From: an uncultured Ruminococcus sp.
GTDB lineage: Bacteria > Bacillota > Clostridia > Oscillospirales > Acutalibacteraceae
Reading direction: 5' to 3'
Length of the DNA stretch: 33,428 nucleotides
Assembly (NCBI GenBank): GCA_902773635.1
Contig: CACYFH010000010.1
Location: forward strand, 1 to 33,428
Position numbers and translations under genes: made by a program. Below are positions 1 through 33,428 of this stretch, piece by piece; the stretch's first letter is position 1, and the number at the start of each line of letters is the position of its first letter. The notes under the pieces were generated by a model that had not been told where the DNA came from, made no database searches, and saw nothing but the letters and a program-made list of their open reading frames with translations.

Positions 1-480
1 CGTGTGCTGTACAAAGACAAAGCCGGGCTGGACAACATACTTGTTGACGATCTTCTCGACATCGGAGCCGGTACGGGTGAGGATCTTGACCTTCATTTCA
101 ATATCCGCCTCGCCGGGAGCGATAACGGTATAATCGGTGACGATCAGCTTCGCGTCGGCAGCCTTGAAGGAATAGCCTCTCGCCTTGCTGGCGTTGAAGA
201 TGATCCTGCCGGCCTTGGAAGCGTTGGACATGGTATCGTCGCCGGTGACCGGGAATACTTTTTCAAGATCCACGATCATGCCGTCGTCGTTGGGGTCCCA
301 TTCGTCATTCAGACTGAGGATAGAAGCGGGATAATCCAGCTCCGCGTCAAGGGACGCGATCATGCCGTCGTCGATAGCGGAGGTGTTCAGATAAGCGTAT
401 ACGGTGAAGGTATCGCCGACGTTGAACTCCTTGGTCTCAGTCTCGCCGTCAAAGCCGTGGAGGGTGACAGTCGCCTTCTC
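1..480 (-). repeat. Cohesin-like module 3 (partial) of the dockerin protein
   Basis: This is the third coding repeat of the secreted protein, truncated by the left edge. It matches the modules at 973-1488 and 1579-2095 along its length, with the same motifs (GDTFTVY, LEKVFPVTGDD, GRIIFN, DYTVIAPGEAD, VQPGFVFVQHTTFD). It has diverged slightly more than the other two have from each other. Confidence 0.75.
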
Positions 481-2595
481 AATGGCAGTTGTCGGCTCAG
501 CGGTAGTCGGCTGAGGTGCGGGAGTTGTAGGAGCGGGAGTGGTGGGTGCGGGGGTGGTAGGCTGAACGGTCGTAGGCTCAGCAGTGGTCGGCTGGGGAGT
601 GAGCTTCGGGATGATCAGGCTCTCTCCGGTGACCTCTACCGCGCCGGTCGCGTCAGCAAACAGCTTGTTGCAGACAGAGCAGATATAGTGCGCCTTCATG
701 CCCTCCGCCTCGTAGGTGGCGGGGACTTCCGCAACATAGGTCAGAGTGTGAGCGAGCTTTGCGATGGTCTTGTGGGTGCGGGAGATCTCCTCGCCGCAAG
801 TGGAGCAATAGACGACCTCGTCGTAGCTGCCTTCTGCGGTGCAGGTGGCGGGGACTTCATTCTCGCGGACAATGGTCGCGGGAGTATGGGTATGCTCAGT
901 GGGAGCAGGATCGGTAGGCTGAGGTGCGGGTTCAGTAGGTGCGGGTTCAGTAGGTTCAGCTTCAGTCGGCTGAACGTCGTAGGAAACGGTGTAGTTCGGG
1001 TCGAAGGTCGTATGCTGGACGAATACAAATCCGGGCTGGACAACATACTTGTTGACGATCTTCTCGACATCGGGGCCGGTACGGGCAAGGATCTCGACCT
1101 TCATTTCAATATCCGCCTCGCCGGGAGCGATAACGGTGTAATCCGTGACGATCAGCTTCGCGTCGGCAGCCTTGAAAGAGTAACCTCTCGCCTTGCTGGA
1201 GTTGAAGATGATCCTGCCGGTCTTGGAAGCGTTGGACATGGTATCGTCGCCGGTGACCGGGAATACTTTTTCAAGATCCACGATCATGCCGTCCTCAGCG
1301 GGATCCCATTCGTCATTCAGACTGAGGATAGAAGCGGTGTAGTCCTGCTCACAGTCGAGGGACGCGATCTTACCGTCGTCGATCAGGGCGGTATTCAGAT
1401 AGGAATACACGGTGAAGGTGTCGCCGACGTTGAACTCTCTGGTCTCGGTCTCGCCGTCAAAGCCGTGGAGGGTGACGATCGCCTTCTCAGCGGCAGTCGT
1501 CGGCTCAGCGGCGGTAGGCTGGGGAGCGGGCTCGGTCGGCTGGGGTTCGGGCTCAGTCGGAGCGGGTTCAGTCGGCTGAACGTCATAGGAAACGGTGTAG
1601 TTCGGGTCGAAGGTCGTATGCTGGACGAATACAAATCCGGGCTGGACAACGCCCTTGTGGACGATCTTCTCGACCTCGGGGCCGGTACGGGCAAGGATCT
1701 TGACCTTCGTTTCAATATCCGCCTCGCCGGGAGCGATAACGGTGTAATCCGTGACGATCAGTTTCGCATCGGCAGCCTTGAAAGAGTAACCTCTCGCCTT
1801 GCTGGAGTTGAAGATGATCCTGCCGGTCTTGGAAGCGTTGGAGATGGTATCATCGCCGGTGACCGGGAATACTTTTTCAAGATCCACGATCATGCCGTTG
1901 TCGTTGGGGTCCCATTCATCGTTCAGGGAGAGGATGGACGCGGTGTAGTCCTGCTCACAGTCAAGGGACGCGATCTTACCGTCGTCGATCAGGGCTGTAT
2001 TCAAATAAGAATATACGGTGAAGGTATCGCCGACGTTGAACTCTCTGGTCTCGGTCTCGCCGTCAAAGCCGTGGAGGGTGACGGTCGCCTTCTCGGCGGC
2101 AGTCGTCGGCTCAGCGGTAGTCGGCTGGGGAGCGGGCTCGGTAGGCTGGGGAGCGGGCTCGGTAGGCTCGGGAGCGGGTGTGGTGGGAGCAGGCTCGGTC
2201 GGCTCGGGATCAAGCGGGATCCGCTCCCCGATGCCCTTGTTACGCGCTTCTTTTCTGCGGGCAACGAAAGCGGAAAGCAAATTCAAATCGTTCACGTCTA
2301 CAGCAGGATCTAAGCCTATCGCTTCATCATCTCTGTAAACGTTAGCAATTCTGAATTCGAGCTGATCCGGGGACATCGTAAAATAACGGATATATCCCGA
2401 CCTTCTCGACAGTGAGCATCTCAGCTCAAAAACGTCGTTGACGTCAACGTATCCGTTGCGGTTGACGTCGCCGAGAAGAGGGATCGGGTAAGGTTCGGTT
2501 TCTTCAGCGGCAGTCTGCACGATGCCGACTGTGATCATGCTGAGCATCATCATCAGGATCAGCAGTAAGCTGACTGCGCTTTTGGCTTTTTTCAT
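1..2595 (-). CDS. Secreted dockerin protein with cohesin-like repeats (C-terminus cut by window edge)
   Basis: The leftward frame starting at 2595 stays open to the window edge, giving at least 865 residues. A strong ribosome site (GGAGGAGATTAC) directly precedes the ATG. Residues 1-30 form a signal peptide (MKKAK, hydrophobic stretch, TAAEE). Residues about 41-115 are a dockerin-like module: the first calcium loop is clear (GDVNRNGYVDVNDV), the second (VYRDDEAIGLDPAVDVNDL) is degenerate. Then come Pro/Thr/Glu linkers and three copies of a beta-rich module of about 170 residues (starting VTLHGFDGETET, ending YTVSYDV), which resembles cohesin-like folds. Between the second and third modules is a block with CxxC pairs (YCSTCGEE, ICSVCNK). 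It is likely exported and cell-surface or extracellular, acting in protein-protein assembly. No catalytic domain is visible. The cohesin-like label is inferred from pattern; the dockerin call is firmer. Confidence 0.8.
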   Translation of the reverse strand, partial: MKKAKSAVSLLLILMMMLSMITVGIVQTAAEETEPYPIPLLGDVNRNGYVDVNDVFELRCSLSRRSGYIRYFTMSPDQLEFRIANVYRDDEAIGLDPAVDVNDLNLLSAFVARRKEARNKGIGERIPLDPEPTEPAPTTPAPEPTEPAPQPTEPAPQPTTAEPTTAAEKATVTLHGFDGETETREFNVGDTFTVYSYLNTALIDDGKIASLDCEQDYTASILSLNDEWDPNDNGMIVDLEKVFPVTGDDTISNASKTGRIIFNSSKARGYSFKAADAKLIVTDYTVIAPGEADIETKVKILARTGPEVEKIVHKGVVQPGFVFVQHTTFDPNYTVSYDVQPTEPAPTEPEPQPTEPAPQPTAAEPTTAAEKAIVTLHGFDGETETREFNVGDTFTVYSYLNTALIDDGKIASLDCEQDYTASILSLNDEWDPAEDGMIVDLEKVFPVTGDDTMSNASKTGRIIFNSSKARGYSFKAADAKLIVTDYTVIAPGEADIEMKVEILARTGPDVEKIVNKYVVQPGFVFVQHTTFDPNYTVSYDVQPTEAEPTEPAPTEPAPQPTDPAPTEHTHTPATIVRENEVPATCTAEGSYDEVVYCSTCGEEISRTHKTIAKLAHTLTYVAEVPATYEAEGMKAHYICSVCNKLFADATGAVEVTGESLIIPKLTPQPTTAEPTTVQPTTPAPTTPAPTTPAPQPTTAEPTTAIEKATVTLHGFDGETETKEFNVGDTFTVYAYLNTSAIDDGMIASLDAELDYPASILSLNDEWDPNDDGMIVDLEKVFPVTGDDTMSNASKAGRIIFNASKARGYSFKAADAKLIVTDYTVIAPGEADIEMKVKILTRTGSDVEKIVNKYVVQPGFVFVQHT
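973..1488 (-). repeat. Cohesin-like module 2 of the dockerin protein
   Basis: Second coding repeat of about 172 residues. It is near-identical at nucleotide level to the module at 1579-2095, including long runs with few or no differences, so the copies arose by recent duplication or are homogenised by recombination. Confidence 0.8.
1579..2095 (-). repeat. Cohesin-like module 1 of the dockerin protein
   Basis: First coding repeat after the dockerin module, followed in the protein by a TEPAPTEPEPQP-type linker. It carries the shared motifs (FNVGDTFTVY, DLEKVFPVTGDD, NSSKARGYSFKAADAK). Confidence 0.8.
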
Positions 2596-2681
2596 GTAAT
2601 CTCCTCCGTTTTCTGTACCGACATGCGGATGCCGGCGCATGATTTCTCACCCATGCATGGCGCATAAGTGCTATTATGTTT

Positions 2682-2710
2682 ATTATATTACAAACGTGTA
2701 ACTGATTCAA
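2682..2710 (-). promoter_or_regulatory. Promoter of the dockerin gene
   Basis: On the minus strand there is a -35 TTGAAT (2705-2710), a 17-nt spacer and a perfect -10 TATAAT (2682-2687). The predicted start near 2675 leaves a leader of about 80 nt before the ATG at 2595. Nothing else is visible between this promoter and the rpoC terminator. Confidence 0.75.
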
Positions 2711-2830
2711 GAATCGTCCGGTCTTTTAGTCCATTTGCCATATAGAAAAAACGCTTTCAAATTTATGCAGTCTGCCAAGAGGTCTGGCGGATGTTGCCAA
2801 TCAGGAGCCCCGTTTCTCGTGAATAATGAC

Positions 2831-2867
2831 GGAAAAAGCGCCTCCGGCACATACATGCCGAAGGCGC
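2831..2867 (-). terminator. Intrinsic terminator after rpoC
   Basis: On the minus strand a 12-bp stem (2838-2849 with 2856-2867, one G-T pair, 6-nt loop) is followed by a run of five T at 2833-2837. It begins about 20 nt after the rpoC stop codon. Confidence 0.9.
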
Positions 2868-2888
2868 ATAGCGTTTGGTTATGATAGA

Positions 2889-5800
2889 TTATTCCTCGAT
2901 GGGAGCAACGGGAGCGGTGGGGATGAAATTCTCCTCCAGCTCGATGTTGTTGTAGCGCGGCATACCGGTACCGGCGGGCACGAGCTTACCGATCAGGACG
3001 TTCTCCTTCAAGCCGACCAGCGGATCGACCTTGCCCTTGATAGCGGCGTCGGTCAGCACGCGGGTGGTCTCCTGGAAGGACGCGGCGGACAGGAAGCTGT
3101 CGGTCGCGAGAGAAGCCTTGGTGATACCAAGCAGGAGCTGGGTCCAGGTAGCTTCCTTGAGACCCTCCTCGCCGTTCGCGATGCGCTCCTTGATGAGCTT
3201 GTTGGCATAGAGGACCTCGGTGCGGTTGTACATCTGGCCGTGCATGAAGTCGGTGGAACCGGGATCGTCGACTCTGACCTTCTTGAGCATCTGGCGGACG
3301 ATGACCTCGATGTGCTTATCGTTGATATCAACACCCTGCAGACGGTAGGTACTCTGTACCTCAGAGATCAGGTAGTCCTGAACCGCCTTCGCGCCCATGA
3401 TCTCCAGAATATCGTGGGGATTGACGGCGCCGTCGGTGATCTTGTCGCCCTTCTTGACATGGGCGCCCTCTTCCACGGCTACGCGGAAGCCGAAGGGGAT
3501 CAGATAGCTCTTCTCCTCACCGGTCTCGGTATTGTAAATGATCGCGTGGCGGGCGTTCTTGATCTCCTCAAAACGCACCTCACCGTCGATCTCGGAAATG
3601 ATCGCGAGATTCTTGGGCTTACGGGTCTCGAACAGCTCCTCGACACGGGGAAGACCCTGAGTGATATCCTCAGCGGACGCGACGCCGCCCGTATGGAAGG
3701 TACGCATTGTCAGCTGGGTACCGGGCTCGCCGATGGACTGTGCGGCGATGATACCGACCGCCTCACCGACGGTGACGGGCTGGCCGTTCGCAAGGTTCGC
3801 GCCGTAGCACTTCTTGCAGACGCCGTGCTTACTGCGGCAGGCGAGGATGGAGCGGATCTCGACGCTCTCAACGCCGGAGTTGCAGATGATATCGGCTTCC
3901 TTATCGCCCATGAGGGTATCCTTGGAGACGAGGACGTTGCCGTTCTCATCACAGAAATCACGGACGAGATAGCGGCCGAGCAGACGCTCGTGCATCTCCT
4001 CGATGACCTGCTTGCCAGCCTTGATGTCAAAGACCTCAAGACCGTCGTTCGCGTGGCAGTCGTCCTCACGGATGATGACCTCCTGAGAAACGTCGACGAG
4101 TCGACGGGTCAGGTAACCGGAGTCCGCGGTACGCAGCGCGGTATCGGCAAGACCCTTACGCGCGCCACGGGAGGAAATGAAGTATTCCAAGATGTTCAGA
4201 CCTTCACGATAGTTCGCACGGATCGGGATCTCGATGGTCTTACCGGAGGTGTTCGCGATCAGTCCGCGCATACCCGCGAGCTGACGGATCTGGCTCATAG
4301 AACCACGCGCGCCGGAATCAGCCATCATGTAGATCGGGTTATATCTGTCAAGGTTGCCCTGCAGCTTGTCGGTAACGTCGTTGGTCGCCTTCTCCCAGAT
4401 GGAAAGAACCTTCTCGTATCTCTCCTGGTCGGAGCGCAGACCCATGTTGTATTCCTCGCGGATTGCGTCGACGTCGGTCTCAGCCTTCGCGATGATCTCC
4501 TTCTTCTCGGGCGGGATGGTCGCGTCGCAGACAGCGACGGTGATCGCGCCGATGGTGGAGTACTTGTAGCCCTGTGCCTTGATCTTATCGAGCACCTCAG
4601 CGGTGATCTCGGTACCGTGGACGCGGATGCAGGCGTCGATGATCTTACCGAGCTGCTTCTTGCCGACGAGGAAATCGACCTCAAACTTGCAGATGTTCTC
4701 CTCGACGCTTCTGTCGACAAAGCCGAGATCCTGGGGAACGGCACGGTTGAAGATGATCTTGCCGACGGTGGTGTCGATAATGGCGCTGTGCTTCACGCCG
4801 TCGATCTCGACCTCGCGTCTGACCTTGATCTTGCTGTGGAGGGTAACGTACTTGGTCTGATACGCCATCAGCGCCTCGTCAACGTCCTTGAACGCCTTGC
4901 CTTCACCCGGCTCGCCGTCCTTGTCGAGCGTCAGGTAGTAGGAACCGAGGATCATATCCTGGGTCGGAACGACGACAGGCTTACCGTCGGAGGGCTTCAA
5001 GAGGTTGCCGGCGGCGAGCATCAGGAAGCGGGCTTCCGCCTGCGCCTCCGCAGACAGCGGAACGTGGACAGCCATCTGGTCGCCGTCGAAGTCCGCGTTG
5101 TATGCGGTACAAACCAGCGGATGGAGCTTGAGAGCGCGACCCTCAACGAGGACAGGCTCGAACGCCTGGATACCTAATCTATGGAGCGTAGGCGCGCGGT
5201 TCAGGAGGACGGGATGGCCCTTGATGACCACCTCGAGCGCGTCCCAGACCTCGGGCTTCGCTCTCTCGACAGCCTTGCGGGCTGCTTTGATGTTCTGAGA
5301 GACCTTGGTCTCGACAAGGCGCTTCATGACGAAGGGCTTGAACAGCTCGAGCGCCATCTCCTTGGGCAGACCGCACTGGTACATCTTCAGCTCAGGGCCG
5401 ACGACGATAACGGAACGGCCGGAGTAGTCGACACGCTTGCCGAGAAGGTTCTGACGGAAACGACCCTGCTTACCCTTGAGCATATCGGAGAGGGACTTCA
5501 GAGAGCGGTTGGACGGACCGGTGACAGGACGGCCTCTTCTGCCGTTGTCGATCAGGGCGTCGACCGCTTCCTGCAGCATGCGCTTCTCGTTACGGATAAT
5601 GATATCGGGAGCCTCCAGCTCGAGGAGTCGAGCCAGACGGTTGTTACGGTTGATAACGCGGCGATACAGGTCGTTCAGGTCGGAGGTCGCGAAACGGCCG
5701 CCGTCGAGCTGTACCATCGGGCGGATATCCGGCGGGATGACCGGGAGCGCTTCCAGGATCATCCACTCGGGACGGTTGCCGGAGAGACGGAACGCCTCTA

Positions 5801-6440
5801 CGACCTCCAGTCTCTTGGAAAGACGGGCGCGCTTCTGGGAGGTGGAGCAGTTCTCCAGCTCCTCCTTGATCTCAGCGGAGAGTTGCTCGAGGTCGATCTC
5901 AGCCAGCAGGTCGCGGATCGCCTCGGCGCCCATGCCCGCCTTGAAATCGTCCTCATACTTCTCGAGCATGTCGCGGTACTCCTGCTCGTTCAAAAGCTGG
6001 AGCTTCGTGAGCTCTCTCGCGTCGCCGGGATCGGTGACGATATAGGAGGAGAAGTACAAAACCTTCTCCAAAGTTCTCGGGGAGATATCCAGCATCAGGG
6101 AGATGCGGGACGGGATACCCTTGAAGTACCAGATATGGGATACGGGAGCGGCGAGCTCGATATGACCCATGCGCTCACGTCTGACCTTGGCGCGGGTGAC
6201 CTCAACGCCGCAGCGGTCGCAGATCTTGCCCTTGAAGCGGATGCGCTTGTACTTACCGCAGTGGCACTCCCAGTCCTTGGTCGGTCCGAAAATGCGCTCG
6301 CAGAACAGACCGTCGCGCTCGGGCTTTAAGGTTCTGTAGTTGATGGTCTCGGGCTTCTTGACCTCGCCGTACGACCACTCTCTGATCTGGTCGGGAGAAG
6401 CCAGACCGATCTTGATTGAATCGAAAACGTTATTATCCAT
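2889..6440 (-). CDS. rpoC: DNA-directed RNA polymerase subunit beta'
   Basis: Encodes the catalytic beta' subunit of RNA polymerase, 1183 residues, near the usual length for Firmicutes. The active-site magnesium loop [12 protein letters not shown] is present at about residue 448. The N-terminal zinc ribbon (CHCGKYK, CDRCG) and the second zinc site ([15 protein letters not shown]) are intact. Clamp and bridge-helix/trigger-loop regions read normally ([37 protein letters not shown]). The start is supported by AAAGGAGGGG just upstream. It lies 13 nt after rpoB and is co-transcribed with it; a terminator follows. It is essential core machinery with no irregularity seen. Confidence 0.99.
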
Positions 6441-6453
6441 TTAAGCCCCTCCT

Positions 6454-9400
6454 TTACATTTCATCGGAGCCGAAGTCATCATAATCGAGCATATCGTCCT
6501 GATCCTCGAAAATGGATGATTCGTCAAACATATTGTCCTCGTCGCCCTGATCCTCGTCAAGAATGTAGCCGTCCATAGAGGTCATGACCTGATCCTCCTC
6601 GAGGGTCTCGTCATCGGAAACGGGTACGATATCGTCGTCCTCGTCAAAGTGCTGCTTGAGGTCGATCTCCTCGCCCTCGGAGTTGAGCACGCGCACGTCG
6701 AGAGACAGCGACTGCAGCTCCTTGATCAGTACCTTGAAGGATTCGGGGATACCGGGAGTGGGGATGTTCTGACCCTTGACGATGGACTCGTAAGCCTTGA
6801 CACGGCCGACGACGTCGTCGGACTTGACGGTCAGGATCTCCTGCAGGGTGTAGGCGGCGCCGTATGCTTCAAGCGCCCAGACCTCCATCTCACCGAAACG
6901 CTGACCGCCGAACTGCGCCTTACCGCCCAAGGGCTGCTGGGTGACCAGGCTGTAGGGGCCGGTGGAGCGCGCATGGATCTTATCATCAACGAGGTGATGG
7001 AGCTTTAAGTAGTACATATAACCGACGGTAACGGGGTTATCGAACAGCTCGCCGGTTCTGCCGTCGCGCAGACGGGTCTTACACTCCATGGAGATACCGT
7101 TCTGACGGAAGCACTCGCCGAAGTCGATGCCGGTCTCATCGCGCATATCCGGGTAATCGTCCTTATCGCGGATGCGCTCGAACAGCTCAAAGATATCCTG
7201 CTCGTGAGCGCCGTCGAATACGGGGGTCATGATCTTCCAGCCGAGTGCCTTGCAGGCGTAGCCGAGGTGAACCTCCAGAACCTGACCGATGTTCATACGG
7301 GAAGGTACGCCCAGAGGATTCAGAACGATGTCGAGCGGAGTACCGTCGGGCAGGAAGGGCATATCCTCGACCGGCAGGATGCGGGAGACAACGCCCTTGT
7401 TGCCGTGACGACCCGCCATCTTATCACCGACGGAGATCTTGCGCTTCTGCGCCAGATAGCAGCGGACGACCTTGTTCACGCCGGGCTGGAGCTCCTCGCG
7501 GCACTCCTCGCGGGTGAATACCTTGACGTCGACAACGATGCCGCTCTCGCCGTGGGGTACGCGCAGGGAGGTGTCTCTGACCTCTCTCGCCTTCTCGCCG
7601 AAGATTGCTCTGAGCAGACGCTCCTCGGCGGTCAGCTCGGTCTCGCCCTTGGGAGTGACCTTACCGACAAGGATATCGCCGGCATGAACCTCGGCGCCGA
7701 CGTGGATGATACCGTTCTCGTCCAGATCCTTGAGCATGTCCTCGCCGACGTTGGGGATGTCGCGGGTGATCTCCTCGGGTCCGAGCTTGGTATCGCGGGC
7801 GTCGATCTCATATTCTTCTATATGAATGGATGTATACTTATCTTCACGGACGATCTTCTCGCTGATGAGAACCGCGTCCTCGTAGTTGTAGCCTTCCCAG
7901 GTCATGAAGCCGATCAGGGCGTTCTTACCCAGAGAGATCTCACCGTTCTTGGTGGAGGGACCGTCAGCCAGTACCTCGCCCTTGACGACGCGCTGGCCGC
8001 GCTCGACAACGGGGATCTGGTTGATACAGGTGCCCTGGTTGGAGCGCAGGAACTTGATGACCTCGTGCTCCTTGACCTTGCCGTTGTCGTACTGGACGAC
8101 GATGTGGTTCGCGTCCACGCTCATGACGGTACCGTCGTCATCGGCAAGTACGCAGACGCCGGAGTCGGTGCCCGCCTTGTACTCCATACCGGTACCGACG
8201 ATCGGAGACTCGGTCACGAGAAGCGGAACAGCCTGACGCTGCATGTTCGCGCCCATCAGCGCACGGTTCGCGTCATCGTTCTCAAGGAAGGGAATCATCG
8301 CGGTCGCAACGGAAACGACCATGCGCGGAGAAACGTCCATGTAATCGAAGCGGGACGCCTTCAGCTCGACGAACTCGTCCTTATGACGGCCGACGACCTT
8401 ATGATGGACGAAGTGTCCCTCTTCATCGAGCGGCTCGTTCGCCTGAGCGATATAGTACTCGTCCTCCACGTCCGCGGTCATGTAGACGACGTCCTTGGTG
8501 ACGACGCCGGTCTCCTTGTCGATGCGGCGGAAGGGGGTCTCAATGAAGCCGTACTCGTTGATTTTCGCGAAGGTCGCGAGGTAGGAGATCAGACCGATGT
8601 TCGGGCCTTCAGGGGTCTCGATAGGACACATACGGCCGTAGTGGGTGTAGTGAACGTCACGAACCTCGAATCCGGCTCTGTCTCGGCTCAGACCGCCGGG
8701 ACCGAGAGCAGAAAGACGGCGCTTGTGGGTCAGCTCAGCCAGCGGGTTGTTCTGATCCATGAACTGAGACAGCGGAGAGGAACCGAAGAATTCCTTGATC
8801 GCCGCGGTCACGGGACGGATGTTGATGAGGGATGCGGGAGACAGCGCCTCGGGATCCTGCGCCTGCAGGGTCATACGCTCGCGGATGACGCGCTCCAGAC
8901 GGGAGAAGCCGATGCGGAACTGGTTCTGCAGCAGCTCGCCGACGCAGCGGATACGACGGTTGCCCAGATGGTCGATATCGTCGGTCACGCCGATGTGCTC
9001 GGCAAGGCAGTTCATATAGTTGACGGACGCGAAGATATCGTCCGTGGTGATGTGATTGGGAACGAGGTCATTTGCGCGGCGCTCGATCTCAGCCTTCAGC
9101 TCCTCCTCACTCTCGCAGGAATCGAGGATCTCAAAGAGGACGTCGGCAGAAACGCGCTCGCGGATACCCAGAGGGACGCAGTCGAAGTCGACCCAGGCGT
9201 TGATGTCGACCATGCCGTTGCTGAGGACCTTGATCTCATGGCCTTCCTCCGCCGCGATAAAGACGGACTTTACGCCGGCGTTGTCGATCTCGGCAGCCTT
9301 CTCGCGGGAGACGACGTCGCCGCGCTGGGCGAGCACCTCGCCGGTGCGGGGAGATACGACGGGCTGGGTCAGGGTGCGGCCGGTGATACGGCCGGCAAGG

Positions 9401-10251
9401 TTCAGCTTCTTATTATACTTATATCTGCCGACGCGGGACATGTCATAACGTCTCGGGTCGAAGAAGAGGTTGTTCAGATGTGTCTGAGCGCTCTCGATGG
9501 TAGGCGGCTCGGAGGGACGCAACTTGCGGTAGACCTCGATCAGACCGTCCTCAACGCTCTTGCAGGTATCCTTCTCAAAGGTCGCCTTGATGCGCTTGTC
9601 GTCGCCGAACATCTCGATGATATCGCCGTCGGTACCGAGACCTAAGGCGCGCAGGAAAACGGTGATCGGCAGCTTGCGGTTCTTGTCGATACGGACGTAA
9701 AACACGTCGTTGACGTCGTTCTCATACTCCAGCCATGCGCCGCGGTTCGGGATGACGGTGGAGGAGAACAGCTCCTTACCGGTCTTGTCGTGATCCATCT
9801 TGAAGTACACGCCCGGAGAACGGACGAGCTGGGAGACGATGACACGCTCAGCGCCGTTGATGACGAAGGTGCCGGAATCGGTCATCAGGGGGAAGTCGCC
9901 CATGAAGACGTTAGATTCCTTGATCTCGCCGGTCTCCTTATTCAGCAGGCGCGCGGTCACGCGCAGCGCGGCGGAATAGGTGGCGTCTCTCTCCTTACAC
10001 TCGATGACGGAATAGTTGGGATGGTCGACGTCGAGGGTATAGTCGATGAAGTCGAGTACAAGGTTGTTCTGGTAATCGTTGATACCGGAAACGTCCTTGA
10101 ACACCTCTTTGAGACCTTCATCCAGGAACCACTGATAGGATTTCTTCTGGATCTCGATCAGATTCGGCATCTCGATGACGTCTTCGATCTTACCGAAGCT
10201 CTTACGCTCCGCTCTGCCCAGTTTTACGTCTTTGACATTAACCAAAGGCAC
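6454..10251 (-). CDS. rpoB: DNA-directed RNA polymerase subunit beta
   Basis: Encodes the beta subunit of RNA polymerase. I place the start at a GTG (10251), preceded by AAGGAGTGAT, giving 1265 residues ([20 protein letters not shown]). A longer frame begins at 10440, but its extra 63 codons span the leader and are not RpoB-like. Rifampicin cluster I reads [19 protein letters not shown] and then SALGPGG: Asp516, His526 and Ser531 (E. coli numbering) are wild type, predicting sensitivity. [12 protein letters not shown] and [17 protein letters not shown] are intact. The C-terminus carries an acidic tail of about 70 residues rich in D and E, longer than in E. coli. rpoC follows after 13 nt. Upstream is birA, not the rplJ-rplL pair that precedes rpoB in many bacteria. 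Confidence 0.98.
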
Positions 10252-10332
10252 ATCACTCCTTCTTGATATTCTCGTATTGGGAACCGAAAACGCCCCGCGA
10301 CAAAATGTTACAAGATTGTTTTCTTTTGCCTC

Positions 10333-10361
10333 TTGACAAACGGCGCCGTCTTTGCTAATAT
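10333..10361 (+). promoter_or_regulatory. Consensus promoter pointing towards birA, inside the rpoB leader
   Basis: A perfect -35 TTGACA (10333-10338), a 17-nt spacer and -10 TAATAT (10356-10361). The predicted start is near 10368, giving a leader of about 280 nt to the birA ATG. The transcript would run through the rpoBC promoter on the other strand. No better promoter was found closer to birA. Confidence 0.6.
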
Positions 10362-10424
10362 ACTTTGACGAAATTTCGACAGTGATCTTGAGGCGTATAT
10401 ATTCCCATAATGATACATTGTAGT

Positions 10425-10453
10425 ATTCTAAACTTATCATCGAAAAAAGTCAA
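10425..10453 (-). promoter_or_regulatory. rpoBC promoter
   Basis: On the minus strand: -35 TTGACT (10448-10453), a 17-nt spacer, -10 TAGAAT (10425-10430). The predicted start near 10418 gives a leader of about 167 nt before the rpoB GTG. I see no clear attenuator in that leader. Confidence 0.7.
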
Positions 10454-10649
10454 GGGATTTTTGAAAATTTTTCTCCTTTAATTCGGATTCGTAATTATAA
10501 ATGAAAATCTTTTGTTCTCGAAAATGCAAGGAACACACGGCGGCGTTGTAAGTTTTAAGCCAACGTATTTTCACCGCGTTTATGGAAGTTCAACAATTAT
10601 CCTTATCCGACCGACGATATTTAGGCAATACTCACCGAAGGAGCGCATC

Positions 10650-11423
10650 ATGCCGCTACATCAGCAGAAAATCAGCAAAAAAATATTTCCGAATGTGACC
10701 GTGCACCTCTACGACAGCATCGACTCCACCAACAATGAAGCGAAGCGGCGCGCGGATAACGACCGAGGGCTTCACCTCTACGCGACGATGCACCAGACCG
10801 CCGGACGCGGCAGGAGAGGACACGACTTCTACTCCCCGCCCGACACGGGGCTGTACATGACGCTCGCCCTCCCCCTCTCCGCAAAGCCTGAGGACGTGCA
10901 GATCCTCACCTGCGCGGCGGCCGTCTGTGTATGTGAGGCGGTGCGGGAATTGAGCGATCAGAAGCCGCTGATCAAATGGGTCAACGACATCTATCTTGAC
11001 GGCAAAAAGACCGCGGGCATCCTCACGGAGCTGGTCACGGACAGCAAAAATCAGCCCGTCGCCGTCATCATCGGCATCGGACTGAATCTGAAAACGGAGC
11101 GCTTTCCCAAGGAATTCGCCGCGACCGCAGGGAATCTGGGCGATATCGACCCCGATCTGCTGTGCGCGGAGATCGTGAACCGTCTGTGCGGTTGCGCGTA
11201 TGCACTTCCGCGAAAGGATTTCCTCGAGAAGTATAAAAAATGGAATCTATGTATCGGCCGCACCGTGACCTATACGGAGGATGGTATGCTCCACACGGCG
11301 AAGGCGGTCGATATCGACAGCGACGGCGGGCTGGTCGTGGAGGAAAACGGCGCGCTCACTACGCTTAACTCGGGGGAGATATCGGTTAAGGCGGAAGGTA
11401 TCTCCCTTCGGTCGGACAATTGA
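10650..11423 (+). CDS. birA: Biotin--[acetyl-CoA-carboxylase] ligase, no DNA-binding domain
   Basis: Attaches biotin to the biotin carboxyl carrier proteins of carboxylases, via biotinyl-AMP. The ATG at 10650 has GAAGGAG seven bases upstream and gives 257 residues; longer in-frame starts upstream lie in the leader and are not BirA-like. The biotin/ATP motif GRGRRGHDFYSP and the catalytic segment KWVNDIYLDGKKTAGIL are present. The protein starts almost at once with the ligase fold (DSIDSTNNEAKR), so the N-terminal helix-turn-helix of regulatory BirA is missing: a group I enzyme that should not act as the biotin repressor. The bioY transporter gene at 23709-24302 is the likely partner in biotin salvage. 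Confidence 0.93.
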   Translation: MPLHQQKISKKIFPNVTVHLYDSIDSTNNEAKRRADNDRGLHLYATMHQTAGRGRRGHDFYSPPDTGLYMTLALPLSAKPEDVQILTCAAAVCVCEAVRELSDQKPLIKWVNDIYLDGKKTAGILTELVTDSKNQPVAVIIGIGLNLKTERFPKEFAATAGNLGDIDPDLLCAEIVNRLCGCAYALPRKDFLEKYKKWNLCIGRTVTYTEDGMLHTAKAVDIDSDGGLVVEENGALTTLNSGEISVKAEGISLRSDN

Positions 11424-11425
11424 TG

Positions 11426-11480
11426 CAATCCCTCAGTCATCGAATAAATTCGATGACAGCTCCCTTTACCAAAGGGAGCC
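11426..11480 (+). repeat. Palindromic intergenic repeat, short copy
   Basis: It begins CAATCCCTCAGTCATCGA and holds two hairpins: TCATCGAA...TTCGATGA and GGCTCCCTTTGG/CCAAAGGGAGCC (read on either strand). A second, longer copy lies at 26198-26301. It fills the gap between birA and spoVAC and supplies the last codons and stop of spoVAC. It resembles the small REP-like elements scattered in Clostridia genomes; the strand given is arbitrary. Confidence 0.8.
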
Positions 11481-11906
11481 TATGAGCCAGTAGATCAGAC
11501 CGTAAACGACCGCGGCGGTCGTGCCGTATACCAGTACGGGGCCTGCAATCACGAACATCTTCGCGGCAAGTCCTGTGATCAAACCCTCCGCCTTGAACTC
11601 GATCGCGGGCGAGGACATCGCGTTGGCAAAGCCGGTGATCGGCACCAGCGTGCCCGCGCCGCCGTGCTTTGCGAGCTTCTCATATAAATGGAGCGCGGTC
11701 AGCAAGACGCCGAGGAAGATCAGCGACACCGAGCACAGGGTCGCGGCGGTCTCCTGCTCCAAGCCGAGCGAGAGATACAGCTCCAAGATCCCCTGACCGA
11801 GGGTGCAGATCGCCCCGCCGATCAGAAACGCTTTCAGACAGTCGAGCCAGAGCCGACTGTTCCGGGAGCGTTTTTTTACTAACTGCGCGTACTGTTCATT
11901 CGTCAT
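11466..11906 (-). CDS. spoVAC: Stage V sporulation protein AC (SpoVAC)
   Basis: An inner-membrane protein of the SpoVA channel, which moves dipicolinic acid into the developing spore and out at germination. At 146 residues it matches the SpoVAC length. The family signature VPITGFANAMSSPAIEFKAEG and the start of the first membrane segment (CLKAFLIGGAICTLGQG) are clear, and about four membrane segments are visible. The start is supported by GGTGATGAT. It stands alone: the usual spoVAD and spoVAE partners are not adjacent. The last residues (GSLW) and stop codon are encoded by the palindromic repeat at 11426-11480, so the original 3' end was probably replaced. The related SpoVAE is shorter and fits less well. 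Confidence 0.88.
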   Translation of the reverse strand: MTNEQYAQLVKKRSRNSRLWLDCLKAFLIGGAICTLGQGILELYLSLGLEQETAATLCSVSLIFLGVLLTALHLYEKLAKHGGAGTLVPITGFANAMSSPAIEFKAEGLITGLAAKMFVIAGPVLVYGTTAAVVYGLIYWLIGSLW

Positions 11907-11920
11907 ATCATCACCGATGC

Positions 11921-11949
11921 TAGTATGGCGCGGCGTTCATAAATTATTC
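11921..11949 (-). promoter_or_regulatory. Possible sigma-G-type promoter of spoVAC
   Basis: On the minus strand GAATA (11945-11949), a 17-nt spacer and CATACTA (11921-11927) fit the forespore sigma-G pattern (GHATR / CATNNTA), which is the known class for spoVA genes. Against it, the predicted start would leave only about 8 nt before the ATG and trim the ribosome site. Confidence 0.35.
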
Positions 11950-11971
11950 AACAAAATTTTAAATCTGCTTC

Positions 11972-12000
11972 TTGTAATCAACGCCATATGGATATATAAT
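11972..12000 (+). promoter_or_regulatory. Promoter of the desulfurase-thiI group
   Basis: -35 TTGTAA (11972-11977), a 17-nt spacer, and a perfect -10 TATAAT (11995-12000). A second TATAAT lies at 12009-12014. The predicted start near 12007 places the whole 7-bp array (12015-12175) in the 5' leader. Confidence 0.65.
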
Positions 12001-12014
12001 TAGACTGATATAAT

Positions 12015-12175
12015 AGTGGTCAGTGATCAGTGATCAGTGGTCAGTGATCAGTGGTCAGTGGTTAGTGGTTAGTGGTTAGTGATCAGTGATTAGTGATTAG
12101 TGATTAGTGATCAGTGATCAGTGATCAGTAACCAGTGACCAGTGACCAGCAACCGGCAACCAGCAACCAGCAACC
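12015..12175 (+). repeat. 23-unit tandem array of a 7-bp repeat (AGYRRYY) in a 5' leader
   Basis: Twenty-three contiguous heptamers with no spacer, ending 16 nt before the start codon at 12192. Variants include AGTGGTC, AGTGATC, AGTGGTT, AGTGATT, AGTAACC, AGTGACC and AGCAACC. Nearly all variation is purine-for-purine or pyrimidine-for-pyrimidine. The left part is GTGATC-like and the right part CAACC-like, so the units change gradually along the array. A short array of the same family lies at 31618-31666. Confidence 0.95.
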
Positions 12176-12191
12176 GACAGAAAGATTGATT

Positions 12192-13322
12192 ATGAACATC
12201 CATTATTTAGATAACAGCGCGACAACGCAGGTGTGTGAGGAAGCGGCGAACGCCGCCCTGCGGATGATGCGCGAGAATTACGGCAATCCGTCCTCCCTGC
12301 ATAAAATGGGGATAGCGGCGGAAGCCGCCGTGGAACAAGCGAGAGAAACGATCGTAGACGCGCTAGGCGTACAGGCAAAGAACGTTTTCTTCACCTCAGG
12401 CGGCACGGAAGCGAACAACACGGCGATCTTCGGCGCGGCGGAAGCGCTCAAACGGCGCGGCGACCGCGTCATCGTCTCCGCAATCGAGCACAGCTCCGTC
12501 TATGAGAGCGCGAAGCGGCTCGCGCAGCTCGGCTTTGACGTGCAATTTGCGCCCGTGAACGAGAACGGCGTGGTGGATATCGACGCCCTGCGCGGACTAT
12601 TGAATGAGAAAACCATCCTCGTCTCCGTGATGGCGGTCAACAACGAGACCGGCTCCGTCCAGCCGACGGAGCGGATCGCAAAGCTCGTGCATGCGCTCAG
12701 CCCGGAGGCGCTCTTCCACTGTGACGCGGTACAGGCGTTCTGCAAAATGCCGCTCAAGCCAAAAAAATGGGGCGTCGACCTGATGACCGTCAGCGCGCAC
12801 AAGATCCATGCGCCGAAGGGGTGCGGCGCGCTCTACATCCGCGAGGGCGCGCGGGTCATGCCGCTGCTCTACGGCGGCGAACAACAGCACAAGGTTCGCC
12901 CCGGCACGGAGAGCGCTCCGCTGATCGCGGCGTTCGGGACCGCGGTATCTCTCGCAGATATATCCGGGAACATGAGCCGTATCAGAGCCTTGAACGCATA
13001 CGCAAAGGAAAGGCTCGCGGCGATCGAGGGCGTCGCCTTCAACTCGCCCGACGACGCGCTGCCGTACATCATCAACATCTCCGCTGAGGGCATACGCAGT
13101 GAGACGATGCTCCACCACCTGGAAAGCAGGGGCGTGTTCGTCAGCTCATCGAGCGCGTGCGCCAAGGGCAAGCGCAGTTATGTGCTCGAGGCGATGGGGC
13201 TCCCGGACGACCGCATCGACAGCTCCCTGAGGATCAGCTTCTCCAAGTACAACACGGAGGAAGACATTGACGCGCTGGTCGAAGGACTGAAAAGCGGGCT
13301 GAACACATTACAAAGAAAGTGA
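12192..13322 (+). CDS. Cysteine desulfurase (NifS/IscS class), partner of ThiI
   Basis: A PLP enzyme that takes sulfur from cysteine and passes it on as a persulfide. It has 376 residues starting MNIHYLDNSATTQ, the family's normal N-terminus. An in-frame GTG at 12135 would add 19 codons translated from the 7-bp array, so I reject it. The PLP lysine is K204 (SAHKIHAPKG) and the active cysteine is C323 (SSSSACAKGKRS). NYGNPSSLH and TSGGTEANN are intact. thiI follows after 41 nt, the arrangement seen for NifZ-ThiI in Bacillus, so the sulfur most likely goes to tRNA 4-thiouridine. The ribosome site is weak (AGAAAG). Confidence 0.92.
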   Translation: MNIHYLDNSATTQVCEEAANAALRMMRENYGNPSSLHKMGIAAEAAVEQARETIVDALGVQAKNVFFTSGGTEANNTAIFGAAEALKRRGDRVIVSAIEHSSVYESAKRLAQLGFDVQFAPVNENGVVDIDALRGLLNEKTILVSVMAVNNETGSVQPTERIAKLVHALSPEALFHCDAVQAFCKMPLKPKKWGVDLMTVSAHKIHAPKGCGALYIREGARVMPLLYGGEQQHKVRPGTESAPLIAAFGTAVSLADISGNMSRIRALNAYAKERLAAIEGVAFNSPDDALPYIINISAEGIRSETMLHHLESRGVFVSSSSACAKGKRSYVLEAMGLPDDRIDSSLRISFSKYNTEEDIDALVEGLKSGLNTLQRK

Positions 13323-13363
13323 GGAGTTAGGGGCAAAGCAACAGCCGCCTAACAACTATTGAT

Positions 13364-14536
13364 ATGAAAGAAATCGTACTGATCAAGCTCGGCGAGATGG
13401 TTCTTAAAGGACTCAACCGCCGCACCTTTGAGGACGTGCTCCTCAAAAACATCAAATACCGTCTGCGCGGACTGGGACGCTTTGAGGTCAAGATCGCGCA
13501 GTCGACCATCTACATCACCCCGCTCTCCGAGGACATCGACCTTGACGACGTATGCGAGCGCGTCGGGGAGGTGTTCGGCATCGTGACCTTCTCCCGCGCG
13601 TGCGTATGCGAGAAGGATCTCGACGACATTCTCCGAAAAGCGCCCGAATACTGCCGCGAATACCTGGAAACGGCAAGAACCTTTAAGGTGGAATCCAAGC
13701 GCTCCGACAAGCGCTTCCCCTATAAATCTCCCGAGATCTCCGCGCAGGTGGGCGGCAAGCTCCTGGAGACCTGTCCGCACCTGAAGGTGGACGTGAAGGA
13801 CCCGGAGGTCACCGTCACCGTTGAGGTGCGCGACTTCGGCGCCTACATCCGCTGTGCTACTATCCGCGGTCAGGGCGGTATGCCGGTCGGCACATCGGGT
13901 CTTGCGACCGTGCTGATCTCAGGCGGTATCGACTCGCCCGTTGCCGCTTATATGATGGCGAAGCGCGGCTTAAAGCTCAACGCGGTGCATTTTGAAAGCC
14001 CGCCCTACACCTCCGAGCGCGCGCGCATCAAGGTGGAAAAGCTCCTCAAAGAGGTCAGCCGCTTTGCGGGCTCCATCGAGATGCACACCGTGCCGCTGAC
14101 GAAGGTACAGGAAGCGATGCGCGACCGCTGTCCCGAGGAGCTGTTCACCATTCTGCTCCGGCGCGTGATGATGAAGATCGCGACCCGCGTCGCGGAGCAG
14201 ACGAAATCCGGCGCGCTGATCACGGGCGAGAGCCTCGGTCAGGTCGCTTCCCAGACGATGTACGCCCTGAACTGCACCAACGCCGCGGCGGGCAAGGTCG
14301 TTTTCCGCCCGCTGATCGGCATGGACAAGCAGGAGATCATCAACATCTCCCGCCGCATCGGCACCTTTGAAACCTCGATCGAGCCGTATGAGGACTGCTG
14401 TACCGTTTTCACGCCGAAGCATCCGCGCACGAAGCCGATCCTGCACTTTGTCGAGCAGGCGGAGCGTGAGGCACAGCTCGACGATCTGATCGAGGAAGCG
14501 ATCGCGGGCATCACCGTCAAAACGATAGATTTCTAA
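13364..14536 (+). CDS. thiI: tRNA 4-thiouridine synthase ThiI, without rhodanese domain
   Basis: Makes 4-thiouridine at position 8 of tRNA by adenylating the base and inserting sulfur. It has 390 residues in the order N-terminal ferredoxin-like part, THUMP domain (about 60-165), then a PP-loop ATPase domain with SGGIDS at 186-191. The C-terminus lacks the rhodanese domain of the E. coli form, as in most Firmicutes, which rely on a dedicated desulfurase such as the one directly upstream. A cysteine pair in YEDCCTVFTPKHP is conserved in the family. No clear ribosome site precedes the ATG at 13364. The sortase gene follows after 27 nt, in the same direction and probably on the same transcript. 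Confidence 0.95.
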   Translation: MKEIVLIKLGEMVLKGLNRRTFEDVLLKNIKYRLRGLGRFEVKIAQSTIYITPLSEDIDLDDVCERVGEVFGIVTFSRACVCEKDLDDILRKAPEYCREYLETARTFKVESKRSDKRFPYKSPEISAQVGGKLLETCPHLKVDVKDPEVTVTVEVRDFGAYIRCATIRGQGGMPVGTSGLATVLISGGIDSPVAAYMMAKRGLKLNAVHFESPPYTSERARIKVEKLLKEVSRFAGSIEMHTVPLTKVQEAMRDRCPEELFTILLRRVMMKIATRVAEQTKSGALITGESLGQVASQTMYALNCTNAAAGKVVFRPLIGMDKQEIINISRRIGTFETSIEPYEDCCTVFTPKHPRTKPILHFVEQAEREAQLDDLIEEAIAGITVKTIDF

Positions 14537-14563
14537 TCCGATTCTCATAAAGAAGGTACGTTT

Positions 14564-16477
14564 ATGTACAAATGCGAACTGTATACTCTCTCAAAGGATC
14601 TTGACAGCGTGAATCTGCTGCGGGAAAAGAGCGGCGTACAGGCGGCGCTTGCGGAAGCGAACGCGGAGCTGCTGAACCTCAGCGAGCTGCCCGCCTCCCG
14701 CGGGAAGATCGCCGCTGAGGTCAGCCGGAAGCTCGATCTCGGCGCGGCGGATCTGTTCATCTTTGCCAACGCGCTCAGCTCGACCGACCACAGCTCCTTC
14801 CGCAAGCAATTCTACGACCTGGTCACGATGCTGCAGAACAGCGTGAAGTGCGACGACAAAGCGCTCTCTGTCAAGGTCAAGGTCAGCTCTCTGGGCGACC
14901 TCGGAAACGGCTGCAAGGGCTACTGCTTCCGGCTCAAGGACAAGCGGTTCTTAGCGCTCCCGCAGGCGAGCCTGACCGGAAAGGACAATGAAACGCTGAT
15001 CACGGAAGCGCTCGCAAAGTCGGAGGATATCTTTGCCCAAAAGAGCGAGAAATATCCCGACGGCGTTTCCCTCGTCGACAAGAAGGGCAACGCGGTCGAT
15101 CCGGCAGGTCATGAGCTGATCATAAAAGAAAAGGCCGATCACAAAAAGAAGCAGGGCTTCATCCGCTCGTTCATCCCGTGGAAGGGCGACAGCAAGAGCC
15201 AGATCATCCGCAAGAGCGTCGTGCTCGTCGCGATCGTCGCCTTCGTCGGCGCGCTGGCATATGTGCTGGATTTCTTCATTTTCGGTCCGATGCAGAACAA
15301 CGCGATCACCAGCGAGATACAGTCGATCGCCTACAGCAAGAGCGGCGAGAGCGGCGAGGGCGGCGAGAAAGGCCCCGCGCAGGACTGGAAGGCGCTCAAA
15401 AAGATCAATAAGGAGATCGTCGGCTGGCTGAAGATCCCCGACACCGTCATCGACTACCCGGTGCTCGAGCACATCGGCGACGACCGCTACAACCAGTATT
15501 ACATCGACAAGTCCTATAAGAAGGACGGCACGGAATACGGCAGTATCTTCCTCGACTATCGCTCCACGGACAGCGTGAACTCCCGCAACGTCATCATGCA
15601 CGGTCACAACATGCGCGACGGCAGCCAGTTCCACAGCCTGCTGAGCTACTCGCACGAGGGCGACCTCAAGGGTGATCTCGACTACTACCGCAAGCACCCG
15701 GTCATCATCTTCAACACGCCCGAGGGCGATGCGAAGTACAAGATCATCTCCGTATTCAAGACCTCCACCCGCTATGAGCACGGCGAGTTCTTCAACTACA
15801 TGCAGGGCGCGTTCAACTCCGACGCGGAGTTCATGAACTTCGTCTACAACCTGCGGATCCGCTCGATGTTCGACATCCCCGTCACCTGCAACGAGGGCGA
15901 CCAGATCATCACCCTCTCCACCTGCTGCTATGAGTTCTACGAATGGCGCTGTGTGGTAGTCGCGCGTAAGGTTCGACCCGGTGAGGACGAGAGCGTGGAC
16001 GTGAATCTCGCGTCGCTGAATCCCTCTCCCCTCTTCCCGGACGTTTACTATGAGCGTTACGGCGGCGAGAGACCCGACCCGCTCACCTTCAAGACCGCCA
16101 ACAGCAAGAGCGCGATCTCCTGGTATGACGGCAAGGGCGATCTGGAGGGCAGCGAGGATCTGACCGCGACGCTGGCGGCGAATCCGACCGAGCCGCCGAC
16201 CGAGAAGCCGAAGCCCGGCGAGACCCGTCCCACCGAGCCGCCGGAGATCACCTACTATCAGGTCGTCTACCGCAACGTTGACGGCAGCCAGTACGCAGCC
16301 TACAACGTGCGCGAGGGCGATCCTCTGCCGACGCCTCCGGGCACACCGACGATGGCGGAGGATGAAAACTTCACCTATGTGTTCGACGGCTGGAATCTGG
16401 ATATACCGGGCGTTGACTTCCAGCATCTGAACGTCGGTCTGGAGATCTACCCGACCTTCAATGCGATCCCGAAATAA
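14564..16477 (+). CDS. Composite class B sortase with cytoplasmic MoaB/CinA-like domain
   Basis: A membrane transpeptidase that links surface proteins to the cell wall or to each other. It has 637 residues. Positions 1-160 form a cytoplasmic domain with no catalytic motif known to me; its segment AEVSRKL...LFIFANALSSTD...LALPQ resembles a worn MoaB/CinA fold and the protein encoded at 16519. A charged linker is followed by one membrane helix (about 217-240). The sortase domain (about 275-475) has GHNM with H348, TLSTC with C454 and R462. A Pro/Glu linker (540-560) leads to a C-terminal InlB/Flg_new-like beta repeat (562-634; YRNVDGSQYAAYNVREGDPLP, then VFDGW). AGAAGG precedes the ATG. Ordinary SrtB proteins are about 240-300 residues, so both ends are additions. 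No substrate with a sorting signal is visible in the window. Confidence 0.88.
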   Translation: MYKCELYTLSKDLDSVNLLREKSGVQAALAEANAELLNLSELPASRGKIAAEVSRKLDLGAADLFIFANALSSTDHSSFRKQFYDLVTMLQNSVKCDDKALSVKVKVSSLGDLGNGCKGYCFRLKDKRFLALPQASLTGKDNETLITEALAKSEDIFAQKSEKYPDGVSLVDKKGNAVDPAGHELIIKEKADHKKKQGFIRSFIPWKGDSKSQIIRKSVVLVAIVAFVGALAYVLDFFIFGPMQNNAITSEIQSIAYSKSGESGEGGEKGPAQDWKALKKINKEIVGWLKIPDTVIDYPVLEHIGDDRYNQYYIDKSYKKDGTEYGSIFLDYRSTDSVNSRNVIMHGHNMRDGSQFHSLLSYSHEGDLKGDLDYYRKHPVIIFNTPEGDAKYKIISVFKTSTRYEHGEFFNYMQGAFNSDAEFMNFVYNLRIRSMFDIPVTCNEGDQIITLSTCCYEFYEWRCVVVARKVRPGEDESVDVNLASLNPSPLFPDVYYERYGGERPDPLTFKTANSKSAISWYDGKGDLEGSEDLTATLAANPTEPPTEKPKPGETRPTEPPEITYYQVVYRNVDGSQYAAYNVREGDPLPTPPGTPTMAEDENFTYVFDGWNLDIPGVDFQHLNVGLEIYPTFNAIPK

Positions 16478-16518
16478 ACCGATATCAACGGAGCGGCGCT
16501 CCCTACTGAATAAACTAT

Positions 16519-16932
16519 ATGAAATACGATCTGATCTTTTATATTGCAAAGAAAACATCCTACTGTGAGAAAACCGTGAAGCGCCTGCTGGGCGGCATCG
16601 GCGGCGAGGTGAACCTCGTCACCGACGCGACCACGCCTACCGCGCTGGGTGAGGAGGTCAGCGGGTCGCTGAGACGCTGTCCGCTCGCGGTGATCGTCGG
16701 AGGGCTCGGCTCCTATGACGACGACAACCTCGCGACGGTGCTCTCCCGCGTCTTCTCGAACTCCGGGCTGACGCTTGAGAACATGCGCCGTCTGCGCACA
16801 CAGAGCGGCGAGGCGGGCTATATCATTCGCTACAGGAGCCAGATCCTCTTAGCGCTCCCGGACTCTCCTCAGGCGATTGAGGAAATCTTCACGCAAAAGC
16901 TGCTCGACTACCTCACCGAAAAGCTATCATAA
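16519..16932 (+). CDS. Small MoaB/CinA-like domain protein, paralogous to the sortase N-terminus
   Basis: 137 residues, function unknown. The segment LAVIVGGLGSYDDDNLATVL and the later ILLALPDSPQAIEEIF follow the pattern of the molybdopterin-binding-like fold (GGLGPTxDDxT...LPGxP), but the key residues have drifted. The upstream sortase has an equivalent arrangement at residues 50-150. No signal peptide or membrane segment is seen, so it should be cytoplasmic. It starts 41 nt after the sortase stop. The gap holds a small palindrome (16490-16502) and no clear ribosome site. A strong terminator follows, so this is the last gene of the group. It may work with the cytoplasmic domain of the sortase (inference). 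Molybdopterin biosynthesis is unlikely, since no related gene is nearby. Confidence 0.7.
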   Translation: MKYDLIFYIAKKTSYCEKTVKRLLGGIGGEVNLVTDATTPTALGEEVSGSLRRCPLAVIVGGLGSYDDDNLATVLSRVFSNSGLTLENMRRLRTQSGEAGYIIRYRSQILLALPDSPQAIEEIFTQKLLDYLTEKLS

Positions 16933-16944
16933 AACAAACCGCAA

Positions 16945-16976
16945 GCCGGAGCACAGCGCTCCGGCTTTCCTTTTTC
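16945..16976 (+). terminator. Intrinsic terminator after the sortase group
   Basis: An 8-bp GC-rich stem (16945-16952 with 16958-16965), extendable to 10 bp by A-T pairs, a 5-nt loop, then a T-rich tract (16966-16976). Confidence 0.9.
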
Positions 16977-17005
16977 TTGACATCCGTTTCATCTTCATGT
17001 AAAAT
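16977..17005 (+). promoter_or_regulatory. Promoter of the oxoamine synthase-reductase pair
   Basis: A perfect -35 TTGACA (16977-16982), 17-nt spacer, -10 TAAAAT (17000-17005), beginning immediately at the end of the preceding terminator. The leader is about 50 nt. Confidence 0.8.
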
Positions 17006-17063
17006 AGTTAAGGTTATACTTGCAATTACTACATATGAGGGATGATTCAAGGAGGAAACCAAC

Positions 17064-18242
17064 ATGGATATTTTTGATAAATGCGAACGCTTTACGCTGG
17101 CGGATGATTTCAGAGAGCAGGGCATCTACCCTTATTTTCATGCGCTGGAGACCCGTCAGGACGTAGAGGTCATCATGGAGGGCAAGCGCCGCATCATGCT
17201 CGGCTCGAACAACTACCTCGGTCTGACGACCGAGCCCTCCGTCGTGGAAGCGGGCATCAAGGCGCTGGAGAAATACGGCACCGGCTGTTCCGGCTCGCGC
17301 TTTCTCAACGGCACGCTGAGCATGCACCTGGAGCTTGAAGCAGAGCTCGCGGAGTTCGTCCATATGGATGAGGCGGTCACCTTCTCCACCGGCTTCCAGA
17401 GCAACTTAGGCATCATCAGCGCGATCGTCGGACGCGGCGACTACGTCGTCTGCGACCGTGAGAACCACGCGTCCATCTACGACGGCTGTAAGCTCAGCTA
17501 CGGCAAGATGGAGCGTTATAAGCACAACGATATGGCTGATCTCGAGAGGATCCTGCAGAAGATACCCGAGACGGCAGGCATCCTGATCGTCACGGACGGC
17601 GTTTTCTCCATGGGCGGCGACATCGCGAAGCTCCCGGAGATCTGTGCGCTGGCTGAAAAATACGGCGCGCGCGTCATGGTAGACGACGCGCACGGTCTCG
17701 GCGTCATCGGCGAGGGCGGCAGAGGTACCGCCAGCTACTTCGGCTTGGAGGACAAGGTCGACATCATCATGGGCACGTTCTCAAAGTCGCTGGCTTCTCT
17801 GGGCGGCTACATGGCGGCTTCTCACAAGGTATGCGACTATGTGCGCCACAGCTCCCGTCCGTTCATCTTCTCCGCGTCCATCCCGCCGGCATGCTGTGCG
17901 GTCGCTCTGGCGGCGCTCAGACACTTGAAGGCGCATCCGGAGCTTCCCGTCAGGCTGAATCAGCTCTCCGCTCACGCGCGCGAGGGCTACCGCAAGGCGG
18001 GCTTGAAGATCCGCGAGAGCGCGACGCCGATCGTCCCGATCTACACCTATTCCATGGAAAACACCCTGCTCAAAGCGAAGCAGGTCTACGAGGCGGGCGT
18101 ATACGTCAACCCGGTTCTTCCTCCCGCGACCGCGCCGAACGAGTGTCTCCTGCGCACGAGCTACATGGCGACTCTCACCGAGGACCTCATCGACGAGGCG
18201 GTCGATATCATCGCCAAGGTCCTTTTAGCGGATAATGGATAA
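17064..18242 (+). CDS. Alpha-oxoamine synthase family enzyme (serine palmitoyltransferase-like)
   Basis: A PLP enzyme that condenses an amino acid with an acyl thioester, releasing CO2 to give an amino ketone. It has 392 residues. AAGGAGG lies 8 nt before the ATG. PLP-binding residues are visible: H135 (ENHASIYDG), D207 and H210 (VDDAHGLGVIG), and K241 (GTFSKSLASLGGY). The family includes BioF, Kbl, HemA and serine palmitoyltransferase (SPT). The FSKS form of the lysine motif and the following SSRPFIFSASIPPA are closer to SPT and acyl-ACP-linked members than to Kbl or BioF. The next gene overlaps by 8 nt and encodes a reductase, which suits reduction of the amino ketone (3-ketosphinganine-like). 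No other biotin synthesis gene is near. The family is certain; the substrate is inferred. Confidence 0.85.
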   Translation: MDIFDKCERFTLADDFREQGIYPYFHALETRQDVEVIMEGKRRIMLGSNNYLGLTTEPSVVEAGIKALEKYGTGCSGSRFLNGTLSMHLELEAELAEFVHMDEAVTFSTGFQSNLGIISAIVGRGDYVVCDRENHASIYDGCKLSYGKMERYKHNDMADLERILQKIPETAGILIVTDGVFSMGGDIAKLPEICALAEKYGARVMVDDAHGLGVIGEGGRGTASYFGLEDKVDIIMGTFSKSLASLGGYMAASHKVCDYVRHSSRPFIFSASIPPACCAVALAALRHLKAHPELPVRLNQLSAHAREGYRKAGLKIRESATPIVPIYTYSMENTLLKAKQVYEAGVYVNPVLPPATAPNECLLRTSYMATLTEDLIDEAVDIIAKVLLADNG

Positions 18243-19029
18243 GAAGATCGCCGTCGTCACCGGCGGCAGCAGTGGCATCGGCAGAGCAACGGCGAAGGCG
18301 CTTTCTGAGAAGGGCTGTGTCGTCTATGAGCTGTCCCGCCGCGATATACCGCTCCACGGCGTCACGCACCTCAAAGCCGACGTCACCGATGAAGCGCAGG
18401 TAAAGGAAGCGATCGAGGCCGTCATCAATCAGGAGGGTCGGATCGACATCCTCATCAACAACGCGGGCTACGGTATCTCAGGCGCGGCGGAAACGACCGC
18501 CTCCAAGGATTCTCACGCGCAGCTCGAGCTGAACCTCTACGGTATGGACAACGTCACCCGTGCCGTCCTGCCTTACATGCGAGAGCAGAAAAGCGGGCGC
18601 ATCCTCTGCCTGAGCTCGATCGCGGGCATCCTGCCCATCCCCTTCCAGCTCTGGTACAGCGTGAGCAAGGCGGCGATCGCGGCATATGTGCTGGCTTTAC
18701 AAAATGAGGTTCGCCCCTACGGGATCACGGTCTGCGCCATCCTGCCCGGCGATATTGCGACCGGCTTCACGGATGCAAGGCAGAAAGATGACTGCGCCGA
18801 CAGCGTATACAGCGGACGCGTCCTCCGCTCCGTCAAAACGATGGAGAAGGACGAGCGCGAGGGCATGAGCGCCGAGAAAGCGGGCAGTTACATCGCAAAG
18901 CTCGCCATGAAAAAGCGCACCCGCCCGCTCAAGGCGATCGGCTTCAGCTATAAGGCGGTCGCGGTGCTGGCAAAGCTCCTTCCCCGGCGGCTGAGCAACT
19001 ACATCGTCGGAAAAATCTATGCAAAATAA
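18235..19029 (+). CDS. Short-chain dehydrogenase/reductase, probably reduces the oxoamine product
   Basis: A classical NAD(P)-dependent reductase of 264 residues. The nucleotide loop TGGSSGIG is at 9-16, NNAG at 75-78, catalytic Ser near 127-128 (CLSSIAG), and Y141 with K145 (YSVSK). The C-terminal part (AIGFSYKAVAVLAKLLPRRLSNYIVGKIY) is hydrophobic and basic, as in lipid-acting reductases that touch the membrane. The start codon overlaps the end of the oxoamine synthase gene (ATGGATAA), implying coupled translation and a joint pathway. A 3-ketodihydrosphingosine-type reductase is the most attractive role, but other ketone substrates cannot be excluded. A terminator follows at once. Confidence 0.82.
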   Translation: MDKKIAVVTGGSSGIGRATAKALSEKGCVVYELSRRDIPLHGVTHLKADVTDEAQVKEAIEAVINQEGRIDILINNAGYGISGAAETTASKDSHAQLELNLYGMDNVTRAVLPYMREQKSGRILCLSSIAGILPIPFQLWYSVSKAAIAAYVLALQNEVRPYGITVCAILPGDIATGFTDARQKDDCADSVYSGRVLRSVKTMEKDEREGMSAEKAGSYIAKLAMKKRTRPLKAIGFSYKAVAVLAKLLPRRLSNYIVGKIYAK

Positions 19030-19033
19030 ATCC

Positions 19034-19064
19034 AGCGTCTCCGAATTCGGAGACGCTGTTTTTG
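19034..19064 (+). terminator. Terminator after the reductase gene
   Basis: A perfect 24-nt palindrome (19034-19057, centre GAATTC) followed by GTTTTTG. It lies between convergent genes and may also slow leftward transcription from the phosphotransferase gene, though that side has only a weak T run. Confidence 0.9.
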
Positions 19065-19095
19065 TTTACAGAAATTATCGTTTATCTATCCCAAT

Positions 19096-20799
19096 TCACC
19101 CCGCTGGCGGGAATCGCAGTTTTCTTGCACTCGCGACTGCTTCGCGGCGCGCTTTGAGCGCGGAGGCGTATTTCTCGGGAAGCTCGCCGAGGACGAGCCA
19201 GTCGATCACGCGGTCGGAGCTCCCGGTATCCACATGGTCAAAATATGCGGGGAGCATCCGCTCGACCTTCTCGAATTCGTAGTCCTGCTCACGCATGGCG
19301 TTCAACAGCTCGTCAAAGGTCGAGCACACCCTGCCGGGAACGTTGGAGGCGTAGTCTCGGTGGAAGCCGCGGGAGACGGCGTATCGCTCCGCGTCAAAGG
19401 CGAAGAAGAGCATCGGCTTCTTCATCAGGATGAACTCGTACATGCAGGAGGAGTAGTCTGTGATCAGCAGGTCGGTGATATAGAACAGCTCGTTGATATT
19501 GGGGTAGGCGTTCACGGAGAAGAAGCGGTCGCGGTACTTATCCCCGATCTCCACTTCACCCGGCACCCACGGATGCATCTTGAACAGCACGACGGAGTCG
19601 GTCTGCTCACAATAGCGGTAAAGCGCGTCAAAGTCGATCAGATCATAGGGATAGTAGGCGGTCTTGCGGTTTCTGCCGCGGTAGGTCGGCGCGAAGAGGA
19701 TCACGCGCTTGCCCTTGATGGACGGATAGGTCTCGTAGAGCTTCCGGGTGACCTTTCTGCGGTTGTCCTCGCTCAGATAGGCGTCCATGCGCGGCATACC
19801 GGTGGGGATGACCTGCTCCTCAAGAATCCCGAAGGGCTCGGAGAAGAAATCGCGGATCGCCGCGGAATCGGAGATCGCGAAGTCGTTTCGCCGGTGTGCG
19901 GAGAAGGGTGCGGGACAGCCGAAATGTCCCCAGCGCGCATAGCCGACTCCCTTGAAGCCTGCGCCCGCGTGCCAGAGCTGGATGACCTTCACCTCGTCCG
20001 CGAGCTTCACGCTGTTGAAGGCGGGAACGTAGTCGTCCACGATAATGACGGTCGCCTTCGCGATCCGCGCGATCACGGCGGCGGTGGACAGCTTAGAATA
20101 ATGCTTGCTCTCCGTGTTGCGGAGGGAGCATTTGATCGTATAGCGTTTATCCAGTCCGCGCTCGAACAGCCTGTTATACACAGCTTCCATGCTCGGGGCG
20201 AGGACGTCGCGCTTTTCATCGAGAAAGAGGATGCACGGCTTACGGAGGAACCGGAACGCGCGGACAACGGAATAGACCGTGCGCTGGAAGCGGACGTTGA
20301 CCCTCTCGGCGGCATTCTTCAGGAAGCGGCGCAGCTTTCCGCCAAAGCCGAGAGGACGGTAGAGGTCGCTCTGATCGGCGGGAACCTTCTTGGCGTCCAG
20401 AAAGATCAGGCGAAGCTCCGGGAGATCGGAGAACTCGTCGGTCATAAAGCTGACGGAATAGTTGCCGCTCGCGGCGCCATAGAGGAAGCTCCTGCCGAAG
20501 CCCGCAAGGGTCTCAAAGTCGCCCTCATACAAGACGGGGATGGGGTCGCCCTCTCCGTTGAAAGCGAGGACGCGGTAAGTGCCGCTCTCCACACAGCGGT
20601 TCAGCCCGTTGTTGGTCACGTTCAGCGACAGGCGGACGGTCTCGCCCTCACGCGCGGTGACGGCAAGCTCCGTCTCTACCCTTCCCGAAAGGTCGACCAG
20701 GTAAAAGTGATAATGAGCAGAGAGCCCGGCGGGTCTGCCGAGCTCCAAGGTCAGATTCAGATGTATGCGCTCCCATGAAGCGTTTTTCAGGTAAATCAC
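19096..20799 (-). CDS. CDP-glycerol/CDP-polyol phosphotransferase (TagB/TagF family)
   Basis: A peripheral membrane enzyme that transfers polyol phosphate from a CDP-polyol to a growing surface polymer such as teichoic acid or capsule. It has 567 residues. The first 150 or so form a beta-rich accessory domain. The transferase domain follows, with QLWHAGAGFKGVGY (variant of the WHG motif), LFAPTYRGRN, LFKMHPWVP and LITDYSSCMYEF. The start is a GTG at 20799 with GGAG eight bases upstream. It is the third gene of a leftward operon behind a cytidylyltransferase and an NAD-dependent epimerase/dehydratase, which probably supply its CDP-activated substrate. Glycerol versus ribitol or another polyol cannot be decided here. 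Confidence 0.88.
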   Translation of the reverse strand: MIYLKNASWERIHLNLTLELGRPAGLSAHYHFYLVDLSGRVETELAVTAREGETVRLSLNVTNNGLNRCVESGTYRVLAFNGEGDPIPVLYEGDFETLAGFGRSFLYGAASGNYSVSFMTDEFSDLPELRLIFLDAKKVPADQSDLYRPLGFGGKLRRFLKNAAERVNVRFQRTVYSVVRAFRFLRKPCILFLDEKRDVLAPSMEAVYNRLFERGLDKRYTIKCSLRNTESKHYSKLSTAAVIARIAKATVIIVDDYVPAFNSVKLADEVKVIQLWHAGAGFKGVGYARWGHFGCPAPFSAHRRNDFAISDSAAIRDFFSEPFGILEEQVIPTGMPRMDAYLSEDNRRKVTRKLYETYPSIKGKRVILFAPTYRGRNRKTAYYPYDLIDFDALYRYCEQTDSVVLFKMHPWVPGEVEIGDKYRDRFFSVNAYPNINELFYITDLLITDYSSCMYEFILMKKPMLFFAFDAERYAVSRGFHRDYASNVPGRVCSTFDELLNAMREQDYEFEKVERMLPAYFDHVDTGSSDRVIDWLVLGELPEKYASALKARREAVASARKLRFPPAG

Positions 20800-20822
20800 A
20801 TCATCATCTCCGAATGAATAGC

Positions 20823-21896
20823 TTAATCTTCCTCGAGGATCGCGACGGAACGGCGGATGCCTTCCTTCAAGTCCACTCTCGGCTCCCAGCCGATGGAGCG
20901 GATGCGCTTGTTGTCCATGATCTCGGGGGTGGGATCGTCCGGCGAAGGCTCGGGCATCACTTCATCCTCGGGATTCGCGAAGGCGAGCTTCATGTTCCTC
21001 TCCGGGAACACCTCGCACGCCGCCTGTGCAAAACCGCGGATGGTGGTGTTGGAGGCTTCGTTGGAAATATTATAGGGCACGCCGTTCTCGCCGTCGAGAA
21101 GGACGTGGAGCATGGCGGTGACAGTGTCGGTCACATAGCAGAAGGAGCGGTTGGTCGCGCCGTTGCTCTTTAAAAGGATATCCTGACCGCGGACGATGTT
21201 CGCGATGAACTGCGCCCAGACGCGGTCGTCGTCAAGCCGGCTCGCGCCGAAGATGTAGCTCGGGCGGACGATGCGGATGTTCATGCCGTATTCCTTGATG
21301 TAGCTCGCGGCGATGGTCTCAGCCGCGCGCTTGCCGACGGCATAGCAGCTTTTATAGGAAGTGAAGTCGACGTAGCCGGCGTCGTCCTCCTCGATATAGG
21401 GCTTGCCGGTATGGAGCGCGCCGTAGACCTTTAAGGAAGAAACGACGAGAGACGCCTCCGCGTTGCTGTCCTTCGCATAGTTCAGGGCGTTGACGGTGCC
21501 GCCGAGGTTCGCGCTGATGGTGCCGACGGGGTCGCGCTCGAACTCGATATTGCTCGCCTGAGAAGCCGCGTGGATCACGAAATCCGCGCGCTCGGCGTTG
21601 ATCGGGACGGTGATGTCCTGCTCGATCAGCTCGACGTCGTCGCGGTCGAGCAGCTTGCCGAATTTCTTGCGAGCGAAGTCGCCGAAGCGCTCGAGAGCCA
21701 GCACCTTGATGTTATCGCCGTAGAGGTCGTTGCGGAGCAACAGACCGCAGGTCATGTAGTAGCCGATAAAGCCGCCCGCGCCGGTCAGCAGGAGCGTCTT
21801 GCCGCGGAGCTTGTCCCAGGAGATGGGCGCGTTCGCGATCTCCTCGAGGTTCGTATAGATACTCTTTTTGACGTAGTCCTTAACCTTATAATCCAT
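20823..21896 (-). CDS. NAD-dependent epimerase/dehydratase (extended SDR)
   Basis: 357 residues. The dinucleotide loop GAGGFIGYYM is near residues 33-42, a later HAASQAS segment follows, and the catalytic YxxxK is in SCYAVGKRAAE. The fold matches UDP-sugar epimerases and dehydratases. I start at 21896 (MDYKVKDYVKK) because GAGGAG lies 7 nt upstream; a start 13 codons earlier would add residues unlike the family. The start overlaps the upstream cytidylyltransferase by 11 nt, so translation is probably coupled. It likely modifies the sugar or polyol activated by the neighbour, before use by the phosphotransferase encoded downstream. The exact reaction is not evident from the sequence. Confidence 0.85.
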   Translation of the reverse strand: MDYKVKDYVKKSIYTNLEEIANAPISWDKLRGKTLLLTGAGGFIGYYMTCGLLLRNDLYGDNIKVLALERFGDFARKKFGKLLDRDDVELIEQDITVPINAERADFVIHAASQASNIEFERDPVGTISANLGGTVNALNYAKDSNAEASLVVSSLKVYGALHTGKPYIEEDDAGYVDFTSYKSCYAVGKRAAETIAASYIKEYGMNIRIVRPSYIFGASRLDDDRVWAQFIANIVRGQDILLKSNGATNRSFCYVTDTVTAMLHVLLDGENGVPYNISNEASNTTIRGFAQAACEVFPERNMKLAFANPEDEVMPEPSPDDPTPEIMDNKRIRSIGWEPRVDLKEGIRRSVAILEED

Positions 21897-22626
21897 ATTT
21901 AAGCTCCTCTGTCGCGAATTTCTTGTAGTTCTCATAGTAATACTGCGCGCGCAGGGCGGTCAGATCCTCGGGGGTCGTGACCTTGATGTTGAAGCGCTCG
22001 CCGAGGAAGATATGCACCTTCTCGCCCAGCTCGATAAACAGCTCGCTGGAGGAAACGGGGTTGAGGATGCCGCGCTTGTACGCCTGATCATGCGCCCAGA
22101 GGATGCGCTCCATGGTATAGCCCTGGGGCGCCTGGGTGATATACATGGTGGAGCGCTGGTAGCTCTTGCCGCAGGTCTCGCCGTCCTCGGAGTACAGCAG
22201 GCTGTCGATGGAAGGCGTGACGGGCACGGCGGTCTTATGCTCTTTGGTATGGTTGATGCAGTTGGTGATCAGCTGCTCGGAGAGCATCGGGCGAACGCCG
22301 TCGCAGATGAGGATGATATCCTCCGGATCGCGGGAGAAATCATGGGTCGCGACAACGCCGTTGTGGATGGAGGCAAAGCCGTTCGCGCCGCCGGGGACAA
22401 TGGACTTGACCTTCTGGACGTTGAACTTCTCGATCAGCTCCTCGAGGTACTCGATCCAATCCTCCTTGCAGGCGACGACGATATGGTCGACCATCGGGTG
22501 GTTCGCGAAATGCTCCATCGTATGAATAATGATCGGCTTGCCGCCGACCTCTAAAAACTGCTTGGGCAGATCGACGGACTTCATCCGCGCGCCGATACCG
22601 CCGGCAAATAACATAGCTGTAATCAT
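21886..22626 (-). CDS. IspD/TarI family cytidylyltransferase
   Basis: Transfers CMP from CTP to a sugar- or polyol-phosphate. It has 246 residues. The N-terminal signature FAGGIGARMKSVDLPKQFLE, the PGG and DGVRP segments, QAPQGYTMERI and NIKVTTPEDL are all of the IspD/TarI type. LFAGGIG rather than AAGxG, and the KVTTPEDL ending, favour the TarI (ribitol-5-phosphate) side over IspD of isoprenoid synthesis. Its place at the head of an operon with an epimerase/dehydratase and a CDP-polyol phosphotransferase supports a role in surface polymer synthesis. A good promoter lies 40 nt upstream. The precise polyol phosphate is unknown. Confidence 0.85.
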   Translation of the reverse strand: MITAMLFAGGIGARMKSVDLPKQFLEVGGKPIIIHTMEHFANHPMVDHIVVACKEDWIEYLEELIEKFNVQKVKSIVPGGANGFASIHNGVVATHDFSRDPEDIILICDGVRPMLSEQLITNCINHTKEHKTAVPVTPSIDSLLYSEDGETCGKSYQRSTMYITQAPQGYTMERILWAHDQAYKRGILNPVSSSELFIELGEKVHIFLGERFNIKVTTPEDLTALRAQYYYENYKKFATEELKYGL

Positions 22627-22666
22627 GGTCTTTCATCCTTTCAGAAAGCTGTCATCATACAGAATG

Positions 22667-22696
22667 ATTGTAGCATAAGCACACGCGCTTTGTCAA
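22667..22696 (-). promoter_or_regulatory. Promoter of the surface polymer operon
   Basis: On the minus strand: perfect -35 TTGACA (22691-22696), an 18-nt spacer, -10 TACAAT (22667-22672). The leader is about 35 nt. Confidence 0.8.
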
Positions 22697-22720
22697 CATG
22701 AGAGGGGCGGTTCGTTTATC

Positions 22721-22748
22721 GTAGGGCGGGAGCAAGCCCCCGCCCTAC
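22721..22748. repeat. GC-rich hairpin, copy of a dispersed repeat
   Basis: A 10-bp perfect stem (22721-22730 with 22739-22748) around the loop AGCAAGCC. The core GGCGGGAGCAAGCCCCCGCC recurs at 29869-29888 and inverted at 29766-29785. It lies just past the mntP stop but has no T-tract, so it is a mobile-like or REP-like repeat rather than a classical terminator. Confidence 0.75.
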
Positions 22749-22756
22749 ATTCTCTA

Positions 22757-23338
22757 TTAACTGAAGAATACATTTTTGATAAAAATCTCCAGACCGATGG
22801 CAATCAGGATCACGCCGCCGAGCACCTCAGCGTACTTGAAGATACTGCCGAAGCGCTTGCCGATCCACAGACCGATATAGCAGATCACGAAGGTCACCGC
22901 GGCGATGATCAGCGAGGCGAACAGCGCCATGTGCCACGCATAGGACGCGATCGTGAAGCCCACGGAGAGCGCGTCGATCGCGGTCGCGATCCCCTGCAGC
23001 AGCAGGAGCGGGAGCGTCAGGCGGCGCGTCTCCTCATCCGCGTGACCGCGCAGGCACTCGACGATCATCTTGATCCCGATGAACAGCAACAGTCCGAGCG
23101 CGATATAGGGGATGAATCTCTCGATCACGCCGAACCAGCCGACCACCGTCCGCACCAACAGCCAGCCGACCATCGGCATAAGAAACTGGAAGAAGCTGTA
23201 AACGCCCGCGACGCCGAGGGTTTTCAGCCGCCGCATCCCGGGCTCGGCAAGACCGTTCGCGACGGAAACAGAGAACGCGTCCATCGCCAGTCCCACGCCG
23301 AGCAGGGCGGAATTCAGTATAAACAGCCACACGGTCAC
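22757..23338 (-). CDS. mntP: Manganese efflux pump MntP
   Basis: Exports Mn2+ across the cytoplasmic membrane. It has 193 residues and six predicted membrane segments in two related halves, each with the family's acidic motif (AMDAFSVSVANG and TAIDALSVGF). The start appears to be GTG at 23338 (reading VTVWLFILNSALLGVGLAMD), 5 nt after the stop of the DUF1284 gene; the ribosome site is poor, so coupling to the upstream gene is likely. No yybP-ykoY-type manganese riboswitch was seen before the operon. It is the last gene of bioY-DUF1284-mntP. Confidence 0.92.
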   Translation of the reverse strand: MTVWLFILNSALLGVGLAMDAFSVSVANGLAEPGMRRLKTLGVAGVYSFFQFLMPMVGWLLVRTVVGWFGVIERFIPYIALGLLLFIGIKMIVECLRGHADEETRRLTLPLLLLQGIATAIDALSVGFTIASYAWHMALFASLIIAAVTFVICYIGLWIGKRFGSIFKYAEVLGGVILIAIGLEIFIKNVFFS

Positions 23339-23343
23339 TCATC

Positions 23344-23706
23344 TCACTTTAAACAAATATCGATCCATTGGCAATCGCGGCAGACCTCGCGCAGTTTTCC
23401 TGCAGAGATCACCTTCTCCCGCGCCAATGCCGCAAGCTCGCGCCAACTCAGCATATCGCCGCTTTGTAAGCCCATATGCTCACGCGCGCGGCGGTCGATC
23501 GCAGAGACCTTTTCGTCATGGTCACAGCGCGAACCGAGCTTATGCGGACAGGCGGCGCACACGTCGTCACAGCCGTCCGTCAGCGTGATGGGCGGATCGT
23601 CCTCTAAAGCCTGCGCTATCCTATACATATGCAGGACGAAGTCCTCGCTATAGCCTTTTCCCTCAAAAAATTGCAGGCAAAGGGCGTGGTGGGGGCGGAG
23701 CTTCAT
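23344..23706 (-). CDS. DUF1284 cysteine-rich protein, putative iron-sulfur protein
   Basis: 120 residues from the ATG at 23706; a GTG two codons earlier (23712), overlapping the bioY stop, is an equal alternative. The start KLRPHHALCLQFFEGKGYS is the DUF1284 signature. Eight cysteines occur in small groups (GCDDVCAACPH, SRCDHD, REVCRDCQWIDICL), suggesting a bound iron-sulfur cluster or zinc. Its function is unknown in the family. It sits between bioY and mntP with overlap or near-overlap on both sides, so all three are made together. Cytoplasmic: no signal or membrane segment. Confidence 0.8.
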   Translation of the reverse strand: MKLRPHHALCLQFFEGKGYSEDFVLHMYRIAQALEDDPPITLTDGCDDVCAACPHKLGSRCDHDEKVSAIDRRAREHMGLQSGDMLSWRELAALAREKVISAGKLREVCRDCQWIDICLK

Positions 23707-23708
23707 GC

Positions 23709-24302
23709 TCACAGGCGCACGACCTTGGAGAGGCGGTTGGAGAGGATCACGGCAACGGCGATCTTCACGGCGTCAAAGGCGATGAACGGTACGACGCAGA
23801 GCAAGAGCGCTTCCACGAAGCCTGTGCCCGTCACAGCCATGAACCAGACCGTACCGAAGGCGTAGCAGGCAAGCACGCCGCCGACCATCGCGAGGGTCAG
23901 CGGGAGCGCGCGGCGGTTGGTCCTTTCCGCGACCAGACCGATGATGATTGCGGCAGGGAGAAAGCCGATCAGGTAGCCGCCGGTGGGTCCCATCAGGATG
24001 CCGAGCCCGCCGGTCATGCCCGCGAACACCGGCACGCCGACCGCGCCGAGCAACAGGTAGACCACCACCGCGAGGAAGCCGCGTCTCCAGCCGAGCATGG
24101 CGGCGGCGAGACAGACGGCGAAGGTCTGCAGGGTCACCGGGACCTCGCCGATCGGGATGCTCAGGATCGAGCAGACGACGATGATCGCGGCGAATACGGC
24201 GGTGAACACCATCTCGCGGATTGCGGTGCGGGAGGTTTGATTTTTCTTTTTTGCAGTCTCCTCTGCGGAGACAGACATTTCTTTTTCTGTGTTTTCGGAC
24301 AT
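23709..24302 (-). CDS. bioY: Biotin ECF transporter S component BioY
   Basis: The biotin-binding membrane component of an energy-coupling factor transporter; the shared ATPase and T subunits are not in the window. It has 197 residues from the ATG at 24302, chosen because GAGGTG lies 7 nt upstream; further in-frame codons upstream lie in the leader. Six hydrophobic segments and the family signature (AAMLGWRRGFLAVVVYLLLG, GVPVFAG, GPTGGYLIGF) are present. The first 30 residues are a charged cytoplasmic tail. A strong promoter precedes it. With a BirA lacking a DNA-binding domain and no bio biosynthesis genes in view, the organism probably imports biotin. Confidence 0.95.
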   Translation of the reverse strand: MSENTEKEMSVSAEETAKKKNQTSRTAIREMVFTAVFAAIIVVCSILSIPIGEVPVTLQTFAVCLAAAMLGWRRGFLAVVVYLLLGAVGVPVFAGMTGGLGILMGPTGGYLIGFLPAAIIIGLVAERTNRRALPLTLAMVGGVLACYAFGTVWFMAVTGTGFVEALLLCVVPFIAFDAVKIAVAVILSNRLSKVVRL

Positions 24303-24334
24303 TTGCATACACCTCATTTTGAACATTGAATCTC

Positions 24335-24363
24335 ATTATACTCTCCAAGCCCGACAAAGTCAA
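24335..24363 (-). promoter_or_regulatory. Promoter of bioY-DUF1284-mntP
   Basis: On the minus strand: -35 TTGACT (24358-24363), 17-nt spacer, perfect -10 TATAAT (24335-24340). No obvious palindromic operator overlaps it. Confidence 0.8.
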
Positions 24364-24427
24364 TTCAAAAGAAGTCCGTTCCGCGGCAACTGAACACGAA
24401 AATATTTCTATCTTTCTTCAAACGCAA

Positions 24428-24458
24428 TTGACACTGTGAATATTACTATTTGTATAAG
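24428..24458 (+). promoter_or_regulatory. Possible rightward promoter in the AT-rich region
   Basis: A perfect TTGACA (24428-24433) is followed by TATAAG (24453-24458) at a long 19-nt spacing. If active it would transcribe the DnaA-box cluster and the membrane protein gene at 24758. Confidence 0.3.
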
Positions 24459-24578
24459 AATCAACCGATTTTTCATTTACGGAAGATAGGATAATTCTGT
24501 TAAAAAAAATATGGAAAAGTAGGAAAACCGGAAGAAATTCCCCTGAAAGCGCATGTAATCGACGGTTCTGAGGTTGAG

Positions 24579-24668
24579 TTATTCCACTTATCCACAGAGT
24601 TATCAACATTTTTGTTGAGAAATATGAATAATACAATCTGTATAATTTCTGAATAATAATTATTATTC
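24579..24668. other. DnaA-box-like cluster beside an AT-rich stretch
   Basis: The gene-free interval 24364-24757 is markedly AT-rich up to 24680, then turns GC-rich. It holds a perfect DnaA box TTATCCACA (24588-24596), a one-mismatch box TTATCAACA (24600-24608), a poorer TTATTCCAC (24579-24587), an inverted TGTTGAGAA just beyond, and the perfect palindrome GAATAATAATTATTATTC (24651-24668). The layout resembles DnaA boxes beside an unwinding element. No dnaA, dnaN or rpmH is nearby, so it is not evidently the chromosomal origin. No coding region is supported here. Confidence 0.5.
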
Positions 24669-24757
24669 GGAAACAAATGCGTTGCGGGCGGCTCCTCCCC
24701 CGCATACCCGCGCGTGCTCGTGCATATAGTGTAGAAGAATTCTGCGGGAGGGATGGG

Positions 24758-25297
24758 ATGAAACGGAGGGCGGCGACCTCGGAGGCTGTCGGCGCGGTGG
24801 CGATCTACTCCGCGGCGGTTTTCCTGCACTTTGTCAACGCGTTCGGCGGCGGGGCGCTGGGGCTGGTGTTCGGCGCGGTCAACGAGAGCGTGTGGGAGCA
24901 TGTGAAGATCTTCTCCTTCGCCTACGTCGGCTGGGCGATCCTGCAGTTGTGCTGGCTGAGAGCGCCGTTCCGTCAGTACGCGGTCGCGAAATGCATCGGG
25001 CTGTACCTGCTGATGGGCGGGATGATCGGGTTCTACTACGCGTACACGGCGTTCACGGGCGGCAATATCCTCGCGGTCGATATCCTCTCCTCACTCATTC
25101 TCCTGCTTCTGGTGCAGGGACTGAGCTATGCGCTCGAGGTGCGCGACGGTCATCTGCGGGAGCTGTTCGTCCCCGCGATGCTGCTGTTGCTCCTGTACTA
25201 CCTGATGTTCTTCTCCTTCACCGTCTTTGCGCCGCGGCTGCCGCTCTTTCGCGATCCGGTGACGGGCGGCTACGGGATCGTCACGGCTTTCCAATAA
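24758..25297 (+). CDS. Small multi-pass membrane protein (DUF6512-like)
   Basis: 179 residues from the ATG at 24758, which has GGGAGG five bases upstream; in-frame codons before it are GC-rich and not protein-like. Five or six membrane helices are visible. The segment FGAVNESVWEHVKIFSFAY, after the first helix, is the recognisable family signature. No catalytic motif is evident and the function is unknown. It is flanked on the left by the DnaA-box region and on the right by rlmB, which has its own promoter-like elements, so it may be a single-gene unit. Confidence 0.75.
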   Translation: MKRRAATSEAVGAVAIYSAAVFLHFVNAFGGGALGLVFGAVNESVWEHVKIFSFAYVGWAILQLCWLRAPFRQYAVAKCIGLYLLMGGMIGFYYAYTAFTGGNILAVDILSSLILLLLVQGLSYALEVRDGHLRELFVPAMLLLLLYYLMFFSFTVFAPRLPLFRDPVTGGYGIVTAFQ

Positions 25298-25353
25298 AAA
25301 CGTGAACATTTTTCTCTTTATTCTGCGTGGGAAGCAAAGCGGCATACCAGATA

Positions 25354-25375
25354 TGGTATACTAACATGGTATAAT
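25354..25375 (+). promoter_or_regulatory. Extended -10 promoter elements before rlmB
   Basis: Two extended -10 elements in direct repeat, TGGTATACT (25354-25362) and TGGTATAAT (25367-25375), stand 28-48 nt before the ATG at 25403. No good -35 is seen. The first overlaps the palindrome ATACCAGATATGGTAT, which could be an operator. Confidence 0.5.
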
Positions 25376-25402
25376 GACGAATATAATGTGTAGGTATGCC
25401 TT

Positions 25403-26158
25403 ATGAGAGAGAACAATCAGAAACCGTATGCCGAGGACGAGCTGCTGATCGGACGCAATCCGATCACGGAGGCGCTCGCCTCGGGACGCTCCATCATCAA
25501 GATCATGATCGCCAAAGGGACAAACTCCGGACCTGCCGTCGAGATCGCCGCAAAAGCAAAGAAGGCGGGCATCCCGGTGCAGGAGGTCGAGCGCAAAAAG
25601 CTCGATTTCATGACCGGAGGCGCGGCGCACCAGGGCGTCGCCGCACTCTGCGCGATGAAGGACTATGCCGAGGTGGAGGACATCTTAGCGCTGGCGGAAC
25701 AGCGTAACGAGCCGCCCTTTATCATCATCCTCGACGAGATCGAGGATCCGCACAACCTCGGCGCGATCATCCGCTCGGCGGAATGTGCAGGCGCGCACGG
25801 CGTCATCATCAAGAAGCGCCGCTCCGCGGGACTGACCTACACCGCGTACAAGGCCTCCGCCGGCGCGCTGGAGTATCTCCCGGTCGCGCGCGTCACCAAT
25901 ATCGCCGATACGATCGACGAGCTGAAGGAAAAGAACATCTGGGTCTACGGCGCGGATATGGACGGCGAGGACTACTGCAAGACGAACTTTGACGGCGGTG
26001 TCGCGCTGGTCATCGGCAACGAGGGCAAGGGCATCTCGCGGCTGGTCAGAGAAAAATGCGACGTGATCGTCTCGCTCCCGCTCAAGGGAAGGATCAACTC
26101 GCTCAATGCATCCGTCGCGGCGGGCATCCTGATGTACAAGGTCGCCGAAAAGCGATAA
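25403..26158 (+). CDS. rlmB: 23S rRNA 2'-O-ribose methyltransferase, RlmB/TrmH family
   Basis: A SAM-dependent SPOUT methyltransferase. The closest known role is 2'-O-methylation of G2251 in 23S rRNA. It has 251 residues: an N-terminal substrate-binding domain (LLIGRNPITEAL...HQGVAAL), then the knotted domain with motif 1 LDEIEDPHNLGAIIRSAECAG, motif 2 ALVIGNEGKGISRLV and motif 3 LPLKGRINSLNASVAAGI. All three motifs are complete. The ribosome site is weak (TAGG). Other SpoU-family targets, such as tRNA, cannot be excluded from sequence alone. A GC-rich hairpin and a palindromic repeat follow. Confidence 0.9.
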   Translation: MRENNQKPYAEDELLIGRNPITEALASGRSIIKIMIAKGTNSGPAVEIAAKAKKAGIPVQEVERKKLDFMTGGAAHQGVAALCAMKDYAEVEDILALAEQRNEPPFIIILDEIEDPHNLGAIIRSAECAGAHGVIIKKRRSAGLTYTAYKASAGALEYLPVARVTNIADTIDELKEKNIWVYGADMDGEDYCKTNFDGGVALVIGNEGKGISRLVREKCDVIVSLPLKGRINSLNASVAAGILMYKVAEKR

Positions 26159-26168
26159 AATAAGGTTG

Positions 26169-26190
26169 TCGGCAACGCGCGTGTTGCCGA
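26169..26190 (+). terminator. Hairpin after rlmB, possible terminator
   Basis: An 8-bp stem (26169-26176 with 26183-26190) with a 6-nt loop, starting about 10 nt after the rlmB stop. There is no T-tract, so termination here is uncertain. Confidence 0.35.
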
Positions 26191-26197
26191 TATGATA

Positions 26198-26301
26198 CAA
26201 TCCCTCAGTCATCGAGCAAGCTCGACGACAGCTCTCCGGTGTATGGATTTTGTAAGCCAAAACAAGTTTTAGACAAAATCTCACCTTTACCAAAGGGAGC
26301 C
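26198..26301 (+). repeat. Palindromic intergenic repeat, long copy
   Basis: Shares its left end (CAATCCCTCAGTCATCGA) and right end (CCTTTACCAAAGGGAGCC) with the copy at 11426-11480. Here about 49 nt are inserted between GACAGCTC and CCTTTACC. The insert carries its own inverted repeat, GATTTTGT...ACAAAATC. It ends 43 nt before the start of the next gene. Confidence 0.8.
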
Positions 26302-26344
26302 ATATTTCACCCGCATTTGTGCGTGAGACAGAGGAGATGAAAAC

Positions 26345-29041
26345 ATGAAGATCTTCCACAAGGATAAAGATAAAGAGAAGCAAAAGGAAAAGACCCGCGA
26401 GATCCACGCTCCGCAGGAGACGGAGGACGTCTCCCCCGCAGAGGAAGCCGCCGCCGAGATCGACAAGACAGCGGCGCAGGAGCTCGCGTACAATGCCGAC
26501 GAGAAAGAGCAGAATCCCGACAGCAGGATGGAGGAGATCTACTCCACAAAGGCGAAGCAGGTCAAGTTCCGCAGGCAGGAGCCGCTCGAGGAAGAGGCCG
26601 CCGCCAAGCGCAAGGAAGCCGCGAAGGACGAGCTGATGCGCGGACAGCTGGAGTTCAGCCTCGACGACGAGGAGGACGCTCCCGAGGTCATGCTCGAGCC
26701 GGAGCTTGATCCGAACGCGGTCGTCGCGGAGGAGATCATCGAGGACGTCGTGGACGTCAAGAAGCTCCGCAACATCTATGTCCAGGATATCGACGACATC
26801 GACGTCAGTCTCGATCCGATGGAAGCCGTGAACGAATATGAGCGCGGCGCGGCGGACACAGCGCGGCGCGACGCGCGGCAGACGGCGCAGAAGCCCGAGG
26901 AGCGCACACCCTCCGCGGAGACGGTCGTCGCCAAGGTGCCGATCTATCAGCACGAAAGCAAATTCGATTATATCTACCTCAAGGCGGGCCGCTTCACGGA
27001 CGTCGTGGAGAGCGAGTACGACGAATACCTCAAATCCACCGACCCGACGATCTCAAAGAATTACCACGCGATGCGCCCCGAGGTCAAGCCGCACCAAAGC
27101 CTGCTGTACACCCTCAGCCAGATGGCGGCGCGCAGGAAGCAGGAGTCCGAGGAAAAGCAGAAGAGCAAGGAGATCCTGCGGAACAACTTTGACGAGGAGA
27201 TGCCCAAGCCGAAGAAAAAGAAGCGTTCCCGCGTGGGACGGTTCTTCCGCGTTCTGGGCGCTGTGATCGCGTCGGGCTTCACCGCTCCCTCCCGCTCGGA
27301 GCAGGAGCGCACGCTCGACTACAACTCCCGCGAGGATGAAAAATATCTCTCCGAGCGCACCCGGAAGAATTTCCGGCGTCTCGCCGGAGGGCTTGCGCTG
27401 TTCTCGGTGATCTGCGTCATCATGGTGGCGCTGGTGATCTGGGAGCGCACCTGCGGCGCGGCGGCGATCGCAGAAAGAGGAAACGGCATCGCCGTCGCCT
27501 ACTGTACGACCCAGCTTGTGCTCACGCTGATCATGGGCTTAATCGGCAGACACACCCTGCTCGACGGCTTGAAGCCGCTCAAACGCTTCAAGGGCAACAG
27601 CGCGACGGTGCTCGCGCTCGCATATATCGCCTGTGTGATGCAGTCGATCGTCGCGATGTTCACGACGACCTCCTTCGTCGGCGGCGACCACCATCTGTAC
27701 AGCTTCGTCGTCTCTATCGCGCTGGTGCTCCACACCGCCGGACGGCTGATGATGGTGACGCGCGTCAAGAACAATTTCGACTTTATCAGCTCCCGTTCGC
27801 CCGCATATGCGGCGAAGATCTATAACGACGAGGAAGCCGCGCGCCGCATGGCAGGCGGCACGGTCGCGTCAAAGGGCGTGGTCGCGTACCAGCATGTGAC
27901 GAGCTTCCTCTCCGATTTCCTGAAAATTTCCTACGCGCCCGATCCCAGCGAGGATATCTCCGGCAAGTTCATGCCGATCACGGTGATCAGCGCGCTGTTC
28001 GTGACGATCCTCTACGCGATCCTCTTCAAGAGCGTGCCCGGCGCGTTCTCCGCGCTGGCGGTCATGCTGAGCATCGGCATCCCCTTCACCGCGATGGTGG
28101 CGGGCAATCTGCCGATGATGCTGTTCAGCAGAAAGATGCTAGACGAGGACGCGATGGTCGCGGGCTACCCCTCCGTGCGGCAGTTCTGTGACACCAACGC
28201 GCTGCTGATGCGCGCGTCCGACCTCTTCCCCGACGGCTGTGTCGAGCTAAGCGAGCTGCTCCCGCTGCAGCAGTTGCGCGTGGAGGACGGTCTCTTGATG
28301 GCGGCGGCTGTGCTCAGAGAAGCGCACTCCCCCATTGCCCCGGTCTTTGACGAGCTGGTCATGGAGAATCGCGGGATGCTGCCGATGGTGGAAAACGTCC
28401 TGTATGAAGACAAGAGCGGTCTGGTGGGCTGGATCAACGGCGAGCGCATCCTCATCGGAAATCTCACCCTCATGAACCGCTACCACATCACCATCCCCGA
28501 GGACGGCAACCTGCGCCGTATGGAGCGGTCGGGAGAGCCGACCTACATCGCCGTGGCGGGTCAGGCGATCGCCGCGATGGCGCTGACCTATCAGGCGTCG
28601 CCGATCGCCAAGGAACAGATACAGCAGGCGGAGAAGAACGGTCTGGCGCTGATCGTCAGCACCACCGACGCGAACGTCACCGACGAGATGATCGCGGATC
28701 GGTATGAGATCTTCTACCGCTCCGTCAAGGTCACGGCGCCCGGATACTCCGACCTGATCGACGAGGCTGTCGGCAAGACGGAGGAGACCTCCCGCGCCTA
28801 CCTCGCCACCCGCGGACGCGTCGGGTCGCTCGCGAGAGCGGTCGGCGGCTGTATCGCACTCAAGGCGAATATCCGTCTCGGCATCGTAATCGAGATCTTC
28901 GGGATGCTGCTGGGCATCCTGCTGAGCGCAACGCTGGCGCTCTACGCCTCTGTCGCGCGGCTGTCGGCGTTCGAGCTGCTGATCTACATCGGCTTCTGGG
29001 TAACGGCGACGCTGATCGCGGAGATCATCAAGAGGCCGTGA
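26345..29041 (+). CDS. P-type ATPase-like membrane protein lacking catalytic motifs (pseudoenzyme)
   Basis: 898 residues; GGAGATGAAAAC precedes the ATG. Residues 1-340 are highly charged and probably disordered. Membrane segments lie near 345-366, 380-400, 418-440, 450-471, 543-562, 566-595, 843-868 and 874-895: the 4+2+2 layout of P1B metal ATPases. The region 596-790 resembles their P and N domains (AVLREAHSPIAPVFDEL, WINGERILIGNLTLM, TYIAVAGQAIAAMALTY, STTDANVTDEMIADRYEI). Where DKTGTLT is expected (after GYPSVRQFCDTNALL) the sequence is MRASDLFPDG, with Arg in place of the phosphorylated Asp. TGES and GDGxND are not found and TGD has become TTD. It should not hydrolyse ATP by the usual route. 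It may be a sensor, scaffold or regulatory subunit (inference). No frameshift is seen. Confidence 0.7.
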   Translation: MKIFHKDKDKEKQKEKTREIHAPQETEDVSPAEEAAAEIDKTAAQELAYNADEKEQNPDSRMEEIYSTKAKQVKFRRQEPLEEEAAAKRKEAAKDELMRGQLEFSLDDEEDAPEVMLEPELDPNAVVAEEIIEDVVDVKKLRNIYVQDIDDIDVSLDPMEAVNEYERGAADTARRDARQTAQKPEERTPSAETVVAKVPIYQHESKFDYIYLKAGRFTDVVESEYDEYLKSTDPTISKNYHAMRPEVKPHQSLLYTLSQMAARRKQESEEKQKSKEILRNNFDEEMPKPKKKKRSRVGRFFRVLGAVIASGFTAPSRSEQERTLDYNSREDEKYLSERTRKNFRRLAGGLALFSVICVIMVALVIWERTCGAAAIAERGNGIAVAYCTTQLVLTLIMGLIGRHTLLDGLKPLKRFKGNSATVLALAYIACVMQSIVAMFTTTSFVGGDHHLYSFVVSIALVLHTAGRLMMVTRVKNNFDFISSRSPAYAAKIYNDEEAARRMAGGTVASKGVVAYQHVTSFLSDFLKISYAPDPSEDISGKFMPITVISALFVTILYAILFKSVPGAFSALAVMLSIGIPFTAMVAGNLPMMLFSRKMLDEDAMVAGYPSVRQFCDTNALLMRASDLFPDGCVELSELLPLQQLRVEDGLLMAAAVLREAHSPIAPVFDELVMENRGMLPMVENVLYEDKSGLVGWINGERILIGNLTLMNRYHITIPEDGNLRRMERSGEPTYIAVAGQAIAAMALTYQASPIAKEQIQQAEKNGLALIVSTTDANVTDEMIADRYEIFYRSVKVTAPGYSDLIDEAVGKTEETSRAYLATRGRVGSLARAVGGCIALKANIRLGIVIEIFGMLLGILLSATLALYASVARLSAFELLIYIGFWVTATLIAEIIKRP

Positions 29042-29043
29042 GA

Positions 29044-29078
29044 AGAGAATAGAGAATAGAGAATAGTGAATAGTGAAT
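29044..29078 (+). repeat. Five-unit 7-bp tandem array before rpe
   Basis: Three AGAGAAT and two AGTGAAT heptamers between the pseudo-ATPase stop and the rpe ribosome site, ending 16 nt before the ATG. The unit length matches the other two 7-bp arrays, but the sequence is a different variant. Confidence 0.9.
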
Positions 29079-29094
29079 AATAAAGGAGTTCCAT

Positions 29095-29745
29095 ATGCTG
29101 ATTGCACCTTCCCTTTTATCCTGTGATTTTTCCAAATTCGCGGACGAGATCATCCGCGTCGACCGCGCGGGCGCAGACATCATGCACCTGGACGTCATGG
29201 ACGGTCACTTCGTGCCCAACCTGACCTTCGGGGCGCCGGTCATCAAGAAGCTGAGAAAGGCGACAGACAAGCCCTTTGACGTGCACCTGATGATCAGCGA
29301 GCCGCACCGCTATATCGGCGACTTCGCCGCCGCAGGCGCAGACATCATCTCCTTCCATACCGAATGTGACAGCGATATCGACGAGACGCTCAGATTGATC
29401 GAGGAGAGCGGCGTGAAGCCCGCCCTCGCGATCAAGCCGGGCACCGCTCCCGAGGTCGTCCTGCCGTATCTCGACCGGCTGTATATGGTGCTGGTCATGA
29501 CGGTGGAGCCGGGCTTCGGCGGTCAGAGCTTCATGCCCGATATGATGCCGAAGGTGGAGTTCCTGAAGAGGGAGATCGCAAAGCGCGGACTCTCCACCCT
29601 GATCGAGGTGGACGGCGGCATCGCGAAGGACACGATCGCGACCGCGGCGAAGGCGGGCGTTGACATCTGCGTCGCGGGTACTGCCGTTTTCGGCGCACCG
29701 GACGCAAAGACCGCTATTGACGAGCTGAAAGCGCTGTGCGAATAA
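29095..29745 (+). CDS. rpe: Ribulose-phosphate 3-epimerase
   Basis: Interconverts ribulose 5-phosphate and xylulose 5-phosphate in the pentose phosphate pathway; cytoplasmic TIM barrel. It has 216 residues, the normal length. All family motifs are present: IAPSLLSCDF, MHLDVMDGHFVPNLTFG (metal His and Asp), DVHLMI, MTVEPGFGGQ, IEVDGGI and VAGTAVF. AAAGGAG lies 8 nt before the ATG, directly after the 7-bp array. It may be transcribed with the gene upstream, since no separate promoter is clear in the 53-nt gap. Confidence 0.97.
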   Translation: MLIAPSLLSCDFSKFADEIIRVDRAGADIMHLDVMDGHFVPNLTFGAPVIKKLRKATDKPFDVHLMISEPHRYIGDFAAAGADIISFHTECDSDIDETLRLIEESGVKPALAIKPGTAPEVVLPYLDRLYMVLVMTVEPGFGGQSFMPDMMPKVEFLKREIAKRGLSTLIEVDGGIAKDTIATAAKAGVDICVAGTAVFGAPDAKTAIDELKALCE

Positions 29746-29764
29746 AATAAAGCAAAACAATGCA

Positions 29765-29889
29765 GGGCGGGGGCTTGCTCCCGCCGAAACTTTTCTATAC
29801 AAGGATTTTTGCAAAGCGAATGAACTTGATCTGCTTCGCAACCTCACTTGATTGATCGGAAAGGTCTCGGCGGGAGCAAGCCCCCGCCC
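29765..29889. repeat. 125-bp element with 23-bp perfect terminal inverted repeats
   Basis: Left arm 29765-29787 and right arm 29867-29889 are exact reverse complements of 23 nt, with further imperfect pairing inward (CGAAACTTTTC against GAAAGGTCTCG). Each arm is itself a hairpin of the type at 22721-22748. Six T follow the right arm (29890-29895), so the element can terminate rightward transcription from rpe; a T-rich stretch lies beyond the left arm for leftward transcription. It lies between convergent genes. No coding content; it looks like a miniature mobile element or paired REP. Confidence 0.8.
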
Positions 29890-29898
29890 TTTTTTATA

Positions 29899-31452
29899 TT
29901 ATGAATGTCGGATCAGTAAAAAGCTCCTCGCCTTGACGGTGACGGTGGAGTCATCCGCCGCGTAGCCGCCGAGGTTATAGACGATCTTCGCGCCGCTGAG
30001 CGCGTACTCGATGGTGCGGTCGTCGTCGGAAGGGTTGACGAACGCGGTGAAACTCCCGCGGCGATAGGCGAAGGGGTACTCGTGCGACTTCGCGTAGACG
30101 ATCTCGAACTCGCTGTCGTTACAAAGCTCCGGGTTCTCACGGCGCAGGGCGATCAGGGCTTTGAGGTTCTCATAGATGCCGCCCTCCTTGCCCCGCTGGT
30201 TCTCGACGGTCGGCGCGCCCTCGCTCTTGTCAACCGGTAGGTAGAGCATATCCTCGTCCGCGTCGGAGAAGCCGCAGTTCTTCTCGCTGTTCCACTGCAT
30301 CGGGGTGCGGGAGCCGGTGCGCGAGAAGCCGCCCTCCTTGGAGACCAGGTCGGTACGGTAGCGCATGCCGATCTCGTCGCCGTAGTAGACGAACGGCACG
30401 CCGGGCATGGTCATCATGAAGGCGTGAGAGAGCTTGATGATCTCGGCGCTCATGTAGAACGGTGCGCGGGGCATATCGTGGTTATTGGTGATGAAGCTGA
30501 TATAGCCGTGATCCTTTGAGCAAAGGTACTGCGGAACGTACTCGACTAAGAATTCCTCGATATCGCCGTGGGCATGGTCGGCAAAGAAGCTCAGGTTTTC
30601 GCCCTCGGCGGTCGTCTTGCGGAAGAGGGCGTTGTAGCCGTTGCCCTGATGGTCGAGGTAGAAGTCCGCGTGGAAGCCGGAGTTGACGATCGCGCGCCGG
30701 GGGTTGCTCCACTCGCTGACGAGCACGGCGTCGGGGTAGTCGCGATCCATCATCTCGCGCACGCTGCGCCAGATCCTCGCGGTCGCGATCTTCTCGTCGT
30801 CGTTCTTGACGAGGGAGTCCGCCATATCGACGCGGAAGCCGTCGATGCCCTTGTCGAGCCAGAAGCGCATGATATCCTTCAGCGCGTCGACGGTCGCCCA
30901 AGCCTCGGGAGAATCCGAGGACATCTGCCATTCGGGGTGGGTCACCTCATAGAAGCCGTAATTTAAGGCTGGCTGAGAGGAAAAATAGTTGACCAGATAG
31001 TTTCCGTCGCGCTCACAGATACCGCACATCAGGCGGTACTCCGGCGGCGCGTCCCAGACGCATTTGGTGAAGATATAGCGGTCGTCATACGGGGTCGGGA
31101 AGCCCGTTTTCGCCGCTTGGAACCATTCGTGGGTGTCGCTGGTGTGGCCGGGGACGAGGTCGAGCAGGATGCGGATGCCGCGCTTGTGGGCTTCCGCGAG
31201 CATGTGCTCAAAGTCCTCCATCGAACCGTAACGCGGCGCGACCTTCTTATAATCGCGCACGTCGTAGCCGGCGTCCATGAAGGGAGAATCGTAGATCGGG
31301 TTCAGCCAGATCGCGTTGCACCCAAGCTCCTTTACATAATCGAGCTTCACGGTCACGCCGTGGAGGTCGCCGATGCCGTCGGCGTTGGTGTCATAAAAGC
31401 TCTGGGGATATATCTCATAAAATACCGCGTTTTTCAGCCAGTCTGTGCTCAT
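29899..31452 (-). CDS. Glycoside hydrolase family 13 alpha-glucosidase-like enzyme
   Basis: An intracellular (no signal peptide) retaining alpha-glycosidase acting on short alpha-glucans or related disaccharides. It has 517 residues from the ATG at 31452, chosen because AAGGAG stands 8-9 nt upstream; an in-frame GTG three codons earlier is inside that site. The TIM barrel carries nucleophile D209 (GFRVDMADSL), acid/base E247 (LVSEWSN) and transition-state D326 (NNHDMPR). Conserved region I reads DLVPGH instead of the usual DxVxNH. The N-terminal WLKNAVFYEIYPQSF and a C-terminal beta domain are as in oligo-1,6-glucosidases, but the substrate is not assignable. It has its own consensus promoter and no neighbouring sugar transporter. 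Confidence 0.9.
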   Translation of the reverse strand: MSTDWLKNAVFYEIYPQSFYDTNADGIGDLHGVTVKLDYVKELGCNAIWLNPIYDSPFMDAGYDVRDYKKVAPRYGSMEDFEHMLAEAHKRGIRILLDLVPGHTSDTHEWFQAAKTGFPTPYDDRYIFTKCVWDAPPEYRLMCGICERDGNYLVNYFSSQPALNYGFYEVTHPEWQMSSDSPEAWATVDALKDIMRFWLDKGIDGFRVDMADSLVKNDDEKIATARIWRSVREMMDRDYPDAVLVSEWSNPRRAIVNSGFHADFYLDHQGNGYNALFRKTTAEGENLSFFADHAHGDIEEFLVEYVPQYLCSKDHGYISFITNNHDMPRAPFYMSAEIIKLSHAFMMTMPGVPFVYYGDEIGMRYRTDLVSKEGGFSRTGSRTPMQWNSEKNCGFSDADEDMLYLPVDKSEGAPTVENQRGKEGGIYENLKALIALRRENPELCNDSEFEIVYAKSHEYPFAYRRGSFTAFVNPSDDDRTIEYALSGAKIVYNLGGYAADDSTVTVKARSFLLIRHS

Positions 31453-31485
31453 GCTTTCCACTCCTTATGTATGGTTGTTACTAAA

Positions 31486-31514
31486 ATTTTACAATATGAA
31501 AGAACCTGTGTCAA
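31486..31514 (-). promoter_or_regulatory. Promoter of the GH13 gene
   Basis: On the minus strand: perfect -35 TTGACA (31509-31514), 17-nt spacer, -10 TAAAAT (31486-31491). The leader is about 27 nt. No catabolite-response palindrome was recognised. Confidence 0.8.
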
Positions 31515-31575
31515 TCAAAATCTGCACCGATTTCTCAATATCGCATAGTATAAATTACCATCCAGTAATCTTCAC

Positions 31576-31604
31576 TTGCGGGAAATGACTTTTGACCGTA
31601 TGAT
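31576..31604 (+). promoter_or_regulatory. Possible promoter of the MecA-like gene
   Basis: -35 TTGCGG (31576-31581, weak), 17-nt spacer, -10 TATGAT (31599-31604). The predicted start near 31611 lies just before the 7-bp array. Confidence 0.4.
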
Positions 31605-31617
31605 GGAAGGAGAAAAG

Positions 31618-31666
31618 AGCGACCAGTGACCAGTAACTAGCAACTAGCAACTAGCAACTAGCAACT
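31618..31666 (+). repeat. Seven-unit 7-bp tandem array (AGYRRYY) before the MecA-like gene
   Basis: AGCGACC, AGTGACC, AGTAACT and four AGCAACT, contiguous, ending 28 nt before the ATG at 31695. Every unit fits the AGYRRYY consensus of the 23-unit array at 12015-12175. Confidence 0.93.
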
Positions 31667-31694
31667 ACCAAATACATACAACAAGGAGAAGCAT

Positions 31695-32222
31695 ATGAGA
31701 ATCGACATGCTGGAGATCGGGACCGTCCTCGTGACGATGGAAGAGAAGGAACAGGAGAGCTGCGGGCTGGATTTCTCCGCGGACAGCGCAAAGCTGAAAA
31801 AAGCCCTGCAAGCCCTCTTGCTCCGCGTCGACCGGGAATGCGGGCTGAAAAGCCGCGGCAGGAGCTATCTGGTGGAAGCCTTTCCCTCACGCTCGGGATG
31901 TCTGCTCCTAATCTCCACACATACGGTAGAGCGCAGGCGGCGCGTCTGGCGCATCAAAAAGCAGAGCGGCTTTCTCGCGTGCTTTCTCGATCATGCAGAC
32001 GCGATGCTCGACCTGCTCCGATCCGATAATGCACCGGAGAGCTATGAGCTCTATCTCCTGCGCGGGAGCTATGTCCTCGCGGCGCCGCAGAATGATATGA
32101 ACGCCGCCGCGCTGAGCGAATACGGGACGCTCCTGCGGCTGAACGCGGTCAGTCTCGCGCGGCTGAGAGAATACGGAAGGCGGCTCAGCTATCCCAAAAA
32201 CAACTGTAAGGAAGCCATATAA
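31695..32222 (+). CDS. MecA-like adaptor protein
   Basis: Probably an adaptor that delivers substrates to the ClpC protease; MecA of Bacillus does this for ComK. It has 175 residues, short for MecA (about 200-220). The start MRIDMLEIGTVLVTM resembles the MecA N-terminus. The C-terminal half follows the family pattern: a segment with CFLDHADAMLDLL, then YELYLLRGSYVLAA, LSEYGTLL and LREYGRRL. The acidic linker usual between the two domains is replaced by a basic stretch (VERRRRVWRIKK). AAGGAG lies about 7 nt upstream of the ATG. The last 34 nt overlap the end of the convergent lipase gene. The call rests on pattern and could be a distant relative only. Confidence 0.6.
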   Translation: MRIDMLEIGTVLVTMEEKEQESCGLDFSADSAKLKKALQALLLRVDRECGLKSRGRSYLVEAFPSRSGCLLLISTHTVERRRRVWRIKKQSGFLACFLDHADAMLDLLRSDNAPESYELYLLRGSYVLAAPQNDMNAAALSEYGTLLRLNAVSLARLREYGRRLSYPKNNCKEAI

Positions 32223-33301
32223 GCGGCGGGGCTGTGGCTGTCCGCGACGCTGCACCGCGGCACCCCGCCCGCAGAAGAGAGCATCTCCATCAGGTCGGCG
32301 CCGCTCGAGAGGAAGGTCAACAGATCGGCATAATCGCTGACCATCGCGCTCAGAAAGGTATCGGCGGCGGTCTCATCCATCTGATCGGCGAGCATATCCG
32401 CAACGCCGGTCATGAACTCATAGAGGCTCAGCCGCCGCTCCCCGACACAACGCCGCCGCTCATAGTAGGCGTGGACGTTCGGCGCGAGGGTCATCACGGA
32501 GCGCAGGAAATCGTCCACCGTGCCGCGCCGCGTGAAGCCGAGGTAGTCCTCCCCGGTGAGCCTGCGGAACGGCTCGTTGATATCACCGAGATCGGACAGG
32601 CTGATATCGTGACCGTATCGGATATAGCCCCAGCCTTCCGGAGGCACGCGGGTGAAGAAGTCCTCCGCGCGCACCAGGTTGAAGATACTGCTGTAGCGCC
32701 CGACGCGGCGGCTCAGCGTGGTCGCGGGAGACGCGAAGGTATAGCACCACACGCGGTTGATCCCATAGCGATCGCTCAGGCGCTTAGCGAGGATATTGGC
32801 GACTGCGCCGCCGCGGCTGTAGCCGGAGATAAAAAATGAAGGTTCCAGCCCGATCGCGCGGGTAAAGACATAGTCCATCAGCTTCAGCTCCGCGAAATCC
32901 GCCGCGAAGGAAAAGCCCCGATGCTCTGCGGAATAGCCGAGATCGAAGTTCGAATACCACTCCGCGCCCTCCGTCCCCTGCAGGACGACGGCGACCTCAA
33001 GCTTATCGTCACGGACGCGGCTGCCGATGCTCAGACCGATCTTCCGATCCTCGCCGCCCTCGTTGTAATAATGGCGGATATCGCCGTAGGAAAGCGCGTT
33101 CAGGTTCTCGGAGAGCAGCTTTTTGTCCCCGCAGGAGAGCGCGAGCACCGCCGCCGCGAGCGCCGCCGTCCCGCTGAACAGACAGCTGTCGCGCGGGAGC
33201 AGACTGTCACTGAGACGAACGCGGCAGGAGGCGCGCCTCTCCCCTTTTTCATCCGTCGGAAAGGATAATTTCACGTCGCGTTCGCGGGTATCAATCACCA
33301 T
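32189..33301 (-). CDS. Lipase class 3-like alpha/beta hydrolase
   Basis: A serine hydrolase of 370 residues. The nucleophile elbow GYSRGGAVAN puts the serine at 162. Likely partners are D214 (RAEDFFTRVP) and H231 (RYGHD), and VVLQGTEGAEWYSNFDL matches the oxyanion region of class 3 lipases. No signal peptide is visible, so an intracellular lipid or ester substrate is likely. GAGGTG lies 5 nt before the ATG at 33301. The 3' end overlaps the MecA-like gene on the other strand by 34 nt. The true substrate is unknown; many bacterial relatives are annotated only as DUF2974 or lipase family. Confidence 0.8.
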   Translation of the reverse strand: MVIDTRERDVKLSFPTDEKGERRASCRVRLSDSLLPRDSCLFSGTAALAAAVLALSCGDKKLLSENLNALSYGDIRHYYNEGGEDRKIGLSIGSRVRDDKLEVAVVLQGTEGAEWYSNFDLGYSAEHRGFSFAADFAELKLMDYVFTRAIGLEPSFFISGYSRGGAVANILAKRLSDRYGINRVWCYTFASPATTLSRRVGRYSSIFNLVRAEDFFTRVPPEGWGYIRYGHDISLSDLGDINEPFRRLTGEDYLGFTRRGTVDDFLRSVMTLAPNVHAYYERRRCVGERRLSLYEFMTGVADMLADQMDETAADTFLSAMVSDYADLLTFLSSGADLMEMLSSAGGVPRCSVADSHSPAAYMASLQLFLG

Positions 33302-33346
33302 AAAAACACCTCAAAAACAGGTTAAAATTTAGTGTAGGTTTGTCAA

Positions 33347-33363
33347 TGATGTGTTACACATCA
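33347..33363. promoter_or_regulatory. Operator-like palindrome upstream of the lipase gene
   Basis: TGATGTG-TTA-CACATCA, a perfect 7-bp inverted repeat, directly upstream (in the leftward sense) of a perfect TTGACA at 33341-33346 on the minus strand. No convincing -10 sits at the right distance, so the promoter is uncertain. The symmetry and position suit a regulator site. Confidence 0.4.
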
Positions 33364-33428
33364 AGAAAGAATGACCTCTCCAGTATGTAAGAAGCGGTCA
33401 AGAAACTCTCGCGGAGATTTCCAGCCAA

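Follow-up and report, generated by a model that had tools for sequence, protein, structure and literature searches.

Within the window, by which we mean the whole 33,428-nucleotide stretch of DNA from an uncultured Ruminococcus sp. that was analysed, an open reading frame on the forward strand (26345-29041) starts with ATG and runs intact over 898 codons, as the initial annotation had noted, and it encodes an 898-residue protein (26345..29041) that we assign as a pseudo-P1B-ATPase based on profile, fold and family evidence. Upstream on the same strand lies rlmB (25403..26158), encoding a 251-residue 23S rRNA (guanosine-2'-O-)-methyltransferase that scores 252.7 bits with TIGR00186 vs. a cut-off of 160.15 and also matches PF00588 and PF08032. 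Between these genes, the forward strand comprises 186 nt (26159..26344) with an RBS-like AGGAG 5' of the ATG and one copy of a 20-mer occurring twice in the window; promoter-like matches at 26133-26161 and 26169-26196 (3 in the scanned stretch vs. 1.5 expected) provide no evidence of function. Downstream is rpe, encoding ribulose-phosphate 3-epimerase (29095..29745, forward strand), a neighbour found mainly in near relatives (it lies downstream in 79 of 80 near loci but, across the order, immediately follows the gene in 8 of 61 loci), followed on the same strand by an intrinsic-terminator-like site (29869..29888), with 7 such sites in the scanned stretch vs. 3.6 expected by chance. Rfam and tRNA scans of the whole window gave no matches.

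A predicted P-type fold with an N-terminal tail predicted to be mostly disordered

AlphaFold2 predicted a CopA-like P1B fold for the window protein (pLDDT 91.4), and Foldseek returned CopA (4bbj) as its best PDB match at E 2.2e-18, with KdpB (7lc3_B) also among the fold matches at E 2.3e-10, thus pointing to a P-type fold and not an unrelated one. The 4+2+2 membrane helix layout of metal-transporting P-type ATPases, as claimed in the initial annotation, can be read off the helices of the predicted models. Profile comparison agreed, as evidenced by the match of the NCBIfam CopA model PRK10671 to residues 536-786 (E 2.1e-9) and to 53 of 54 family members at E<=0.01, and by the match of PDB CopA 3rfu to the window protein at E 1.4e-9 and to the family profile at E 7.6e-33. 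These data support a predicted P-type fold and descent from the P-type ATPase superfamily. Curated P1B cut-offs are missed by the window protein (29 vs. 346.25 bits for TIGR01525, 36.2 vs. 1316 bits for PRK10671), and a Pfam scan of the family yielded only scattered weak matches, the commonest being Hydrolase in 4 of 54, with no Pfam domain at E<=0.01 in four of the longest members. The family is unnamed and new, and no Pfam family is matched at a usable score.

Mapped on the forward strand, the body of the protein begins with membrane helices 1-4 of the predicted model (residues about 329-482, 27329..27790), followed by a remnant of the A (actuator) domain (27791..27943; 51 residues with TGES deleted) and by membrane helices 5-6 (27944..28144), where alignment places IPF instead of CPC and the helix-breaking Pro580 is retained. 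The P and N domains (28145..28819), as delimited by alignment and model, carry RASDL in place of DKTGT and have lost a 30-residue stretch containing GDGxND, while helices 7-8 (28820..29026) are altered at the P1B metal-binding YN and M..SS positions.

The cytosolic N-terminal tail (residues 1-339, 26345..27361), described in the initial annotation as long and charged, indeed harbors 77 D/E and 59 K/R residues and is mostly predicted to be disordered, with pLDDT below 50 in 214 of the 898 residues of the predicted model, every one of them before residue 328. Three tail motifs were recognized on the forward strand: motif 1 (residues 61-84, 26525..26596, RMEEIYSTKAKQVKFRRQEPLEEE), its profile matching 84 of 172 family tails, a count that includes the near relatives from which this profile was derived; motif 2 (residues 138-158, 26756..26818, VKKLRNIYVQDIDDIDVSLDP), matching 78 of 172; and motif 3 (residues 194-242, 26924..27070, VPIYQHES...KAGRF..VV..EY.EYL), matching 92 of 172, the weakest matches to motifs 2 and 3 being attributable to chance. 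Within motif 3, P199, Y201, G215, F217, Y225 and Y228 are invariant in 72 near relatives. These motifs are clade-specific, and since those of the near relatives do not span the order, a single conserved tail partner is unsupported. We also asked whether an N-terminal S[VLI][DE][DE]I-type motif marks other proteins in general; this idea was rejected upon searching 3,561 ORFs of at least 120 aa from 273 loci, some overlapping, in which the sole three matches outside the family as detected were family tails cut by locus ends.

Lost pump motifs and purifying selection

Alignment of 54 family cores with 15 canonical pumps revealed that the TGES segment and GDGxND, both reported absent in the initial annotation, are gapped in 54/54, with 30 residues deleted at the latter, while CPC, the P1B CPx metal site in TM6, occurs in 0/54 with its Pro retained in 50/54. 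DKTGT was likewise found in 0/54 family members, 0/72 nearer relatives and 0/18 weak members. All four motifs are retained by 15/15 canonical pumps, and so is the His of SEHPL (15/15 vs. 0/54 in the family). The P1B metal positions in TM7/8 also differ, TGD remains as TxD with the D in 51 of 54 members, and G692, G705 and Y749 are invariant in 54/54. Stray TGE[SA] strings were seen in one of the 54 and two of the 72, aligned at window-protein residues 508, 17 and 675, the first of which falls inside the A-domain remnant; stray GDG..D strings (two of the 54, one of the 72) sit at sites other than the GDGxND motif.

As for the phosphorylated Asp, its replacement (MRASDLFPDG where DKTGTLT is expected) had been read from the window protein, and there it holds, codon 623 at 28211..28213 of the forward strand being CGC for Arg; it does not hold family-wide, since 41 of the 54 members have D at this position, set inside DAx[DE]L[FY]P, and D is also found in 31 of the 72 nearer relatives (otherwise S 13, N 11, E 10, R 3, K 2, T 1, G 1). 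Absence of the Asp throughout the family is thus rejected. Judging from the alignment, its loss is clade-specific, reflecting drift in the clade of the window protein, while TGES, GDGxND, CPC and DKTGT are lost in all 54 aligned. Accordingly, the protein is very likely not a pump, and on sequence grounds it would neither hydrolyze ATP nor move metal. Given the D in 41 of 54 members and the TxD remnant, some residual, unusual phospho-chemistry is possible.

Among the 25 lowest-dS pairs listed, which are near relatives, share loci and do not include the window protein, dN/dS ranged over 0.026-0.112 in the core and over 0.046-0.167 in the tail, values that point to strong purifying selection in the near relatives. 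With homology to an enzyme, lost catalytic motifs and this selection on near relatives, the family would be classed from its sequences as a pseudoenzyme, and the original reading of a pseudo-P1B-ATPase that is maintained and not decaying is upheld by the fold match, the motif deletions and the dN/dS values.

Distribution in one GTDB order and linkage to rlmB

In the GTDB family of the window, 139 of 150 genomes, its own included, have a match at E<=1e-3, which together with dN/dS rules out a chance, spurious or random antisense ORF. Of these matches, 137 reach E<=1.6e-19, and the remaining two are weak, one covering pump-like stretches only (G090) and the other a short piece (G140). Across one GTDB order, presumably Oscillospirales, 240 of 245 genomes match at E<=1e-12 and 220 of 245 at E<=1e-40 (this count and the 137 of 150 were taken by eye from tables); the 20 genomes between the two thresholds comprise 8 with family-type coverage and 12 with only the pump-shared stretch, and coverage was inspected only in part for genomes at E 5.9e-62 to 3.1e-48. 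In a class sample, among the matches listed (to 4.7e-27), those from outside the order span only about columns 211-494 of the profile, the part common with ordinary pumps, with a best E of 1.1e-37, and those from within the order at E<=5.3e-54 run almost full length. The family is thus near-universal in one GTDB order, with Ruminococcus bromii among its carriers.

The gene lies directly behind rlmB in 41 of 41 loci, in 77 of 80 near loci, in 20 of 20 loci drawn from 20 other families and in 14 of 17 loci of weakly matching members; in one family of the order, 13 of 14 genomes carry both genes on the same contig, strand and side. The second most frequent neighbour cluster reaches only 11 of 61 loci. 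Four loci (L184, L188, L115, L117) show a 4-nt overlap between the two genes. As to the other cases, the place where rlmB would be expected in L083 is taken by 311 nt that match nothing, at the end of a contig, there is too little upstream sequence to judge this place in L082 and L147, and in G150 the gene is detached, located after rplU and obg, with rlmB on another contig. An apparent rlmB fusion in L062 (1090-aa ORF) looks instead like an over-long open frame. Hence rlmB is a nearly constant, but not constant, upstream neighbour across the order. This neighbour, overlooked in the initial annotation, is the strongest lead.

Within the window's GTDB family, 13 genomes yield no clear member, and we also examined these. 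In seven, no rlmB exceeds the cut-off; in two (G079, G111) a contig end falls inside the ORF behind rlmB, the cut ORF of G111 beginning with the family's tail motif and that of G079 being a putative member; and in G005 the contig stops just after rlmB. In G067, G093 and G099, rlmB is present and followed by other genes, with the pseudo-P1B gene missing, suggesting that RlmB does not depend on the pseudo-P1B protein everywhere.

Possible roles of the pseudo-P1B protein

Recognizing that the pump parts are lost and yet the gene is kept across most of the order, nearly always behind rlmB, we consider another membrane job probable. We propose that the family descends from a P1B-1 (CopA-like) copper ATPase whose pump chemistry disappeared no later than at the base of the order and whose body was retained afterwards as a structural membrane protein. 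In it, eight helices and a frozen P/N head would serve as anchor, with an N domain perhaps still able to bind a ligand, and an N-terminal arm, for the most part disordered, would recruit cytosolic partners via short motifs. As the protein is probably produced together with RlmB, our most economical guess is that it acts in a process for which the two are required in a fixed ratio. This explanation as a whole, a pseudoenzyme that does not pump, is expressed along with RlmB and acts as a membrane scaffold or receptor, stands an even chance of being right; from the missing parts, we slightly prefer a scaffold or receptor role to that of a new enzyme.

Whether the tie to RlmB or ribosomes is functional, and not merely operonic, is rather doubtful in our judgment. 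In its specific form, the tail would tether RlmB or late 50S intermediates to the membrane, thereby coupling P-loop methylation to membrane state or protein insertion, which we hold to be unlikely. The order-wide position of rlmB and the 4-nt overlaps speak for it, as do rlmB over the cut-off in all 9 family-positive controls and in each of the 14 genomes from one family, its concomitant absence in 7 of the 13 genomes above, and the placement of the detached gene in G150 after rplU and obg, genes serving the 50S subunit, Obg in ribosome assembly. However, the obg neighbourhood comes from one genome only, three genomes have rlmB alone and G150 has it on a separate contig, joint absence is explicable by a shared assembly gap or one deletion, the operon may persist for expression alone, and RlmB itself looks ordinary by profile match; Escherichia coli and Bacillus subtilis, both on the control list, also have rlmB, and neither is known to have a pseudo-P1B-like partner of RlmB. 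The broader scenario, in which the dead copper pump became a core membrane platform with RlmB at the order's origin, its disordered arm holding the methyltransferase or maturing 50S subunits and so tying ribosome maturation to the membrane, would be quite unlikely. Equally hard to credit is a new active enzyme or transporter, in which Y749 and the rearranged DAx[DE]L[FY]P site would build another type of machine, for HAD-like phosphotransfer or for lipid handling: the Asp in 41 of 54 members, the invariant G692, G705 and Y749 and the broken-helix Pro (50/54) are consistent with it, and TMEM94 is reported to hold a lipid near its broken helix (PMC12134183), but deletions have removed both the TGES loop and the GDGxND loop, and the Asp position varies in the 72 nearer relatives despite purifying selection, unlike the behaviour of a catalytic residue.

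The initial annotation had also raised a metal sensor or a partner of another pump. A sensor is at odds with the altered metal positions in TM6 (CPC in 0/54) and TM7/8, and these same changes weigh against a regulatory or structural partner that would hetero-dimerize with a canonical CopA/ZntA pump and sense or limit metal transport, a role that we deem improbable even though CopA pumps are the closest relatives of the family. A canonical P1B pump exceeded the cut-off in 23 of 25 genomes, the window's own included; all 25 had been selected as carriers of the family, many of them because they gave a single match. The other two (G097, G116), with no such pump over the cut-off, are both 99% complete, so that obligate pairing is disfavoured. 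Moreover, a DKTGT scan of ORFs of at least 150 aa in 61 neighbourhood loci uncovered one ORF (L061), without CPC, TGES or GDG and not pump-like. Hence, of the initial interpretation, the maintained pseudo-P1B-ATPase stands, the scaffold that it also offered is still a candidate, and the metal sensor and obligate pump partner are unsupported. That the protein served sporulation and was retained since the order descends from spore formers is scarcely credible: SpoIVA, the sole marker compared, occurs in 31 of 35 tested genomes, but the family is present without it in G022 and G089, and it is found in 11 of 13 genomes apparently without the family, two of which seem cut by contig ends.

Turning to known systems, the family resembles the P1B-1 copper ATPase CopA (3rfu/4bbj; PRK10671) in fold, 8-helix layout, P and N domains and the Pro of the CPC site, and departs from it by the absence of TGES, CPC, DKTGT, GDGxND and the SEHPL His and by an A domain reduced to a remnant. 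Few pumps are as well known as P-type ATPases, and the open-access papers listed by our searches included no bacterial non-pumping P-type ATPase family, in agreement with the initial view that no role had been described; we surmise that this is a bacterial lineage, not found described there, in which the pump was lost and the body kept. By analogy from description alone, it may be likened to TMEM94 (ERMA), for which one structural study gives a P-type fold without TGES and bound AMPPCP, with no ATPase activity detected and the question left open (PMC12134183); its status is disputed, another paper terming it an ER Mg2+ ATPase (PMC13322241), and, unlike our family, TMEM94 is eukaryotic, has ten helices and is most similar to SPCA, not P1B (PMC12134183). 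Being near-universal in a large gut order and without a usable Pfam match, the family amounts to a core protein with no assigned role in, e.g., Ruminococcus bromii, for which the nearly constant place behind rlmB provides a concrete, testable partner and the motif-bearing disordered tail provides baits for further ones. A further likeness is to KdpB, which turned up as a fold match; this P1A ATPase is a P-type subunit inside a larger complex, KdpFABC, and, unlike the proposed pseudo-P1B-ATPase, it is catalytic.

Core fold and lost pump motifs

The open reading frame at 26345-29041 (+) is intact over 898 aa and lies between rlmB (25403-26158, +), the 23S rRNA (guanosine-2'-O-)-methyltransferase gene and its 5' neighbour, and rpe (29095-29745, +), the ribulose-phosphate 3-epimerase gene and its 3' neighbour; the initial annotation, which had described the product as a pseudo-P1B-ATPase, made a real observation and made it well. 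A Pfam scan of the window protein returned no match of usable score, and residues 535-789 matched copper ATPases weakly but clearly in NCBIfam and among PDB sequences. Of the 150 genomes searched in the window's GTDB family, its own among them, 139 had family matches (137 at E<=1.6e-19 by hand count). Based on a core alignment of 54 members spanning window residues 321-898, NCBIfam CopA was matched by 53 of the 54 at E<=0.01 and CopA 3rfu by the family core profile (E 7.6e-33), and the AlphaFold2 model built from this alignment (mean pLDDT 91.4, pTM 0.85) had CopA 4bbj as its top fold match (E 2.2e-18). The proposed P-type fold was borne out by structure prediction with fold search and by HMM comparison alike. 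Judging from the whole-chain TM of 0.54 and rmsd of 11.3 against 4bbj, the domain arrangement of the model differs from that of CopA.

The 54 members were aligned with 15 canonical P1B pumps, one of them from the window's own genome, showing that the 51-residue stretch bearing TGES and the 30-residue stretch bearing GDGxND are missing in 54/54 members, with DKTGT in none. In addition, CPC has become xPx (Pro retained in 50/54), TGD has become TxD (D in 51/54), and the His of the N-domain SEHPL is found in 15/15 pumps vs. 0/54 members. The TM7/8 positions Y, N, M, S and S, each present in 15/15 pumps, are in the family mostly A/G/S, V/I, Q/E, A/T/S and L/A/V, respectively, the fourth still being S in 7/54. 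A few members contain stray TGE[SA] and GDG..D strings; a TGEA in L053 falls within the A-domain remnant, and the rest lie at unrelated places. The position of the phosphorylated Asp is D in 41/54 members, within the motif DAx[DE]L[FY]P; among 72 nearer relatives, the window included, it is D in 31, S in 13, N in 11, E in 10, R in 3, K in 2, T in 1 and G in 1. The pseudo-ATPase reading was right in essence and the loss of TGES, GDGxND and DKTGT holds in all 54 aligned members, whereas loss of the Asp itself does not stand as a family trait. We infer that disarming of the pump came before drift at the Asp position, and the data argue against the family protein being a pump.

Range across the order and linkage to rlmB

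The finding is larger than first stated, comprising an order-wide core family that is nearly always tied to rlmB. Within the order, which the named carriers indicate to be GTDB Oscillospirales (R. bromii is placed in Eubacteriales, Oscillospiraceae in NCBI taxonomy), the core profile was matched in 240/245 genomes at E<=1e-12 and in 220/245 at E<=1e-40. Opened for coverage were the 20 genomes between these cuts plus ten of the weakest above, and the match extended beyond the pump-shared stretch in 10/10 of the latter and 8/20 of the former, one of these eight (G377) being a C-terminal piece only. DKTGT occurred in 0/18 of these extended matches; in the other 12 in-between genomes the match was limited to the pump-shared stretch and DKTGT was present. 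Across 391 genomes sampled from the whole class, matches inside the order that were listed at E<=5.3e-54 ran nearly end to end; those listed outside the order reached E 1.1e-37 at best and covered about columns 211-494, and all 13 of them that were opened carried DKTGT. Carriers among 80 named-collection loci include Ruminococcus bromii YE282, Ruminococcaceae bacterium P7, Ruminococcus sp. FMBCY1 and many rumen and gut Ruminococcus or Oscillospiraceae assemblies.

Same-strand rlmB lies directly upstream in 41/41 loci sampled from the window's GTDB family, precedes the gene in 77 of the 80 named loci with a gap of -109 to 646 nt, and is upstream in 20/20 loci that each represent one of 20 further families in the order; the locus sets overlap slightly, since L098 and L032 seem to be one contig. 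The gap is <=54 nt in 55 of 77 near loci, a figure that depends on start choice. Among the three remaining named loci, L082 and L147 have too little upstream sequence, and in L083 the expected place holds unmatched sequence where the contig ends. The 646-nt gap belongs to L084, and nearly the same sequence precedes the gene over 649 nt in L083, which suggests that the shared stretch was inserted between rlmB and the pseudo-ATPase gene. Joint clustering of 61 loci placed rlmB at -1 in 60, and it is there too in the 61st, dropped by the overlap filter; the next commonest neighbour was found in 11/61. Downstream, rpe follows in 79/80 near loci, and order-wide it clustered in 9/61 loci, directly downstream in 8.

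Among 17 weak members (in-order family proteins with a weaker match to the core profile) with a usable locus, rlmB is directly upstream in 14. In genome G343, an ORF of 114 aa (L306 2149-2493) that matched nothing in NCBIfam sits between rlmB and the gene, and G323 leaves no room upstream for rlmB. In genome G150 (L302 469-4784), the order is rplU, obg, pseudo-ATPase gene with rlmB on another contig, making it the only detached family member found among the loci examined; rlmB is close upstream in 13/14 genomes of its family of the order. As for the 13 genomes of the window's family seemingly without the gene, seven have no rlmB over the cut-off, contig ends truncate another three, and the last three retain rlmB but not the gene; rlmB was over the cut-off in 9/9 family-positive genomes searched alongside.

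Selection, the tail and a possible role

Among the 25 lowest-dS pairs listed, which share loci and none of which includes the window protein, dN/dS ranged over 0.026-0.112 in the core and 0.046-0.167 in the tail, supporting in these relatives the earlier statement that the gene is maintained and not decaying. The same pairs gave 0.023-0.063 for the rlmB control (13/25 readable) and, for the rpe control, 0.052-0.251 where L083 was not involved and 0.22-0.50 where it was, the latter read over 180 of about 216 codons.

The tail of the 54 members varies from 37 to 1,094 residues (9 cut by the locus end) and is usually acidic; that of the window is mostly predicted to be disordered, with a few short helices. 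Three motif profiles from near relatives matched 84, 78 and 92 of 172 tails, the source relatives counted and the weakest matches at chance level, and an order-wide spread of these motifs was not found in these searches. An N-terminal motif resembling S[VL][DE][DE]I[LI].E, a pattern drawn up after viewing the sequences, occurs in other lineages in 14/54 vs. 0.38 expected from shuffles. The 1,094-residue tail, found in the L037 member (8892-13847, -), is built mainly from degenerate repeats of the EPVKQAVVEEK and ETKSEVEEKPV types.

A role in sporulation is disfavoured (by one marker), as is that of obligate partner of a P1B pump. As to mechanism, we infer from what is left that the family protein may act as an anchor in the membrane, its long arm serving for recruitment, and that it is probably produced jointly with RlmB. 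It may be likened to TMEM94, a eukaryotic P-type body without TGES for which no ATPase activity was detected, the question being left open by the authors (PMC12134183), and the status of which is disputed (PMC13322241). The passages searched in the JBC P-type ATPase review describe no bacterial family of this kind (PMC10654040).

Other features of the window

The gap between rlmB and the pseudo-ATPase gene is 186 nt in the window, and a terminator-like hairpin lies 3' of rpe. Within this gap, the 20-mer CACCTTTACCAAAGGGAGCC (26282-26301) has a second copy with 2 mismatches at 11461-11480, where the chance expectation within the window is none, and may mark the border of a dispersed repeat. Directly 3' of rlmB is an 11-nt inverted repeat (26169-26190) with abutting, loopless arms that are 91% complementary, and 5' of rlmB a DUF6512 membrane protein is encoded (24677-25297), with a similar protein at position -2 in 5/61 loci. 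The 769-aa ORF at the window edge (4-2313) had no Pfam match at E<=1e-5, nor had a 137-aa protein (16519-16932) located after a 637-aa protein (14564-16477) that has a sortase domain and a long N-terminal region; by eye, the 137-aa protein is similar to that N-terminal region.
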